From contig NZ_JHQS01000036.1 of assembly GCF_014843845.1 (NCBI RefSeq), forward strand, positions 1 through 64,000: DNA of 64,000 nt. The letters run 5' to 3'. Positions within the stretch are counted from its first letter, which is position 1. Each line of letters starts with the position of its first letter. This stretch comes from Mesorhizobium amorphae. GTDB taxonomy: Bacteria > Pseudomonadota > Alphaproteobacteria > Rhizobiales > Rhizobiaceae. The notes under the pieces were generated by a model. The model searched no databases and had not been told where the DNA came from. It saw only the letters and a list, made by a program, of their open reading frames with translations. The translations under genes and the position numbers were made by a program. Shown piece by piece: positions 1 to 64,000 of this stretch.

Positions 1-425
1 GAACCACCACCGGAGCCACCGGAGCCACCGCCGCCGTCGCCGCCACCATCGCCGCCGCCATCTCCGCCGCCATCGCCGCCGCCATCGCCGCCGCCACCGG
101 AGCCGCCACCGGAGCCGCCGCCACCGGAGCCGCCTGAACCACCACTGCCGCCGCCTTCACCGTCGCTGAGAGCGGCTGCGATGAGAGCCGTCGTGATGGG
201 TGGGCACATTGCGATTTGTGCACGGCTCAGAATACTGCTGCGATTGCTCGCGATGCAGCAAAGCGCGTAGTTGGCTTCCGTCAGCGGCTGGCATTGCGCA
301 GCCGTCATCCGCGGTCTGGGGCTATTCTGTGCTGCTGCTGGGAGTACAAAAGTCGCCGCCACGAGGGCGGTTGAAACAAGCAAGGTTGTGCGAACCCTGC
401 TCGCGCAGGTTGAGTACAGGTGCAT
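1..425 (-). CDS. Secreted Gly-rich protein, cut by left edge
   Basis: An open frame starts at an ATG (425-423) preceded by a good AGGAGG ribosome site and runs off the left edge without a stop, giving 141 codons. The first ~32 residues look like a signal peptide: a basic start, a hydrophobic stretch, then a PAAAQ cleavage-like site. A short Cys-containing segment follows (Cys at about residues 45, 56 and 57). From about residue 90 the protein becomes a Gly/Ser then Gly/Asp repeat (GGGS, GGGD units). The function is not recognised; a secreted, low-complexity surface or matrix protein is the plain reading. It is divergent from the lipoprotein gene at 612. The missing C-terminus could change the interpretation. 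Confidence 0.6.
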   Translation of the reverse strand, partial: MHLYSTCASRVRTTLLVSTALVAATFVLPAAAQNSPRPRMTAAQCQPLTEANYALCCIASNRSSILSRAQIAMCPPITTALIAAALSDGEGGGSGGSGGSGGGGSGGGSGGGGDGGGDGGGDGGGDGGGDGGGGSGGSGGG

Positions 426-611
426 TTCTTCCTCCTAAGGGAAAAAAGGCGCTCCCGTCCCCAAACTGGGCGCTATATCAAAGTTTCCGACCATCGGAAA
501 CATATTGTTAAGTATACATTGTTTTAGAACCTGTGCAAACGCTATTGGCGAGCGTTGATTTACCATATTCCTCGAGCATGATCTCCGACGACGAACTCGA
601 GGGGACGGAAC

Positions 612-1175
612 GTGATTCGTTTGGCGGCGCTCATTGCCGCAGCCTTGGCCATGGCCGGCTGCAGTGAAACCATGCAAACCTCCGGCAGCGCGGCCATGAT
701 GGTCACCAAAGGCTATGCCTTTGCACCGCCCGCCTTTCGTCCCTTCTGCGCCCGGCAGCCACGGCTTTGCAGCACCGGCGGGCAGGTAAAGCAGGTTAAG
801 CTCACACCGGCGCGCCGGGCTGACCTGCAGGCCGTGAACAGTTCCGTCAACGCCAGGATCAAAGAGCGGAGCGACGCTTCCGCCGGCAGCGCCGACGATT
901 GGCGCATCCCGACGAAAGAAGGCGATTGCGAGGATTTCGCGATCCTGAAGAAGAGCGAACTCATGAAGCGCGGCTGGCCTGCCTCAGCCCTTCTGCTGAC
1001 GGTCGTGACGCTTGGCGGTCAGGGACACACGGTGCTTACCGTTCGCACCGACAAGGGCGACCTGATCCTCGACAATCGCAGCGGCGCCGTCAGGAATTGG
1101 TCGCAGACCTCCTATCACTACTTTGCCCGGCAATCCCAGTCGCAAAACGGCAAGTGGACGCAGATCGACTCCTAA
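612..1175 (+). CDS. LapG-like transglutaminase-type cysteine protease, lipoprotein
   Basis: 187 aa from a GTG start. The N-terminus is a lipoprotein signal with lipobox LAMAGC (Cys17). The body matches the bacterial transglutaminase-like cysteine proteinase family (BTLCP, DUF920/peptidase C93), with a visible catalytic triad: Cys106 in GDCEDFA, His139 in GHTVLTV and Asp154 in LDNRSG. The family includes LapG, a periplasmic protease that releases type I secreted biofilm adhesins from the cell surface. A type I exporter lies 8 kb downstream in the same locus, so a role in trimming or releasing an exported protein is a reasonable inference. No LapD-like receptor is adjacent, although a GGDEF-EAL protein lies at 45-47 kb. 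Confidence 0.85.
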   Translation: MIRLAALIAAALAMAGCSETMQTSGSAAMMVTKGYAFAPPAFRPFCARQPRLCSTGGQVKQVKLTPARRADLQAVNSSVNARIKERSDASAGSADDWRIPTKEGDCEDFAILKKSELMKRGWPASALLLTVVTLGGQGHTVLTVRTDKGDLILDNRSGAVRNWSQTSYHYFARQSQSQNGKWTQIDS

Positions 1176-1486
1176 GGCAATTTCAGGAAAAGCGTACCGG
1201 GGTTCCGTCCGGAATTGCGCAAAAAAACATTTATAGCGATTTGGCGATTCAAAAGCTGAGCCGCTCCGACCGGCTACCCGGGCCAAATAGGCTGTTTTGC
1301 CTGCCGGTCTGACGGCAGGATTTCGCGCCTGGCTGTCTCCCGATCGCTCAATCCTTTGATCGTCTTGCAAGGCCAGTCCCGCCATGGGACCATGAGCGGC
1401 CTTGGCTTTGCCACGGGTTCGGGGGAAATAGCTCAGACCGCGACCAGCGCCTCTTGCCGACGCTCTTTGAGCACAGGTCAAACGCC

Positions 1487-3109
1487 ATGCGTGTGGATGT
1501 CATCGATAGCTTCGATACTCTCGTTCAGCTGAGAGGCAATTGGGATGCGGTCTATGAGGCGGATCCCGAAGCTCAGTATTTCATGTCCTGGACATGGATG
1601 GCGGGCTGGTTCAAGCGGCTTCGCTACCAATGGCTTGTTCTGGGCGCGAGAGAAGACGATGCATCCGGCTATGTCGGCTTTTTCCCCTTGCAGCTTCGAA
1701 CAGAGAGGGCCAGGGACGGCGCATTCCACAACGAACTGAGGACCGGAGGCGGCTACTTCGCCGGTTACGCCGGCTTCATCTGCGATCCGGACGTTCAGGA
1801 TGCCGTCATCCGCGCATTCGCCGAACACACCAAGCAGCTGAACTGGGCCAAGCTGCACCTCGAGAACATCTTTGCGTCGCAGCGGCGGCTGGACGCCTTT
1901 CTGGGGGAGTTTGCGGCCCCCGAATTCCAGACCGGCAAGGTAAGGCGCCCGGACGACGGCGATCACATCGATCATGACATCTATGTCTATGTGAATCTGC
2001 CCGGCGACTGGGAGGAATTCCTCAACGAAAGGCTGGGCGCCGCGACGCGCAAGACCGCGAGGCGCACGCTGAGGGCAATCGACGATGCGGCCGAGTATCG
2101 GGTCGCCGATGTCACCGCCGCGACGCTGGAACGCGATCTGCAGACGCTTCTTCAGTTCTGGGAGAACCAGTGGGGCGCCAAGCTGGCGGCGCGGTATCAC
2201 CCGGGCCTGCCGCAGGCCATGATGACCAATTTCCGCAACATGCTGCGGTGCGCTTTCGAGGATGATGCCCTCTACCTTCCCGTCCTCTGGCAGGGTGACA
2301 ACCCGATCGGCGCGCAGGCCACCTTGATCGATCGGAAAAACCGGACGCTGATCGGCATGCTCAATGGGCGTGATCTCGAGATCAAAAAGCCGGCGCCCGG
2401 CTTTGCGCTTCACCTCTACAGCATACGCTGGGCCATTCAGAACGGCTTTGCCGTCTATGATCTGCAGACCGGGGACTTTTCTTACAAATATGATTTCGGC
2501 GGTCTCGAGCGCAGGGTCGAATGCCTTCTCGTGAGCACCGCGACGCGCCGCAATCTTCGCGACAGGCTGGAGGGCCGGGGCCTGCCCGTCGTGCTCGCGC
2601 GAGCAAAAGCGCTCCATCAGGCCGGCGACCTAGAAGGCGCCGCGCGCGCCTGCCGGCAAATCCTGGATGCCGATCCGGACCATGCCGGGGCACTTCAGCT
2701 GCTTCAGCAACTGGATACCGCGCGCCGGTCCCGTTTGCCGCAAGATCTCAGCACCGCCGCTCGCCTGCACCAGGCCGGAAACCTGGCTGAGGCGGAAAAG
2801 ATGTATAGCGAGATACTGGATATCGAGCCTGGGCATTTTGATGTCCGCTATCTCCTTGGCGTGGTTTGTCTTCAGCAGCGGAGATATGAGGATGCGGAAC
2901 GGCAGCTTAGCCAGGCAATAGCTATCAGGCCCGATGTGCCCGCGGCGCACTACAATCGCGGTCTCGCGCTGGTGAAGCTCGACCGCATCGAAGAAGGGCT
3001 CGCAAGTCTGGATGATTGTATCGGGCTGGAGCCGGGCCACGCCCAAGCTCTCGCCCTCCGCGACACTGTGTTGAAAACCTTTCAGCATGCCGCGCGCGCC
3101 GCGGAGTAG
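1487..3109 (+). CDS. BioF2/CelD-type GNAT acyltransferase with C-terminal TPRs
   Basis: 540 aa. The start at 1487 (MRVDVIDS) is chosen because it aligns with the start of the paralogue at 13399 (MHIDVITT); an in-frame start 33 bases upstream is less likely. Residues ~1-370 resemble the Acetyltransf_6/CelD (BcsL, FemAB-like) GNAT fold, which includes enzymes acting on exopolysaccharide or envelope substrates. Residues ~375-535 contain TPR-like helices (for example LHQAGNLAEAEKMY). There is no signal peptide, so it is cytoplasmic. The paralogue has exactly the same length and domain order, and the pair brackets the secretion locus. The acceptor is unknown; modification of exported protein or polysaccharide is inference only. 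Confidence 0.8.
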   Translation: MRVDVIDSFDTLVQLRGNWDAVYEADPEAQYFMSWTWMAGWFKRLRYQWLVLGAREDDASGYVGFFPLQLRTERARDGAFHNELRTGGGYFAGYAGFICDPDVQDAVIRAFAEHTKQLNWAKLHLENIFASQRRLDAFLGEFAAPEFQTGKVRRPDDGDHIDHDIYVYVNLPGDWEEFLNERLGAATRKTARRTLRAIDDAAEYRVADVTAATLERDLQTLLQFWENQWGAKLAARYHPGLPQAMMTNFRNMLRCAFEDDALYLPVLWQGDNPIGAQATLIDRKNRTLIGMLNGRDLEIKKPAPGFALHLYSIRWAIQNGFAVYDLQTGDFSYKYDFGGLERRVECLLVSTATRRNLRDRLEGRGLPVVLARAKALHQAGDLEGAARACRQILDADPDHAGALQLLQQLDTARRSRLPQDLSTAARLHQAGNLAEAEKMYSEILDIEPGHFDVRYLLGVVCLQQRRYEDAERQLSQAIAIRPDVPAAHYNRGLALVKLDRIEEGLASLDDCIGLEPGHAQALALRDTVLKTFQHAARAAE

Positions 3110-3227
3110 ATGCGGCCCGCACGAAGAGCGCAACAGCAGCTTGCCCGGATCGCCTGCAGCGAGGCCACCTGGGATTATCTGAGCTTCTGAAGCTGGGGGC
3201 TTTGGTGGCCGCGAAGATACGTACGCC

Positions 3228-3710
3228 TCACCTCGGAAACGAATTCTCTTCAACAATTGACCAAATATCTTTGTTTATATCTCTTATGCGCTCGATAGAC
3301 TCGTGTATTTTATTTATTTCCTTTTCGTCTATCTCTTCAATCTTGCCATACCTTACCTCGTCCTTGCCATCCACGATGCGCATCAGTTGCGTGCTTGCAT
3401 GATTCCCGGTTTCGTCGAACGAATAAATGCAATGGCTGTATTTATTTCGCAACTTCGCTTGACGTGTAAGTTTGTCGGTAACAGTCAGGACTGCCTGGCG
3501 GCATGGCACCAACGTTTTCGGCATCTTCGCCAGCCGCTCGACCAGCTCGATCCGCGCCCGAGTTGTGTTCAGCGTCAGGAAAATGATGATTGCCGTTTCC
3601 TTGTCGACCTTCGCCAAGCCGGCAATCAGATAAATCAGCAGGCTTTCAGTATTGGTCCAGGTGTAATTCAACTGGCCAACGAGGAGCAGGACCTCCTGAA
3701 AGCGGGGCAT
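3228..3710 (-). CDS. Hypothetical protein, HEPN-like
   Basis: 160 aa from the ATG at 3710, which begins 7 bases after the stop of the LuxR-type gene, so the two are probably co-transcribed. The open frame extends further upstream, but that part overlaps the regulator and reads as shadow. The protein is helical and soluble. It carries RNKYSH at residues 88-93, fitting the R-X4-H signature of HEPN-fold ribonucleases and nucleotide-binding proteins, preceded by a long Leu/Ile-rich helix pair. The C-terminal third is charged and Ile-rich. A HEPN assignment is inference from one motif and overall helical character. A/T content is higher than in its neighbours. Confidence 0.6.
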   Translation of the reverse strand: MPRFQEVLLLVGQLNYTWTNTESLLIYLIAGLAKVDKETAIIIFLTLNTTRARIELVERLAKMPKTLVPCRQAVLTVTDKLTRQAKLRNKYSHCIYSFDETGNHASTQLMRIVDGKDEVRYGKIEEIDEKEINKIHESIERIRDINKDIWSIVEENSFPR

Positions 3711-3717
3711 CGTCGAC

Positions 3718-4500
3718 TCAGAGCGAAGATTGAGAAAGGCGCGGCGGCCTTGCTCGTTCCATGTCGTTGAGAAACATACCCTTTCGATCATGGAATATCG
3801 CAGCCGCCTCGGTCCTGTTGTGGGCGCCGAGTTTGGTGATGATATTGTGCAGATGGATCTTGACCGTATGTTCGGAAAGACGGAGCGCCGCGGCGATGAT
3901 CTTGTTCTGCAATCCACGAGCGACCATCTCGAGAATCTGAAATTCCCGTTCGGTCAGCTCGCCCATCTCATCGAAACCGCCATCGCTGCTCGTCGCTTGA
4001 AGAGCCCGTCCGACATCCGGAGCTTTGTCGGAAAAGCCCTTCGCATGGGACTGAAACATGGCCAGCGGAAAATACTCTCCGCCACGAAGCACGAGCCTGA
4101 TGACGGAAAGCCAGACATCAAGTTTCAGATCCATCGGCAGCACACTGCGCACGATTTTCGAATCGAAGACCTCCTGGACGGAAACGGGAGCGCGGCTGTC
4201 GTGTTGCACCAGAACGACAGGTGCTGCCGAATGAAACCGCATGAGATCGGCGGCATGGTCGCCGATCCTGTCCAGGAATTCAGTGTCGACAAGTATCAAG
4301 CAAACGGGATGCTCGAACGTGGCGCATGCGGCTTCCAGGCTTGTAGCCTGCTCCACCGCTATGGAGGGAAATTCCCTCTCGATTGCGTATACAAGACATT
4401 CTGGAAAGCTGTCGGCCGAGGAAACTGTCAGTAGAATTCTGCGAGCCCAACTCTCTCCCACACCGCTACCCACGGTGCTACGCACATTGACGTTTGACAT
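3718..4500 (-). CDS. LuxR-family response-regulator-like transcription factor
   Basis: 260 aa from the ATG at 4500, preceded by AGGTGGGG; a GTG nine bases upstream is too close to that site. The N-terminal part (~24-145) looks like a receiver domain, with Asp75 in LVDTEF at the phosphoacceptor position but without the usual N-terminal acidic pair, so phosphorylation is uncertain. Residues ~183-240 form a clear LuxR/GerE helix-turn-helix (LTEREFQILEMVARG, then SEHTVKIHLHNI). It is divergent from the repeat-protein gene at 5107 across a 606-base gap and is the obvious candidate to control the secretion locus. Confidence 0.85.
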   Translation of the reverse strand: MSNVNVRSTVGSGVGESWARRILLTVSSADSFPECLVYAIEREFPSIAVEQATSLEAACATFEHPVCLILVDTEFLDRIGDHAADLMRFHSAAPVVLVQHDSRAPVSVQEVFDSKIVRSVLPMDLKLDVWLSVIRLVLRGGEYFPLAMFQSHAKGFSDKAPDVGRALQATSSDGGFDEMGELTEREFQILEMVARGLQNKIIAAALRLSEHTVKIHLHNIITKLGAHNRTEAAAIFHDRKGMFLNDMERARPPRLSQSSL

Positions 4501-4602
4501 GGTTGCCACCCCACCTAGACCACTTTAGACCACTGTTTGGTCTCGTTTTTTTCCTTCTTCGATATCGCGGGCCTCTACCCCGCAAAACAGCTAGCCTTAA
4601 CG

Positions 4603-4617
4603 ACTTATACACTAAGT
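4603..4617. promoter_or_regulatory. Inverted repeat, possible regulator site
   Basis: ACTTATACACTAAGT has perfect 5-bp arms around a 5-bp spacer, about 100 bases upstream of the LuxR-type gene start and 490 upstream of the repeat-protein gene. Its size suits a dimeric LuxR-type regulator; the assignment is inference. Confidence 0.3.
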
Positions 4618-4963
4618 TAGCCCTGCCTGATATAGTTCGGAGGAGCTATTGCCGATTTACCACGTCGCTTCGAAGGCGGGCGGCGTCCAACGGCACGACA
4701 GCGACCGCAAATCATTGCGGAATTCAGGCTCATTAGAGGGCTGCAATACCTTTCGCCCCATTCCATTGAACGGGCTAGCCCGAACTGTCAGCTTACAATT
4801 CACCCCCCGTGGCCACAAACTTCCCGTGTTCACTACAGGAGCGGGGAGCTCCAGGCCTTGCCGTAGCTGAGCGACCGGATCTTTGAGGATCCGGCGCGAT
4901 GACCGAGCATTGCCTGATCAAGCTGCCCCCTCCCCAGTCAACGGGAGGTATTCAAGCAAGCTT

Positions 4964-5059
4964 ATGATGAAAGTCGGATTTCGGACCTCAGTCCCCTCGG
5001 TCCGACAATCCATTCACCGCATTAAACGCAACGTCCGCGAACAGCTCAAGACCGCGTAA
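4964..5059 (+). CDS. Possible 31-aa basic leader peptide
   Basis: A short frame starting with two ATG codons encodes a very basic 31-residue peptide (begins MMKVGFRTS, ends REQLKTA). A GGGAGG lies 15 bases upstream, which is long for a ribosome site. The frame spans the 4976-5011 hairpin and ends 47 bases before the repeat-protein start, so it could be a leader whose translation affects the hairpin, or it could be chance. Confidence 0.25.
   Translation: MMKVGFRTSVPSVRQSIHRIKRNVREQLKTA
4976..5011 (+). promoter_or_regulatory. Hairpin in the leader of the repeat-protein gene
   Basis: Arms GGATTTCGGACC and GGTCCGACAATCC pair over 12 bp with one bulged C and an 11-base loop. No T-run follows, so it is not a classic terminator. 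It lies about 95 bases before the start codon at 5107 and is a candidate 5'UTR element or processing site. Confidence 0.4.
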
Positions 5060-5106
5060 GAGAAGAATGCGGTCCGGCAGTCGCGGCCTCAACTGAGGAC
5101 ACGATC

Positions 5107-6951
5107 ATGTCTCTCGACCTCGACAAGAACAACATCAATGCATTCGGTTTGCAGATCGTCGATAGCGAATTCGATATCGGCGGCAGCGACGGTGAAAACA
5201 AGAACGAAAACAAGAACCAGAACACCAACGACGCCAAAAACGAAAACGAAAACGAAAACGAAAACAAGTCCTCGAACGAGAACGAAAATAAGTCCGAGAA
5301 CCAAAACGAAAACAAGTCCTCGAACGAAAACGAGAACAAGTCCGAGAACGAGAACGAGAATAAGAACGCGAACGAGTCCAAGAACGAGAACTCGAACGAG
5401 AACAAGAACGTCAACGAGACCAAGGTCGACGTCGACGTCGATGTTGGCGTCAAGCTCGAAGGCGAGCTCGGAAACTCGGACGACGATTTCGCCGACATCT
5501 ATTCCAGCGGCGACATGAAAATCGACACCATGATCAACAACAAGGACGGCAACGTCTCTTATGATCCTGGTGACGACGTCACGTTCAAGGACATCCTGAA
5601 CAATTCGATGACCGGCGCCGGAACCAACACCGCGTCGATCATCAACCAGACCCTCAACATGTACGACAACGACAAGCTCGACAACGCGACCGTCAAGAAC
5701 GACGCCGATTTCAAGCTTGATCTGAACGCCAAGGGTGGCGAGTCCCAGGCCGGCGACGGCATCTCGGCTGGCGGCGGTGGCGGCGACGGCGGCGATGACG
5801 CCAAGGCCAACGGCGGCGAAGGCGGCAATGGCGGCGACGCCAAGAGCGGCGACATCGAAGCCGGCGACGGCAAGGGTGGCCTGGCGCTCAGTGCGGCCAT
5901 CGGTGGCGACTCCAAGAGCGACAACAAGGCCGACGGCGGCGACTCCAAGGCCGGCGACGCCGATAGCGGTGACGCCAAGGGCGGCACCGGCGATGGCGGC
6001 AACGCCAACGGCGGCGATGGTCTCGGTCTCGGTCTCGGGCTCGGCCTCGGACTCGGTGTCGGAGCGGCCGAAGCTGGCGATGCCAAGTCGGAAGACGGCG
6101 GCGACGCCAAGGCGGAAGCCGGTGACTCCAAGGCTGATGGCGGCGATGCCAAGGCTGATGGCGGCAATGGCGGCGACGGCGGCAACGGCGGTGACGTGAC
6201 CGGCGGCGACGCCAAGTCGGACGGCGGCGACGGCCTCGATGTCGATGGCAAGCTGTCGCTCCTGAACTACGGTGAGGGTGGCGACGCCAAGAGCGAAGCT
6301 GGCGATGCCACCGGCGGTGGCGGCGGTGGCGGCGGCGGCGGCGGCGGCGGTGGTGCCGATGCTGACGGCGGCAACGCCAAGTCCGATGGCGGCAACGCCG
6401 ATGCCGATGGCGGCGACTCCGAATCCTATGGCGGCGGTGCCCTCGGAGCAGGCTATGGCGCAGGCTACGGCGCAGGCGTGGGCGCAGGCACCGGTGGTGC
6501 TGGCGGCACGGGCGGCGACGGAACCGGTGGCACGGCCACCAGTGGCGACGCGACCGGTGGCGACAGCCTCGGCGGCTTCGCAGGGGCGTTTGGCGGTGAC
6601 GGCGGTAATGCGCTGAGCGGCGCCTGGGCCGATGGCTACGGCGGCGATGCCAAGGGTGGGTTCACCCTCGCTGGCGACGGCGGTGCCGGTGGTGCTGGCG
6701 GCTACGCCTACAATGGTGATGGTGGCGCCGGCGGCGACGGCGGGACCTGGGGCTCGAGCAATGGTGATGACGGCTTCGTGACCGGCACCAGCAATGCTTC
6801 GGCCGACGGCCTGATCGACGTCAGTGCCTTCAACCAGCAGATCGTGATGGGCGCCAACCTGCAAGAAAACCTGGTCGATCAGACCGTGGTTGGCGGCAAC
6901 TTCACCAACACGCTGACTGGCGAAGACGCCACCGACAACACTGGTGCGTAA
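5107..6951 (+). CDS. Low-complexity Asn/Glu then Gly/Asp repeat protein, candidate type I cargo
   Basis: 614 aa, ATG preceded by TGAGGA. No signal peptide. Residues ~28-105 are an Asn/Glu/Lys repeat (units such as NENENKSS). Residues ~106-205 are acidic and less repetitive, and include INQTLNMYDNDKL at 179-191. Residues ~205-560 are Gly/Asp/Ala/Lys repeats (GGDAKSDGGD-like) with a run of Gly near 6318-6351. The C-terminal ~45 residues are ordinary and hydrophobic/polar (FNQQIVMGANLQENL). The absence of an export signal, high Gly/Asp content and location just upstream of a PrtD/HlyD pair make it a candidate exported matrix or adhesin protein. Classic RTX nonapeptides are not evident. The family is not recognised. 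Confidence 0.8.
   Translation: MSLDLDKNNINAFGLQIVDSEFDIGGSDGENKNENKNQNTNDAKNENENENENKSSNENENKSENQNENKSSNENENKSENENENKNANESKNENSNENKNVNETKVDVDVDVGVKLEGELGNSDDDFADIYSSGDMKIDTMINNKDGNVSYDPGDDVTFKDILNNSMTGAGTNTASIINQTLNMYDNDKLDNATVKNDADFKLDLNAKGGESQAGDGISAGGGGGDGGDDAKANGGEGGNGGDAKSGDIEAGDGKGGLALSAAIGGDSKSDNKADGGDSKAGDADSGDAKGGTGDGGNANGGDGLGLGLGLGLGLGVGAAEAGDAKSEDGGDAKAEAGDSKADGGDAKADGGNGGDGGNGGDVTGGDAKSDGGDGLDVDGKLSLLNYGEGGDAKSEAGDATGGGGGGGGGGGGGGADADGGNAKSDGGNADADGGDSESYGGGALGAGYGAGYGAGVGAGTGGAGGTGGDGTGGTATSGDATGGDSLGGFAGAFGGDGGNALSGAWADGYGGDAKGGFTLAGDGGAGGAGGYAYNGDGGAGGDGGTWGSSNGDDGFVTGTSNASADGLIDVSAFNQQIVMGANLQENLVDQTVVGGNFTNTLTGEDATDNTGA
5182..5442 (+). repeat. Tandem Asn/Glu/Lys-coding repeat
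   Basis: Repeated AACGAAAACGA-type 6- and 12-mers, with internal AAGTCC(T/G)CGAACGA variants, encode NEN/NKS units inside the 5107 gene. Unit copy number probably varies between strains through slippage or recombination. Confidence 0.75.
5740..6765 (+). repeat. GGCGGCGAC-type repeat coding Gly/Asp array
   Basis: An imperfect array of GGCGGCGAYGCCAAG-like units encodes GGDAK repeats in the 5107 gene, with a short GGTCTC(G) run near 6019-6060 encoding alternating Gly-Leu. The minus strand stays open across the array, an artefact of the repeat composition. Confidence 0.7.
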
Positions 6952-6994
6952 TTGGTTGCACGACTGATTTCTCAGGAAGTCAGACAGCTACGGG

Positions 6995-7016
6995 CTGCGC
7001 GGAGTTTTCCGCGCAG
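6995..7016 (+). terminator. Hairpin between the two repeat-protein genes
   Basis: CTGCGCGG and CCGCGCAG form a perfect 8-bp stem with a 6-base loop, 44 bases after the stop of the 5107 gene, followed by a pyrimidine-rich stretch without a T-run. It could attenuate transcription or protect the upstream mRNA so that the first repeat protein is made in excess. Confidence 0.5.
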
Positions 7017-7080
7017 TCCTTCCATCCGGGAGACATGCCGCCCGATCGAGCGCGAATGATCTCAAGATACGGAGGCTACC

Positions 7081-9126
7081 GTGTATTCCATGCAGCTGGA
7101 CAAGATCACCGAAGCTATTTCGCATTTCATAGGAATGCTCGAAATCTCGGTAGAGGAAGCACGGCAGCTTAAAACCTACGACGATTTCAAGATTGCCGAG
7201 GCCGTCGAGGAGGAGACCCCCGACCTTCCCAACACGAACATAAACGTCAAGGCGCCTTACACGCTGGACGATTTCGATCCGCATGTTCCGTATATGGGTC
7301 TCAAGCCGGAAATGGTGCCGTACACCGTCAGCACGAGCTTCTGGTACACGCCTCCCGAAATTCCGAACGCCGGCCATTTGAGCCCCGGCCACCACCTGTT
7401 TCAGATCCCGCATCTGCCGGGGTTCGGCAGCCACATGATCCTGCCGCACATCGAACCGCCCGGCGAGGTCGCCATTCACATCAACCAGGAGATCCGCCTG
7501 TCCGACAACGACTATGTCGGCGCTGGCGGACACGGCCTGATATTCACCCCGACGCTCGACGATGGCAGCCAGTTGGTGTCCTTGATGCACACCGCGGCGG
7601 AACTGTCGCCGCTCGATGACCTGGCAAGGCCAGGCTCCGCCGAGGACATCGCCACCACGGTCATCACCGCAAGCGAGCGCATCGCGGCTTATTCCGACAG
7701 CTATGATGGCGAAGCGAGCGTTTTCGTGTTGCACCCGGACGCGGCCTCGGGGCCGATCCAAGGAACCTACGTCAACGGACAGCTGATCGACGAAGCCGAC
7801 GCGCCGAAGGCGGAGGACCATCTCAACATCCTCAAGGAACAGAACGACGACTCCGACGGAGCCGAGGAAGGCGCCGACAAGGACGACTACAACACGCCTC
7901 CGGACTCCTCCGACTTCATGTCGGGCTGGGGCAACGGCTTGCTGAATCCTGGTGTCGAATTGGACGCCGGCGGCAACACGCTGATCAACTCGGCCGTCAT
8001 GACGAACAACTGGACAACGACGTCTGTCGTCGCCGTTGTCGGAAACAGCTATGAAATCAATGCCATCATTCAGATCAACGCGCGCTGCGACACCGATGCG
8101 GTCAGCTCCAGCCTGAACGGGTGGACGTTGGGCAACGCGCCTGACGAGAGCTTCAACATCGCGATGTTCAAGCACATCGATCCGTCGGCCGGCAGCGAAG
8201 CGCCAACCGCGGCGGACGGATTCCCCGCCGCCTGGGTGGTGACGCAGGTCACCGGCGACCTGATCATCATGAACTGGCTCGAGCAATACAGCTTCATGAC
8301 GGACAACGACACCTTGATCCTGTCCTCGTCCGGCGTCAGGACCATGGTAAGCACCGGCGACAACACCCAGATAAACGATATATCGATCAATCAGCTGGGC
8401 CAGTACTACGACCTGATCATCATCGGCGGCAACATCTATGACGCCAACATCATCCACCAGCTCAACGTCCTGATCGACAACGACCTCATCGGCGCGGTGG
8501 ATGGCTTCGAGACGTCCGGAGCCGGATCCTACTCGACAGCCGGAAACCTGCTGTGGAACGACGCCACGATCATCAATGTCGGCGGGCAGAACCATTTCGA
8601 GGCATTGCCGACCTCCTATCTGCAGGCGGCCCAGGATATGGCGGCAGGCAAGGGCGGCAATCCCGGCGACATCCTCAATGACGAAGCCTTCGCCGGTATC
8701 GCGACCTTGCGGGTTCTCTACATTTCGGGCGACCTGCTCAATGTGCAATACGTCTCGCAGACGAACGTGCTGGGCGACAGCGACCAGGTTGCCTTGGCGA
8801 TGAACCAGTTTGTCGCCCACCCCGAAGCGGAATGGACAGTCACCACAGGCGGCAACCAGGTGGCCAATTTTGCCGGCATCGTCGACGTCGACGGAACCGA
8901 CAAGACCTATGTGGGCGGCGAGCACTATTCGCAGGAAATCCTGATCCAGGCAGACATCATCTCGTGCGATCCGGAACTCGGCGGACAGAATCCGGACGCG
9001 CTGGTGAACGAGGCGGTTGCCTTCCTGGCCGACGACGCCACCGACGATGACGCGCAGATAGACCATCCGATCGTGCCGACGCCGGACCACGTCCAGGCGG
9101 ACGGCATGCAGACAATTTTGGCCTGA
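7081..9126 (+). CDS. Repeat protein with Q-N-DND motif, candidate type I cargo
   Basis: 681 aa from a GTG start with GGAGG six bases upstream. No signal peptide and no membrane segment. Residues ~1-110 are Pro-rich. Irregular repeats with the pattern I-x-Q-x-N/I-x3-D-N/S/T-D-x-hydrophobic follow: INQEIRLSDNDYV near 130, then copies near 325, 400, 440, 457 (IIHQLNVLIDNDLI) and 558 (VSQTNVLGDSDQV). These alternate with Gly-rich turns, suggesting stacked beta-strands. The tail is acidic and ends in a short hydrophobic QTILA, as seen in some type I substrates. The same motif occurs in the 5107 protein. It lies 21 bases upstream of the export ATPase gene, so linked expression is likely. Function is not recognised. 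Confidence 0.8.
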   Translation: MYSMQLDKITEAISHFIGMLEISVEEARQLKTYDDFKIAEAVEEETPDLPNTNINVKAPYTLDDFDPHVPYMGLKPEMVPYTVSTSFWYTPPEIPNAGHLSPGHHLFQIPHLPGFGSHMILPHIEPPGEVAIHINQEIRLSDNDYVGAGGHGLIFTPTLDDGSQLVSLMHTAAELSPLDDLARPGSAEDIATTVITASERIAAYSDSYDGEASVFVLHPDAASGPIQGTYVNGQLIDEADAPKAEDHLNILKEQNDDSDGAEEGADKDDYNTPPDSSDFMSGWGNGLLNPGVELDAGGNTLINSAVMTNNWTTTSVVAVVGNSYEINAIIQINARCDTDAVSSSLNGWTLGNAPDESFNIAMFKHIDPSAGSEAPTAADGFPAAWVVTQVTGDLIIMNWLEQYSFMTDNDTLILSSSGVRTMVSTGDNTQINDISINQLGQYYDLIIIGGNIYDANIIHQLNVLIDNDLIGAVDGFETSGAGSYSTAGNLLWNDATIINVGGQNHFEALPTSYLQAAQDMAAGKGGNPGDILNDEAFAGIATLRVLYISGDLLNVQYVSQTNVLGDSDQVALAMNQFVAHPEAEWTVTTGGNQVANFAGIVDVDGTDKTYVGGEHYSQEILIQADIISCDPELGGQNPDALVNEAVAFLADDATDDDAQIDHPIVPTPDHVQADGMQTILA

Positions 9127-9147
9127 TCTGAGATCCGGGGGGATATC

Positions 9148-12009
9148 ATGACCGACGAGCGCGATCTGGCTTGGGAGACGTTTGCCGAGGATCTTGAAGC
9201 AGCCTTGCAGGAGGGCGACCAGGCACCGCAAAACGCGAGTTCCGCGGCACCCCGCAAGACACTTTCGAACGCCTTGCGCCAGCATGAGCGGGCTATCGAC
9301 CGGACCATCAAGGCGATCGACACCGTTGTCGACCAGCTGCACGACGTCGCAGCCCAGCCGGCGGCGAAGGCCGAGCTGGAATCCCGCAATCAGGCAGCCG
9401 AGGCTGCTGGTCGCAAGAGCACCCTCGCAACAGAGCAGGCCAAACCGCCTGCCGCTGCCTCCCAGGCCAGGATGGCGCCAGCCGCCGGAGCATCGGCGCC
9501 ACCCATCGCAGCGAAGCTTGCGCCTGCGCCAAGCCGCGGCGAGATCAAGCCAGCCGGCACGGCGGCGACCCCAGCCGCGGACCCACAGTCCGTGACGGCG
9601 AGAAAGCCGACGGCCGATCCTGCCGCGCCCGCGCCTGCCATGCAGGAGAAGCGGCTTGAGGACAAAGCGATCTCCGCAGGACAGACGACCGCGCGTTCAA
9701 GCGACCCGTCCGCCCAGGCGCGTCCCGATGGCGCGCCGGCACCGGCCACCGTGCCAACCCCGAAGCCGGAGCCCGCCAGCGACAAGGCGACCGCTGAATC
9801 CTCCGGTCAGCCCGCCCGCCCGGAACCAGCCCGCCCGGAGCCGGCCCGGCAACCAAGCCAGAGCATCACGGCCGACGCCAGGGAGATCAATGCCGCGGCC
9901 TCGCCCGAACCCGTCCCGCCACGCGAGAGCAGGTTCCCGCGGCCGGCGCCAAAGCCGGAGCCAAGGGCAGCTTCGACGGCGGAGAACCAGGGCGCTTCGG
10001 CCGCGCCAGCGGCCAGACCGGAGCCTGTGCTGCAATCGCCTGCTGAACCGCTGGCCAAGGCAGCACCTGGTGCTCCCGGAACACCTGGTGCGCCTCGGAC
10101 ACCTGCTTCTCCCAAAACATCCGAGATGAAGGACGTCCCCAAAACACCGGGCATGATCGTCATAGAAGGCGACACGGGTCCGATAAAGGCCAAGGAACCG
10201 CACCAGGGCGGCGGGTCGCCTCCCAGCGACGACGACAGCGGCCGGCGCGGCGGAGGCGGTGGCGGCGGCGGCGTCTTTCACAAACGCCTCGGCCCGATCG
10301 ATTTCGGCGCTTCTCTCAAAGCCGGGTTGCGAGCGGTCAAGAAAAACCTGCTCATCGTCATGCTGTTCACGGTCGCCTGCAATGTGCTGGTCTTGGCGAT
10401 CCCGATCTATCTGTTCCAGATCTCGGATCGCGTTCTTACCAGCCGTTCCGCCGACACCTTGATCATGCTGACGGTGGTGATTGTCGGCGCGGTGGTCTTG
10501 CAGGCGGTATTCGATGCGCTTCGCCGCTTCATCCTGATGCGCACGGCGGTCGAGGTCGCGGCCCAGCTGGGCGCACCGATCCTCAGTGCCGCGGCCAGAG
10601 CCTCCCTTAACAGCAACGGCAAAGAGTATCAGGTCCTGGGTGACCTGCAGCAGCTGAGGACATTCCTGACATCCGGCACGCTGCTGTCGTTCCTCGACGC
10701 GCCCATGGCTCCCTTCATGATGCTGGCGGTGTTTCTCATCCACCCGCACCAGGGCTTCATCGTCATGGCCTCGGCGCTGCTGCTCCTGCTGATCACGCTT
10801 CTCAACCAGCGGGCGACGGCGGCGGCCTTCGGCGAGGCGAATTCGCATCAGAGCAAAGCCAACATCCATCTCGATTCGATGTCGCGCAATTCCCAGATCA
10901 TCAATGCGCTGGCCATGATTCCCGAGGCGGTGCGGATCTGGGGCAAGGACACGGCAAACTCCCTGCGCGCACAGGTGATCGCACAGGATCGCAACATCGT
11001 CTTTGCTTCGATATCGAAGGCGGTGCGGCTTCTGACCCAGGTGACGATGCTTGGCTGGGGCGCTCATCTGTCGATCGAGGGCCATCTCACCGGCGGCATG
11101 GTCATTGCCGCATCGATCATCGCCGGCCGGGCTTTGGGCCCGATCGAAGGCGCCATCGAGGGCTGGAACCAGGTCGTGCATTCCCGTGCCGCCTACGGCA
11201 GGATTGCTTCGCTTCTGCAGTCGTCCCCACTCAATTTCGAACGATTGAATCTGCCCCGCCCCGAGGGCCGGCTCGACGTCGAACGCCTTCTCTTCGTGCC
11301 CCAGGGAACCAAGCGCGTCGTGCTCAACGGCATCTCGTTCGCGCTTTCGCCGGGCGACTCCTTGGCGATCATCGGCAATTCGGGCGCCGGCAAGACGACG
11401 CTCGGCAAGATGCTGGTCGGCTCGATCCTGCCCACATCAGGCAACGTTCGGTTGGACCTGATGGATCTGCGCAACTGGGATCCGCGCCAGTTTGGCGAGA
11501 ACATCGGCTACCTGCCACAGGACGTTCAGCTGTTTCCGGCCTCCATCAAGGCCAACATCGCCCGCATGCGCGATGACGCGACCGATGCCGAAATCTATCA
11601 GGCAGCAGCACTGGCAGACGTCCACGAAATGATCTCCACCTTGCCGCACGGCTACGAGACCTTCGTGGCTGCCGACGGAGCGCCGCTTTCCGGCGGACAG
11701 AAGCAGCGTGTCGCCCTCGCCCGCGCGTTTTTCGGCAATCCTCGCCTGGTCGTGCTCGACGAGCCGAACTCGAACCTGGACTCGGCGGGTGACGCGGCAC
11801 TCGAGCGCGCATTGCAGCACGCCAAGGAACACAAGATCACGGTCATCACCATCACCCAGCGCCCATCCTTGCTCAAGAGCGTCGACAAGATCCTCCTGCT
11901 CGTCAACGGCACCGTCGCCCTGTTCGGCATGCGCCAGGATGTGCTGCAGGCATTGGCGACCCGCGGGCTGAGCATCGAAGGCGGGGCGTTTGGTCATCAG
12001 ATCCAGTAG
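9148..12009 (+). CDS. Type I secretion ABC permease/ATPase (PrtD-like) with long disordered N-terminus
   Basis: 953 aa; typical PrtD-family proteins are about 570-600 aa. Residues 1 to ~385 are Ala/Pro/Lys-rich and lack predicted structure, with tandem PARPEPARPEP units near 225-235 and a Gly run before the core. The core begins near 390: a membrane domain from ~399 to ~650 (first helix in LLIVMLFTVACNVLVL), then the nucleotide-binding domain with Walker A GNSGAGKTT (743-751), signature LSGGQKQRVALARA (from 847) and Walker B LVVLDEP (Asp871). It would power ATP-driven export from cytoplasm to exterior with the HlyD protein encoded next. The usual C39 peptidase domain is absent. The extension may recruit cargo; that is inference. 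Confidence 0.93.
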   Translation: MTDERDLAWETFAEDLEAALQEGDQAPQNASSAAPRKTLSNALRQHERAIDRTIKAIDTVVDQLHDVAAQPAAKAELESRNQAAEAAGRKSTLATEQAKPPAAASQARMAPAAGASAPPIAAKLAPAPSRGEIKPAGTAATPAADPQSVTARKPTADPAAPAPAMQEKRLEDKAISAGQTTARSSDPSAQARPDGAPAPATVPTPKPEPASDKATAESSGQPARPEPARPEPARQPSQSITADAREINAAASPEPVPPRESRFPRPAPKPEPRAASTAENQGASAAPAARPEPVLQSPAEPLAKAAPGAPGTPGAPRTPASPKTSEMKDVPKTPGMIVIEGDTGPIKAKEPHQGGGSPPSDDDSGRRGGGGGGGGVFHKRLGPIDFGASLKAGLRAVKKNLLIVMLFTVACNVLVLAIPIYLFQISDRVLTSRSADTLIMLTVVIVGAVVLQAVFDALRRFILMRTAVEVAAQLGAPILSAAARASLNSNGKEYQVLGDLQQLRTFLTSGTLLSFLDAPMAPFMMLAVFLIHPHQGFIVMASALLLLLITLLNQRATAAAFGEANSHQSKANIHLDSMSRNSQIINALAMIPEAVRIWGKDTANSLRAQVIAQDRNIVFASISKAVRLLTQVTMLGWGAHLSIEGHLTGGMVIAASIIAGRALGPIEGAIEGWNQVVHSRAAYGRIASLLQSSPLNFERLNLPRPEGRLDVERLLFVPQGTKRVVLNGISFALSPGDSLAIIGNSGAGKTTLGKMLVGSILPTSGNVRLDLMDLRNWDPRQFGENIGYLPQDVQLFPASIKANIARMRDDATDAEIYQAAALADVHEMISTLPHGYETFVAADGAPLSGGQKQRVALARAFFGNPRLVVLDEPNSNLDSAGDAALERALQHAKEHKITVITITQRPSLLKSVDKILLLVNGTVALFGMRQDVLQALATRGLSIEGGAFGHQIQ

Positions 12010-12023
12010 CCGGGTAATCAAAA

Positions 12024-13364
12024 ATGACAACCGAGATCGCAAAAGTTCACGACATGCAGTGGTACTCCGAGGTGCCACGCTCGATCTGGAAACAGACCAT
12101 GTTTGGCGTCCTGCTCATCACGGTGGCCTTCGGCGGCTTCGGCACATGGGCTTTCACGGCGCCGTTGGCATCCGCCATCGTTGCCCAAGGCAGTTTCGTT
12201 GCCACCGGGCAAAACAAGGTCATTCAGCATCTCGAAGGCGGCATCATCAAGGAAATCCTGGTCAGCGAAGGCGACCATGTCAGCCTCGATCAGCCGCTGG
12301 TCAGGCTTGACGAAACCGCCGCCCAGACCAACGAACGGCAATTGTTCCTGCGAAAGGCCAGGCTCGAGGCCATCGCCGCCCGCTTGAATGCCGAGGTGCA
12401 AGGCAGCGCCGGGATCCAGTTTCCATCGATCATCCTCGACAACCGGCACGACCCGGAAGTCACGCCGATCATGGAGAGCCAGCAACTCAACTTCGAGGCT
12501 GCGGAACGCAAGCGTGACAGCGAGATAGGGCTGTTCGATCAGAACAAGAAGGCGATGGAATTCCGCAACGAAGGGATTGAGGAGCAGATCTCGTCGGTCC
12601 GGCGGCAATTGCAATTCCTCAAGGAGGAATACCAGGGCAAGAAGAAGCTTCTCGACCAGGGCTTGATCCGCGGAACCGAGGTGAAGGCGATCCAGCGGGC
12701 AATGGCGGACGCGGACGGCCAGATCGGCAAGATGCTGGCGGAAGTTTCCGAGAACCGCGAACAGATCGTCAGGTTCGAGCAGCAGATCACCCAGACGAAG
12801 GACGCCTACCGCCAGGCAGCGCTCCAGGAATTGCAGAGCCTGGAGGCCGAACTGGACGCGGTGCGCGAGCAGTCACGCGAGGCGCAGAATGTGCTTCGCC
12901 GTGTCACCATCAATGCGCCGGTGCCCGGCACGATCATACGCATGCATTACCACACCGCCGGCGGCGTCATCGAGAGCGGCAAGGCCATCCTCGAGATCCT
13001 GCCTTCAGACGTGCCTTTGGTCATCGAGGCGCAAGTCCCTCGCACCGACATCGACAACGTCAAGGTCGGGCAGCAGGCCTCGATCAGGCTGATCGCGCTC
13101 AACCGGCGCACCACGCCGGTTCTGGAAGGCGAGGTCTACTACGTCTCGGCCGACGCGCTGCCTGAGATGAGCGGCCCCACGTCTAAGGAGGTCTATCTGG
13201 CGCGCGTACGCTTGCCGGCAAGCGAACTGGCGAAGGCGCACGGCTTTACGCCGACGCCGGGCATGCCTGCCGAAATACTGGTGCAAACCGAGTCGCGGAC
13301 GTTCTTCAGCTATCTGACGAAGCCGATCGCCGACAGCATGGCCAGGGCATTCATGGAACAGTGA
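12024..13364 (+). CDS. HlyD/PrtE-family type I secretion periplasmic adaptor
   Basis: 446 aa, usual family length. An N-terminal membrane anchor (~25-45, in MFGVLLITVAFGGFGTWAF) is followed by a biotinyl-lipoyl-like domain (HLEGGIIKEILVSEGD), long coiled-coil helices (~130-280), the second lipoyl half (VTINAPVPGTIIRMHYHT) and a beta-barrel domain typical of type I adaptor subunits. It bridges the inner-membrane ABC protein to an outer-membrane TolC-like channel; none is encoded in the window. It lies 14 bases after the ATPase gene in the same operon. The ribosome site is weak. Confidence 0.93.
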   Translation: MTTEIAKVHDMQWYSEVPRSIWKQTMFGVLLITVAFGGFGTWAFTAPLASAIVAQGSFVATGQNKVIQHLEGGIIKEILVSEGDHVSLDQPLVRLDETAAQTNERQLFLRKARLEAIAARLNAEVQGSAGIQFPSIILDNRHDPEVTPIMESQQLNFEAAERKRDSEIGLFDQNKKAMEFRNEGIEEQISSVRRQLQFLKEEYQGKKKLLDQGLIRGTEVKAIQRAMADADGQIGKMLAEVSENREQIVRFEQQITQTKDAYRQAALQELQSLEAELDAVREQSREAQNVLRRVTINAPVPGTIIRMHYHTAGGVIESGKAILEILPSDVPLVIEAQVPRTDIDNVKVGQQASIRLIALNRRTTPVLEGEVYYVSADALPEMSGPTSKEVYLARVRLPASELAKAHGFTPTPGMPAEILVQTESRTFFSYLTKPIADSMARAFMEQ

Positions 13365-13398
13365 ACTTCGCAAACAAGGGACAAATTCGGGGGAAACC

Positions 13399-15021
13399 AT
13401 GCATATCGATGTCATCACGACACGGGAGGGCCTCAACGGGCTCAGGCAGAACTGGGACGATCTTTACGAGAAGGACCCCGAAGCCCAGTTCTTTCTGTCC
13501 TGGACGTTCCTGTCGTCCTACCTTCGCCGGTTTGATGGCGCCTGGTCCATTCTGGCGGCACGGTCGGGACCGCAAGGGTCTCCCTATGTCGCCCTGCTGC
13601 CGTTGCGGCTCCGCACCAGGCTGAACAAGAAGACCGGCTTTTGCCACAACGAAATCAACATGGGCGCAAACTACGCGGCCGACTATACGGGCATCGTTTG
13701 CGCGCCAGGCTTTGCCGACCGCGCGATCCCGGCGCTTGCCAAACATCTCATGAAGATGAACTGGGCCAAGCTGCATCTCGAAAATCTGCGCATGTCGGAG
13801 AAGCGGCGCCGCCTGCTGCTCGACAACCTTGCCGACAAGCGGCTGACCGCCCAAAGGATGCAGCGCGTCAACAAGACCGACAATGTCGACAACTGCACCT
13901 GCCCGGCCACCAACCTGCCGGGGGATTGGGACGCTTATCTCGAGCAGAAGATCAGTTCAAACACGCGCCAGAAGATCAGGCGCTTCCTGCGCAAACTGGA
14001 CGGGTCGGACGAATTTCGCATCACCCATGCCGACGCCTCGACGATCGACCGCGACATCGGCATCATCCTCGAAATGTGGCGCATCAAATGGGCGCCGCGG
14101 AAGGGCAACCTTTTGCCCGGCCTTTTGAGATCCAACCGGATACTGTTCAAGGATGCCTTCGAGAGCGGGACGCTGTTCCTGCCCATTCTCTGGCATCACG
14201 ACAAACCGCTCGCAGGCTTGGCGTTCCTGGTCGACCCGGTCAAGAAGGCGATGCTCTTCCACCTCGCCGGACGCGACGAGACCGCCAACGAAATCCCCCC
14301 GGGACTTGTGCTGCATGCCTATTGCATTCGCCGTGCGATCGAGCAGGGCTTCCGCAGCTACGATTTCCTGCGCGGCAACGAGTCCTACAAATATTCATTC
14401 GGTGTCGAGGAGACCAGGATTCATTGTGTTCTGGTCAAAACGAGGACGGGCCGAAATCTCGGCGACCGGCTTGACGCCAGATCCGTGGCAAGCGTGCTTG
14501 AGCAGGCGACCAAATTCCACGAGGCGGGCAAGCTGGCCAATGCCGAAAATGCCTATCGCCAGATTCTCGAGGTCGCCCCTCGCCACGCTCGTACCCTGTA
14601 CGGATTGGGTCAATTGCTCGCGGCCAAGGCGGATCACTGGTCAGCCGCCGATACCTTTGGCTCACTCGTGGAGATCGCCCCAAATTCGGTCAAGGCGTGG
14701 TCGCGGCTTGCCATTGAACTGCAGGCGCTAAGTCGCCACTCCGAGGCCGCGGACGCCTTCCGCAAGGTGCTTGAGCTCAATCCGGAGCTGCCCGGGGCAC
14801 AGTACGGCCTTGGCCGCTGCCTGGCGGAACTTCGGCAGATTGACGAAGCGGCGAAGGTCTTGAGCGCGGTGCAGGATCGATCCGACAAGCCCATCGACCC
14901 TCTGCTTCGTGCCAAGGCACGCATGCAGTTGAACAAGCTCAAGCAGGATTTGAACCCTTGCTACATCAGGCTCGAACCGGTGAAGGCAAGCCCGCATCTC
15001 CTTGAGAAGGCTGACGCCTGA
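13399..15021 (+). CDS. BioF2/CelD-type GNAT acyltransferase with C-terminal TPRs (paralogue of 1487 gene)
   Basis: 540 aa, ATG behind GGGGGAAACC. It is collinear with the protein at 1487-3109 and identical in length: the same acidic start (DVITTREGLNGLRQNWDDLY), the same FFLSWTFLSSY-like segment and the WAKLHLENL motif. The acyltransferase fold is followed by TPR helices from ~370 (FHEAGKLANAENAYRQIL). It follows the HlyD gene by 34 bases and is probably the last gene of the export operon. The tandem relationship across an export locus suggests both act on the exported material or on envelope polysaccharide, perhaps with different acceptors. No biochemical function can be read directly. Confidence 0.82.
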   Translation: MHIDVITTREGLNGLRQNWDDLYEKDPEAQFFLSWTFLSSYLRRFDGAWSILAARSGPQGSPYVALLPLRLRTRLNKKTGFCHNEINMGANYAADYTGIVCAPGFADRAIPALAKHLMKMNWAKLHLENLRMSEKRRRLLLDNLADKRLTAQRMQRVNKTDNVDNCTCPATNLPGDWDAYLEQKISSNTRQKIRRFLRKLDGSDEFRITHADASTIDRDIGIILEMWRIKWAPRKGNLLPGLLRSNRILFKDAFESGTLFLPILWHHDKPLAGLAFLVDPVKKAMLFHLAGRDETANEIPPGLVLHAYCIRRAIEQGFRSYDFLRGNESYKYSFGVEETRIHCVLVKTRTGRNLGDRLDARSVASVLEQATKFHEAGKLANAENAYRQILEVAPRHARTLYGLGQLLAAKADHWSAADTFGSLVEIAPNSVKAWSRLAIELQALSRHSEAADAFRKVLELNPELPGAQYGLGRCLAELRQIDEAAKVLSAVQDRSDKPIDPLLRAKARMQLNKLKQDLNPCYIRLEPVKASPHLLEKADA

Positions 15022-15055
15022 CCGCCCCGATGGCCTAATCAGAGAGTTCCCATTT

Positions 15056-15071
15056 GGGCGCTCAAACGCCC
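15056..15071 (+). terminator. Weak hairpin after the secretion operon
   Basis: GGGCG and CGCCC pair over 5 bp around CTCAAA, 35 bases past the stop at 15021, followed by TCTC rather than a T-run. It marks a possible end of the operon but is weak. Confidence 0.3.
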
Positions 15072-15269
15072 TCTCGCCCGCGATGCGAAAACGCAGGATG
15101 CGCTCCATAGCATCTGCGTAGCGTCCGCTCTGCATCATCGATGAGCCTATTGCGCGCCATCTCCGGCACCGACGAAAAATCCATTTAGCACTCTGGAATT
15201 GGTCGACCGCCAACCGTCGGCGGTTCCCGGCCGACCTTGATCAATTGTACTCCTTACGTATAATTTCTG

Positions 15270-15286
15270 TGTACATATATTATACA
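15270..15286. promoter_or_regulatory. Imperfect palindrome, candidate GntR operator
   Basis: TGTACATATATTATACA is near-palindromic, with outer halves TGTA/TACA, in an A/T-rich island about 100 bases before the GntR-type gene. A related CAATTGTAC lies at 15242-15250. FCD-type GntR regulators commonly bind short palindromes of this kind near their own promoters; autoregulation is inference. Confidence 0.45.
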
Positions 15287-15384
15287 ATTTGTTGACTCCT
15301 TCGCCTAGGCATGCAAATCCTCCTGCCGTCGACACGGTCGATGGAAGCCGTTGTCGCGAGAATTCAGACAGCAGGGAGGCCTCG

Positions 15385-16095
15385 GTGAAGAGCGGAAAGA
15401 ACGGTCTTTACGACGATCTGAAGCGTCAGATTCTGACGATGGAACTCGACCCCGACCAGGATCTGGACGAAGTGAGCCTGAGCGAGCGCTACGGCCTCTC
15501 CAGAACGCCTGTTCGGGAGATTTTTCGTCGCCTCGAGGGTGAAGGCTACATCGATATCCGCGCCAACCGCGGTGCGCGCGTCGTCCCCATGAACCATCAG
15601 ACGCTCAGGCACTTCTTCCTGGTCGCGCCGATGATCTATGCCGCGATCGGCCGTCTTGCAGTCCAGAACTTCAAGCAGAAGCAGCTTGCGGACCTCAAGG
15701 ACACGCAGGAACGGTTCCGCACGGCAAGCGTCACCGGCGACGTGCTCTCCATGGTCCTCGAGAACAATCGCTTCCACGAAATCATCGGCGAGATGTCGGG
15801 CAACGCCTACCTGCAGCCGAGCCTTGGCCGCCTCCTGATCGACCATGCCCGGATCGGCCACACCTTCTTCCGGCCCCGCAACGATGACATGCGCCGGCGC
15901 CTGGTGCTCGCCGTGGAGCACCATGATGGCTTCATCGCTGCCATCGGCTCGCACGACGAGGACACGGTCGTCGATCTTGTTTTCGAACACTGGGAACTGT
16001 CGCGCGAGAACATGGAAATGTTCATCGCGCCGCAAGGAATGAAGGCAGACGCGCTTGTCGAAGCGCCTGCCGGATCGATGGAGAAATCGTCTTGA
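15385..16095 (+). CDS. GntR-family (FadR/FCD subfamily) regulator
   Basis: 236 aa. The GTG at 15385 is chosen because AGGGAGG lies six bases upstream; the frame can be extended to a TTG at 15289, but that part lacks a ribosome site. The winged helix lies in residues ~5-70 (LYDDLKRQILTMELDPDQ, then SERYGLSRTPVREIFRRLEG), followed by an all-helical FCD ligand domain (~85-215) with the usual His/Asp metal-site pattern (NNRFHEII, EHHDGFIAAI). Its stop overlaps the start of the DapA-like gene, so it is the first gene of the operon and probably senses a catabolic substrate or intermediate. Confidence 0.88.
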   Translation: MKSGKNGLYDDLKRQILTMELDPDQDLDEVSLSERYGLSRTPVREIFRRLEGEGYIDIRANRGARVVPMNHQTLRHFFLVAPMIYAAIGRLAVQNFKQKQLADLKDTQERFRTASVTGDVLSMVLENNRFHEIIGEMSGNAYLQPSLGRLLIDHARIGHTFFRPRNDDMRRRLVLAVEHHDGFIAAIGSHDEDTVVDLVFEHWELSRENMEMFIAPQGMKADALVEAPAGSMEKSS

Positions 16096-17003
16096 AGTTC
16101 GAAGGTATCTACACACCGGCCATCACGCCACTCGGCCCCGACGGGCAGATAGATCGTGACGGCTTCGCGGCGGTGCTCGAGTCGCTCATCGAAGCCGGCG
16201 TGCACGGCATCATCGTTGGCGGATCGACGGGTGAATACTATGCCCAGAGCGCCCAGGAGCGCTTCGATCTCGCTGCCTACGCCAAGGAGGTGATTGGCAC
16301 CCGGCTTCCGCTCATCATTGGAACGGGCGCCACCAGGACAGAGGACTCGGTCGAATACGCCAAGGCGGCGAAGGAGATCGGCGCCGACGCCATTCTCGTG
16401 TCGTCGCCCCCATACGCCTTGCCGACGGAGCGTGAGAATGCGGTCCACGCGCTTACGGTCGACCGCGCGGCGAACCTTCCGATCATGCTCTACAACTACC
16501 CGGCCCGCATGGGAGTGACGATGAGAGAGGACTACTTCTCCCGCGTCGGCAAATCCAGGAACGTCGTGGCCATCAAGGAGAGCTCCGGCGAGATGGGCAA
16601 CCTCCATTTGCTGGCGCGGAAATTCCCCCATATCTCGCTCTCTTGCGGCTGGGACGACCAGGCGCTCGAATTCTTTGCATGGGGCGCCAGGAGCTGGGTC
16701 TGCGCCGGCTCCAATTTTCTCCCGCGCGAGCATGTCGCGCTCTACGAAGCCTGCGTGCTCGAAAGGAACTTCGACAAGGGCCGCGCCATCATGACCGCGA
16801 TGCTGCCGCTCATGGATTTCCTCGAATGCGGGAAGTTCGTCCAGTCGATCAAGCACGGCTGTGAGCTGATCGGGCTGAACGCGGGCCCGGTGCGGGCGCC
16901 GCTGCGCCCGCTCAATTCGCAAGAAAAGCGAACTCTCCAGACTGTCGTCGCCACCTTGAAGCGCACGGTCGCCCAGATCACGTCGGGAGCAAACAATGCA
17001 TGA
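16092..17003 (+). CDS. DapA/NAL-superfamily lyase, likely pyrroline-4-hydroxy-2-carboxylate deaminase-like
   Basis: 303 aa from a TTG that overlaps the TGA of the regulator gene. It is a TIM-barrel class I lyase of the dihydrodipicolinate synthase family: GGSTGEYY (43-50), Tyr134 in LYNYP and Schiff-base Lys162 in AIKESSG. In hydroxyproline catabolism a family member (HypD type) deaminates delta-1-pyrroline-4-hydroxy-2-carboxylate to alpha-ketoglutarate semialdehyde. The neighbours here (FAD oxidase, aldehyde dehydrogenase, epimerase homologue) fit that step, though the motifs alone do not fix the substrate. A true lysine-biosynthesis DapA is unlikely in this operon. Confidence 0.82.
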   Translation: MKFEGIYTPAITPLGPDGQIDRDGFAAVLESLIEAGVHGIIVGGSTGEYYAQSAQERFDLAAYAKEVIGTRLPLIIGTGATRTEDSVEYAKAAKEIGADAILVSSPPYALPTERENAVHALTVDRAANLPIMLYNYPARMGVTMREDYFSRVGKSRNVVAIKESSGEMGNLHLLARKFPHISLSCGWDDQALEFFAWGARSWVCAGSNFLPREHVALYEACVLERNFDKGRAIMTAMLPLMDFLECGKFVQSIKHGCELIGLNAGPVRAPLRPLNSQEKRTLQTVVATLKRTVAQITSGANNA

Positions 17004-18513
17004 ACCTTTGACCGCTACCGAATACAAGGCGATCGCCGCGAACATCCAGTTCCCGACCAATGCCTTCATTGACGGGGCGTTCCGTCCTGCGAATTCCGGC
17101 AAGACATTCAAGACGACCAATCCGGCGACGGGCGACACACTTGCCGAGATCGCGGCGTGCGACTCGACCGACGTCGATCTCGCCGTGGCCAAGGCCAGGC
17201 AAGCCTTCGATGACGGCCGCTGGCATCTCCGCTCGCCTGGCGAGCGCAAGGCCGTGCTGCTCAAATTCGCCAAGCTCCTGGAGCGCAACCGTCACGAACT
17301 TGCGGTCATGGAGAGCCTCGATAGCGGCAAGCCGGTCCGCGAATGCCAGACCGTCGATATTCCGGATACGATCCACACCATCCGTTGGCATGCCGAACTG
17401 ATCGACAAGCTCTATGACAACGTCGCTCCCGTGGGCTCGAACGCGCTGACCATGGTCGTGCGCGAGCCGGTCGGCGTCGTCGGTTGCGTCCTGCCGTGGA
17501 ACTTCCCGCTGCTGATGCTGGCCTGGAAGATCGGTCCGGCGCTTGCCGCGGGATGCTCGGTGATCGTGAAGCCCGCCCAAGAGACGACCCTGACGACGCT
17601 TCGGGTCGCCGAACTGGCGCATGAGGCCGGTATTCCGGCGGGCGTCTTCAATGTTGTCCCGGGCGGCGGCAAGGATGTCGGCGAACCGATCGGCATGCAT
17701 ATGGGCGTCGACATGGTGGCGTTCACCGGATCGACGCCGACGGGTCGGCGCTTCCTGCACTACGCAGCGGACTCCAATCTCAAGCGCGTCGTCCTCGAAT
17801 GCGGCGGCAAGAACCCGGCAGTGGTTCTGGAGGATGCCGAGGACCTCGACCTCGTCGCCGAACAGGTGGTCAACGGCGCGTTCTGGAACATGGGTGAGAA
17901 CTGCTCGGCCACGTCGCGGCTCATCGTCCACGCCAAGATCAAGGACGAGTTGCTGCAACGGATCGGCGCCTATATGCGCGAGTGGAAGACGGGCGATCCG
18001 CTCGACCCGGAAAACCGCATCGGGGCGCTCGTCAGCAAGAGCCATTTCGACAAGGTGAAATCCTTCCTCGGTGACGTGAAGACCGAAAAGCTCTCCGTCG
18101 TCCATGGCGGCGGCACGCACAAGGGTATCTACATCGAGCCGACCGTCGTCGATGGTGTCACGCCTGCGAGCCGCCTGTTTCAGGAGGAGATTTTCGGACC
18201 GATCCTTTCGGTCACGACGTTCAATTCCCTGGCCGAAGCCGTGGCTCTCGCCAACGACACGAACTACGGCCTGACCGCATCCGTCTACACCGGAAGCCTG
18301 CGCAAGGCGATCAAGCTTTCGCGCGAAATCCGGGCCGGCGTGGTGACCGTCAACTGCTTCGGTGAAGGCGACGCGACGACGCCATTCGGCGGCTACAAGG
18401 AATCCGGTTTCGGCGGACGCGACAAGTCGGTCTTCGCGCATGACAATTATTGTGAATTGAAGACGGTCTGGATCGACGTCTCGGATCGCTCGCTCGACGA
18501 GACCATCCGGTGA
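16996..18513 (+). CDS. NAD(P)+-dependent aldehyde dehydrogenase (PuuC-like)
   Basis: 505 aa; its start overlaps the previous stop by 8 bases, indicating translational coupling. It is a full-length aldehyde dehydrogenase with the PWNFP segment, cofactor-loop FTGSTPTGRR, the general-base Glu in LECGGKNP and the catalytic Cys in ENCSATSR. The C-terminal PFGGYKESGFGGRDKS resembles PuuC-type enzymes. In the proposed pathway it would oxidise alpha-ketoglutarate semialdehyde to alpha-ketoglutarate; PuuC-type enzymes otherwise act on amino-aldehydes. It is cytoplasmic. Confidence 0.9.
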   Translation: MHEPLTATEYKAIAANIQFPTNAFIDGAFRPANSGKTFKTTNPATGDTLAEIAACDSTDVDLAVAKARQAFDDGRWHLRSPGERKAVLLKFAKLLERNRHELAVMESLDSGKPVRECQTVDIPDTIHTIRWHAELIDKLYDNVAPVGSNALTMVVREPVGVVGCVLPWNFPLLMLAWKIGPALAAGCSVIVKPAQETTLTTLRVAELAHEAGIPAGVFNVVPGGGKDVGEPIGMHMGVDMVAFTGSTPTGRRFLHYAADSNLKRVVLECGGKNPAVVLEDAEDLDLVAEQVVNGAFWNMGENCSATSRLIVHAKIKDELLQRIGAYMREWKTGDPLDPENRIGALVSKSHFDKVKSFLGDVKTEKLSVVHGGGTHKGIYIEPTVVDGVTPASRLFQEEIFGPILSVTTFNSLAEAVALANDTNYGLTASVYTGSLRKAIKLSREIRAGVVTVNCFGEGDATTPFGGYKESGFGGRDKSVFAHDNYCELKTVWIDVSDRSLDETIR

Positions 18514-19841
18514 ACGACATCGTCGTCAAGCGGCTTCCGGCGGAATCCGGAACCTCGGGCTGGGAGGCGATCAGCAGACGCAGCTTCCCCGTCCGGACGC
18601 TCGACGGCGACATGTCGGCCGACTGGCTGGTCATCGGTGCGGGCTTCGCCGGCCTTTCCGCCGCGCGGCGGCTGTCTCAACTTCGGCCTGGCGACAGGAT
18701 CGTCGTGCTGGAGGCGGGAGAGATCGCCAAAGGCACCTCGGGCCGGAACTCCGGCTACATGATCGACGTGCCGCACAATCTGTCCTCGGGCGAGTATTCC
18801 GTCGCCGACGAGACCGCGACCAAGGTGGAGATCGCTCAGAACCGTTTTGCGATCTCTTTCGCCGCCGACGTCGCCGCGGAATACGACATGTCCGAGCGCA
18901 CCTTCGATCCATCTGGCAAGATCAACAGCGCGGCGACGGAGCGCGGAATAAAGCTCAACGCGAATTATGGCCGCTCGCTCAAGAGCATCGGCGAGGAGCA
19001 CCGCTTCCTGGATGCGGGCGAGATGCGGGAGATCACCGGATCGTCCTACTATCTCGGAGGTCTCTACACGCCGGGCGCCGTGATGATCCAGCCCGCCGAC
19101 TATATCCGCGGTTTCGCCGCCGGGCTGGCATCGAAAGCCGACATATTCGAGCACTCGCCGGTGCTCAAACTCGAGTGCCAGCGCGGAATGTGGAAGGCCG
19201 TATCGCGCAACGGAAGCGTCACGGCGCCGAAAGTCATCCTGGGCATCAATGGCCACATCGAGGATTTCGGCCATTTCCGCGACCGTTTGATGCACATCTT
19301 CACCTACGCATCGATGACGGCCCCCTTCACCTCGAGGTCCACGGGCGAGGACAGGTGGGCCTTGCTTCCGGCTGATCCGATGGGTGCGACAGTCAGGAAG
19401 ATCACCACCGATGGATCCTCTCGTATCGTGATCCGGACCCGGTTCACTTACGACTGGACTGTTCAAGTGGGTGAGAAGCGCCTGGCCGGGATCGCCGCCG
19501 AGCAGCGGACATCCCTGAACGCCCGATTTCCGGATCTCAAGAACGTGCCGTTCGAGCACGTCTGGGCAGGACGGCTTTGCCTCAGCCGGAACCATGTGCC
19601 CGCCTTCGGCGAAATCGAAAAAGGCCTCTACTCCGCGTGCTGCGAGAACGGTCTTGGGACCGTGAAAAGCACGCTTGCGGGCGTCATGGCCGCCGATCTG
19701 GCGACCGGTACCCGCTCGGACATGCTCGACAAATTCTCGGATCAGCCGGAGCCCGCGCGCCTCCCTCCGGAGCCGCTCGCGTGGCTCGGCGTCAACACCG
19801 TGATCCGATGGCAGGAATTGCGTGCAGGCCGCGAGGGATGA
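18510..19841 (+). CDS. FAD-dependent amine/D-amino-acid oxidase (DAO family, PuuB/OrdL-like)
   Basis: 443 aa, start overlapping the aldehyde dehydrogenase stop by 4 bases. The dinucleotide-binding motif VIGAGFAGLSAARR (from ~43) and the TSGRNSGYMID segment place it in the DAO superfamily near gamma-glutamylputrescine oxidase (PuuB/OrdL). Such enzymes oxidise secondary amines or D-imino acids to imines. In this operon the natural reading is oxidation of cis-4-hydroxy-D-proline, or a related cyclic amine, to the pyrroline acted on by the DapA-like lyase. The exact amine is not shown by sequence. Confidence 0.88.
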   Translation: MNDIVVKRLPAESGTSGWEAISRRSFPVRTLDGDMSADWLVIGAGFAGLSAARRLSQLRPGDRIVVLEAGEIAKGTSGRNSGYMIDVPHNLSSGEYSVADETATKVEIAQNRFAISFAADVAAEYDMSERTFDPSGKINSAATERGIKLNANYGRSLKSIGEEHRFLDAGEMREITGSSYYLGGLYTPGAVMIQPADYIRGFAAGLASKADIFEHSPVLKLECQRGMWKAVSRNGSVTAPKVILGINGHIEDFGHFRDRLMHIFTYASMTAPFTSRSTGEDRWALLPADPMGATVRKITTDGSSRIVIRTRFTYDWTVQVGEKRLAGIAAEQRTSLNARFPDLKNVPFEHVWAGRLCLSRNHVPAFGEIEKGLYSACCENGLGTVKSTLAGVMAADLATGTRSDMLDKFSDQPEPARLPPEPLAWLGVNTVIRWQELRAGREG

Positions 19842-19922
19842 GCCCTCGCCGCGCAATATGAAGGCGGAGCCGACCGCGAAGTCTTCAAGTGAAAATGGGA
19901 ACAAAAATAAGGAGTGAGTAAA

Positions 19923-20774
19923 ATGAAGACGTTGTGGAAAGCGCTCTGCGCTGCCGCGATGGTCGGTATGACCATGCTGTCCGCTCAGGCGGAAGAAAAG
20001 AATATTACCGTGGGCACGATGTCGTGGGAGGACCTCACCCCCATCACCGGCATCACCAAGAAGGTGCTTGAAGACGCCGGCTACACCGTAAAGGTCGTGG
20101 ACTTTTCCGAATGGGGCATCGCCTACGCCGCGCTGACCAAGGGCGACATCCAGATCCTCGCCTCGCAGACGGACTATGTCGCCCAGGACTACTGGGACAA
20201 GAACAAGAAGAAGCTCGAGAAGATCTCCCCGGTTTCGCATGGCCTGTTCCAGGGCGTGGCGGTGCCGAAATACGTGACCATCGACTCCATGGACCAGTTG
20301 AACGACAACGCCGACAAGTTCGGCGGCAAGATCGTCGGTATCGAGCCGGGATCCGGTCTCATGCGCGATACGACTAACTCGGTGAAGGCATACGACCTGA
20401 AACTGCAGCTCGTGGAGGGCAGCACCGCTGCCATGACCGCAGCGCTCAAGTCGGCCGTCGACCGCAAGGAATGGATCGCCGTCACCATCTGGGAGCCCTC
20501 CTGGATGATGCAGAAATATGACGTCAAGTTCCTCAAGGATCCGAAGGCAGTTTTCCCGCCGCCGCAGAGCTATTACTGGATCGGCAAGAAGGGCTTCTCC
20601 GCCGACAATCCGCATGCGCGCGAAGTGATCGCCAGCGTCTACGTGCCGCTTGCCGACATCACCGCGATCAACTCTGCCGTCAACGAGGGCAAGACCATGG
20701 ACGAGGCCATCAAGGCCTGGACCGACAGCCATGCTGACCTGCTGAAGCGTTGGGAAAACATCAAGGCCGAGTAA
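19923..20774 (+). CDS. Glycine betaine/proline-type ABC substrate-binding protein (OpuAC/ProX family)
   Basis: 283 aa. The ATG at 19923 is chosen because AAGGAG lies 8 bases upstream. A signal peptide covers ~1-23 (cleavage after SAQA). The OpuAC fold has many aromatics in ligand-loop positions (MSWED, YWDKNKK, TIWEPSWMM, YYWIG), as in binding proteins that cage quaternary ammonium or N-methylated imino acids. It is the periplasmic receptor of the importer encoded by the next three genes. Embedded in a hydroxyproline-like catabolic operon, it probably delivers a carbon/nitrogen source rather than an osmolyte. Confidence 0.9.
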   Translation: MKTLWKALCAAAMVGMTMLSAQAEEKNITVGTMSWEDLTPITGITKKVLEDAGYTVKVVDFSEWGIAYAALTKGDIQILASQTDYVAQDYWDKNKKKLEKISPVSHGLFQGVAVPKYVTIDSMDQLNDNADKFGGKIVGIEPGSGLMRDTTNSVKAYDLKLQLVEGSTAAMTAALKSAVDRKEWIAVTIWEPSWMMQKYDVKFLKDPKAVFPPPQSYYWIGKKGFSADNPHAREVIASVYVPLADITAINSAVNEGKTMDEAIKAWTDSHADLLKRWENIKAE

Positions 20775-20784
20775 TTTCGAAATG

Positions 20785-20810
20785 GCGGGCCGCTCAAATC
20801 GGCGGCCCGC
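20785..20810 (+). terminator. Intercistronic hairpin after binding-protein gene
   Basis: GCGGGCCGC pairs perfectly with GCGGCCCGC across an 8-base loop, 10 bases after the binding-protein stop and without a T-run. Such elements commonly stabilise the upstream mRNA and reduce read-through, giving more receptor than membrane parts. Confidence 0.65.
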
Positions 20811-20852
20811 ACCCGAACTTCGAGAACATGAAGGCCAGCATCAGCCCGGCCC

Positions 20853-21941
20853 ATGGGGAACGCAATGAACACTGCGATGAACGACTCCAGCGAAGTGCTG
20901 GTCGATTGCCAGTCCGTATGGAAGATTTTCGGTGGTCGTGCTCCGGCTGCCGTCAAAGCCATAACCGAACGTGGGCTCTCCAAGACACAGGTGCTGCAGG
21001 ATTTCGACTGCGTGGTGGGTGTCTCGGATGCCAGCCTCCAGGTCCGCCGCGGCGAGATCTTCTGCATCATGGGGCTGTCGGGGAGCGGCAAGTCGACGCT
21101 GATCCGCCTGCTGAACCGTCTGATCGAACCAAGCCTCGGCAAGATCACGGTGAAAGGAAAGGAGATCGCGAAGCTCAATGCATCTGAGCTCCGCGACATG
21201 CGCGCGCGGAATATCGGCATGGTGTTCCAGAGCGTGGCCCTGCTTCCTCACCGAACAGTCCTCGAGAACGCCGCTTTCGGTCTTGAGGCCCAGGGCGTTG
21301 CAAAAGAGGAGCGCCACAGGATCGCCCGCGCGGCCCTCGAAAAGGTTGGGCTTGCAGACTGGACGTCGCGCTATCCCAGGGAACTGTCCGGCGGCATGCA
21401 GCAGCGCGTTGGCCTCGCAAGGGCCATAGCGGCAGATCCCGAGATCATCCTCATGGACGAACCGTTCAGTGCCCTCGACCCGCTGATCCGCCGCCAATTG
21501 CAGGATGAATTCCGACAGCTGACGAAGTCGCTCGGCAAGTCCGCCGTCTTCATCACCCACGACCTCGAGGAAGCCATCCGCATCGGCGACCGCATCGCCA
21601 TCATGAAGGACGGCGTCATCGTCCAGGTCGGAACAGCCGAGGAAATCGTGACCAAACCCGCCGACGACTACGTCTCCGAATTCGTGGCGGGCATATCCAG
21701 GATCCACCTGGTCAAGGCGCACACCGTGATGCGGCCCGTCGCCGAGTTCAAGAATTCGCAGCCGAATTGCGATGTAAACGAGCTGCTTCGGACTTCTCCG
21801 GAGGCCGATATTGGCGAACTGATCGACCTCACCATGCAATCCGATCGCGACGCGGTTGCGGTCGTCGAGAACGGCACTGTGGTCGGTGTCGTCACCATCC
21901 GTGGTTTGCTCCGCGGTGTTGCCGGCAAGCCAGCAGGTTAG
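20853..21941 (+). CDS. Glycine betaine/proline-type ABC ATPase with CBS domain (OpuAA/ProV family)
   Basis: 362 aa from the ATG at 20853 (a second ATG at 20865 is possible). Walker A GLSGSGKST at 74-82, signature LSGGMQQRVGLARA and Walker B ILMDEPFSALDP are intact. The C-terminal ~80 residues (from about 275) look like a CBS region, used in ProV/OpuAA proteins to sense ionic strength or adenine nucleotides. It energises uptake through the two permeases encoded immediately downstream. Confidence 0.92.
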   Translation: MGNAMNTAMNDSSEVLVDCQSVWKIFGGRAPAAVKAITERGLSKTQVLQDFDCVVGVSDASLQVRRGEIFCIMGLSGSGKSTLIRLLNRLIEPSLGKITVKGKEIAKLNASELRDMRARNIGMVFQSVALLPHRTVLENAAFGLEAQGVAKEERHRIARAALEKVGLADWTSRYPRELSGGMQQRVGLARAIAADPEIILMDEPFSALDPLIRRQLQDEFRQLTKSLGKSAVFITHDLEEAIRIGDRIAIMKDGVIVQVGTAEEIVTKPADDYVSEFVAGISRIHLVKAHTVMRPVAEFKNSQPNCDVNELLRTSPEADIGELIDLTMQSDRDAVAVVENGTVVGVVTIRGLLRGVAGKPAG

Positions 21942-21956
21942 GTCGGGAGGGGGCAA

Positions 21957-22805
21957 ATGGACATTTCAGTCATTACAGACACGTTCGATGCCTGGACGGA
22001 TACTACGCTCGGCTGGATCAGCGACAACGGCGAATGGTTGTTCGAATTTATCCGGAGCGTGCTTGAAGGAACCTACGACGGCGTCCTGTGGCTTCTGCAA
22101 CTGGCACCGTTTTATGTGATCGCCATTATCGCAGCGTTGCTCGGATGGCGATTGATCAACGCTTTGTCCGGCGTCCTCGCGGGGCTTGCCCTGGTCTTTT
22201 GCGCTGTCATGGGCCTCTGGACCGAAACCATGAGCACATTGGCCCTGGTGATCACCGCCACGATCCTCGCCCTTTTCGTCGGCATTCCCATTGGCATCGT
22301 GGCGGGCTTTGTCAGATCGTTCGACCGATTTCTTGAGCCGGTGCTCGACCTGATCCAGACCCTGCCGCCTTACATCTATCTGCTTCCTGCGATCGCGCTG
22401 CTCGGCTATGGGCCCGCGACCGCGCTCATCGCCACCTTTATCGTCGCGATGCCGCCCGCCATTCGGCTCACCTCGCTTGGCATCCGCATGACACCGCTCG
22501 AATTCATCGAGCTTGGCCAGGCAAGCGGCCTGACACCCTGGCAGATGTTCATCAAGATCAGGCTTCCTTTCGCCATTCCAAGCGTGATGGCAGGGATCAA
22601 CCAGAGCTTGATGATGGCGTTCGGCATGGTCGTCATCGCGGGTATCGTCGGTTCGGGAGGTCTCGGCGAGACCATCTATTCAGCCGTGCGCACGCTCGAC
22701 ATCGCCACGTCGATCAACGCCGCGATCGCGATCGTCATCCTGACCATGGTGCTTGACAGACTCACTCAGAGCGCGGCCCGCCGTGCCAGCGGAGAAGCGA
22801 GATGA
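21957..22805 (+). CDS. ABC permease, ProW/OpuAB family (first of two)
   Basis: 282 aa, with an N-terminal amphipathic stretch of ~40 residues and then about six membrane helices (for example FYVIAIIAALLGWRLI). The EAA coupling loop is present (ELGQASGLTPWQMFIKI). The stop overlaps the start of the second permease gene (ATGA), so the pair is translationally coupled and likely forms a heterodimeric channel. Confidence 0.9.
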   Translation: MDISVITDTFDAWTDTTLGWISDNGEWLFEFIRSVLEGTYDGVLWLLQLAPFYVIAIIAALLGWRLINALSGVLAGLALVFCAVMGLWTETMSTLALVITATILALFVGIPIGIVAGFVRSFDRFLEPVLDLIQTLPPYIYLLPAIALLGYGPATALIATFIVAMPPAIRLTSLGIRMTPLEFIELGQASGLTPWQMFIKIRLPFAIPSVMAGINQSLMMAFGMVVIAGIVGSGGLGETIYSAVRTLDIATSINAAIAIVILTMVLDRLTQSAARRASGEAR

Positions 22806-23650
22806 ACCCTGATCTGGTCCGGTTTTCGCCGGGAGCTTACCTGGCCCCTGTAGTGGATTGGCTGAATACGAACTTCCATCCGTTCTTCGATGCGGTGACC
22901 AAGCTGATCGAAGCCGTGCTGAGCGCGATCGAAGCCACTCTCCTCTACCCGCCGCCCTACGCGACGATCGTCGTTGCAGTCCTTCTCGCCGCCTTCTTCG
23001 TCGGCGTTCGGGTCTCGGTGGTGACAGCCATCGCGCTCACCTTCTGCTTGCTGGCCGGGTTCTGGACCGCCTCGATGCAGACGCTGGCACTGGTGACGGT
23101 GGCGGTGATCATTTCCGTGTCGATCGCCTTCCCGCTCGGCATCCTGGCATCGCGGTATAAGAAATTCGAGGCCGGGATCCGGCCCGTGCTGGACATCATG
23201 CAGACCGTGCCGCCGTGGGTCTATCTCATCCCCGCCGTCATGATCTTCAGCCTCGGCCGTGTGCCGGCAATCATCGCGACGATCGTCTACGGCATACCTC
23301 CGATGCTGCGCCTGACCACCCTGGCCTTCAACCAGGTGCCGAAAGACCTCATGGAGCTTGGCCATGCGACCGGGACTTCACCGCGGTCGATTCTGTTCAA
23401 GATCGAAATCCCCTCGGCCACCCCGACACTGCTGGTCGGCCTCAACCAGTGCATCCTCCTGTCGCTGGCAATGGTCGTCCTGGCGGGCCTCGTCGGAGCA
23501 GGCGGTCTTGGAGCCGAAGTGACGCGGGGACTGACGCGGATGGAAATGGGTCTCGGCCTCCGGGCCGGACTGTCGATCGTCGCGCTTGCGATCTTCCTCG
23601 ACAGGCTTTCCAGGGGCGCGCTGGAACGCGGTCGGAGTCCCGTAAGGTAA
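22802..23650 (+). CDS. ABC permease, ProW/OpuAB family (second of two)
   Basis: 282 aa, the same length as its neighbour and clearly related, with its own EAA loop (ELGHATGTSPRSILFKI). Most ProXWV systems use one permease gene product as a homodimer. Two adjacent distinct permeases suggest a heterodimer, and so a specialised substrate path. It is the last transporter gene before the epimerase homologue. Confidence 0.9.
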   Translation: MNPDLVRFSPGAYLAPVVDWLNTNFHPFFDAVTKLIEAVLSAIEATLLYPPPYATIVVAVLLAAFFVGVRVSVVTAIALTFCLLAGFWTASMQTLALVTVAVIISVSIAFPLGILASRYKKFEAGIRPVLDIMQTVPPWVYLIPAVMIFSLGRVPAIIATIVYGIPPMLRLTTLAFNQVPKDLMELGHATGTSPRSILFKIEIPSATPTLLVGLNQCILLSLAMVVLAGLVGAGGLGAEVTRGLTRMEMGLGLRAGLSIVALAIFLDRLSRGALERGRSPVR

Positions 23651-23676
23651 GCCGCCTGACCGCAAAAGGAAAAACC

Positions 23677-24675
23677 ATGCGCCGCAGTTTCTTCTGCATC
23701 GATTCCCACACCTGCGGTAATCCGGTCCGTCTGGTCGCGGGAGGTGGCCCCTTGCTGCCGCATGTCCCGATCGCCGAGCGGCGTGACCTGTTCATGCGCG
23801 ACCATGACTGGATCCGGCAGGCATTGATGTTCGAACCGCGCGGGCACGACATCATGTCGGGCGCGATCATCTATCCTGCGTATCGTGAGGACTGTGACTT
23901 CGCCGTGATCTTCATCGAAGTCAGCGGCTGCCTGCCGATGTGCGGCGCCGGCACGATCGGCCTGGTGACGGCGGCAATCGAGGAAGGCCTCGTAACGCCC
24001 AGGGTGCCGGGCAGACTGTCGATCGAGACGCCGGCCGGCAGGGTCGATATCGAATACGAGAAGCCGGGCGCGTTCGTGGACTCCGTCCGGATGTTCAACG
24101 TTGCCAGCTATCTGCATGCCGCGGACGTCGCCGTCGATATCCCCGGTCTCGGCCGGCTCGTCGTCGACATCGCCTATGGCGGCAACTACTACGCCGTCGT
24201 CGAGCCGCAGGAAACATGGCAGGGCCTGGACGGAATGTCGGCGAGCGACATCGTGGACCTCAGCCGCAGCCTCCGCGACGCACTCGAACCCGTCTGCGAT
24301 CCAGTCCATCCCGAAGACGACAAGATACGCGGCGTGCACCACGCCATCTGGTGCGGCAAGCCTTCCAGCGGCAACGCCGACGGCCGCGGCGCGGTGTTCT
24401 ACGGCGACAAGGCCATCGACCGTTCACCAGGCGGCACTGGAACTTCGGCCCGCATGGCGCAACTCCATGGCAAGGGGCGGTTGAAGGTCGGCGACACCTT
24501 CCGCCAGGAAAGCCTGATCGGCACGGTGTTCGAGGGCCGCGTCGAGGCGGAGGCCGACATAGGCCCCTTCAAGGGCATCAAGCCCAGTGTCGGCGGCTGG
24601 GCGCGGATCATCGGCCACAACACGATCTTCGTCGACGATCGCGATCCGTTGGCCCATGGGTTCCAGATCAACTAG
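23677..24675 (+). CDS. Proline racemase/4-hydroxyproline epimerase homologue lacking second catalytic Cys
   Basis: 332 aa from the ATG at 23677; the frame extends upstream, but that part overlaps the permease gene. It matches the 4-hydroxyproline 2-epimerase group over its full length (IDSHTCGNPVRLVAGGGP, FEPRGHDIMSG, VDIAYGGNYYAVV, DDRDPLAHGFQ). The first catalytic Cys is present (Cys89 in PMCGAGTIG), but the His two residues later, usual in PMCGHG, is Ala91. The second catalytic Cys of the usual SPCGTGT is Gly252 (SPGGTGT). Trans-3-hydroxyproline dehydratases carry Thr at the second position, so this is neither standard class. It could be a one-base enzyme, a lyase, or specific for an altered substrate. 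Confidence 0.85.
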   Translation: MRRSFFCIDSHTCGNPVRLVAGGGPLLPHVPIAERRDLFMRDHDWIRQALMFEPRGHDIMSGAIIYPAYREDCDFAVIFIEVSGCLPMCGAGTIGLVTAAIEEGLVTPRVPGRLSIETPAGRVDIEYEKPGAFVDSVRMFNVASYLHAADVAVDIPGLGRLVVDIAYGGNYYAVVEPQETWQGLDGMSASDIVDLSRSLRDALEPVCDPVHPEDDKIRGVHHAIWCGKPSSGNADGRGAVFYGDKAIDRSPGGTGTSARMAQLHGKGRLKVGDTFRQESLIGTVFEGRVEAEADIGPFKGIKPSVGGWARIIGHNTIFVDDRDPLAHGFQIN

Positions 24676-24686
24676 GCGAAGCCTAG
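24672..24686 (+). terminator. Short hairpin at the epimerase-homologue stop
   Basis: CTAGGC-GAA-GCCTAG is a perfect 6-bp stem that includes the stop codon, followed by TGTTTGG. It is a weak terminator candidate. Confidence 0.35.
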
Positions 24687-24920
24687 TGTTTGGTGAACAT
24701 TGGGCGCGGAGGTGTGATCGGCGGAGTTGGATGGCAAGGAGCGGCGATCGACGCAGTTATTCTACGACGGTGGCGTCGTTTGTGGACCACAACGGGACGA
24801 CAGCGGCTGGCATCATTTGCGATGCGGGAAAGCGGTTTCGAAACTGCGATCGAAGTTGGTCCGAACGCAGCGCCTCAGACGGCGCTGGCGCTGGCGGCCA
24901 GATGGGCAGAGGGTTAGGCC

Positions 24921-25910
24921 ATGAAAGCAGCCAATGAAGCTCCGGGGGCCGGCCGATTGAAGATCGGCTTTATCCTGGCTCGTTCCTTCACTCTTTCCGC
25001 GTTCGCTTTGTTCGTCGACACTCTCAGATTGGCGAGCGACGAGATCGACAGGTCTGGCAGGGTTTTGGCTGATTGGCAGGTGCTGGCGAGCACCCGGCAC
25101 CTGATCACCTCGAGTTGTGGTGTGCAGGTCGCTCCGACATCGGATTTCGTGGATCCCAGGGAATTGCACTACATCGTTGTCGTCGGCGGTCTGCTCAACA
25201 ACGAGTTCCCGGTCGACAGCGAGACAGTCAGCTACCTGAAGAGAGCGGCAGCCAGCAAGGTTCCCCTGATCGGGGTTTGCACCGGCACGTTCATCCTCGC
25301 TGAGGCGGGCCTGATGAAATACCATCGGACCTGCGTAAGCTGGCTCCACTATGAGGCTTTCCGCCAGCGCTTCCCGGATCATGACGTCCGGGCGGACCGC
25401 TTGTTTAATCTCGACCAAGCCAGAGGTTCTTGTGCCGGGGGCAGCAGCGCGGCCGACATGGCCGCGTCGATCGTCAGGCGTCACATCAGCAATGAGGCTG
25501 AGAGAAACGCCCTCGAAGTGTTGCAGATCGAGAAGGCGCGCGCGCCCTCGGACATCCAGCCGCGCCGGCCCCCTTTCATCGAGTGCAAAAACCCCCGGCT
25601 CAAGGCGGCGCTGATCATCATGGAGAACCATGTCGACAACAAACTCTCCATACCCAAGTTGGCGGCATCTGTCGGATTGTCCCGGAGGCAGCTCGAGCGC
25701 CTCTTCAGGGAAGAAACAAAGAACTCTCCGGCACTGGTTTACCTAAGGGTGCGTCTTGAGCGGGCGAAGCGTCTCCTGATGCAGACCAAGGCTCCGATGA
25801 TCGAGATCGCCATCGAGGTCGGGTTTGAAAACGCCTCGCATTTCTCGAAGGTCTTCCACAAGACGTTCGGGCAACCGCCAAGCAAGTTCAGGTCAGAGAT
25901 TTCAAACTGA
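24921..25910 (+). CDS. GlxA-type AraC-family regulator with DJ-1/PfpI domain
   Basis: 329 aa. Residues ~14-190 form a DJ-1/PfpI-like (type 1 glutamine amidotransferase-like) sensor domain with Cys120 in GVCTGTF at the nucleophile-elbow position. Residues ~225-325 carry the two AraC helix-turn-helices (LSIPKLAASVGLSRRQLERL and IEIAIEVGFENASHFSKVF). The group includes GbdR and CdhR, which control betaine and carnitine catabolism in Pseudomonas. That fits its place directly after a betaine-type transporter and catabolic operon. It sits 245 bases after the previous stop and could be transcribed separately. Confidence 0.88.
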   Translation: MKAANEAPGAGRLKIGFILARSFTLSAFALFVDTLRLASDEIDRSGRVLADWQVLASTRHLITSSCGVQVAPTSDFVDPRELHYIVVVGGLLNNEFPVDSETVSYLKRAAASKVPLIGVCTGTFILAEAGLMKYHRTCVSWLHYEAFRQRFPDHDVRADRLFNLDQARGSCAGGSSAADMAASIVRRHISNEAERNALEVLQIEKARAPSDIQPRRPPFIECKNPRLKAALIIMENHVDNKLSIPKLAASVGLSRRQLERLFREETKNSPALVYLRVRLERAKRLLMQTKAPMIEIAIEVGFENASHFSKVFHKTFGQPPSKFRSEISN

Positions 25911-25932
25911 CTTGCCGTGGCGGAAACCCAGG

Positions 25933-27552
25933 CTACCGCAACGCGTCTTGCAAGATCATCTCCGCCGCCTTCTCGGCTATCATGATGACCGGCGAATTGG
26001 TGTTGCCGGAGACGATGGTAGGCATGATCGAGGCGTCGGCGATGCGCAAGCCCGCAAGGCCATGGACACGTAAGCGGTCGTCGACCACGGCCATCCTGCC
26101 CTCCCCCATCTTGCAGGTTCCGACCGGGTGAAAGATGGTCGTGGCGATGTCGCCCGCCTTGCGCACCAGATCATCGTGACTGGAGAATTGCGGTCCTGGC
26201 AACATCTCTTCCGGCGAGAAACGTGCAATGGCCTTCGCCTTCATCAGCCGCCGCGCATGCTCGATCGAGGCCACTGCGATGCTGCGGTCGCCCTTCGTCG
26301 ATAGATAATTCGGCCGGATCTTCGCGGGCTGTCGCGGGTCGTCGATTGCCATATGCACGGTGCCCCTGCTCTCGGGGCGCAGATTGCAGACCGAGACGGT
26401 CACGGCCGGGAAACGATGTAGCGGCTCGCCCAGTCGATCGGTGCTGAGTGGCTGCACATGATATTCGAGGTCGGGTGTTGAGAGCCGCGGGTCGGAACGG
26501 GCGAAGATGCCGAGTTGGCTTGGCGCCATGGACAGCGGCCCCCTGCGCCACAGGGCATATTCGGCCCCCATCGCCGCGCGGCTGAAGAGATTGTGGTAGC
26601 GCTGGTTGAGGGTAACGGCGTTCTTGACCTTGAAGACCATGCGTAGCTGCAGATGGTCCTGCAGATTTTCGCCGACACCCGGCATGGCGTGCCGGACCTG
26701 GATGCCAAGCTGCGACAGGAGTTCAACCTGTCCGACGCCGGAGAGTTCCAAGAGCTTCGGCGAATTGATGGCGCCGGCGGCCAGAATGGTTTCGCGGGCG
26801 CTGGCGAAATGCAGCGAGCCACCTTGACGGAAGACGACACCGTTGACGCGGCGGCCGTCGACCTCCAGCCGTTCGGTTTCGGCGCCGGTCAGGATACGAA
26901 GATTGGTGCGGCCCTTTATGCCACGCAGGAAGGCCTTGGAAGCGTTCCAGCGTACTCCCCTCCTCTGGTTGACCTCGAAATAGCCCGAGCCTTCATTTGT
27001 GCCCTGGTTGAAGTCTTCCGTGCGCGGAATTGCGAGCTCTTCGGCAGCATCGCGAAAGGCGTCGAGGATCGGCCAGGACAGCCGTTGCCGCTCGACACGC
27101 CACTCGCCGCCGGCGCCATGCATCGCGCTGGCGCCACCGTGATAATCCTCCGACTTGCGGAAATAGGGCAACACGTCGTCCCAGCCCCATCCGGCATTGC
27201 CGGCCTGCCGCCAGCCATCATAGTCGGCAGCCTGGCCGCGCATATAGATCATGCCGTTGATCGAGGAGCAGCCGCCAAGCACCTTGCCGCGTGGATAGTT
27301 GAGACTGCGTCCGTTCAACCCCAGGTCCGGCTCGGTCTTCATCAGCCAGTCGGTGCGGGGGTTGCCCATGCAATAGAGATAGCCGATCGGGATATCGATC
27401 CAATGATAGCGGTCGCTGCCGCCGGCTTCGAGGAGCAGGACTTTGTTTCGCGGGTCGGCGGAGAGCCGGTTGGCGAGCACGCAGCCCGCCGAACCGGCGC
27501 CGACGACGACATAGTCGAACTCACCGAAATCAGATGGACGAACGACGGTCAC
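25933..27552 (-). CDS. GMC-family FAD oxidoreductase (choline/alcohol dehydrogenase-like)
   Basis: 539 aa from a GTG that overlaps the kinase stop (GTGA). The frame stays open 11 codons further upstream, but no better start is visible. It has the dinucleotide-binding motif VGAGSAGC near residue 20 and GMC signatures, including [18 protein letters not shown] and a C-terminal [19 protein letters not shown], with the catalytic His region at [12 protein letters not shown] enzymes oxidise alcohols, sugars or polyols to carbonyls and pass electrons to quinone or oxygen. As the last gene of the sugar/polyol operon it probably oxidises a hydroxyl of the imported compound; choline is less likely here. 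Confidence 0.88.
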
Positions 27553-29060
27553 TGGAGAGCCTGTCGGCTGGCGATGCGTTCCCACATCGGGGCCATTGCC
27601 TCGTTGATCTCGCCATAGAGCTGGTAGCGCGCGGCATAGGCTGGGGCAAGCGCAGCGTTCGGCGCATAGCGGCGCGCGGCCGAGGTCATCGCCATGGCAC
27701 CGGCAGCGAAATCCGCGAAGACGCCGACGCCGGTACCTGCTGCAATCGCCGCTCCCAGCGCGCCGGTTTCGCGGCTCTTCGCGACGGTGACCGGCACGCC
27801 AAGCACGTCAGCAAAAATTTGCGCCCAGACGCCGCTGCGTGAACCGCCGCCGGATAACACTGCTTCATCGAACCGCGCGCCCGCCGCATGCAGCGTTTCG
27901 ATATGACGCTTGTGTTCGAAGACAACGCCCTCGAACAGGGCACGCAGAATATGCGCCCGAGTATGCCAGCCAGCCATGCCATAAAAGCCGGCGCGAGCCT
28001 GGCCGTTCTTCTGTGAACCGTAGAGGAAGGGGTGGTAGATCGGGATATCGCCGGTCGGATCTATGGAAGCGACAAGGTCGCTGCACAGTTCGAACGGCGA
28101 CTTTCCTTCCGGTACATGATCGAGGAACTCGCGGACGATCCATTCCAGATTGGCGGCCGAAGTAGCGCTGGATTCAATCGCCAGATAGCGCTGCGGATCG
28201 AAGGTCGACAGCATGAAGATCGACGGCTCGCGGATCGGCTCGTCGGTGATGACCTGATTGATGCTCCAGGTGCCGGCAATGATCGAAGCGGCACCCGTGC
28301 GGGTGACGCCGGACCCGATGGCGCTGGCCACGACGTCGAACAGGCCGGCCACGACGGGAGTGCCGGCGCGCAGGCCGGTGAGCGACGCGACATCGCGCGT
28401 GACATGGCCGGCAATCTCGGCCGATTCCAGGACCGGCGGCAGCAGGTCGGCGCAGTCACCAAGGCCATAGGCCTCGAGCAAGTCCTGCTCGTAGCGCCGT
28501 CCCGGCATCGACAGCAAACCGCAACCGGACATATCGGTGGCATCCGTGGAGCGCGCGCCGGTCAGTCGGTTGACGATAAGATCCTTGCACAAGAATGCCG
28601 TGCCGATGCGGCCGAACAGTTCCGGGTCGAACCGCTTCAGCCAGGCGAGCAAGGTCGGCGACTGCGCGGCCCAGGGTTTTTGCAGGCAATACTTGTAGGT
28701 ACGGTCGCCGACATTACTCTTCGCCCATTCGCCGACCAGGCCGACGGCGCGGGTGTCGAGCGACTGGATGCCGATCAGCGGCGCCCCCGCCCGGTCGAGT
28801 GCATAAAGGCCGTTGCCGTGCCCGGCGCAGCCGATCGCGACGATGTCGCCGGCGTCGATGCCGGCTTCAGCGATGCAGCGGCCGATCACCGTGACGGCGT
28901 TGCGCCACAGTTCACCAAGATCGCGCTCGACATGGCCGGGCTTCGGCATCGACGAATGCCCGTCGAGCGCCGCAAACGCCAGTTCGCGTCCCGTCATGTC
29001 GAAGATGATGGCCTTGATGACCGTATTGCCCGCATCAAGGCCCAGAATGTAACCGCTCAT
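27549..29060 (-). CDS. FGGY-family carbohydrate kinase
   Basis: 503 aa, usual family length. The N-terminal phosphate loop [16 protein letters not shown] and C-terminal [19 protein letters not shown] match FGGY sugar/polyol kinases. It would phosphorylate the imported or reduced/oxidised substrate at ATP cost. Its start follows the aldolase stop by 21 bases and its stop overlaps the GMC gene. The combination of kinase, aldolase, SorC regulator and RbsABC importer resembles the lsr (autoinducer-2) layout, but the GlpD-like and alcohol-oxidising enzymes argue for a polyol. The substrate is unknown. Confidence 0.9.
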
Positions 29061-29081
29061 CGGCTTCTCCCGCAGTCGGCC

Positions 29082-29924
29082 TTACGCCTGGTTGTACAGA
29101 TCCCAGGCGGTGGCGCCATCAGCGCCGTCGTGAATGATCGCCATCAGGCCCCGCACGACGGCGCTCGGATTGGCGTGCTGATAGATGTTGCGGCCATAGA
29201 CCATACCCAGTGCGCCTTGCGCCATCAGCGCCGCCGATTTGTCGAACACGGCGTGCAGATCCTCCTTGCCGCCGCCGCGTACCAGCACCGGGCAGCGCGC
29301 CGCCTCGACCACGCGGTGGAAGTCGTTGGCGTCGGTCGTCGGGTCTGCCTTGATGACATCGGCCCCCATCTCGCGCGCCAGCCGCGTCAGCGTGACGATC
29401 TTCCCGGCATCGCCGTCGACCATGTAGCCACCATGCTCGGCGACCGGCAGCATGGCCAGGGGTTCGATCATCAGCGGCATGCCGTACTTTTCGCAGTCGG
29501 CGCGTACGCGGGCGATGTTCTGAACGCATTGGCGGAAGAGGTCCGGTTCGTCGGGCAGCATGAACAGATTCACGACCACGCAAGCGGCATCCATTTCGAT
29601 GGCGCCGATCAGCGGTTCGACCTCGTTTTGCAGCACCGCCCACATCGCCCGGTGGCGCACCTTGTTGTACGGGTTGCCCATGTCGATGCGCATCACCAGT
29701 GCCGGCTTGTCCTTGCCGGGCAGGTTTTGCAGCAGGTCGGCCTGGCCGTAGTTCATCTGGATAGCATCCGGCCCGGCCTTCGCCAGTTTTTCGACCACGC
29801 CGGCCATGTCTTCCAACCCAACAAGGAAGCTCGGCTCGTTGCAGACCCCATGATCGATGGCAACGTCGAGGCAGCGTCCGTTGCCGAACAGCCGGTTCAT
29901 GCGGACTTTCTTGTTCACGCGCAT
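29082..29924 (-). CDS. DeoC/FbaB/LsrF-type class I aldolase
   Basis: 280 aa. The ATG at 29924 has AAGGAG upstream and overlaps the preceding stop by 10 bases. It is a TIM-barrel aldolase of the DeoC/LacD/FbaB family: an early acidic DVAIDHG, a Schiff-base Lys in ADVIKADPT, and a phosphate-binding tail (VRGGGK, MVYGRNIYQ) as in LsrF and FbaB. It would cleave or rearrange a ketose phosphate formed by the kinase and the GlpD-like dehydrogenase. The phosphate motif favours a phosphorylated substrate. Confidence 0.87.
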   Translation of the reverse strand: MRVNKKVRMNRLFGNGRCLDVAIDHGVCNEPSFLVGLEDMAGVVEKLAKAGPDAIQMNYGQADLLQNLPGKDKPALVMRIDMGNPYNKVRHRAMWAVLQNEVEPLIGAIEMDAACVVVNLFMLPDEPDLFRQCVQNIARVRADCEKYGMPLMIEPLAMLPVAEHGGYMVDGDAGKIVTLTRLAREMGADVIKADPTTDANDFHRVVEAARCPVLVRGGGKEDLHAVFDKSAALMAQGALGMVYGRNIYQHANPSAVVRGLMAIIHDGADGATAWDLYNQA

Positions 29925-31633
29925 ATTGCGCTCCTTTTGTTGTTTTCGCCGGGAAGGTTCGGCAGAAGGACGCCGTGCTGGTGCTCCAGCAGCGACAGAA
30001 AGGCGGTCCGTTCGGTATCGGCCTGAGCCATGCTCCAGCCCTTGCAGATGGCCAGGATTGAAAGCACGGCATCGACCAGTTGGCGTGTCAGGTCGCCTGC
30101 TATGGCTATGGTGGTACGACGCAGGAAGATGTCAGCCAGCGACTCGACGTGCTCACGCTCAATGATCAGCCGGATTTCACCGGTGGAATAATCCGTGCCA
30201 GGCAACATCGGGTCCGGCACGACCGAAATTGCCGCCGCGATTCCGCCCGCCGACGTGCCGTAGCGTTCCAGAAGAGTTTGCGCGCGCGGCATCGGCAATC
30301 CGTGTTCCGCCGCCAGCCTGGCACACCAGTCGGCGGGATCGGAAGGAAAATCGCGGCCACCGCCGATGGCGAGATCCTCGGTACCGACCGTGCGTACCAG
30401 CCCCGACCGCTCCAGCGCCATGTCGGCTGCCAGCGCGCCAAACGAGCGAAACGTCGTCCACTTGCCGCCGATCATGCACAGCGTCGCCGGCAAATTGCCA
30501 ACCGGCTCGACGAATTCGCAGAAATGGTCGCGCGGGATGCGGCCCGTGAAACTGTGCTTGCTGGCTGGCAACGGCCTGACGCCCGAGAAGCGGAAGACGA
30601 TCTCATGCTTGGCGATTTTGATCGATGGGAAGACAAAGGCCAGCGACTGCAGGATGTACTGGAGTTCGTCGTCCTCGCAGCGCACGGTGTCAGGATCGTC
30701 GACGCGGATTTCGGTCGAGCCGATCAGAACCTTGCCGAGATAGGGAAACAGGACGCAGATGCGTCCATCCTCGTTCTCGTAATAGACCATGTTCGCACCA
30801 AGCGCGTCCTGGAGCTCCTGGTTGTCGACGATCAGGTGCGAGCCTTTGGTGCCGCCCATCATGCGCGGTGCTGGCGCGCCGATCGCCTTGTTCGTCAGGT
30901 CGATCCAGCCGCCGGTGGCGTTGATGACGAGGCGCGGGCGCAGCGACAGGGTCTCCCCCGAAACGGTATCGGTCAGCGCGAGGCCGTCTTGGTCGGAGCC
31001 GATTCGCGCATAGTTGAGCGCACGCGCGGCGCGTGAAGCCGCCATCGCGTCGTTCAGCATTTCAAGGCCAAGCCGCTCGGGTCGACTCACCCAGGCGTCG
31101 TAATAGGTCGCCGAACTACGGGTCGCCGGATTGATGGCCGGCCACGTCTTCAGCGTTTCCTTGCGCCCTCGGAAGCGATGGGTCGGCATCAGCCGGCGCG
31201 ATGCCGTGAAGACGTCATAGAGCGTCAGCCCGGCCTTGATGACGAGTGCGCCGCGCCGGCTCGGCCGCCGGGTGAGGCCGAGGAAACGGACGGCGCCATT
31301 GGCGATGCCGGAGAAGATGTCGAAGATCGGCACCGTCGTCGGCAGCGGCGCGACGTAGTGCGGCGCATTCCGCAAGAGCCGGTCGCGTTCCCGCAGCGAT
31401 TCCTTGACCAGCTTGAACTCGCCATTCTCCAGATAGCGCAGGCCGCCATGCACCATGCGCGAAAGCGCTGCGCTGGCGCCGCTGCAATAATCGCCCTTCT
31501 CGGCGAGCAGCACGTCGACGCCCTGCAGGGCAAGCTCGCGAAAGACGCTGATGCCGTTGATGCCGCCGCCGATAATCAGCACGGCAATGTCGGGCCGCTC
31601 TCGCAGCGCGGCGAGTGTTTCGGTGCGCTTCAT
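29915..31633 (-). CDS. GlpD-like FAD-dependent polyol-phosphate dehydrogenase
   Basis: 572 aa, longer than typical GlpD (~500). It has an N-terminal FAD motif (LIIGGGINGISVFREL), the SGASAALSRMVHGGLRYLE region of glycerol-3-phosphate dehydrogenases, and a C-terminal DAO_C-like helical domain (~430-560). It is membrane-associated by family. Rhizobial erythritol loci use a similar enzyme (EryB) to oxidise a tetritol phosphate. Here it sits between an aldo-keto reductase and an aldolase, so it probably oxidises a polyol phosphate to a ketose phosphate that the aldolase then splits. Confidence 0.87.
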   Translation of the reverse strand: MKRTETLAALRERPDIAVLIIGGGINGISVFRELALQGVDVLLAEKGDYCSGASAALSRMVHGGLRYLENGEFKLVKESLRERDRLLRNAPHYVAPLPTTVPIFDIFSGIANGAVRFLGLTRRPSRRGALVIKAGLTLYDVFTASRRLMPTHRFRGRKETLKTWPAINPATRSSATYYDAWVSRPERLGLEMLNDAMAASRAARALNYARIGSDQDGLALTDTVSGETLSLRPRLVINATGGWIDLTNKAIGAPAPRMMGGTKGSHLIVDNQELQDALGANMVYYENEDGRICVLFPYLGKVLIGSTEIRVDDPDTVRCEDDELQYILQSLAFVFPSIKIAKHEIVFRFSGVRPLPASKHSFTGRIPRDHFCEFVEPVGNLPATLCMIGGKWTTFRSFGALAADMALERSGLVRTVGTEDLAIGGGRDFPSDPADWCARLAAEHGLPMPRAQTLLERYGTSAGGIAAAISVVPDPMLPGTDYSTGEIRLIIEREHVESLADIFLRRTTIAIAGDLTRQLVDAVLSILAICKGWSMAQADTERTAFLSLLEHQHGVLLPNLPGENNKRSAICA

Positions 31634-31653
31634 TGCGGAAATGCCTCGTTTGC

Positions 31654-32649
31654 TCAGGCAGCCATCTGGGAGAGATGCATGGCTATCGCTGTGTCGATGG
31701 CGGTCAGTTCATCGCGGCTGAGCCTGATCTCGCCGGCGCGCGCATTGTCGAGCGCCTGATCGGCGTTGCGGGCGCCGCATAGCGCAAAGGTGATGCCTGG
31801 CTGCGCCAGCGTCCAGGCAATCACGATCTGCGCCATCGAGGCTTCGTGCCGTTCGGCGATCGGGCGGATGGCCTGCTTGAGCGCCGCCACCTTCTGCCGG
31901 TTCCCGGCCGAGAAGCGCGGATTGTCCTTGCGCTGGTCGTCGCCGGTGAAGCTGCGCCCCGGATCGACCGACCCGGTGAGCAGGCCGAGCGCCAGAGAGG
32001 AGTAGCTCAGTGTCGCCACATCGTGCCTGCGCGTGATCGGCAACAGCGTGCCTTCGATCTCACGGTCGATCATCGAATAGCGTTCCTGGATGGCGTCAAG
32101 TTGCCCGGCGGCGACATAGTGCTCAAGGTCCCTGGTGCTGACATTGCTTGCGCCGATCGCCCTGATCTTGCCGGACGCCTTCAGCTTCTCCAATGCCGCA
32201 ACCGTCTCGTCGATCGGCGTGGTCGGGTCCTGCCAGTGGGTGATGTAGAGGTCGATGTAGTCGGTGCCGAGCCGCTTCAGGCTGTGCTCCACCTCATAGG
32301 CGATGCCGTCGGCGCCGAGATAGCGGTGCACCGGCTTGTCGTCCTGGTCGAAGAAATGGTTGCCCTTGCCGGAATGCCAGTTCAGCCCGCATTTGGTGGC
32401 GATCACCACCTTGTCGCGCTTGCCCTTGATCGCCTTGCCAACGATTTCCTCGCTGCGACCGAGGCCATAGGCAGGCGCGGTGTCGATCAGGCTGACGCCG
32501 GCGTCGATGGAGGCTTCGATGGCGCGGATCGAGGCTTGCTCGTCAGTGCCGCCCCACATCCAGCCGCCGATCGCCCAGGTGCCGAGACCTACGGCGGATG
32601 CCTGGATGCTGGACGCGCCGATCGCACGCAGGATTTGTTCTGAACTCAT
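31654..32649 (-). CDS. Aldo-keto reductase
   Basis: 331 aa TIM-barrel NAD(P)H oxidoreductase. The catalytic tetrad is visible: Asp and Tyr in DTAPAYGLGRSEE, Lys in VVIATKCG and His in YITHWQD. Its ATG overlaps the regulator stop (ATGA). It may interconvert an aldose and a polyol in the pathway, or process a related aldehyde. Specificity is not readable. Confidence 0.9.
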   Translation of the reverse strand: MSSEQILRAIGASSIQASAVGLGTWAIGGWMWGGTDEQASIRAIEASIDAGVSLIDTAPAYGLGRSEEIVGKAIKGKRDKVVIATKCGLNWHSGKGNHFFDQDDKPVHRYLGADGIAYEVEHSLKRLGTDYIDLYITHWQDPTTPIDETVAALEKLKASGKIRAIGASNVSTRDLEHYVAAGQLDAIQERYSMIDREIEGTLLPITRRHDVATLSYSSLALGLLTGSVDPGRSFTGDDQRKDNPRFSAGNRQKVAALKQAIRPIAERHEASMAQIVIAWTLAQPGITFALCGARNADQALDNARAGEIRLSRDELTAIDTAIAMHLSQMAA

Positions 32650-33626
32650 GCTGCCTCTCTTTCGGCAAGGTCGAGAATGCCAAGGCCGGTGGCCTCGTCG
32701 GTTACGATGATGTCGAGATGATTGCCGCGCATGGCGCTGAGGATCGGCGCGATCTTGCTCGGCCCGCTGGCGACGCCGATGGAGCGCGGAATGGTGGCGA
32801 ATTCGTCAAGGGTGAGCGACACCAGCGAGCGGTTGAGCGAATAGTCGCTGAGCTTTCCGTTTCGGTCGATCAGGTGTGCCAGCAATTCGCCGGATGCGCC
32901 CGAACGTTCGATAGCCTGGCGGTCGGCGCTGGAGGAGGGATGCAGGTCGTAGTAGCTGGAATCGTCGGTCAGGATAGAACCGACGCCGACCACGGCGACA
33001 TCGGCCTCGCGCGCCCGGCGAAACACGTCCGCCACCGCGCGCACGCCCATCAGCATCTCTCGCTGTTCCGGCGTGTCGGCAAACAGCGGCGCATGGATCT
33101 GGTAGGCGCGGCCGCCCAGTCTGTCGGCCATCAGCGAGGCGACGTGATTGACGTCGGTGTAGTGTTTGCCCTGCACGAGCCCGGTCGCCGGAATGACTTC
33201 GACATCATAGCCGCGGCCGGGCTTCAGCCCGGCGACCAGCGCGCTGACGCCTTTGCCGCCGGTAATCGAGATGGTGTCGCCGTCCTTGATCGTTTCGAGC
33301 AGGAGGTTGGCCGCCGCCTCGCCGACTCGCAGCAAGGCCGTCTGCGGGTTTTCCGAGACCGTCGGCACCACGACCGCACGCTCGATGCCGCCGAGCCTCA
33401 CCAGCCGCGCTTCGAGATCGACCAGATGGTCGATCGGCGACTTGATCTTGATCTCGACCAGGCCGAGCTGGTGGCCGCGCTTGATCAAACGGTTGACGGT
33501 GGCGTGCGAGATGCCGAGTTCCCTAGCGATCTCGGCCTGCGTCTTGCCCTCCATGTAGTGGAGGACAAGCGCCTGATGCATCTGGCGGACGGTCGAGATG
33601 TCGTCGCGTGTGTTTGGGGGTGCCAT
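32646..33626 (-). CDS. SorC/DeoR-type sugar-binding regulator
   Basis: 326 aa. The N-terminal helix-turn-helix (TQAEIARELGISHATVNRLI, ~30-50) is followed by a large SorC-type sugar-phosphate-binding domain (~60-315) with the GVGSILTDDSSYYDL and VASGPSKIAPI segments. Relatives include EryD, LsrR and SorC, which respond to phosphorylated sugars. It lies in the middle of the operon it probably controls, presumably through the 29-bp palindrome upstream of the binding-protein gene. Confidence 0.9.
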   Translation of the reverse strand: MAPPNTRDDISTVRQMHQALVLHYMEGKTQAEIARELGISHATVNRLIKRGHQLGLVEIKIKSPIDHLVDLEARLVRLGGIERAVVVPTVSENPQTALLRVGEAAANLLLETIKDGDTISITGGKGVSALVAGLKPGRGYDVEVIPATGLVQGKHYTDVNHVASLMADRLGGRAYQIHAPLFADTPEQREMLMGVRAVADVFRRAREADVAVVGVGSILTDDSSYYDLHPSSSADRQAIERSGASGELLAHLIDRNGKLSDYSLNRSLVSLTLDEFATIPRSIGVASGPSKIAPILSAMRGNHLDIIVTDEATGLGILDLAEREAA

Positions 33627-33647
33627 GATCGCTCTATCGTCTCGAAC

Positions 33648-34634
33648 TCAGGACTTCTTGCGGTGCAGGAAGTGGTCGGCCGACACCGCAGCCAGGAGGA
33701 TGCAGCCTTTGATCATGTCCTGCCAATAGACGGAGATGTCGAGCAGAATCAGCGAACTGGTGACCACCGACAACAGCGCCATGCCGAGTATGGCGCCGAA
33801 GATCGTGCCCGAGCCGCCCTTGAGCGAGGCGCCGCCGATGACGGCCGCCGCGATCACGTTGAGCTCCATGCCGGCGCCGAAGGTCGGCGTGGCGGCGCCG
33901 AAGCGCGCCATGTAGATCACACCCGCAAAACCGGAGAGCGTCGCGCACAGCACCGTCACCCAAAACTTCACCTGGTTGGTCTTGATGCCGGAGAACTGCG
34001 CCGCCTTCTCGTTCGAGCCGGTGTAGAACACCTTGCGGAAGGCGGTGGCGCGCCGGAGCAGGAAATCGAAGATCGCCACCACGACCACGAAGATGATGAT
34101 GACATAAGGCACGCCCTGGAGGTTGCCCTGGCCGATCGCCTTGAATTCCGGCGGCAGCGTGAACAACGACAGTGGCGTACCCTTGGTGATGACCAGGCAC
34201 AGGCCACGCACGATCACCATCGCCGCCAGCGAGGTGATGAAATGGTTCAGCCCCACGACCGTCACGAAGAAACCCATCACCGCGCCGATCAGCGCACTTA
34301 CTGCGATGCCGATCAGGCTCGCAGTCCAGGGATCCAGCCCGGCCAGGAACAGCGCCCCCGAAACCACCATCGAGAAGCAGACGACCGAGCCTACCGACAG
34401 GTCGATGCCGCCGACGATCAGCAGGATGGTCATGCCGACGACGACAATGCCCTCGATCGAGAAGCTCATCAGCATGGCGCGGAAGTTGCCCCAGGTGAGG
34501 AAATGCGGCGAGGCGAGGCTCATGGCGATGCAGAGCGCCAGGATGATGACGATCAGGCCGGCTTCGCGCATCGAGGCGAACCGAGCGAAGCTGGCACGGC
34601 GGCTGGCATCCGCCACCTTGATCTCGGCATGCAT
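33648..34634 (-). CDS. RbsC-type ABC sugar permease
   Basis: 328 aa from the ATG at 34634 (GGGAG upstream); the frame reads further upstream only as shadow of the ATPase gene. About eight to ten membrane helices are visible (for example LIVIILALCIAMSLA and VVGMTILLIVGGIDLSVGSVV), with the GGIDLSVGS signature of CUT2 permeases. It forms the channel for the RbsA-type ATPase; a single gene implies a homodimer. It carries only one permease gene, unlike lsr systems, which have two (LsrC/LsrD). Confidence 0.9.
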   Translation of the reverse strand: MHAEIKVADASRRASFARFASMREAGLIVIILALCIAMSLASPHFLTWGNFRAMLMSFSIEGIVVVGMTILLIVGGIDLSVGSVVCFSMVVSGALFLAGLDPWTASLIGIAVSALIGAVMGFFVTVVGLNHFITSLAAMVIVRGLCLVITKGTPLSLFTLPPEFKAIGQGNLQGVPYVIIIFVVVVAIFDFLLRRATAFRKVFYTGSNEKAAQFSGIKTNQVKFWVTVLCATLSGFAGVIYMARFGAATPTFGAGMELNVIAAAVIGGASLKGGSGTIFGAILGMALLSVVTSSLILLDISVYWQDMIKGCILLAAVSADHFLHRKKS

Positions 34635-34650
34635 CGTGGTTTCTCCCGCG

Positions 34651-36192
34651 CTAGGCGACATTCTGGGCCTGCCCCTCATACACTGCGTTCGGTTGCACGC
34701 CGGAAGCCAGCATGATGATCGTTTCCTCGTTGAGTTGACCCGTTCCGAGCTCGCCGGCGATGCGGCCTTCGCGTACCACGGCCACCCTGTCGCACAGACC
34801 GATGAGTTCGGGCAGTTCCGAGGAGATGACGATGATGCCGACGCCCTGGTTGGCGAGGTCTCGCAGCAGGCGATGAATCTCGACCTTGGCGCCGACATCG
34901 ATGCCGCGCGTCGGCTCGTCCATGATGATGACCTTCGGTGCGACCGAAAGCTGCTTGGCAATCGCCACCTTCTGCTGGTTGCCGCCAGAAAGCGTCGATA
35001 CAGCCGCATCGATGCCGGACATACGCACGCCGAGTTGCCTGGCAAGGCTGGTCGCCTGATCTGCTTCGGCGCGGCGGTCGAGCAGGCCGAAACGGCCGGT
35101 AAGCTTGCCAAGGTCGAGTGCCGAAACATTGGCCGCGATCGACAGATCGAGGAAGACGCCGGAACCCTTGCGATCTTCGGAGAGATAGACGAGACCAGCG
35201 CGCACGGCATCGGCATAGCTGCGGATCGCAAGGTTTTTTCCGTCGAGTACGACGCTGCCGGCGGTCGCAGGCCTCAGCCCGCAGATCGTCTGCGCGATCT
35301 CGCTGCGGCCAGCGCCGATGAGACCGCCGATGCCGAGAATTTCACCAGTTCGCAAGTCGAGATCGACATTGGTGAAACGGGTACCATCCGACAGGCCACT
35401 CACCGAGAGCAGTGCGCGGCCAGGCTTTGCATCGGCAGGAAGCTTGTCGGGATAGAGCTGAGTGATCTCGCGGCCGACCATCTTGCGGACCACGTCGTTG
35501 GGCGACGTCGCCTCGATGGCCTCGGTCGCGACATAGCGCCCGTCGCGGAAGACGGTGACGCGGTCGCACAGCGAAAAGATCTCGGCCATGCGATGGCTGA
35601 TGTAGATAACGGAAATGCCGCGCTGCTTCAGCCCGCGCACGATTGCGAACAGGCGCTGCGCCTCGGTTTCGGTCAGTGCCGCGGTCGGCTCGTCGAGGAT
35701 CAGCACCTTGCAGTCGAGCGTCAGCGCCTTGGCGATCTCGACCAGTTGCTGGCTGGAAATGGAAAGGTCCGCGACCTTGGTGCGCACCGCAATAGGTGCG
35801 AGCCGGTTCATCGCCTTCTCGGCGTCTGCATGGACCTGTTGGAAATTCATCAGCGGCGCGCGCCGGGAGTTGATCGCCGCCATGCAGATGTTCTCGGCGA
35901 CCGTCGCATCCTGGCAGAGCGCGATTTCCTGATGCACCAGCGCGATGCCCATCTTCTGCGCCGCCGCGGGCGATGCGATCGTCATCGGCTTGCCGTCGAT
36001 CAGGATGTCGCCCTCGTCTGGCTGCAGGATGCCGCCGATCATATTCATCAGCGTCGACTTGCCGGCGCCGTTCTCTCCGCACAGCGCATGGACCTCGCCG
36101 CGGCGCAGCTCGAACTGCACGCCACTCAGCGCCTGGACCGGCCCGAACGCCTTGGAAAGGCTCCGGATCTGAAGGATGGGCGCGTCGCTCAC
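34651..36192 (-). CDS. RbsA-type duplicated ABC ATPase
   Basis: 513 aa. The GTG at 36192 is chosen because AGGAG lies six bases upstream; the longer open frame upstream is not supported. It has two nucleotide-binding domains: the first has Walker [10 protein letters not shown] and signature LSISSQQ, while the second has the degenerate GLIGAGRSE seen in CUT2 ATPases, with signature [14 protein letters not shown]. It couples ATP hydrolysis to sugar uptake with the permease encoded 16 bases downstream. Confidence 0.92.
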
Positions 36193-36224
36193 GCCATGCT
36201 CCTGCGAAAAGAGTTCGGAAGGGG

Positions 36225-36249
36225 GCCGGAAGGGAAGACCCCTTCCGGC
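36225..36249 (-). terminator. Intercistronic hairpin after sugar-binding-protein gene
   Basis: GCCGGAAGGG pairs with CCCTTCCGGC (10 bp, 5-base loop) between the binding-protein stop and the ATPase start, with no T-run. It probably protects the upstream message or partly terminates it, so receptor exceeds transporter. Confidence 0.65.
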
Positions 36250-36272
36250 TCTGATGTCGGTTCGGCTCGAGA

Positions 36273-37304
36273 CTACTCTTCGATGCCCTTGGTGCCACGC
36301 CGCTTGAGATACTTGTCCCAATAGAAATCGTCGGCGTTGTCCTTGGTCACGATCGAGAAGCCATTGTCGACGAACGGCACCTTCATCGCGTTGGCACCGG
36401 CGCGCTTGGCGTCGTTCATCGGGTCGATCAGTTCGGGATGCTTGGCCAGCCACAGAAGCATGAAACCCATATAGCCTTGCATGCCCTGGTTGGGGTTGAC
36501 CGAGCCGAAGATCTCGCCGGCCTTGATCATGTCGAGGATCTTGGCGTTGACGTCGGCCAGCATGACCCTGATCTTGCCGCCACCTTCCTTGGCCGCTTGA
36601 GCCGCGCCGATCGCCGAATTGGCTTCCGGCATGAAGACGGCACCGAGATCGGGATGGGCCTGGGCGAGGCTGAGCACCGCCTGATATGCCTTGGTCGGGT
36701 CCTGGTTGGACGCGGCGCGGCCGACCAGCTTCATATCAGGCCATTTGGCTTCCATGCGGGTGACAAAGGCCGAGATGCGCTTGTCGTGATTGTCCTGGCC
36801 GGGGTTCTCGAGGACAGCATATTCGCCCTTGCCGCCCATCGCCTCGGCGACGGCATCGGCGGCATAGGTGCCTTCGGCGACATTGTCGGAGGTGATGTAG
36901 GAGACACGCTTGGAATTGGGCGAGTCAGCGGCGAAAGTCACCACCGCCGTGCCGCCGTCGGTGGCGCGGTTGATCGGCTCGATGAACGGATCGGAATTCA
37001 TCGGATGCACCAGGATGCCGGCCGGCTTCTGCGCCAGTGCCTGGTCGAAAGTGGCGATCTGCTTGTTCACGTCATATTCCGGCGTGCCGGTATATTCAGT
37101 CTCACAGCCGAACTGCTGCCCGGCCTGCTTGAACATTTCATAGACGGGGAACCAGTATTCGACACCCGAGACCATAACGTTCATGACATATTTTTCACCC
37201 GGCTCGCATTTGAACGGGTTGGCGGTTTCGGCGTAGGCCTGGGTCGAGACCAAGATGGTCGACGCGGCCGCCGCCATGGCGAGCGTGCTCAGAAATTTGC
37301 GCAA
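36273..37304 (-). CDS. RbsB-type sugar/polyol ABC substrate-binding protein
   Basis: 343 aa. The TTG at 37304 is chosen because GGGAGGA lies about six bases upstream; an ATG at 37328 would be preceded by no such site. A signal peptide covers ~1-25 (cleavage after QAYA). The mature part is a periplasmic-binding-protein type 1 (Peripl_BP_4) fold, with hinge-like segments around [13 protein letters not shown] and [12 protein letters not shown]. It is the receptor for the CUT2 importer and the first gene of the operon. The ligand is unknown. Confidence 0.88.
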
Positions 37305-37412
37305 GATTCCTCCCTTGGCCGAAGCCATGCTCAATGACAATCGCGAACGCCGCAGCGTCTCGCTGTCTGGATTGATTGACGCCGGACATCCTCCAGAAAC
37401 CCGACGCTCCGA

Positions 37413-37440
37413 CAATTACCGGCTTTTCCAACGCTGTCAA
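37413..37440 (-). promoter_or_regulatory. Candidate sigma70-type promoter for the sugar operon
   Basis: On the minus strand TTGACA (37440-37435) is followed after 16 bases by TAATTG (37418-37413). It lies 109 bases upstream of the TTG start at 37304. The -10 is a poor match, so the call is tentative. Confidence 0.45.
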
Positions 37441-37447
37441 TAAAATT

Positions 37448-37476
37448 CACTATATGAAATATATTTCAATATAGTG
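37448..37476. promoter_or_regulatory. 29-bp palindrome, candidate SorC-type operator
   Basis: Outer arms CACTATAT/ATATAGTG are perfect, and the inner 12 bp GAAATATATTTC is itself a perfect palindrome. The site lies immediately upstream of the -35-like box of the sugar operon and upstream of the divergent fusion gene. SorC-type tetramers bind such A/T-rich dyads; assignment to the 32646 regulator is inference. Confidence 0.6.
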
Positions 37477-37777
37477 GCTGGCGCCATTGTTCAGCGGCCC
37501 CATGCGCGCCTCAGACGCAGCGGCACGAGCAGGCGAGCGGCTCAACCGCAGTCTGTGCCCGATACACCAAAGATATCATGAGCAAGCGCCCTTTCACCGA
37601 GCACTGCTATCGAAGCTCAAAAAGACCGTCGCTCGCAGCCATGCGCTGCCAGCAATCCCTCATTACAGGACGACCATGACGCATTCAGCGTGCGCTTCGG
37701 CGCAGTTAGCGTCTTTTTTCTTTCGCGTTCGATCCACTATCCGCCCCCCGCCCTGGAAAACGAATAGGCAGATCGTC

Positions 37778-40750
37778 ATGAACATCGCGCAGATGCAGGA
37801 ACAGCGACTGAAGGCACTCCAACTGACCGGATCGGGCGCGCCAAAATTGCCGTCGAACCCGTTCTTCGGTGTCGGCCCGATCACCGATGCGACTACCGAT
37901 GAAGTGGACAGCCGCCTGCGGCGCATCGCCTTCGACGCCTGGATCGAGAAGACCTATCGCAAGTTCGACGACAGGGGTAGCGACATCGGTGGCTTCACCA
38001 CCGCCGAGATTTCCCGCAGCATGCACCGCGGCTATCCGGCAGACAAAATCCTGACCGACATGATGCGGGCGATCCATCGCTATTTCCACTTCCCGAAGGC
38101 GAACCGCATGGCAGTGGGACTCGGCGGTGGCCATAGCGGCTTCACTGTCTGCGTCCAGCACCTGATGAACGCCAACGACGCCTCCCAACGCGTCTATGTC
38201 GATACGCCGCAGCCAGAGAGCGATCCGTCCAAGTCCGCCGGCTTCTTCCGCCAGTCCTGGGCCACCCAACTGATCGAGATGCAGCGTTTCGCCGAAAAAG
38301 GCTGCGAGAGCCGCATTCATTTCGCCGTCTCCGAAGGCGTGATCCCGACGGCAGCCGAGCTCTCCGCCCTCGGCGTCTCGATCTTCGTCGGCGTCGGCCA
38401 CGAAACGACGGGGGCAAATGCCTATACCAGTGCCGAGATCCACGAACTGCTGAGCTGGATAGACGGCGATCCGGCCAACCGTCATGCGGTGTTCGATGCC
38501 ACCTCGATGCTCGGTGCCATGCCGTGGGAGCCCGAACTCGTCGACGCCGTGATGGCGAAGTGCTGCCTGTTCATGCCGTTCCAGAAGGCGATCGGCGGGG
38601 TGTCAGGCTATTTTGTCGCCTCCTTCACGCCGCACGCCCTGGCACCGATCGAGAAGAACCAGCAAAATCCCGCCTGGGCGATCCCGCGCCAGTTGAAGAT
38701 CGCGCCGCCGGTCGACCCCAAGCTACCGCTTTCGGCCAAGCGCTCCGTAGATGCCGGGCCATTCTACGACGCCGCAGAAGACCGCATGCTCGGCGGCGTC
38801 ATCAACACCTACAGCGCACTTGCCTTTGCCGAGACCACCTTCGGCCTTTTGCAGTCGGAGGCTCGGGTCGGCTCTGTCGTCGAGCTCAACCGCCGCTCCG
38901 CCACCAATCGCAAGGTGATTGACGAGTGGGTCAAGTCGCACCCGATGCTATCGCTGACAGTCACCGATGCCGAACGGCGCGGCGCGGCGGTAACGCTCCT
39001 TAAGGTCGAGGACGACGGCATCACCGACCCCGGCATCCACGCCCGCATCATCGCGCGGTCGAAACAGCTGCTCGGCTATGAGGGCATCACCCATCCGAAT
39101 GGCGAATATGAGCCCGGCCTCGACGCGGCCCGCTACGTCAATGCCTTCCCGGGAACGCCAGGCGACTATCGCGCCTGGGTCGGTGGCATTCGCGAGCCCG
39201 AAGATATCGTCGCGCTGCTGGAGAACCTGCAATACGCCTATCTGCGCGCCAAGATCGTCGTTCTCGAAGAGGAACTGGCGAAGAACGGCGTGACCTTCGA
39301 GGCCCAGGCCAAGACAGGCGGCGGCATCCGCAAGGACGACCCCGCGCGCGCCTATGCGGTGCTGATCGCCGATCTGGTCGGCCTGCGCTTCGGCGCCGAC
39401 GGCCAGCCGGATCACAGCGAGATAAAGGCCTACATCGAAGAAAAGGGGGGCGTCTTCCACCTCGGACCGCTTGGCGAGCGGTCGGCGCTTGAGAAGGGCC
39501 GCATCCATTTCTTCTATCAACCCGACCTGAGTACCGAGGCGGAGATCCTTCCGCAGACAGACAAGGGCCAGTACGACGCGCTGATCGCGGCGGCGACCTT
39601 CATCCCGAAGGCCTCCGTGTTCCCGCTCGGCGGCGTGCGCATTGGCGCCGGCACCGGCAACATGGGCTCGGCTTCCTGGGGCGGCGGCAATGGCGAGGGC
39701 GGCGAAGCGCCGCTGATGAACACGCCGGGCATCAACAGCCGGGCGACCGCCCAGATGGCGATGAAGGCGATCCTGAGAGTCGTTCCTGATCTGCCGGTCG
39801 ACAGGCTGCACCGGATGGTCGCCGGCGGCGACTTCGACACCGGCCGACAGCTCAAGGATTTTCCGACCGCCAAGCTCGAGGGCCGCAAGATCGCCATTCT
39901 CGGCTACGGCAACATCGGCCGCGAAGTCGCCAAGCTCGCCAAGGCCTTCGGCATGAAGGTGACGATCTACGCCCGCGAGCACCACAAGCGCTGGATTGAG
40001 GCGGAAGGCTTCGAACATGCTGCAAGTCCGGTTGCCGCCGCAACCGGAGCCGACGTGCTCTCTGTTCATATCGGTCTCGGCCGCCTGGATGCGGCGAGAG
40101 GCGTCTATTCCAACGCCGGAACCGTCGATGCGAAGGTGCTCGACGTGATGAACGACGGCGCGGTGCTGGTCAATTACGACCGGGGCGAGGTCGTCGATGC
40201 CGCCGCGCTCGACGAGGCGCTGTCGTCCGGCAAGATCGCGCATGCGGCGATCGACGCCGATCTCTTCAAAGACGCCGCGACCGGCAGACTCAGCGGACCG
40301 ATGCTTCCTTACCTGCCGCTCGAAGAGCGCCATAAGGGCAGGCTGGAGCTGCTGCCGCACGCCGCCGCCGACACCGACCACCCCTCCCGGGTGACCGGTG
40401 CCAAGCAGGCAGTCGACCAGGTCTTCGACGCCATCCGTTTCAAGTCGGTCACCAATCTCAAGGGCGATCTGCCAGAGGACTATGTGTCAGCCGGCAGCCG
40501 CACGCCCGCCGGCATCGGCAAGGTGACGAAGCAGGTGGTTGCTGAAGTCGGCGGCAAGGCGGAACTCCTGGACGAACTGCGGCAGGCCTCGGAAAAGGTC
40601 GCGGCGATCCTGGGGGCACTTTCCTCCGTTTCCGATCCGGATCATCGCGACCGGATCATCGGTCGCTACACCGGGCTGCTTGTCGAAAGCGCCGGCCGGC
40701 AACGGGCGCTGCTCGACCAGTTCGGCCTCTACGGGCCGGCGGAGGGGTGA
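37778..40750 (+). CDS. SerC-like aminotransferase fused to SerA-like D-2-hydroxyacid dehydrogenase
   Basis: 990 aa from the ATG at 37778. Residues ~40-410 form a class V aminotransferase fold like phosphoserine aminotransferase; the PLP Lys is Lys270 in MPFQKAIGG. Residues ~530-900 form a D-2-hydroxyacid dehydrogenase: a substrate-domain part, then the NAD motif GYGNIG at 709-714 and a YDRGEVVDAAALDEAL segment like the SerA family. The C-terminal ~90 residues have no clear match, and an ACT domain is not obvious. Together the two activities would carry out consecutive steps of serine synthesis from 3-phosphoglycerate, or a parallel oxidation/transamination of another substrate. This is an unusual gene fusion; the two enzymes are normally separate. 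Confidence 0.85.
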   Translation: MNIAQMQEQRLKALQLTGSGAPKLPSNPFFGVGPITDATTDEVDSRLRRIAFDAWIEKTYRKFDDRGSDIGGFTTAEISRSMHRGYPADKILTDMMRAIHRYFHFPKANRMAVGLGGGHSGFTVCVQHLMNANDASQRVYVDTPQPESDPSKSAGFFRQSWATQLIEMQRFAEKGCESRIHFAVSEGVIPTAAELSALGVSIFVGVGHETTGANAYTSAEIHELLSWIDGDPANRHAVFDATSMLGAMPWEPELVDAVMAKCCLFMPFQKAIGGVSGYFVASFTPHALAPIEKNQQNPAWAIPRQLKIAPPVDPKLPLSAKRSVDAGPFYDAAEDRMLGGVINTYSALAFAETTFGLLQSEARVGSVVELNRRSATNRKVIDEWVKSHPMLSLTVTDAERRGAAVTLLKVEDDGITDPGIHARIIARSKQLLGYEGITHPNGEYEPGLDAARYVNAFPGTPGDYRAWVGGIREPEDIVALLENLQYAYLRAKIVVLEEELAKNGVTFEAQAKTGGGIRKDDPARAYAVLIADLVGLRFGADGQPDHSEIKAYIEEKGGVFHLGPLGERSALEKGRIHFFYQPDLSTEAEILPQTDKGQYDALIAAATFIPKASVFPLGGVRIGAGTGNMGSASWGGGNGEGGEAPLMNTPGINSRATAQMAMKAILRVVPDLPVDRLHRMVAGGDFDTGRQLKDFPTAKLEGRKIAILGYGNIGREVAKLAKAFGMKVTIYAREHHKRWIEAEGFEHAASPVAAATGADVLSVHIGLGRLDAARGVYSNAGTVDAKVLDVMNDGAVLVNYDRGEVVDAAALDEALSSGKIAHAAIDADLFKDAATGRLSGPMLPYLPLEERHKGRLELLPHAAADTDHPSRVTGAKQAVDQVFDAIRFKSVTNLKGDLPEDYVSAGSRTPAGIGKVTKQVVAEVGGKAELLDELRQASEKVAAILGALSSVSDPDHRDRIIGRYTGLLVESAGRQRALLDQFGLYGPAEG

Positions 40751-41167
40751 GCCTGTCGCAGGCGGTTGCCGAGTCGCGCTGTGGGCTCAGACGCCTGCGC
40801 GCGACCGGCGCCATGCTTGCTCAGTCGGTCCGCTATGAGCCGCATCGTCGGACCGGCCTACACGATCGAACGCCGTCTCGGATTGGTTGCTCCGGCGAGG
40901 CCTGAACCCATCCTCCTTCATCGTCCTTAGCCTTCTCCATTTGAAATTTTTGAACGGTGTTCATTTTTCTCTTGAACGTCGTTCACTATGTGTTATGTTG
41001 CATTCGTGAACAGCGTTCATGGAGAAGGCAAAACCGCCGGTCACGGCGCACCGCTCAGGAGCAGTGCCGACGCGTGCTCGAACGGATGACGAAGCGGCCT
41101 GATTGTTTCCGGCCTGAAACAGGCCAGCGCCGACCCAACTTAACCCTGAAACGAAAGGATCATATCG
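40751..41167. other. 417-base gap with promoter and operator cluster
   Basis: The left 200 bases show nothing recognisable. The right part contains three related palindromes, a -35/-10 pair, a possible 27-codon frame from the ATG at 41019, and a GGCCTGAAACAGGCC hairpin (41111-41125). It is taken as the promoter region of the small gene and the Aas-like gene. Confidence 0.55.
40951..41019. promoter_or_regulatory. Three TGAAC-N3-GTTCA palindromes, TetR-type operators
   Basis: TGAACGGTGTTCA (40951-40963), TGAACGTCGTTCA (40973-40985) and TGAACAGCGTTCA (41007-41019) share the same arms. The centres are 22 and 34 bp apart. The second overlaps a TTGAAC -35-like box (40972-40977), which is followed after 16 bases by TATGTT (40994-40999). 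This is a typical repressor arrangement for TetR-family proteins; no TetR gene is in the window. Confidence 0.7.
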
Positions 41168-41329
41168 ATGCCAAGCTATGCTCCCAACCATTCAAGCATT
41201 TGGAGAACGTCCGTCACCATCACCAAGGCGTTGCGTGATGCGGAGGAAGCGGGCCGGTTTATCAACAGGTTGAAAGACGCCAAGACCGAAAAGCTGCTGA
41301 TGGATATCAACCGAAGTAACGAAGTGTAA
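41168..41329 (+). CDS. Small 53-aa hypothetical protein
   Basis: ATG preceded by GAAAGGATC at good spacing. It encodes a 53-residue soluble protein with an amphipathic, charged second half (ALRDAEEAGRFINRLKDAKT) and no membrane segment. It sits directly downstream of the operator cluster and 79 bases upstream of the Aas-like gene, probably on the same transcript. It could be a small regulator or partner of the lipid enzyme. The family is not recognised. Confidence 0.6.
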   Translation: MPSYAPNHSSIWRTSVTITKALRDAEEAGRFINRLKDAKTEKLLMDINRSNEV

Positions 41330-41408
41330 TCCGGTTCCCGCTAACAACGAAGCTCAAACCGCGCAAGCAACCGCTCGATCCATTCGGATTGCTCGATGGC
41401 CTTGCCCA

Positions 41409-44400
41409 ATGGAAATTGCCATGAACAACAACCTGATGACGTCACGGCGCTTCGCACCTCTCTTCTGGACGCAATTCCTCTCGGCCTTCAATGACAATTT
41501 CCTGAAGAACACGCTGGTGTTCCTCATTCTGTTCACGCTGGCGGCGGACAAAGCGGCGTCCTTGGTAACGCTCGCGGGAGCTGTTTTCATGGCCCCGTTC
41601 CTGCTTCTGTCCGCACTTGGCGGTGAGATCGCCGACCGCTTCGACAAGGCTGCCGTGGCGCGCAAGTTGAAGCTCGTCGAGATCGGCGCCGCCATGCTGG
41701 CGGTCATCGGCATCGCGCTCTCGTCGATCCCGGTCCTGTTGACGGCACTGTTCCTGTTTGGCGTGATTTCGGCGCTGTTTGGCCCGATCAAATACGGCAT
41801 CCTGCCGGATCACCTCGAGCGCAAGGAACTGCCGCGCGCCAATGCCTGGATCGAGTCGGCCACCTTCGCCGCCATCCTTGGCGGCACGATCGTCGGCGGC
41901 ACTGTCTCGGCCGACGGCATCGGCGTCGCGGTCTTCGGTCCGATGATGATGATCCTCGCCGTCGGTTGCTGGCTCGTCAGCCGCTACATCCCCGCGACCG
42001 GATCGGCCGCACCGAACCTGGTGATCGACAAGAACATCCTGCGCTCCACCTGGCGGCTGGTCAGCGAGTTGCGCACCAACCAGCGCATCTGGCGGGCGGC
42101 GCTGATGGCGTCATGGTTCTGGCTGGTCGGGGCCATCATCCTTTCCATCCTGCCCCCAATGGTCAAGGATTCGCTCGGCGGCACCGAAATCGCCGTGACC
42201 GCCTATCTCGCCGTCTTCGCGGTCGCCGTCGCCATCGGCTCGGCCATTGCCGCGTGGATGTCACAGGGGCGCATGGTGCTGTTGCCCGCCCCGGTCGGCA
42301 CGGCCCTGATGGCCCTGTTCGGACTTGATCTCGGCTGGAGCGTCTGGGGCCTGCAAGCCTCGTCCCAGGTTGAGACGCTCAGCGCCTTCTTTGCCGGCCA
42401 GAACACCATCCGTGTCGCCATCGACCTGGCCGGCCTGGCGATTGCCGGTGCCTTCCTCGTCGTGCCGACCTTCGCGGCGGTGCAGGCGTGGGCGCCGGAA
42501 GATCGCCGCGCCCGTGTCGTCGCCGCGGTCAACGTCGTCAGCGCCGGCTTCATGACCATCGGCGGCGGCCTTGTCGCCGCCATCCAGGCAGCCGGCGTCT
42601 CCATTGCAGGCGTGCTGTTCGGCCTCGCCGTCATCAATGCCGTCGCCGCTTGGCTGATGCTGAAATATTTGCCGACGAACGCTTTCCGCGATTTCGTCTC
42701 CATCCTGTTCCGTGCCTTCCATCATCTGGAGGTGGAGGGGCTGGAAAACCTCAAGGCTGCTGGTCCGGCACCAATCCTGGCGCTCAACCATGTCAGCTTC
42801 CTCGACGGTCCGCTGGCCCTGACGCTGACCGATGAGGAGCCGGTCTTTGCCATCGACCACACGATCGCCCAGGCCTGGTGGATGAAGCCGTTCATGAAAC
42901 TCGCCCGCGCTCTGCCGCTCAATCCGGCCAAGCCGATGTCGACCCGCACGCTGATCAAGATCGTGCAAGGCGGCGATCCGCTGGTCATCTTCCCCGAAGG
43001 CCGCATCACCGTCACCGGCGGCCTGATGAAGGTCTATGACGGCGCCGCCATGGTCGCCGACAAGACCGGCTCGATGGTGGTACCGGTCCGCATCGAAGGG
43101 CTGGAGAAGAGCTACTTTTCGCGGCTGACCTCGCAGCATGTGCGCCGACGCCTGTTCCCGAAGGTCAAGGTGACCATTCTGGAGCCGGTGAAGCTCGAAG
43201 TTGCGCCGGAGCTGAAGGGCCGCAAGCGTCGCGCCGCGGCGGGCGCTTCCCTCTACCAGGTCATGTCGGACCTCGTCTTCCGCACCCAGGATATCGACAA
43301 GACCGTGCTGGAAAAGATCATCCAGACGGCGAACGAACGCGGCATGAAAAAGCTCGCAGTGGAGGATCCGGTCACCGGTTCGCTGAGCTACGGCAAGCTG
43401 CTGACGGGTGCCGCGGTGCTCGGCGAGAAGTTCGAACACCTCTATGCCGACCAGCAGACGCTGGGCATCATGCTGCCCAACGCCAACGGCGCCTGCGCGA
43501 CGTTGCTCGGCGTCATGTCGGCGGGCAAGGTTCCGGCGATGATCAACTTCACCGCTGGTGCCGCGAACATCCTCTCGGCCTGCAAGGCCGCCGACGTGCG
43601 GACCGTGCTCACCTCGCGCGCCTTTGTCGAACAGGCAAAGCTCGGTGCGGTGGTAGAGGAACTCGGCCGCGCAGTGGACATCGTCTGGCTAGACGATTTG
43701 CGGGCCAGCATCGGTCTCAAGGACAAGCTGCTCGGCCTGTTGCGCAAGAGCACGCCGCGCGTTGCCCGCAAGCCCGACGATGCGGCGGTGATCCTGTTCA
43801 CCTCCGGTTCCGAAGGCACGCCCAAGGGCGTGGTGCTCAGCCACCGCAACATCCTGGCCAATGCCGCCCAGGCCGCCTCGCGCATCGACTTCCATTCGGG
43901 TGACAAGGTCTTCAACATCCTGCCGATCTTCCATTCCTTCGGCATGACGGCGGGCACGGTGCTGCCGCTGATCTCCGGCGTGCCGGTCTACTTCTACCCC
44001 TCGCCGCTGCACTACCGTATCGTGCCGGAACTGATCTACGCGTCGAACGCGACGATCATCTTCGGCACCGACACGTTCCTCTCAGGCTATGCGCGCACGG
44101 CACACCCCTACGACTTCCGTTCGGTGCGCTACTGTTTTGCCGGCGCCGAGCCGGTGAAGGCCGCGACGCGCATGACCTACATGGAGAAGTTCGGCCTGCG
44201 CATCCTGGAGGGCTACGGCGTGACAGAAGCAGCACCGGTGATCTCCATCAACACGCCGATGTACAACAGGTCCGGCAGCGTCGGCAAAATCATGCCCGGC
44301 ATGGAGTACCGGCTGGATCCGGTGCCCGGCGTCGATGATGGCGGGCGGCTCTACGTGCGCGGCCCCAATGTCATGTCGGGCTATCTGCGCGCCGAAAAAC

Positions 44401-44825
44401 CCGGCGTGCTCGAGCCGCTGGAAGATGGCTGGCATGACACCGGCGACGTCGTCACCGTCGACGAAGCAGGCTTCATCACCATTCGCGGCCGCGCCAAGCG
44501 CTTCGCCAAGATCGGCGGCGAGATGATCTCGCTGGCTGCCGTGGAAGTGCTGGCCGGCGAATTGTGGAAGGGATCGCTTTCGGCCGTCGCCACCGTGCCG
44601 GATGCCCGCAAGGGCGAAAAGCTGATCCTGATCACCGAGGCGGCCAACGCCACGCGCGCCGAATTCCTGGCCTTCGCCAAGGCCAACGGCGCCATGGACC
44701 TGATGGTGCCGGCCGAAGTGCGCATCGTTGCGAAAGTGCCGGTCCTCGGTTCCGGCAAGCTCGACTTCGCCGGCGTGACGAAGATGGTGCGCAGCGAAGA
44801 AGACATGAAGATCAAGGCAGCTTGA
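41409..44825 (+). CDS. Tridomain MFS / PlsC acyltransferase / acyl-ACP synthetase (Aas-LplT-like)
   Basis: 1138 aa. Residues ~15-405 are a major-facilitator transporter of the LplT type (starts RRFAPLFWTQFLSAFNDNF, about 12 helices). Residues ~430-640 are a PlsC acyltransferase with His461 and Asp466 in the NHVSFLDG catalytic motif and an FPEGRI motif. Residues ~650-1138 are an AMP-forming acyl ligase (phosphate loop LFTSGSEGTPKG near 795-810). In enterobacteria LplT imports lysophospholipid and Aas re-acylates it; here both are in one polypeptide. It probably recycles lysophosphatidylethanolamine or fatty acids at the inner membrane. Control by a TetR-like repressor fits fatty-acid sensing. 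Confidence 0.92.
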   Translation: MEIAMNNNLMTSRRFAPLFWTQFLSAFNDNFLKNTLVFLILFTLAADKAASLVTLAGAVFMAPFLLLSALGGEIADRFDKAAVARKLKLVEIGAAMLAVIGIALSSIPVLLTALFLFGVISALFGPIKYGILPDHLERKELPRANAWIESATFAAILGGTIVGGTVSADGIGVAVFGPMMMILAVGCWLVSRYIPATGSAAPNLVIDKNILRSTWRLVSELRTNQRIWRAALMASWFWLVGAIILSILPPMVKDSLGGTEIAVTAYLAVFAVAVAIGSAIAAWMSQGRMVLLPAPVGTALMALFGLDLGWSVWGLQASSQVETLSAFFAGQNTIRVAIDLAGLAIAGAFLVVPTFAAVQAWAPEDRRARVVAAVNVVSAGFMTIGGGLVAAIQAAGVSIAGVLFGLAVINAVAAWLMLKYLPTNAFRDFVSILFRAFHHLEVEGLENLKAAGPAPILALNHVSFLDGPLALTLTDEEPVFAIDHTIAQAWWMKPFMKLARALPLNPAKPMSTRTLIKIVQGGDPLVIFPEGRITVTGGLMKVYDGAAMVADKTGSMVVPVRIEGLEKSYFSRLTSQHVRRRLFPKVKVTILEPVKLEVAPELKGRKRRAAAGASLYQVMSDLVFRTQDIDKTVLEKIIQTANERGMKKLAVEDPVTGSLSYGKLLTGAAVLGEKFEHLYADQQTLGIMLPNANGACATLLGVMSAGKVPAMINFTAGAANILSACKAADVRTVLTSRAFVEQAKLGAVVEELGRAVDIVWLDDLRASIGLKDKLLGLLRKSTPRVARKPDDAAVILFTSGSEGTPKGVVLSHRNILANAAQAASRIDFHSGDKVFNILPIFHSFGMTAGTVLPLISGVPVYFYPSPLHYRIVPELIYASNATIIFGTDTFLSGYARTAHPYDFRSVRYCFAGAEPVKAATRMTYMEKFGLRILEGYGVTEAAPVISINTPMYNRSGSVGKIMPGMEYRLDPVPGVDDGGRLYVRGPNVMSGYLRAEKPGVLEPLEDGWHDTGDVVTVDEAGFITIRGRAKRFAKIGGEMISLAAVEVLAGELWKGSLSAVATVPDARKGEKLILITEAANATRAEFLAFAKANGAMDLMVPAEVRIVAKVPVLGSGKLDFAGVTKMVRSEEDMKIKAA

Positions 44826-44832
44826 TCCGCAT

Positions 44833-44865
44833 GCGAACGGGCCGGCGCAAAACGCCGGCCCGTTC
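44833..44865. terminator. Strong terminator-like hairpin after the Aas-like gene
   Basis: The arms GAACGGGCCGGCG/CGCCGGCCCGTTC, extended by a flanking C-G pair, give a 14-bp perfect stem with a CAAAA loop, 8 bases after the stop. No T-run follows, so it may work with Rho or as an mRNA stabiliser. Confidence 0.7.
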
Positions 44866-44969
44866 GTGCGATCTCTCAGCCTTGGCGGTGATCGCAGGGC
44901 AAGTCGCCATCACCCGGGCTCAGGGCCTAGCAACGAGCTTTAATCCCAAATTGCACGCTTGTTCAAAGA

Positions 44970-45350
44970 TCAGCGAATGCGCACTCCCTCGGCGTCGAAG
45001 ATGCGGGCGCGCATCGGTTGGAAGCGCAGCGTGATCGTCTCGCCGAAGCGTGGCTGGTCCTCGCGCCGTTCGGCGACCACGGTTTCGCCGCTCGCCAGCG
45101 CCCCGTGGACGTAAGACGTCGACCCCAGGCGCTCGGTGACATCGACAGCGAGCGACAGCGTCACCTCCTGCTTTTCGCCGAGATGTTCCGGCCTGATGCC
45201 CAGCAGGACGTTGCGGCCCGGCTCGAGCCGCCTCGCCAGATGCGAGATGTCGACGCTCGCCTCGCCGGCAAGCAAGGTTCTGCCATCGTCGGCCACCGTG
45301 GCCTTCAGGAAATTTCATGCGCGGCGTGCCGATGAAGCCGGCCTTGTCGA
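44970..45350 (-). pseudogene. MalK/UgpC-type ABC ATPase remnant (C-terminus only)
   Basis: Reading leftward, about 120 codons match the C-terminal TOBE region of UgpC/MalK-type ATPases: GFIGTPRMKF, then LLGIRPEHLG. One extra C near 45311 shifts the frame between the two parts (restoring it gives KFLKATVADDGRT). The nucleotide-binding domain is missing. Homology stops near 45350, next to the end of the GGDEF-EAL gene. It is best explained as decay after a deletion. It is not a close copy of the intact UgpC-type gene at 50-51 kb. Confidence 0.75.
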
Positions 45351-45375
45351 AATCGCTGCCGCGACCGCGGCCGTG

Positions 45376-47355
45376 CTAGGCGACGAGGCCTGGTCTAACT
45401 TGGTTTATCTCTTCGATTGGGACGGGATGACCCGTGAGAAAACCCTGTATCGAATGGACGCCCAAGCGCTGCAGCAACATCTGCTGCTCTTCAGTTTCGA
45501 CGCCTTCCGCGAGCACGGCATGGTCGAGATTGCGCAGAAGTCCGACCATGTCCTGCAACAGGCTTAGGCCACGAGATGTCTGGCAATCGTGGAGGAAACT
45601 GCGATCGATCTTAACGACGTCGAATTTGAAACGGCGGAGCCAAGAAAGGCCTGCAAATCCCGTTCCGAAGTCATCCAGCCAGATTTGAACACCCAGGTTT
45701 CGCAGCCGTTCCATGTTTCTTACGGCTTGTGCCTCCAAAAAGATGTCGCTTCCTTCGGTGATCTCGATGGCAAGCTTCTGTGGCGCAAGGCCGTGCCGAC
45801 CGAGGATCTCGGTAATTCGCAGTGAAAAATTAGCAGCCTTGAGCTGACGAACTGATACGTTCGCCGTCACGACCGAGCCCAATCCATATTCCACCATGTC
45901 ACTGCAGGCTTGATCAATTAACCACGTACCCAGTTCCACTATCGCGCCAGTTTGCTCGGCAACCGGTATGAACACGGATGGACTGATCATAGTGCCGTCA
46001 AAGTCGCACACGCGCATGAGCGTCTCATGGCCCAACAGTCGTCCTGACGCCAGGTCGCAAATTGGCTGATAGGCCACGGAAACGAGTTGCTTGGAAACTG
46101 CGAGCTTCAACAGTTCTGAAAGATTTTCGCTGGAGCGATCTCGGTCGGTAGCGTGCGGATCGTAAATGGTGAACGTTGCGCGGCCAGCAAACTTGGACGT
46201 GTAGAGGGCGCGATCAGCTTCCTGCAGCAGGACGCGAAGTTCCATGCTTTGATCGGCGCGCGTCAACGAGGCGCCGGCGCTGATGGTGACAATGTTTAGC
46301 TTGTCGCCCCGATCGGGGTGGTGGATATGCAAATCCTCTACAGCGCGACAAAACTGCTGCGCGAGTTCATTAAGATGAGCACGCCCAGTGACCTTGCAGA
46401 GGACAACGAACTCTTCACCGCCATAGCGGGCCGCGATGGCATTGTTCGAAGCTGCCGTCTCGGAAAGGACATGGGCAAGCTTGATCAGGCAATCATCGCC
46501 GGCCTGATGACCAAGTCCATCATTGAACCTCTTGAAGTAGTCCACGTCGATCAGAATGAGGCCTATTTCGTCGTCGTCCGTGGCCCATTCGTTGCGCATC
46601 TCCGAGAATTCTCGAATGATCGCCCGGCGATTTTTCATTCCCGTGAGCGGATCCGTATCCGCGATTTCCGTCAGCTTTTGCCCCTTTTTGATAGCAGCCT
46701 GTTCTTGAATTTGCGCCCGAAGTGCATGCAGGAAAGTTTGGTACCGCTCTACGCTAAGTCGCCAGGAAAGGTAGAGCGACAGCACCAGGCAATTCACGAA
46801 ATAGGCTGACAGCACGACGCGGGCGACGATGTCGGTCTGAAGGAAAAAAAACGCTGCGCCTATGAAGCTTATGGTCACTGTCGCCGATGAAATCGCTGAA
46901 AGCCAGAAACGAAAGTTAAAGAATAAGTTCGCTCCAAGAATAAATACTGTTCCAAAGACCATAAAGTGGGACAGCGCCGCCTGGTGGCCTGTTCCAAAAG
47001 CAGATAGCAGCCACCCGACTGCACCGACTACAATCGCCAGCGCAGCGACGAGATGTAAGGTCGTAAGAGCGAAGCCCCTTCGGGCAATTAGCTCGACGAG
47101 CGCCAGGGAGGTGATCCCCAGCGTTAGGCGGGTCAGCACAAGCCGATTGGCGATGTCCGGAAAAAGAAACCAATCGAAGAGACCGTACGCCACATAGCTA
47201 AGAACAGCAGCCCTCATACCCCATTGCACGAGCTTGCGGTTTTCACCGGCCTCCTTCTGGAGGAACCTCGCCAAAAGTGTCGGATCGGGCGAATGCCACC
47301 GCGGGCGCGCCAGCGCTGCGACCACCCTCTGAGCAACCTCCTCAGTCAGTTGCAT
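45376..47355 (-). CDS. Membrane GGDEF-EAL cyclic-di-GMP enzyme
   Basis: 659 aa. About six N-terminal membrane helices (~45-200) form a MASE-like sensor. The GGDEF domain (~228-400) carries GGEEF at 312-316, so diguanylate cyclase activity is plausible. The EAL domain (~415-655) keeps NVSVRQL, EITEG, DDFGTGFAGLSWL, KID and EGVET, but the name-giving motif is ETL (444-446) instead of EAL, which may alter phosphodiesterase activity. Cyclic-di-GMP usually governs LapG-type adhesin release, but no LapD partner is visible, so a link to the 612 gene is speculative. Confidence 0.9.
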   Translation of the reverse strand: MQLTEEVAQRVVAALARPRWHSPDPTLLARFLQKEAGENRKLVQWGMRAAVLSYVAYGLFDWFLFPDIANRLVLTRLTLGITSLALVELIARRGFALTTLHLVAALAIVVGAVGWLLSAFGTGHQAALSHFMVFGTVFILGANLFFNFRFWLSAISSATVTISFIGAAFFFLQTDIVARVVLSAYFVNCLVLSLYLSWRLSVERYQTFLHALRAQIQEQAAIKKGQKLTEIADTDPLTGMKNRRAIIREFSEMRNEWATDDDEIGLILIDVDYFKRFNDGLGHQAGDDCLIKLAHVLSETAASNNAIAARYGGEEFVVLCKVTGRAHLNELAQQFCRAVEDLHIHHPDRGDKLNIVTISAGASLTRADQSMELRVLLQEADRALYTSKFAGRATFTIYDPHATDRDRSSENLSELLKLAVSKQLVSVAYQPICDLASGRLLGHETLMRVCDFDGTMISPSVFIPVAEQTGAIVELGTWLIDQACSDMVEYGLGSVVTANVSVRQLKAANFSLRITEILGRHGLAPQKLAIEITEGSDIFLEAQAVRNMERLRNLGVQIWLDDFGTGFAGLSWLRRFKFDVVKIDRSFLHDCQTSRGLSLLQDMVGLLRNLDHAVLAEGVETEEQQMLLQRLGVHSIQGFLTGHPVPIEEINQVRPGLVA

Positions 47356-47604
47356 TGTAACGCTCCTCCGCCACCCCCGGTAGCGAATGCAATAGCCGAG
47401 GTCGCTTGTCGGACGCAGGATGAAGGCATCACTCTCCGCAAAAAAGGCTGAATATCGCTAACCACCAGTAAACGCGGGTAGTTCGGATTTAGCGGAGTCG
47501 CGTCGACGCCGGCGCTCCCGCCACTGCATAAAATTTTATGAAAATATTTCGCATCATCCACACCGCGTCTATAGTTGTTCGCCGTGGACCGGAGGGTATA
47601 CGGC

Positions 47605-48651
47605 ATGCGGCTCAACGCAGAATTGCAACTCGACGAATACAGCCTCGTAACTACTAAGTTGATGAAGAGGCATGCCACGACATCTGACGAAACTGTCGAT
47701 GCCGACGAGTTGCGGAAGAGGACGGCCCAGCTCGCACTCGTGCTGGATCTCGCGAATCAAGCTTTCGTGCGGCACAAACCGGCCGGCCTGACTGTCGACC
47801 GCCTGGCAGGGAGACTCCATAAGCTTCGCAGGCAGGTTGCTCCTGCGGTCTGGCAGAAACTCATCCCTTTGGCTCAGCAACATCCCGTGGCGCAATATTT
47901 GATCCAGGATCCGTTCACGCGCTGGTCGGTTGAAAAGCCGCGCGGGTATTCGGGCGATGCAAGCCTGCTGGACATTTACTACAAGCACCCCGTCGCCGAA
48001 GAGATCGTTGCTTCGTCGACCTCGCTTGGCCGACAGATCTACGCCTATACCAGTGAAGCGGCGAGTTCTGTGGCGGGGCGCGAGCGCCGGGACATACTAA
48101 CCAGAACTGTGGACGAAACGGTCCGCAGGGTGGAAAAAGCAGAGGTGCTGGCAATTGCATGCGGTCACCTACGAGAAGCTGAATGCTCTGACGCGCTCGC
48201 CAAGCAACAACTGCAGCGTTGGGTCGGCCTGGATCAAGACCCCGTCAGCGTAGCCACGGTGAACCACGACTTTGTCGGCACTGCAGTCGAGGCACTCCAC
48301 GGCTCTGTACGTGGTATTCTTCGCCGCGCCTACGCCCTTGGTACATTCGATCTCGTCTACGCATCGGGGCTCTACGACTACCTGCCGCGCGCCATCGGCG
48401 TCCGCCTGCTTCAGAGAGCGATGGAACTGGTCAAGCCTGGGGGCGAATTCCTGTTTGCCAATTTCAGCGATGAGATCACGACGGATGGCTACATGGAGAC
48501 GTTCATGGATTGGCCACTCATCCTGCGTTCGGCCGACGATATGTGGAACATCATCAATGCCGCAATCGGCAAGGGTTCCTTCGAAGCCCAAGTATATTAT
48601 GGATCGAACCGGAACATCGTTTACGGCAAAGTCAGGAAGGGTGATCTCTGA
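47605..48651 (+). CDS. Class I SAM-dependent methyltransferase-like protein
   Basis: 348 aa. The ATG at 47605 is chosen for the upstream GGAGGG; an in-frame earlier codon at 47575 lacks a site. The Rossmann methyltransferase region spans ~165-330, with a weak motif I (VLAIACGHLRE) and a recognisable C-terminal portion (LVYASGLYDYLP, VKPGGEFLFANF). The N-terminal ~150 residues are helical and include GYSGDASLLDIYY, a segment seen in a rhizobial methyltransferase group. The substrate is unknown. It is divergent from the GGDEF-EAL gene. Confidence 0.75.
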   Translation: MRLNAELQLDEYSLVTTKLMKRHATTSDETVDADELRKRTAQLALVLDLANQAFVRHKPAGLTVDRLAGRLHKLRRQVAPAVWQKLIPLAQQHPVAQYLIQDPFTRWSVEKPRGYSGDASLLDIYYKHPVAEEIVASSTSLGRQIYAYTSEAASSVAGRERRDILTRTVDETVRRVEKAEVLAIACGHLREAECSDALAKQQLQRWVGLDQDPVSVATVNHDFVGTAVEALHGSVRGILRRAYALGTFDLVYASGLYDYLPRAIGVRLLQRAMELVKPGGEFLFANFSDEITTDGYMETFMDWPLILRSADDMWNIINAAIGKGSFEAQVYYGSNRNIVYGKVRKGDL

Positions 48652-48667
48652 GCGCGAAATTTCGCGC
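48652..48667. terminator. 16-bp perfect palindrome after the methyltransferase gene
   Basis: GCGCGAAATTTCGCGC lies directly after the stop. It could form a cruciform or a weak transcription stop for the 47605 gene. No T-run follows. Confidence 0.4.
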
Positions 48668-48945
48668 AGGCATCCTCGGAACAATGTGAGGATCTACCAA
48701 GGCAAATCCGCCAGGGTCTACATTTTCCAGCGACTTGGCGGGCCTGACAGGCGCGCGCCATCATGGAGGCAATGGAGCATTCCTCGATGACAGTGGCGGA
48801 CGACTCTATCCGTGATGCCCCCATAACCGACACGTATTGTGGCGATGCCGATGCGGGTTCGGTTCGCTGGGATCACCGTACGCACGGCAACCTTCTTGCC
48901 CTGTGTAAGATCTGACCGGCATCGACCTTGCAGCTGCCAATCGTG

Positions 48946-49974
48946 TCACGACGGAGACCCAACTGGAACGGCGCAGGAATCTCTGACAATCAGGGTTGAT
49001 TTCAGCCTGACGGACCGCGGTGCGGAAGACAATCCGTGGATCCGTTCAACGAGCATCTGCGCCGCTCTGCGCCCGATTTCAGTGCAGGGCTGCGCGACCA
49101 AGGTCAGCCGAGGCTCGAAAAAGTCCGCCCATTCAAAATCGTCGAAGCCGGCAAGCGATATGTCTTCGGGTATTCTCAGGCCCGCTGTGCGGATTGCTGC
49201 CACGGCTCCGATCGTTGTCAGATTGTTTCCGGTGATGATGCCGGTCGGCGGATTTGCCAATCTCAGCAAGGTTGCCACCGCGTGCTGAGTGGCCTCGAAA
49301 TTCCGGTTCGAAGGCTGCACAAGGTCCGCATCGAAGCCGATGCCATTGCGCTCGAGGCCCAGCCTGTAGCCTTCGATGCGCTCGCTTGTGGTGCTGAACC
49401 CTGCCTGACCGCCGATCATGCCGATCCGTCTGTGGCCAAGCCCCGCCATATGTGAAACCAGACTGGCGACAGCATGCTTGTTTTCAACACCGACATGGTC
49501 GAAGGCAGACTCAGCGAACCTGTCGACGAGCACGGTCGGAATGCCGCTCGTCTCCAGGTAGCGAATGGTCTTGTTTTCGGGGTCGCCGCACGGGGCCAGG
49601 ATGATGCCGTCGACCCTCCGCTCCTGCAACGCCTGAACGACGGCAAGTTCGTGATCCGGCTCGTCGCGTGTGTCGGCGAGGAAGACCAGCAGGCCGAGGC
49701 GCGCGCACTCGCTCTCGATGGCGCAGATGATGTCGCTGAAATAGGGATTGGTAATCGCCGATATCGCGATGCCGACATAGTTGCTGACGTTGCGCGCGAG
49801 CGACCGCGCCAGCGCATTTGGCTGATATCCCGTTGCAGCGATCGCCTCGTTCACCAAGGCCGTTTTTTCGGGGCTGACGAGGCGCGTGCCGTTGATTACA
49901 TGCGACACCGTGGACATGGACACTCCGGCTCGGCGAGCGACGTCGGTGATCGTTATAGCCGCTCTTCTCGCCAT
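48946..49974 (-). CDS. LacI-family transcriptional repressor
   Basis: 342 aa. The LacI helix-turn-helix is at the N-terminus (ITDVARRAGVSMSTVSHVING), followed by a periplasmic-binding-like effector domain. It lies last in the CUT1 sugar operon (68 bases after the ATPase gene) and would bind the 28-bp double operator upstream of the binding-protein gene. The effector is probably the transported sugar or a derivative. Confidence 0.92.
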   Translation of the reverse strand: MARRAAITITDVARRAGVSMSTVSHVINGTRLVSPEKTALVNEAIAATGYQPNALARSLARNVSNYVGIAISAITNPYFSDIICAIESECARLGLLVFLADTRDEPDHELAVVQALQERRVDGIILAPCGDPENKTIRYLETSGIPTVLVDRFAESAFDHVGVENKHAVASLVSHMAGLGHRRIGMIGGQAGFSTTSERIEGYRLGLERNGIGFDADLVQPSNRNFEATQHAVATLLRLANPPTGIITGNNLTTIGAVAAIRTAGLRIPEDISLAGFDDFEWADFFEPRLTLVAQPCTEIGRRAAQMLVERIHGLSSAPRSVRLKSTLIVRDSCAVPVGSPS

Positions 49975-50042
49975 CCCCTCACCTCAATCCGGCACCTGTC
50001 TGTCCAGGAATGTCCCGCGGCCGCCGACTCGCAGCCGACTAT

Positions 50043-51152
50043 TCATTGTTGCCGGGCATAATCAATGAGGTTTTCGCCGCTGTCGCCGTTGAAGTAATGG
50101 ACGTGGTCCATGTCGATGGAAAATAGCCGGCCGTCCCCAAGCTTGGAACGGTCGCTGGGCGGCAGCCGCGCGATGCATCTGTGGTCGCCGGCGCTGAGGT
50201 CGAGAAGAATCTCGTGGCCGAGATGCTGAACCACATCGACATTGAACGCGATCGAATCGCTCCCTGGGATGGCGCCGGGCTGCAGGATCCTGAAATGCTC
50301 CGGCCGCACGCCCAACGTGACCGTTTTTCCCTGCTGGCCGGCAAGCGCCGCGCGCCGGCACTCCGGAACCTCGATCCGCAACCGGCAGGCCTGGTCCAGG
50401 AGGGCGTTGCCGTCGTAGACCAGGCGCAGGAAGTTCATCGCGGGCGATCCGATGAAGCCGGCGACGAACTGGTTGGCCGGCCGGTTGTAGACCTCGAGCG
50501 GTGCGGCCGCCTGCTGGATCTTGCCGCCGTTCATGACCACGATCTTGCTGCCCATGGTCATGGCCTCGGCCTGGTCGTGAGTGACATAGACCGTCGTGGT
50601 TCCGACCTCCTGGTGCATCTTGGTCAGGAAACTGCGCGCCTCGATGCGCATCTTCGCATCGAGGTTGGACAGCGGTTCGTCCATGAGAAACACGCCGGGA
50701 CGGCGAACCAGAGCCCGCCCAAGCGCGACGCGCTGCCGCTGGCCGCCGGACAGCGCCTTGGGCAGCCTGTCGAGCAGGTCGTCGATGCGCAGCCGCTGCG
50801 CCACCTGCCGTATCTGCGTTTCGATCTCGGCTTTCGGCGTCTTCCGGATCTTCATGCCGAAGGCGATGTTGTCGCGCACCGTCATGTGCGGGAACAGCGC
50901 ATAGGACTGGAACACCATGGCGATGTCGCGGTCCTTCGGCGGCAGCGTGGTGACGTCGCGTGCGCCGATGCGAAGCGTGCCGCCGGTGATCGATTCCAGC
51001 CCGGCGATCATGTTCAGCGTCGTCGTCTTGCCACAGCCGGACGGTCCCACCAGCACGGTGAATTCGCCATCGGCAATGTCCAGGTTCAGCCCGGACAGAA
51101 CCGGCACCATGGCATAGCGCTTCTCGACGTTCTTCAGGGACACTTCAGCCAT
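50043..51152 (-). CDS. UgpC/MalK-type ABC ATPase
   Basis: 369 aa. Intact Walker A GPSGCGKTT, signature LSGGQRQRVALGRAL and Walker B FLMDEPLSNLD, with a C-terminal regulatory/TOBE region (FIGSPAMNF, then LGVRPEH). It energises the CUT1 sugar importer whose other parts are encoded upstream in the operon. Confidence 0.94.
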   Translation of the reverse strand: MAEVSLKNVEKRYAMVPVLSGLNLDIADGEFTVLVGPSGCGKTTTLNMIAGLESITGGTLRIGARDVTTLPPKDRDIAMVFQSYALFPHMTVRDNIAFGMKIRKTPKAEIETQIRQVAQRLRIDDLLDRLPKALSGGQRQRVALGRALVRRPGVFLMDEPLSNLDAKMRIEARSFLTKMHQEVGTTTVYVTHDQAEAMTMGSKIVVMNGGKIQQAAAPLEVYNRPANQFVAGFIGSPAMNFLRLVYDGNALLDQACRLRIEVPECRRAALAGQQGKTVTLGVRPEHFRILQPGAIPGSDSIAFNVDVVQHLGHEILLDLSAGDHRCIARLPPSDRSKLGDGRLFSIDMDHVHYFNGDSGENLIDYARQQ

Positions 51153-51182
51153 TACAAAGTCCTTGTTGCGCAGTCATCGAAA

Positions 51183-52055
51183 TCAGCCCTTCACGGCGCC
51201 GGAGAGATTGCCGCCCGAGATCTGCCGGTAGGTCAGGATGAACAGGATGACGATCGGCAATTGCGAGATGACGAGGCCCGCCGCCGGCAGGTTGAAGACG
51301 GCAAGGTAACGGTCGCTGTTCAGCTTCAGCATGCCGACCGTCACCGGGAAATTCTCCTCGCTGTTGAGGAACACCAGCCCGAACACGAACTCCTTCCAGA
51401 TGGCGATGAAGTTCAGCGTGTAGCCGACCAGAATGCCGGGAACCGACAGCGGCAGGATCACCTTCCAGAAAACCTGGAAGTCGGTCGCGCCCTCGACATA
51501 GGCAGCCTTCTCGATTTCCGGCGGGATCGTCGTCATGAAGCCGCGCAGGATCAGCGCCTGCAGCGGCATTCCATAGACGCCGTGAACGATGATCAGTCCG
51601 ATCTTGGTGTCCAGAAGATGGAAGGTGCGCAGGGTGTCATAAAGCGGGATCAGCACCGTCTGCTGCGGCAGCATGAGGCCGGTCAGCAGCAGGCCGAAGA
51701 TCCATTTGCGGCCGGGCACGTTCATGCGGCTGAGCGCAAAGGCCGGAACCAGCGCCAGCATCACCGCCAGCGCCGAGCCGGCCGTGGCATAGATCAGGCT
51801 GTTCCTCAACAGCGTGCCGAAGCCGAGGCCGAACCAGACGTCGATATAGGGCTGGATGGTCGGCGACCTGGGCAAGGCGAACGGCCCGGCCAGGAACTCG
51901 GCGTTCGACTTGATCGACGTCATCACGATAAGGAGCAGCGGTCCGAGCCACACCGCCGCCAGCACCAGCATGAGCAGGGTCGCGGCGAGTTTGGGCAGGA
52001 CCGAGGCGAAGCTACCGCGGCGCATGGCGCTGGCGTTCAGGGTCGCGTCAGACAT
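51183..52055 (-). CDS. CUT1 ABC sugar permease, MalG-like
   Basis: 290 aa from the ATG at 52055 (AAGGG upstream), overlapping the MalF-like stop by 8 bases; a GTG at 52064 is too close to the site. Six membrane helices and a MalG-type coupling segment (PPEIEKAAYVEGATDFQVFWKV) are visible. It forms a heterodimer with the MalF-like protein. Confidence 0.92.
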   Translation of the reverse strand: MSDATLNASAMRRGSFASVLPKLAATLLMLVLAAVWLGPLLLIVMTSIKSNAEFLAGPFALPRSPTIQPYIDVWFGLGFGTLLRNSLIYATAGSALAVMLALVPAFALSRMNVPGRKWIFGLLLTGLMLPQQTVLIPLYDTLRTFHLLDTKIGLIIVHGVYGMPLQALILRGFMTTIPPEIEKAAYVEGATDFQVFWKVILPLSVPGILVGYTLNFIAIWKEFVFGLVFLNSEENFPVTVGMLKLNSDRYLAVFNLPAAGLVISQLPIVILFILTYRQISGGNLSGAVKG

Positions 52056-52974
52056 CGAAGGCACCCTTCAGAACCTTGCCGAGCAGGACAGCTGCCAGCG
52101 ATCCGGCAATCACCAGGATGACGACGCTGAGTGCGGCGCCGTAGCCGAAGCGGGAGTTCCAAAAGCTCTCCATGTAGACGAGATAGCCGAGCACGTTCGT
52201 CATGCCGAACGGCGCGCCCTTGGTCAGCACCGCGATCAGGTCGAAGGCGCGCAGCGATTCAAACAGCGTCAGCATGACGATGATCGCGGTGACGGGGCGC
52301 AACTGGGGCAGGGCGACGCTGCGGATCATGCGCCAGTGTCCGGCACCCTCGATGCGCGCGGCGTCGAAGGTTTCCTTCGGAACATCGCCAAGGCCGGCGA
52401 AGTAGAAGATCATCGGCATGCCGGTGAAGGCCCAGCCCGAAATGACCGCCAGCGTGTAAAGCGCGATGCGGTAGTCGCCGAACCATTCATGCACCAGGAA
52501 GCCGAGCCCGACCGACCGCAGCAAGGTGTCGAAGGCGCCGAACACCGGGTTGAGGATGAGCAGGAACATCAGCCCGACCGCGATCAGCGACATGGTCACC
52601 GGAAAGAAGACGATCGTGCGCAGCAGCGACGGGGCAAACACCAGCCGCGCCTTCATCACATAGGCGATCAGGAAACCGAGCGAGACCGGAAAGACCAGCG
52701 ATACGATCAGCCATTTGGCGTTGTTGACCAGCGCTATGTAGAAATACTTGTCGTGGAGGAGGTAGGCGTAGTTGGCCAAGCCGACGAATTTCTTCTGCGG
52801 CGCCATGCCGTTCCATTCGAAGAAGCTGAGGTAGATTGTGTAGACGATCGGGTAGCCGATGAAACAGGCGAACACCAGCAACGGCACGGCGACGCCGAAC
52901 ATGGTCACGAACACATGCCGGCGGGCGAAGCCGACGAAGGTGCCGTCATCGAAGCGGCTTGCGCTGCTGGCCAT
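52048..52974 (-). CDS. CUT1 ABC sugar permease, MalF-like
   Basis: 308 aa from the ATG at 52974, with AAAGG upstream; an earlier start is not supported. About six helices and the coupling segment VPKETFDAARIEGAGHWRMI are visible. It pairs with the MalG-like permease, to whose gene it is translationally coupled. Confidence 0.92.
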   Translation of the reverse strand: MASSASRFDDGTFVGFARRHVFVTMFGVAVPLLVFACFIGYPIVYTIYLSFFEWNGMAPQKKFVGLANYAYLLHDKYFYIALVNNAKWLIVSLVFPVSLGFLIAYVMKARLVFAPSLLRTIVFFPVTMSLIAVGLMFLLILNPVFGAFDTLLRSVGLGFLVHEWFGDYRIALYTLAVISGWAFTGMPMIFYFAGLGDVPKETFDAARIEGAGHWRMIRSVALPQLRPVTAIIVMLTLFESLRAFDLIAVLTKGAPFGMTNVLGYLVYMESFWNSRFGYGAALSVVILVIAGSLAAVLLGKVLKGAFDV

Positions 52975-53055
52975 GGTTGCGCCTTTCGATTTGATTTCGG
53001 AAATGGACGGGTAGCGTCGGCGTCGCGTTTCGTCGGCACGCGGGCTCCTGCCGTT

Positions 53056-53120
53056 GCGGCGGCGCACTGAAGCGCCGCCGCCAGGGAGGATGCGGGAGAA
53101 GCGCGCAGCACTTCTCCCGC
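53056..53120 (-). terminator. Two hairpins between binding-protein and permease genes
   Basis: GCGGCGGCGC/GCGCCGCCGC (53056-53081, 10 bp, 6-base loop) and GCGGGAGAAG/CTTCTCCCGC (53092-53120, 10 bp, 9-base loop) lie in the gap after the binding-protein stop. They could lower permease expression relative to the receptor. No T-run is present. Confidence 0.65.
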
Positions 53121-53131
53121 TCGGTCATCGC

Positions 53132-54433
53132 CTAGGACTTCTTGACGCGCGCCGCTTCGTCCTCGGTCAGCTTCATGGCGTCTTCAGGTGACATGGCGCC
53201 GGCCAGCACACCCTGGACGCCGTCGAGGAACTTGTCCGAGATCGCCGGCGGCGTGGCGTGGTCGACATGCATGAAGGTGAAGGAGCCGGACTCCGCCATC
53301 GCCTTGCCGAGCCGCTGTTCCATCTCGCTCAGCCGCGACAGATCGGAATTGACGTTCGACGGGAAAGGCTTGTCGATCTCGAGCTTCTTGCTCATCGCTG
53401 CGTCGGACACCATCCAGTCCAAGAACTCCGCCGCGGCATCCTTGTTCGGGCTGTTCGCATGGATCATGATCGTGTCCTCGGCGAACACCGACATCACCGG
53501 CTTCTTGCCCGGGAAGGCCGGCATCGGGAAGAAGTCCATCGGCACGACGCAGCATTGCGGCTGGTCGCCGCGGAAGCGGCCGAGATTGAACGAGCCCTGA
53601 TACCAGTGCAGGCCGTGGCCCTGCGTCCACGGCACCATGGCAGGCCCGAGATCGATCGAGTTGAACGACGGCTCGAACATCCCGTCCTGGGCCAGTTTCT
53701 GCATTATGGCGGTGACATCGACGGCGCGCGGGTCGGTCCACGGAATGGTGCCGTTGATCAGCCCGTCATAGACGTCCAGCCCATGCTTGTTGACCAGGAT
53801 CGCCGACCACATGAATTGCGAGGGCCACTTCTTCTGGTTGGCCAGCATGAAGGCGGCAAGGCCGGCTTCCTTGCCCTTCTGGGCATTGGCCATGAGTTCG
53901 TCCCAGGTGGTTGGAACCTTGAGCCCGAGCTTCTCGTAGATGTCCTTGCGGTACCAGACCACCGAGGCGCACATCTCCGTCGGCACGAAATGCTTCTTGC
54001 CGTTGTAGACGGACAGCGTGACGCCGGCCGGGTTCAGTTTCTTGTCCCAGCCATACTTTTCGTAATAGGGCGTCAGATCGGCGGAAAAACCGTTGTCGAC
54101 GATCTCCTTGCCGCGTCCGCCTTCCCAGGAATAGAAAAGGTCCGGCGGATTGCTCGAAGACAGTTCGATGGTCTGCTTGGTCTTGTAGGTCTCGCCGTCG
54201 ACGCTGGCGCCGGTAACATGGACGCGGTCGCCGTTCTTCTTGTTCCATTCGTCGATCAGCCAGTTGGCGTAGACCTCGGACGACGGCCACGGCGCCCGGT
54301 AGAAATACCGGAGTTCGGCGGGTGCGGCCCGCGCCATCTTGACCCCTGACGCAGCCGCCACGGCCGTGGCGCCAAGAGCCGCCGAAGCTTTCACGAAGGT
54401 GCGGCGAGACAGTCCGTTCTGCTTGAAGTTCAT
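53132..54433 (-). CDS. CUT1 sugar ABC substrate-binding protein with Tat signal
   Basis: 433 aa from the ATG at 54433 (GGGAGGAACCG upstream). The N-terminus carries a twin-arginine signal (LSRRTFVKAS), then a hydrophobic stretch and an AxA-type site (ARAAPAE). The mature protein is an extracellular solute-binding family 1 fold. The Tat signal implies folding before export, unusual but known for binding proteins in rhizobia. First gene of the CUT1 operon. Confidence 0.9.
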   Translation of the reverse strand: MNFKQNGLSRRTFVKASAALGATAVAAASGVKMARAAPAELRYFYRAPWPSSEVYANWLIDEWNKKNGDRVHVTGASVDGETYKTKQTIELSSSNPPDLFYSWEGGRGKEIVDNGFSADLTPYYEKYGWDKKLNPAGVTLSVYNGKKHFVPTEMCASVVWYRKDIYEKLGLKVPTTWDELMANAQKGKEAGLAAFMLANQKKWPSQFMWSAILVNKHGLDVYDGLINGTIPWTDPRAVDVTAIMQKLAQDGMFEPSFNSIDLGPAMVPWTQGHGLHWYQGSFNLGRFRGDQPQCCVVPMDFFPMPAFPGKKPVMSVFAEDTIMIHANSPNKDAAAEFLDWMVSDAAMSKKLEIDKPFPSNVNSDLSRLSEMEQRLGKAMAESGSFTFMHVDHATPPAISDKFLDGVQGVLAGAMSPEDAMKLTEDEAARVKKS

Positions 54434-54739
54434 CGGTTCCTCCCGTTCGGTTTGACAATTCACAGGCAGCATCAGGCCGCCACGAAGCGCGGGCGCGACG
54501 TGTGCCGGCAAGGGCTGTTGCTGATCCTCCGAAGGCGAATACGGCAGTGCGGTTCTGCATCACCAAATTCGTCACGGAGATTGAATTAATCCAATCGAAG
54601 CGCTTGCGCAAGCGCTTCGATGCACATTTTTCGTCTTTCTGCGCGTGTCATACGGCCTGTCGACATCTATCGCCTGGCAGTGCCCTTCCGTCGCTTTCTC
54701 GATCGCAATTCTTTGGTGTCACGGATGGTCCCGGAACAG
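54434..54739. other. Upstream region of the CUT1 operon
   Basis: No gene was found. It contains the double LacI-type operator, and convergent to it lies the terminator of the hydrolase gene. A promoter must lie here for the binding-protein gene; no confident -35/-10 pair was chosen. Confidence 0.5.
54594..54621. promoter_or_regulatory. 28-bp perfect palindrome, double LacI-type operator
   Basis: Half-site ATCGAAGCGCTTGC is followed by its reverse complement. It contains two copies of the LacI-family core AAGCGCTT, centred 12 bp apart, 161 bases before the binding-protein start and within a less GC-rich region. This is almost certainly the operator for the LacI-type repressor encoded at the end of the operon. 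Confidence 0.8.
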
Positions 54740-54775
54740 AAAAAAAGCCTGGGCGCCGCTTAGACGCCCAGGCTT
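54740..54775 (-). terminator. Intrinsic terminator of the hydrolase gene
   Basis: On the minus strand AAGCCTGGGCG pairs with CGCCCAGGCTT (11 bp) around a 9-base loop, followed by a TTTTTT tract. It lies 20 bases after the hydrolase stop. Confidence 0.88.
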
Positions 54776-54795
54776 CCATGAAGGGTGATGCGGGT

Positions 54796-55491
54796 TCAGT
54801 TCTTGCCGGCGGCAGCCTGCTTGATGAGGCTGGCGATGGCTGCTGGATCGGAGACGTAGACAGCGTGGCTGCCGGGCACTTCCACGGTCGTCGCCTTGGC
54901 GCGGGTCGCCATCTGGCGCTGCGCCGGCGGCGGGATCATCTTGTCGTCGGTGGCGACGAGATACCATGAGGGCTTTGCCTTCCAGGCCGGAGCGGTGACC
55001 TTGCCTTCGAGCGCCGCCACACCCCACGGCACCTGCGAATCCGCCATGAAGGCGGCGAGCGAGGGACGGACATCGGCGGCGAACGAGGCGGCGAACTTCT
55101 CCTTGTCGAGCATCAGGAAGCCGCCGACGGGCGGCAGGATCGGCGGCACCGGCGCTCCGGGCGGCGGGTTGGCGATCAGGCTCGAAACCGATTCTCCGGC
55201 ATCCGGCGCGAAGGCCGCGATATAGACCACAGCCGCCACCTTCGGATCGGTGCCGGCTTCCGACACGACGACGCCGCCATAGGAATGGCCGACCAGGATA
55301 ACATTGCCGGGAGCGGCGGCGATGGCGCGCTTTGTGACAGCGACATCGTCGGCGAGCGAGGTCGTCGGGTTCTGGACGATGGTGACGTCATAGCCGTCCT
55401 TCTTGAGGATCTGGTAGACGCCGTCCCAGCCGGAGCCATCGACGAAGCCGCCATGCACGAGGACGACGGAATTTGCTGCGTTGTTGGACAT
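54796..55491 (-). CDS. Alpha/beta hydrolase
   Basis: 231 aa, with GGGAGAACTC before the ATG. Nucleophile Ser70 is in GHSYGG and the catalytic His is near 216 (GSHAVYVS); an oxyanion LVHGGF motif lies near the start. No signal peptide, so cytoplasmic. It resembles the small esterase group often annotated as signal-peptide-lacking alpha/beta hydrolases. It is divergent from the winged-helix regulator at 55679. The substrate is unknown. Confidence 0.88.
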   Translation of the reverse strand: MSNNAANSVVLVHGGFVDGSGWDGVYQILKKDGYDVTIVQNPTTSLADDVAVTKRAIAAAPGNVILVGHSYGGVVVSEAGTDPKVAAVVYIAAFAPDAGESVSSLIANPPPGAPVPPILPPVGGFLMLDKEKFAASFAADVRPSLAAFMADSQVPWGVAALEGKVTAPAWKAKPSWYLVATDDKMIPPPAQRQMATRAKATTVEVPGSHAVYVSDPAAIASLIKQAAAGKN

Positions 55492-55678
55492 GTGAGTTCT
55501 CCCTTTTCAAAAGCGTTGTTTGCGTTGGTTGCAGGAGGACTATGCGTCAGGGCCGGCGGGCGCGCTTTGAGGCGGCCTTCAGGCCCGCTTGATTTTACCT
55601 TTAGATCGCTTTGATTTTGAGCCCGCGACGCGGCTAGAGTGTTCGGAGTCGCCATTTCCCACGGTCTGGAGCCAGCAT

Positions 55679-57238
55679 TTGCCGTATCATTTCGAGGATT
55701 TCGCTTTGGATGGCGACCGGCGCGAGCTGCGCCGCGGCAATGACCTGATCTCCGTCGAGCCGCAGGTGTTCGACCTGCTGCAATTTCTGATCCGCAATCG
55801 CGAACGGGTGGTCAGCAAGGACGATCTGGTCGACGCGGTCTGGCAGGGCCGCATCGTTTCCGATGCCACGCTCGCCAGCCGCATCAACGCCGCCCGCAAT
55901 GCGCTCCAAGACAGCGGCGAGGAGCAGCGCCTCATCCGCACCATCCTGCGCCGGGGCTTTCGCTTCGTCGGCGCCGTTCGCGAGGAGGCCCAGTCGACGG
56001 AAACGGGGGCGACGGCACCGGCGGAGAAACCGAAGTCTGGCCTGGGCATTCCCGCCCGCCCCTCCATTGCCGTGCTGCCCTTCGTTAACCTGAGCGGCGA
56101 TCCCGAGCAGGATTATTTCGCCGACGGCATGGTCGAGGACATCATCACCGGCCTGTCGCGCATAAGGTGGCTGTTCGTCATCGCGCGAAATTCCTCCTTC
56201 ACCTACAAGGGCCGCGCCGTGGACGTGAAGCAGGTCGGGCACGAACTCGGCGTGCGCTACGTGCTGGAAGGCAGCGTGCGCAAGGTGGGAAGTCGCGTGC
56301 GCATCACCGGCCAGTTGATCGACGCCGAAGACGGCAGCCATTTGTGGGCCGAGCGCTACGACCGCGAGCTGACCGACGTGTTTGCGCTACAGGACGAGAT
56401 CACCATCAGCGTGGTCGCGGCAATAGAACCCAATCTGCGCCGGGCCGAGATCGAACGCGTCAAGCGCCAGCGCCCCGACAGTCTCGACGCCTACGATCTC
56501 CTGCTTCGTGCACTGCCCGATGTCTACACCTTCATGCCGCAGGGTGCAGCCAAGGGGCTGCCGCTGCTGAACCAGGCTTTGGCCATCGAGCCGACCTATG
56601 CCCTTGCCCATGGGTTTGCCGCCTGGGCGCATCAGTCGCTGTTCGTGCGTGGCGGCATGCAGCCGGAGAATCAGGAAAGATCGATCCGCCATGCCCATGC
56701 GGCGATCGAACACGGCGCGGGCGATGCGATGGCGCTCGCTCTGGCCGGGTTCACCATCGGCATCGTTGAGCACGACTGCAGGCTGGCCGACGAGGCGTTT
56801 GCACAAGCTTTGACGCTCAGCGCCTCCTGCGCCTTCGTCTATGCCTTCGGTTGCGTTCCGGTGGCCTATGGCGGCGATGCTGCCCGGGCGATCGACTGGA
56901 GCGAGCAAGCGCTACGACTGAACCCCCTCGACGTCATGAGCTGCGTGCCGCAAGGCATCATCGGATTCGGCAGTTTTCTCACCGGCCGACACGAGCAGGC
57001 CGTCACAGCGGGCCGAAGGGCGGTCGAGATGAACCCCGGCTTCAGCATGCTGCATGGATGGCTGGCGGCACCGCTTGCCAGGCTCGGCCGGTTCGAGGAG
57101 GCAAAAGCCGCGGCCACGCGGCTTTTGTCACTCGACCCGCAGTTCACCATCGGCCGCTGGTCTGCCGCCGTGGGAATTGCACCGGATATCATCGACGACG
57201 TCACTGACGCCATGCGATTGGCGGGATTGCCGGCATAG
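55679..57238 (+). CDS. CadC-like winged-helix / TolB-like / TPR regulator
   Basis: 519 aa from the TTG at 55679 (GGAG upstream), the usual start context for this family; an ATG-like frame 90 bases upstream is less supported. Residues ~5-100 form an OmpR/CadC-type DNA-binding winged helix. Residues ~125-260 match the TolB-like segment of adenylate-cyclase-associated proteins (SIAVLPFVNLSGDPEQDYFADG). TPR helices follow. No membrane helix separates the domains, so it is soluble, unlike CadC. It may regulate the divergent hydrolase gene or other targets. Confidence 0.8.
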   Translation: MPYHFEDFALDGDRRELRRGNDLISVEPQVFDLLQFLIRNRERVVSKDDLVDAVWQGRIVSDATLASRINAARNALQDSGEEQRLIRTILRRGFRFVGAVREEAQSTETGATAPAEKPKSGLGIPARPSIAVLPFVNLSGDPEQDYFADGMVEDIITGLSRIRWLFVIARNSSFTYKGRAVDVKQVGHELGVRYVLEGSVRKVGSRVRITGQLIDAEDGSHLWAERYDRELTDVFALQDEITISVVAAIEPNLRRAEIERVKRQRPDSLDAYDLLLRALPDVYTFMPQGAAKGLPLLNQALAIEPTYALAHGFAAWAHQSLFVRGGMQPENQERSIRHAHAAIEHGAGDAMALALAGFTIGIVEHDCRLADEAFAQALTLSASCAFVYAFGCVPVAYGGDAARAIDWSEQALRLNPLDVMSCVPQGIIGFGSFLTGRHEQAVTAGRRAVEMNPGFSMLHGWLAAPLARLGRFEEAKAAATRLLSLDPQFTIGRWSAAVGIAPDIIDDVTDAMRLAGLPA

Positions 57239-57396
57239 CTGGTAAAGGCGCATGCCCGAACAGCGAACGTCGGTTGCCGGCAAAGTGCTGCGACCCGCGC
57301 CATACGTGACTCCGGCTTCCGATGACGCCTCGCGGCGATCCATGCTATGCGGCCTGAGGTTGTCAAATTTCAACGACCAGCAAATGTCGGTACGCT

Positions 57397-57885
57397 TCAG
57401 TTCGATTTGGCGTCGAATTCGACCTTGCATCGCTGGCCAGCGGGCAAACGGTTGCCGGCATTGGGCAGCATTGTGCGCACGCCGAACGTCCTGCTGGCCG
57501 CGTCCAACACCCGGTCGATCACCTGAACTGTGCCGACATGGACTTCATCGCGCGGCTCGCTGACGGTCACCCGGACGGCGAGGCCGACGCTGAACTTGCT
57601 GTATTCGCTGTCGGCGACGAAGGCTTCGACGCTCAACGGGTCGAGCTGTGCGATCGTGGCCAATTGGCCGTCCTGATCGAGGTACTCGCCGGCATATAGC
57701 TTGCGTTCCATGACAATACCGTCGATCGGACTGACGATAACCTTCTGGCCCAGCACCGTTTTTGCCCGGGCGAGTTCGAGTTCGAGAATGCGCTTGCGCG
57801 TTTCGGCGAGCGCCACTTCGCGCTTGGAGACCTCCATTTGCGCGATCGCTTCCTCAACGGCATCCTTGGAGACGTGATCGAAAAA
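57397..57885 (-). pseudogene. RND efflux adaptor (HlyD/AcrA-type) remnant
   Basis: About 160 codons read as the C-terminal half of an RND periplasmic adaptor: the coiled-coil exit (VSKDAVEEAIAQMEVSKREV), the lipoyl half KVIVSPIDGIVMERKLYAGE and the beta-barrel. The frame stays open upstream to 58107, but that part has no adaptor-like sequence and no start, so the N-terminal half is missing. No RND pump gene is adjacent. It is therefore a truncated relic. Confidence 0.7.
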
Positions 57886-58078
57886 CCGGCAGGCGGAGCG
57901 CCCGAATGGCGCGCCACTCGTTTCACCGCCGCCGCGGAAGCAGGGATCCGCATCGTCCGGTCGCGATGTTCGAGATGTCGCGATCGGCTCAGTTTGCTGT
58001 TCGCGCCCTCCAGGAGCCCAAAGGAAGAAATGGGTTTGGGAGGGTAAAAGGTCGCCGCCGAAGTCAGCGCGGGCTGAG

Positions 58079-58981
58079 CTACCCGAGAGTTTGACTGGCG
58101 AGGGCATAGGTCACCGGTGCAACTGCGCCGCCGACGGCAAAATCGGCGAGGCGTTTGCCCATCGACATGGTGAGCACCGTGTCGAAAACCGGCATTCCGC
58201 TGTGCGACAGAAAGGCGGCGAACTCGCCATTGTCCATGTGGGTGTCGATCCGCAGGAAAGACCCCGAATGGTCGGCCACGTGCGGCCGGACGACCGCCAC
58301 GGCGTCCGCGTCGCGTTCCGCCACGACCGGCCCCACGACATGGCCCCGCCCGAACGACCGACAGAGCGCGAAAGCGCTCAGCGTCTCGCCCTTGAAGAGG
58401 CCATAGCCGGCCGAGTGCGCGAAAAGCTTTTCGATGAGCGCCGCCCGCCTCACGCCAAATCCTGCCGCGTCGAGCGCGATCGCTGCCGGAATATCCCTTG
58501 CGTCCAGACTTCGGACGTCGCCCCGAATATCTGCTGGCCTCCCCATCGCCTCAGTGCGGGCGATGCCCTGGCATTGATAGACGGTCTTTTCCGGCTGGAA
58601 GTCGAGCGAGAGATAGAGCCGTCTTGCCGCGCGCGTTGCATTGAGGCGCAAGTCGCGTCCAGCAACCTTCTCGAAGACCCGCTTCATCAGCCATTGCCCC
58701 GCCCCCAGCGTCTGGAGTCGCGACGAGGTGATGACCATTCCCACGGTGGCGAAATCGGCGCCATGCGCGAACCACATGGCCGAACCGAGAACCCGGCCGA
58801 TGTCATCGAGTGCCACGAACCCCTCTCCCGACTCGCGCAGGAATTGCCAGTCCTCGGCCCGATGCGGCCATCCCACGGACAGAGATAGTGCGTGCAACCG
58901 GTCCAACTCGACGCCTTCGATGTCGCCGATACGCATCGAGAAGGTGTCGATTTTCAAGTTTCCGGACGGCTTCAATTCCAT
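58079..58981 (-). CDS. Two-domain GNAT acetyltransferase (YitH/HdeA type)
   Basis: 300 aa from the ATG at 58981 (AGAGG upstream). The N-terminal GNAT fold covers ~20-150 (acetyl-CoA loop near TLGAGQWLMKRVFE), and the C-terminal part (~175-290) matches the Acetyltransf_18 domain often joined to it. The substrate is unknown; relatives act on small amines. Divergent from argE. Confidence 0.82.
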   Translation of the reverse strand: MELKPSGNLKIDTFSMRIGDIEGVELDRLHALSLSVGWPHRAEDWQFLRESGEGFVALDDIGRVLGSAMWFAHGADFATVGMVITSSRLQTLGAGQWLMKRVFEKVAGRDLRLNATRAARRLYLSLDFQPEKTVYQCQGIARTEAMGRPADIRGDVRSLDARDIPAAIALDAAGFGVRRAALIEKLFAHSAGYGLFKGETLSAFALCRSFGRGHVVGPVVAERDADAVAVVRPHVADHSGSFLRIDTHMDNGEFAAFLSHSGMPVFDTVLTMSMGKRLADFAVGGAVAPVTYALASQTLG

Positions 58982-59222
58982 GCCTCTGAAAGATACCCGC
59001 AAATTGACGGGCGATACGCCGCAGCCGCCCTCTGTCCACCAACGCTAAACAAACACGCCCGTACGATTTGCTCGAAAGCCACGTGCTAACGCAAGATTCA
59101 ACTGAAACATTTCCGCTTTCGGCACGCAATCGCGGGAGAACGCAGACATCCTCTGCGGAAATGTTGCCGCACACAATCGTCGGCATCGATCCCGGCGAAC
59201 CCGAAACGCCTTGAGGGCTGGA

Positions 59223-60347
59223 ATGGACGTCTTCGATATCCTCGACCGTCTCGTCGCCTTTCCATCGGTCGCCGGCAAGCCGAACGGTGACATCGCCGGC
59301 TGGATCGAGACCCAGCTTGCAGAACACGGGACGAAGGTCTCCGTTCTACCAGGGCCGGAAGGCGACCGTTTCAATCTTTTCGCGACGATCGGCCCCGCCG
59401 ATGTCCCGGGCTACATCCTGTCCGGCCACATGGACGTCGTTCCCGCCGGCGAGCCGCAATGGAGTTCGGCTCCTTTCGCGCTGCGCCGGGACGGCGAACG
59501 GCTCTACGGACGCGGCACCACGGACATGAAGGGGTTTCTTGCCGCGGCACTCGCGGCCGTGCCTATGCTTGCGGGACTGCGCCTTGCCAGGCCAATCCAC
59601 CTCGCCTTCTCCTATGACGAGGAGGTGGGCTGCCGCGGCGTGCCGCACCTGATCGCCCACCTTCCCGAACTTTGCGCGAAGCCGCTCGGCGTGATCGTCG
59701 GCGAGCCGAGCGGCATGCGCGCCGTGCGCGGCCACAAGGGCAAGGCAGCCGCCCGCTTGACGATCAACGGGCGCTCCGGCCATTCTTCGCGGCCCGATCT
59801 CGGCCTCAACGCCATCCACGCCATGGCCGGTGCGCTGAGCGCGGCCGTGAGCGAAGCCGAGCGGCTGACGAATGGTCCGTTCGACCCTGCCTTCGAGCCG
59901 GCCTACTCCTCGCTGCAAGCGGGCGTGGTGGCGGGCGGACAGTCGGTCAACATCATCCCCAGCGCCTGCACGCTGGATCTGGAGGCGCGCGCCATTCCAG
60001 GTGTCGACCCGGCCAGCCTGCTCACGCCGGTAAAGGCGCGGGCAGAGGCGCTTGCGGCCGAAGGCTTTCGGATCGAGTGGACGCCGATGAGCGCCTATCC
60101 AGCGCTGTCGCTGCCGGAGGGCGCGGCGCTGACGGCACTGCTGCGCGAGCTGACAGGCGAGGTGCCGCTTGCCGCCGTCAGTTACGGCACGGAGGCCGGA
60201 CTTTACCAGGCCTCCGGGTTCGATGCGATCATCTGCGGCCCCGGCGACATCGGCCGCGCCCACAAGCCGGATGAGTACATTCTCACCAGCGAACTCGCCG
60301 CCTGCCAGCGATTGATCGAGGCGCTGGGCGCCCGCTGCGCTGCTTGA
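59223..60347 (+). CDS. argE: Acetylornithine deacetylase (ArgE family, M20)
   Basis: 374 aa from the ATG at 59223 with GAGGG upstream; a GTG at 59211 is possible. The M20 metal ligands are visible: His69 and Asp71 (GHMDVVP), Asp101 (TTDMKG) and Glu133/134 (YDEEVG). It would hydrolyse N-acetylornithine in arginine synthesis, or a related N-acyl amino acid. In rhizobia several ArgE-like paralogues exist, so the symbol is provisional. It lies 12 bases before ghrA, likely co-transcribed. Confidence 0.8.
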   Translation: MDVFDILDRLVAFPSVAGKPNGDIAGWIETQLAEHGTKVSVLPGPEGDRFNLFATIGPADVPGYILSGHMDVVPAGEPQWSSAPFALRRDGERLYGRGTTDMKGFLAAALAAVPMLAGLRLARPIHLAFSYDEEVGCRGVPHLIAHLPELCAKPLGVIVGEPSGMRAVRGHKGKAAARLTINGRSGHSSRPDLGLNAIHAMAGALSAAVSEAERLTNGPFDPAFEPAYSSLQAGVVAGGQSVNIIPSACTLDLEARAIPGVDPASLLTPVKARAEALAAEGFRIEWTPMSAYPALSLPEGAALTALLRELTGEVPLAAVSYGTEAGLYQASGFDAIICGPGDIGRAHKPDEYILTSELAACQRLIEALGARCAA

Positions 60348-60359
60348 AGGGGAACCGGA

Positions 60360-61280
60360 ATGACATTTCTGTTCAATTCGGATGCGCGGCGCGGGGCGAT
60401 CTTCGCCGATGCCTTCGCGAGGGACCTACCGGACGTCGCCTTCACGATCGATGCCGCGGTCGATCCCGACGCCGTGCGTTATCTGATCAGTTGGACTGTT
60501 CCGGATAATCTCGCCCGCTACGGCAACCTGGAAATCCTGTTTTCCATCGGCGCCGGCGTCGACCAGCTTCGCCTCGATGCGGTGCCTCCGAACGTGAAGA
60601 TCGTGCGTATGATCGAGGAAGGCATCGTACGCATGATGCAGGAATATGTGACGCTAGCCGTGCTCGCGCTGCACCGCAACCTGCCTGCCTATCTGGCGCA
60701 GCAGCGCGCCGGCCAATGGCGCGATATCCCGCAGGCGCAGGCCGAGTCGCGTCGGCTCGGCGTGCTTGGCCTCGGGCAACTCGGCCAGGCCGTCCTCGAC
60801 CGGCTGAAGCCCTTCGGTTTCCCGCTCGCTGGCTGGAGCCGCTTGCCACGGCAGATCGAGGGCGTGACCTGTCATCATGGTGAGCTCGGGCTGGAGGAGA
60901 TGCTCGCGACCTGCAACATATTGATCTGCCTGCTGCCCCTGACCAAGGAGACGCGCGGTTTCCTGGATGCCGGCCTATTTGCGAAACTGCCAAAAGGCGC
61001 GGCGCTCGTCCACACGGGCCGCGGGCCGCAGCTCGACCACGAAGCGCTTGTCGCCGCGCTCGACCGCGGTCACCTCTCGGCGGCGATGATCGACGTCACC
61101 GATCCCGAACCGCTGCCCGCAGGACATCCGTTCTGGTCGCATCCGAAGATCATCCTGACGCCGCATATCGCCAGCGTCACCCAGCCCGCGACCGCCGCGC
61201 GGGCCGTCATCGACAACATCAAGCGTCACCGCGCCGGGCTCGATCCAATCGGGCTCATCGACCGGTCTCTCGGCTATTGA
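60360..61280 (+). CDS. ghrA: Glyoxylate/hydroxypyruvate reductase A-like
   Basis: 306 aa D-2-hydroxyacid dehydrogenase: the NAD motif GLGQLG at 137-142, then the catalytic Arg (HTGRGPQLD), Glu (DVTDPEPLP) and His (TPHIAS). The lack of a long C-terminal domain and the N-terminal LFNSD start fit GhrA rather than SerA. It reduces glyoxylate or hydroxypyruvate. Same operon as argE and the cupin gene. Confidence 0.87.
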
Positions 61281-61287
61281 CGTCCAA

Positions 61288-61656
61288 ATGAAAGGTTATC
61301 CCTTGTCCCTGCTCAAAACCGTCGACACCAATCCAGCCTTCCCGCCACGCGAATCCAAGGCGCTGCCCGAACGACTGATTGCCGGCAACCCCGCGTTCAA
61401 GACCTGGGCGCAGGATGTCGCCAAGTCCGACCTCGTCCACACCGGCGTCTGGGAGGCGACGCCGGGAGAGACGCGCTCGATAAAGGGAGAGACTTTCGAG
61501 TTCTGCCACATCCTCACCGGCGTGATTGAAATCACGCCCGATGGCGGCGACGCGGTGACCTACCGCGCCGGCGACAGCTTCGTGATGAAGCCTGGCTTCA
61601 CCGGTGTTTGGAGGACCATCGAAACGGTGCGCAAGATCTACGTGACCGTAGGGTAA
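61288..61656 (+). CDS. Cupin_3-domain (EutQ-like) protein
   Basis: 122 aa single cupin barrel with the FEFCHILTG and RAGDSFVMKPG motifs (first and second cupin halves); the metal-binding His set is incomplete. Overlaps no other gene and follows ghrA by 7 bases. Role unknown; such proteins often bind small sugar or amino-acid derivatives. Confidence 0.82.
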   Translation: MKGYPLSLLKTVDTNPAFPPRESKALPERLIAGNPAFKTWAQDVAKSDLVHTGVWEATPGETRSIKGETFEFCHILTGVIEITPDGGDAVTYRAGDSFVMKPGFTGVWRTIETVRKIYVTVG

Positions 61657-61801
61657 TGGGGTCCGCCTGAGGTGCCCCGCAACAGATTTTGCCGTCCCTA
61701 ATCGCCAGCACGCAACAATCATCCGCGACTGATCGCCGAACGGTGCACGCTGCGGTCATGCTCGCGCTAGGCTCCTCCAGAATACTGCAAGGTGGTCGCC
61801 C

Positions 61802-63265
61802 ATGAACCTGAGCTTCGATCCGGACGCGGTTCCCCTCCCCATTGGCCATTTCATTGGCGGAGAGCTAATCGCGGCCGAGGGTGCGATCGAGGTGCGCCGA
61901 CCGTCGGATGGCAGGGTGTATGCCGCCTGCCCCGTGGCCGATGTCGATATGGTCGACCGTGCGGTGGAAAGCGCCAAGGCGGCGCTGAAGGCCAGCAACT
62001 GGGGCGGCGTTCGACCGCGCGAGCGCACCCGGGCACTCCAGGCCTGGGCCGACCTGATCGAGGCGGAAGCCGAAACGCTGGCCAGGATCGAGGCGCTGTG
62101 CTCCACCCGGCCCGTAGCTCAGGTCGTTGCCGGCGACATCGCCGTGACCGCCGAGCAGATTCGCTTCTTCGCCGAGTTCGCCGACAAGGAAGGCAGCGAG
62201 CTCGTGCCGACCGACGACACCACTCTGGGCATGATCATGAGCGAGCCCTATGGCGTGGTCGGCGCGATCACGCCCTGGAACTTCCCTGTCTCCATGGCCG
62301 GATGGAAGCTCGGCCCGGCGCTGGCCGCGGGCAACGCGGTGGTGCTGAAGCCGTCGGAAATGACACCCTTCTCGGCTGTCTATATGGCAGGGCTCGCGAT
62401 CAGGGCGGGTCTGCCGGCTGGGCTTGTCAACGTGGTTTTGGGCGACGGTCCAACGACCGGCACGGCGCTGACCGGCCAATCCGAGATCGCCAAGGTCAGC
62501 TTCACCGGCTCGACCCGCGCCGGCTCGGCCATCATGGAGAACGTCGCCCGCACCGGCGTCAAGCCGATGACGTTGGAACTCGGCGGCAAGAGCCCGCAGA
62601 TCGTCTTTGCCGATGCCGATCTGGACAAGACGGCTACAGCGATCGCCGGCAGCGTCACCTTCAATGCCGGCCAAGCCTGCGTGGCCGGCACGCGCCTGAT
62701 CGTCGAGAAAAGCGTGGCCGACAGGCTGACGGCCGCCATTCTGGAGCGGGTGAAGGTGGTGCGGGCAGGCCCGACCTGGGACGAGGCGACGCATTATTCG
62801 CCGATCATCTCGGAACGGCAGCGGGCGCGTGTCGACGGCATCGTGCGCGCCGCGATCGAGGCCGGCGGTGAATGCCTGACCGGCGGCGCCGCCATGGACA
62901 GTCCAGGCTATTTCTACGAGCCGACGCTGATCGCCAATATCGACCAGGCCAATCCTGCAATCATCGAGGAAATCTTCGGCCCGGTCCTGACCGTGCAGAC
63001 CTTCGAGACCGAAGAAGAGGCGCTGGCGCTGTCCAGCCATCCGACCTACGGACTGGCTTCCGGCCTGTTCACCACCGACCTCTCCCGCACCATCCGCTTC
63101 GCGCGCAAGCTCGAAGCGGGCACCGTCTGGGTCAACCGCTACAGCCGCTCGCGCGACCATATCCTGCCGACCGGCGGCTACAAGCGCTCCGGCATCGGCA
63201 AGGACCTCGGCCGCGAGGCCTATCACGCCAACCGCAGGACCAAGAGCGTCCTGATCAGCCTGTGA
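61802..63265 (+). CDS. NAD(P)+-dependent aldehyde dehydrogenase
   Basis: 487 aa with the PWNFP, FTGSTRAGSA, LELGGKSP (general base) and GQACVAGTR (catalytic Cys) motifs. One oddity near residue 100 is CSTRPVAQ where most relatives have an S-x-D-x-G-K-P-like stretch, which may affect substrate choice. It is followed 10 bases later by the tartrate-dehydrogenase-type gene, so the two may share a pathway for a hydroxy-dicarboxylate or sugar-acid aldehyde. It is separated from the cupin gene by 145 bases. Confidence 0.9.
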   Translation: MNLSFDPDAVPLPIGHFIGGELIAAEGAIEVRRPSDGRVYAACPVADVDMVDRAVESAKAALKASNWGGVRPRERTRALQAWADLIEAEAETLARIEALCSTRPVAQVVAGDIAVTAEQIRFFAEFADKEGSELVPTDDTTLGMIMSEPYGVVGAITPWNFPVSMAGWKLGPALAAGNAVVLKPSEMTPFSAVYMAGLAIRAGLPAGLVNVVLGDGPTTGTALTGQSEIAKVSFTGSTRAGSAIMENVARTGVKPMTLELGGKSPQIVFADADLDKTATAIAGSVTFNAGQACVAGTRLIVEKSVADRLTAAILERVKVVRAGPTWDEATHYSPIISERQRARVDGIVRAAIEAGGECLTGGAAMDSPGYFYEPTLIANIDQANPAIIEEIFGPVLTVQTFETEEEALALSSHPTYGLASGLFTTDLSRTIRFARKLEAGTVWVNRYSRSRDHILPTGGYKRSGIGKDLGREAYHANRRTKSVLISL

Positions 63266-63275
63266 AGAGATGCCG

Positions 63276-64000
63276 ATGAAATCCCATTCGATCGCCCTGA
63301 TCCCAGGTGACGGCATCGGCCGCGATGTGACCGCCGCCGCCTGGACGGTGCTGGAAACCGCGGCCAAAAACTTCGGCTTTGCGCTGACGGGAACCGAGTT
63401 CCCCTGGTCCTGCCGCTTCTTCAAGGAAACCGGCCGCATGCTGCCTGAGGACGGCATCGAGACCTTGCGCGGCTTCGACGCCATCCTTCTCGGCGCGGTC
63501 GGCTGGCCGGCGGAGGTGCCGGATTCCGTTTCTCTCCACGGCCTGCTGCTGCCGATCCGCAAGGCGTTCGTGCAATATGCCAACATCCGGCCGCACCGTC
63601 TGCTGCCGGGCGTGAAGGGCCCGCTGCGGGCAGAGAACTTCGACATACTGTGCATCCGCGAGAACACCGAAGGCGAATATTCGGGCGCCGGCGGGCGCGT
63701 GCATCAAGGCACGCTGGACGAGGTCGCGGTGGAGACCTCGATCTTCACCCGTGCCGGCGTCGAGCGCATCCTGCGCTTCGGCTTCGAGCAGGCGCGGTCG
63801 CGGCAGCGCAAACTGGCCTCCGTCACCAAGTCCAACGCGCAGAAATACTCGATGGTGTTCTGGGACGAGATCACGCGAAAGCTGGCTGCGGATTATCCGG
63901 ACGTCGAAGTGACCAGCTATCATGTCGACGCACTCGCCGCGCGCATGATCATGGCGCCGGAGAGCCTCGACGTGGTCGTCGCCTCCAACCTGTTCGGCGA
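63276..64000 (+). CDS. Tartrate/D-malate dehydrogenase-type (TtuC-like), cut by right edge
   Basis: Open from the ATG at 63276 to the window end (241 codons, no stop). It belongs to the isocitrate/isopropylmalate dehydrogenase family: ALIPGDGIGRDV start, YANIRPHRLLPGV, ENTEGEYSGAGG and the VTKSNA motif. The HQGTLDEVAVETSIFTRAG segment matches the tartrate dehydrogenase/decarboxylase group. NAD-dependent oxidative decarboxylation of tartrate or D-malate is likely. The missing C-terminus prevents a firmer call. Confidence 0.85.
   Translation, partial: MKSHSIALIPGDGIGRDVTAAAWTVLETAAKNFGFALTGTEFPWSCRFFKETGRMLPEDGIETLRGFDAILLGAVGWPAEVPDSVSLHGLLLPIRKAFVQYANIRPHRLLPGVKGPLRAENFDILCIRENTEGEYSGAGGRVHQGTLDEVAVETSIFTRAGVERILRFGFEQARSRQRKLASVTKSNAQKYSMVFWDEITRKLAADYPDVEVTSYHVDALAARMIMAPESLDVVVASNLFG

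Follow-up and report, generated by a model that had tools for sequence, protein, structure and literature searches.

The gene at positions 23677 to 24675 (forward strand) of the 64,000-nucleotide stretch of Mesorhizobium amorphae DNA analyzed here, referred to as the window, encodes by translation a complete protein of the proline racemase superfamily of 332 amino acids. The protein matched PF05544 from residue 7 to 330 (profile positions 1–325 of 325; 430 bits vs. a cut-off of 27) and the '4-hydroxyproline epimerase' model NF010578 (567 bits vs. a cut-off of 376). Of the features of 4-hydroxyproline 2-epimerases (4HypE), the first catalytic Cys (Cys89, codon TGC, 23941..23943, +), His222 (24340..24342, +) and Ser61 are present, while the second catalytic Cys is replaced by Gly252 (codon GGC, 24430..24432, +) and the His facing the prolyl nitrogen by Ala91 (codon GCC, 23947..23949, +). 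In the translated product, CLPMCGAGTIGL holds both Cys89 and Ala91, with the motif PMCGAG, and AIDRSPGGTGTSA holds Gly252, with the motif DRSPGGTGT. Thus, translation and codons confirmed all the residues named by the initial annotation (Cys89, Ala91 and Gly252).

An AlphaFold2 (AF2) model of the protein, built from 45 sequences, reached a mean pLDDT of 89.2 and a pTM of 0.89. It predicted the racemase fold, with helices beginning at residues 90 and 252 (the latter spanning 252–265), which places the catalytic positions at helix N-termini, and with Cys226 (24352..24354, +) on the strand 222–227. All of the 22 best PDB matches of the model belonged to the proline racemase superfamily (Z 30.7–41.5). 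The closest solved structure was 6j7c (Z 41.5, rmsd 2.2, 320 residues aligned), and further matches included 1w61 (Z 41.4), 4lb0 (Z 39.3) and 4j9w (Z 37.6).

The gene lies within an operon in which genes, all on the forward strand, overlap or nearly adjoin. Its conservation was counted by tblastn, within flanks of about 10 kb, at the best 80 of 188 relatives confirmed in a scan of one genome per species (84,980 species); the counts that follow refer to these 80 loci. The first gene codes for a GntR/FCD regulator (15289..16095; PF00392 and PF07729; 70/80), whose translation may in fact begin some 90 bases 3' of 15289, as L072 and L084 give 237 amino acids. It is followed by a DHDPS-family enzyme, a candidate imino-acid deaminase or aldolase, whose gene overlaps both neighbors (16092..17003; PF00701; 77/80), and by a PuuC-like aldehyde dehydrogenase (ALDH), a candidate α-ketoglutarate semialdehyde dehydrogenase (16996..18513; PF00171; 77/80), with 7uyy, which we take to be PA4189, as its nearest PDB chain (840 bits). 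Next comes a DAO-family FAD oxidoreductase (18510..19841; PF01266; 78/80), best matched among NCBIfam models by L-pipecolate oxidase, with 113 bits and under the cut-off of 600. The transport genes encode an OpuAC-type substrate-binding protein (19914..20774; PF04069, 216 bits; 77/80), a ProV-like ATPase (20853..21941; NCBIfam proV subfamily, 364 bits vs. a cut-off of 327; 79/80) and two ProW-like permeases (21957..22805 and 22802..23650; both PF00528), which scored 240 and 271 bits, respectively, with the choXWV permease model, below its cut-off of 363, and were matched at 80/80 loci. The second permease gene stops 26 bases ahead of the racemase-family gene, and a GlxA/GbdR-like regulator of the AraC type begins 245 bases past it (24921..25910; GbdR model 214 bits, below the cut-off of 480; 71/80).

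Some of these matches among the best 80 of 188 loci were distant, namely those of DAO in L075, L083 and L085 (34–35% identity), those of ProV and the permeases in L013 and L067 (34–41%) and those of the GbdR-like regulator at a number of loci (27–44%). Neither DHDPS nor ALDH was found within about 10 kb in L009, L016 and L067, and the annotated record of L009 confirmed a cut-down operon.

Distribution and descent of the Cys/Ala/Gly subclass

The best 80 of the 188 relatives shared 73–94% identity with the window protein and came from rhizobia, Pseudomonas, Azospirillum and Microvirga. Both MCGAGT and DRSPGGT were read directly in 79 of the 80 loci; the remaining one, L042, is a frame-shifted slice, in which both motifs were nevertheless present when it was read in two pieces. 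The search of the family for the Cys/Gly combination together with Ala therefore found the set fixed in the best 80 of 188 relatives, which ruled out chance or a sequencing slip as its origin. In the wider alignment, Ala91 and Gly252 occurred in 89 rows, all with at least 73% identity to the window protein, and His91 and Cys252 in all 30 rows with 56–63% identity, where the numbers are alignment rows and not genomes, the window being counted three times and some genomes twice. Four more relatives with 53–61% identity and three paralogues with 60–62% from the window's own genus also had His and Cys, and no intermediates between the two sets were found among the relatives read. Further, among 299 genomes of the phylum, a degenerate DNA pattern for DRSPGGTGT matched seven, all belonging to the Cys/Ala/Gly subclass, while the Cys version of the pattern matched 42 and the reversed-pattern control gave no match for either version.

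In a tree of 66 sequences, whose root depends on three long-branch outgroups, the 27 Cys/Ala/Gly rows formed one clade (support 100/100), the stem of which measured 0.68 changes per site. Comparison of the window gene with seven relatives (seven pairs) yielded dN/dS values of 0.06–0.12, and the subclass is under purifying selection. The dN/dS values and the invariance of the residues ruled out pseudogene decay, although L042 has a frameshift. A single origin of the subclass from among the Cys/His/Cys 4-hydroxyproline epimerases is probable. In public records its members carry the name 4-hydroxyproline epimerase.

Among 119 genomes of the window's genus, 13 carry a copy of the subclass with 85–100% identity, and a relative with 57–62% identity, scored by identity, is present in 117, including all 13 carriers. 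When 24 carrier genomes were inspected for another superfamily member at E ≤ 1e-25, one was detected in 22, in 10 of which a member with 55–60% identity was found, and none in the other two (G839 and G840).

Ligand-site residues

For the comparison of residues, 85 subclass rows were set against 30 canonical rows, after dropping rows with at least 99% identity and those with under about 300 aligned residues; a few duplicates are left (e.g., L176 and L019 represent the same genome). Ala91, Glu117, Trp181, Cys226 and Gly252 were each found in 85/85 subclass rows, vs. His, Asp, Tyr or Phe, Thr or Ala (Cys in 0/30) and Cys, respectively, in the canonical enzymes. Similarly, Arg276 was present in 84/85 subclass rows, the canonical enzymes having Val or Ile. 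Cys89, Asp248, Ser61 and His222 were common to both groups of rows, and 85 further residues besides Cys89, Asp248 and His222 are shared between subclass and canonical enzymes; an alignment of 45 sequences showed almost no variation at Tyr242. At position 222, three Ser/Thr relatives have Phe or Ile, and a Gly of the Cys/Thr dehydratase 6r76 aligns there. Since Ser61 aligns with a Phe of the Trypanosoma cruzi enzyme, the ProR-type Phe at site 1 is absent.

These positions can be related to published work. The prolyl nitrogen lies in contact with His90 and Asp232 in published 4HypE structures (PMC4113996, legend to Fig. 5), and Ala91 aligns with that His (His90 of Q4KGU2); in Ser-type 4HypE enzymes, it is Ser and not His that makes this contact (PMC4113996). 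The equivalent of His222, specific to hydroxyproline epimerases (HyPRE), is said to favor hydrogen bonding to the 4-hydroxyl, and Ser or Val at the position of Ser61 is the hydroxyproline-type letter, as opposed to the Phe of racemases (PMC1964878). The Tyr242 site is occupied by Cys or Tyr in hydroxyproline epimerases (PMC4364671). Among the ligand-site letters mapped, the hydroxyl side is, as far as the alignment tells, conserved, and the nitrogen side and the second base are changed, because Ser61, His222 and Tyr242 are kept while His has become Ala91 and Cys has become Gly252.

With regard to the catalytic residues, replacement of the second Cys in Pseudomonas aeruginosa HyPRE (C236S) abolished epimerization, and Cys-Thr, Ser-Cys and three Cys-Cys proteins showed neither activity in the same study (PMC1964878). 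Ser/Cys enzymes with 4HypE activity were found later, and in a Ser/Cys enzyme the first-site residue served trans-to-cis conversion, cis-to-trans conversion falling to the second-site Cys; superfamily dehydratases need one active-site base (PMC4113996). The inactivity of the three Cys-Cys proteins, and that of Ser/Cys proteins in PMC1964878 as opposed to their activity in PMC4113996, cut against simple residue rules.

The loss of both a catalytic Cys and a ligand His could be taken to mean that the protein is catalytically dead and kept for binding, sensing or regulation. This is highly improbable, as Cys89, Asp248, His222 and the 85 further residues are still held in common with canonical enzymes, the gene lies beside catabolic enzymes in 77 of the best 80 of 188 loci and the operon already has two regulators.

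Genomic context of subclass and control loci

The operon was compared with 24 control loci, consisting of 20 from class surveys, which were chosen from the upper part of the lists if the contig was long enough, L123 from the window's genome and three plasmid records (L138, L139 and L140). Relatives combining a second-site Cys with an identical operon, which the initial annotation had held against a separate subclass, were looked for, and the window's operon occurred at 0 of these 24 control loci (residues read in 23, all but L140). Together with the single clade, the fixed Cys/Ala/Gly set, purifying selection and an operon of its own, the proposal of a new subclass made there is well supported.

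An OpuAC-type binding protein was encoded at 77 of the best 80 of 188 subclass loci vs. 1 of 24 controls (L165, 26% identity), and the window-type DAO at none of the 24. Relatives of the window-type ALDH were detected at 4/24 control loci, one with 59% identity (L163), and those of DHDPS at 10/24 (27–33% identity). At the Cys/His/Cys locus L178, ALDH and DHDPS are 52% and 42% identical to those of the window. Since relatives of these two enzymes also occur near Cys/His/Cys enzymes, ALDH and DHDPS do not mark the substrate. In the reverse comparison, DHDPS, oxidase, binding protein, Ldh and aconitase X of the Sinorhizobium meliloti 4HypE operon were matched at 0 of the best 80 of 188 subclass loci, and its ALDH gave one weak match.

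Elsewhere in the window's genome there is an ordinary-looking Cys/His/Cys copy, which has its own DHDPS (27% identity to that of the window) and ALDH (30%) and a nearby DAO, for which blastp gave no link to the window's DAO. As both copies coexist, replacement of an ordinary 4HypE was ruled out for this genome. Judged by these gene comparisons, the subclass operon seems to represent a second pathway that was put together separately.

It is unlikely that the protein is a 4-hydroxyproline epimerase of unmethylated substrate, perhaps of another stereoisomer, with water or Cys226 as the second acid/base. Such an enzyme would fit 53–63% identity to Cys/His/Cys relatives, the score of 567 bits with NF010578, the intact 4-hydroxyl side and the presence of Cys226 in every subclass row, and the Ser/Cys enzymes with 4HypE activity described in PMC4113996 make the Cys pair dispensable. 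However, in the results from PMC1964878 cited above, C236S was enough to abolish epimerization in P. aeruginosa HyPRE, and in the subclass the nitrogen-binding His is gone along with the Cys. Further, the same genome encodes a Cys/His/Cys copy in a separate operon, all 13 subclass carriers of the genus also have the 57–62% relative (scored by identity), and the importer is of a different type.

In that importer, Trp38 and Trp193 of the binding protein (19914..20774) were found in all 77 OpuAC-type proteins of the best 80 of 188 subclass loci, while Gln85 and Ala90 stand where OpuAC has what are presumably the third Trp of its betaine cage and the carboxylate-binding His. Because of these two replacements, the ligand of the binding protein, as read from its sequence, need not be a betaine. 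The departure from the betaine cage would also suit a pathway of the same kind for another substrate, such as an imino acid with an expanded ring or some other alteration (e.g., hydroxypipecolate, free or as the betaine) or another cation. This explanation would be consistent with the match of DAO to L-pipecolate oxidase as its nearest model, though far under the cut-off, with the differences in DAO, DHDPS and ALDH from the other hydroxyproline-type enzymes of the window's genome and with the enlargement of the site by Gly and Ala. It is improbable, since the mapped ring and hydroxyl contacts match those of hydroxyproline epimerases and a six-membered ring would be expected to crowd them.

Genes linked to N-demethylation were searched for with probes made from R. 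johnstonii pRL12 and four other loci. In this contrast, which is not blind as the probes were chosen after looking at the loci, such genes lay near 40 of the best 80 of 188 subclass loci, including the five probe sources (L013, L018, L067, L078 and L050, the last from the same strain as L126), vs. 2 of 24 controls. After dropping matches under 35% identity, the counts were 37/80 vs. 0/24; both positive controls rest on 26–27% identity, and the subclass loci L007, L015 and L020 on 26–33%. By type, among the same best 80 loci and the 24 controls, a Rieske oxygenase was found at 28/80 vs. 0/24, genes of glutathione–formaldehyde metabolism at 17/80 vs. 0/24, a ProC-like reductase at 12/80 vs. 0/24, a TMADH-like protein at 4/80 vs. 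1/24, MttB at 1/80 vs. 1/24 and sarcosine oxidase at 1/80 vs. 0/24. Most of the best 80 of 188 loci had no demethylase in flanks of about 10 kb, and no demethylase-linked probe, that for ProC-like genes included, matched within the 64-kb window. The window's genome does encode, elsewhere, a Rieske/reductase pair of the same kind and eight MttB genes.

The distribution of these neighbors is uneven, with one R. leguminosarum-like group dominating both the Rieske loci (19 of 28) and those with formaldehyde genes (16 of 17). Lineages with a Rieske gene comprised this group and its sister Pseudorhizobium, one Agrobacterium bin, six Pseudomonas loci and a partial match in L014. The richest context among the subclass loci was observed in R. 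johnstonii pRL12, with an NADH:flavin oxidoreductase, ETF subunits, two DMSP-lyase-family proteins and three glutathione–formaldehyde genes upstream of the operon, and a Rieske oxygenase and an FAD-binding reductase downstream. Three Rieske types are mutually only 40–54% identical, which, from these sequences, suggests that Rieske genes joined the operon more than once. The Rieske proteins are GbcA-like (411–504 bits, below the model cut-off of 670); those of Pseudomonas are nearest to PDB entries 3n0q, 4qup (termed 'demethylase') and 3vca, which we take to be the stachydrine demethylase Stc2, with about 500 bits, and that of R. johnstonii matches the same three entries with 328–346 bits. In addition, the neighborhood of L013 includes an MttB-family gene (PF06253), and L067 has genes that read by eye as sarcosine oxidase.

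At 8 of the best 80 of 188 loci, the ProC-like gene (P5CR_dimer) immediately follows the racemase-family gene. This position would suit a one-base dehydratase, in which Cys89 takes the α-proton and assists loss of a 3-hydroxyl, Gly252 is non-catalytic and the ProC-like reductase takes the imine; the need of superfamily dehydratases for one active-site base, as stated in PMC4113996, agrees with it. We consider a dehydratase quite unlikely. His222 is kept in 85 subclass rows, where Ser/Thr relatives have Phe or Ile and 6r76 has Gly, and DHDPS, ALDH and DAO suit 4-hydroxyproline catabolism and not a dehydratase route. Further, a ProC-like gene is present at just 12 of the best 80 of 188 loci and is absent from the window.

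Proposed route and comparison with known systems

The glycine-betaine-type importer and the neighbors linked to N-demethylation, together with the conserved 4-hydroxyl side, lend indirect support to the betaine-like substrate suggested by the initial annotation. We therefore propose, with a probability of roughly 0.42, that the protein is a one-thiol branch of the superfamily serving a separate catabolic route for N-methylated 4-hydroxyproline, i.e., N-methyl-4-hydroxyproline or the dimethyl betaine, betonicine. N-methylated 4-hydroxyproline is our best guess for the substrate, a strict betaine not being proven, and its 2-epimerization is most likely the reaction. More tentatively, the protein might be a single-thiol, cofactor-free epimerase of the racemase fold that acts on 4-hydroxyproline betaine or N-methyl-4-hydroxyproline, convergent with HpbD, in which the second thiol was lost to give the N-methyl group room and water or a different residue, possibly Cys226, acts as the source of the second proton. 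The label '4-hydroxyproline epimerase' is probably wrong for the subclass.

From the residues, clade, selection, operon and neighbors observed and from the predicted fold, we infer substrate, reaction and order of steps as follows. The OpuAC-type ABC transporter would import the N-methylated 4-hydroxyproline cation, which the enzyme would hold by the unchanged contacts to the 4-hydroxyl, the carboxylate and Asp248. The N-methyl group or groups would occupy the places once taken by His91, the holder of the N–H, and Cys252; Ala91 and Gly252 would give them room, and the hydrogen bond lost would have had no partner on a methylated nitrogen. Cys89 would take the α-proton of the L-form, because the first site of the Ser/Cys enzyme handles the trans-to-cis direction (PMC4113996), and on the vacated Gly252 face, water or a different residue would deliver the second proton. 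As the ring would carry its hydroxyl at C4 and C3 would offer no leaving group, reprotonation would be the only simple fate, hence 2-epimerization. Demethylation might be carried out by Rieske, MttB or flavin enzymes, whose genes are close to the operon in certain species and at other places in the genome in the rest. DAO, DHDPS and ALDH of the operon would then lead to α-ketoglutarate. Epimerization without a second thiol is awkward, and this counts against the N-methyl reading.

The superfamily has been described in terms of Cys/Cys, Ser/Cys, Cys/Thr and Ser/Thr pairs, and Cys/Gly without the nitrogen-binding His is another arrangement. No report of a Cys/Gly class was found in the literature searched, nor was any betaine-acting enzyme of the proline racemase family, in a search that largely excluded subscription papers. 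According to PMC4113996, whose main text does not contain the word Gly, there are superfamily clusters in which one Cys or both are missing, and a member of the subclass may have been among the targets screened in that study.

Enzymes of the 4HypE type show 53–63% identity over their full length to the window protein and the same predicted fold. Like them, the subclass has Cys89, Ser61, His222, Tyr242 and Asp248; unlike them, it has Gly252, Ala91, Glu117, Trp181, Cys226 and Arg276, together with another importer, oxidase, DHDPS and ALDH. One such enzyme is that of S. meliloti pSymB, which we take to be a cluster-1 4HypE. The trans-3-hydroxy-L-proline dehydratases (Cys/Thr and Ser/Thr) also combine a first-site thiol or hydroxyl with a second site without Cys, but the subclass has Gly and not Thr at that site, only 27–32% identity to the Ser/Thr relatives and different residues on the 4-hydroxyl side. 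In stachydrine and glycine betaine demethylation loci, the Rieske genes are of the Stc2 and GbcAB types; such genes flank the subclass operon in some strains, but lie outside the core operon and are lacking from the flanks of most of the best 80 of 188 loci, the window included.

HpbD-type enzymes of the enolase superfamily carry the motif KDEDK with a metal. Both HpbD and the proline betaine racemase have the enolase-superfamily fold, whereas the window protein has the cofactor-free racemase fold (PF05544), and any likeness in function to HpbD, if true, would be convergent. The assignment of HpbD as an enolase-superfamily 4-hydroxyproline betaine 2-epimerase is taken from PMC5144071 and PMC11961199. 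If our guess on the substrate is true, plant-associated bacteria would have a second, unrelated enzyme for hydroxyproline betaine, and the subclass would offer a clean test of how far a one-thiol racemase fold can work. Should that guess prove wrong, there is still reason to doubt the automatic label that these genes carry in many rhizobia and Pseudomonas.

Residue 227 and an interrupted orthologue

In the alignment of 85 rows of the subclass, which carries Cys89, Ala91 and Gly252, residue 227 (codon at window positions 24355-24357) was Asp in 98.8% of the rows, and the window enzyme has Gly at this position, as do the canonical enzymes. The racemase-family gene of the Mesorhizobium waimense orthologue (locus L042, positions 10001-10997) contains an early frameshift, with both subclass motifs still present; this reflects either decay or an assembly error.

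Other genes of the window

By eye, the stretch at 5107-13364 encodes a Gly/Asn/Asp-rich repeat protein, a further large protein, an ABC exporter and an HlyD-like protein, and it looks like a type I secretion locus. Two mutually similar GNAT/TPR-like proteins (1454-3109 and 13399-15021) lie on either side of it. A row of minus-strand genes (25933-37415), also assigned by eye, comprises a GMC oxidoreductase, an FGGY kinase, an aldolase, a GlpD-like protein, an aldo-keto reductase, a SorC-like regulator and ribose-type ABC genes; these probably form an operon for the catabolism of a polyol or sugar. Further inspection by eye revealed two putative fusions on the plus strand: a SerC-type aminotransferase/3-phosphoglycerate dehydrogenase of 1087 aa (37487-40750) and an MFS transporter/acyltransferase/AMP-forming ligase of 1138 aa (41409-44825).

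DMSP-lyase-family and MttB-family genes

At the subclass locus on R. johnstonii pRL12 (L126), two proteins are annotated as members of the DMSP-lyase family (positions 935-3985 of the locus), the first of which matched PF16867. The pair is flanked by NADH:flavin oxidoreductase and formaldehyde genes, ETF genes are present, and the operon adjoins. In the window's own genome, a single rhizobial genome, eight matches to the MttB methyltransferase family were detected.

Modules in Pseudomonas and the Cys/His/Cys paralogue

In three Pseudomonas subclass loci (L075, L083 and L085), DHDPS and ALDH are located in an adjoining module (12246-18500 in L075), whose DAO shares only 34-35% identity with that of the window. 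The importer and the racemase-family gene may supplement a core route formed by DAO, DHDPS and ALDH. The L075 module also contains another GntR and, as judged by eye, an MFS transporter.

Locus L178, from a genome of the window's genus (G889), harbors a Cys/His/Cys paralogue; by eye, ABC genes of the peptide type and a gene resembling alanine racemase lie nearby. Its ALDH and DHDPS are 52% and 42% identical to those of the window, respectively, and a further protein there shares 45% identity with the trans-3-hydroxyproline dehydratase of S. meliloti.
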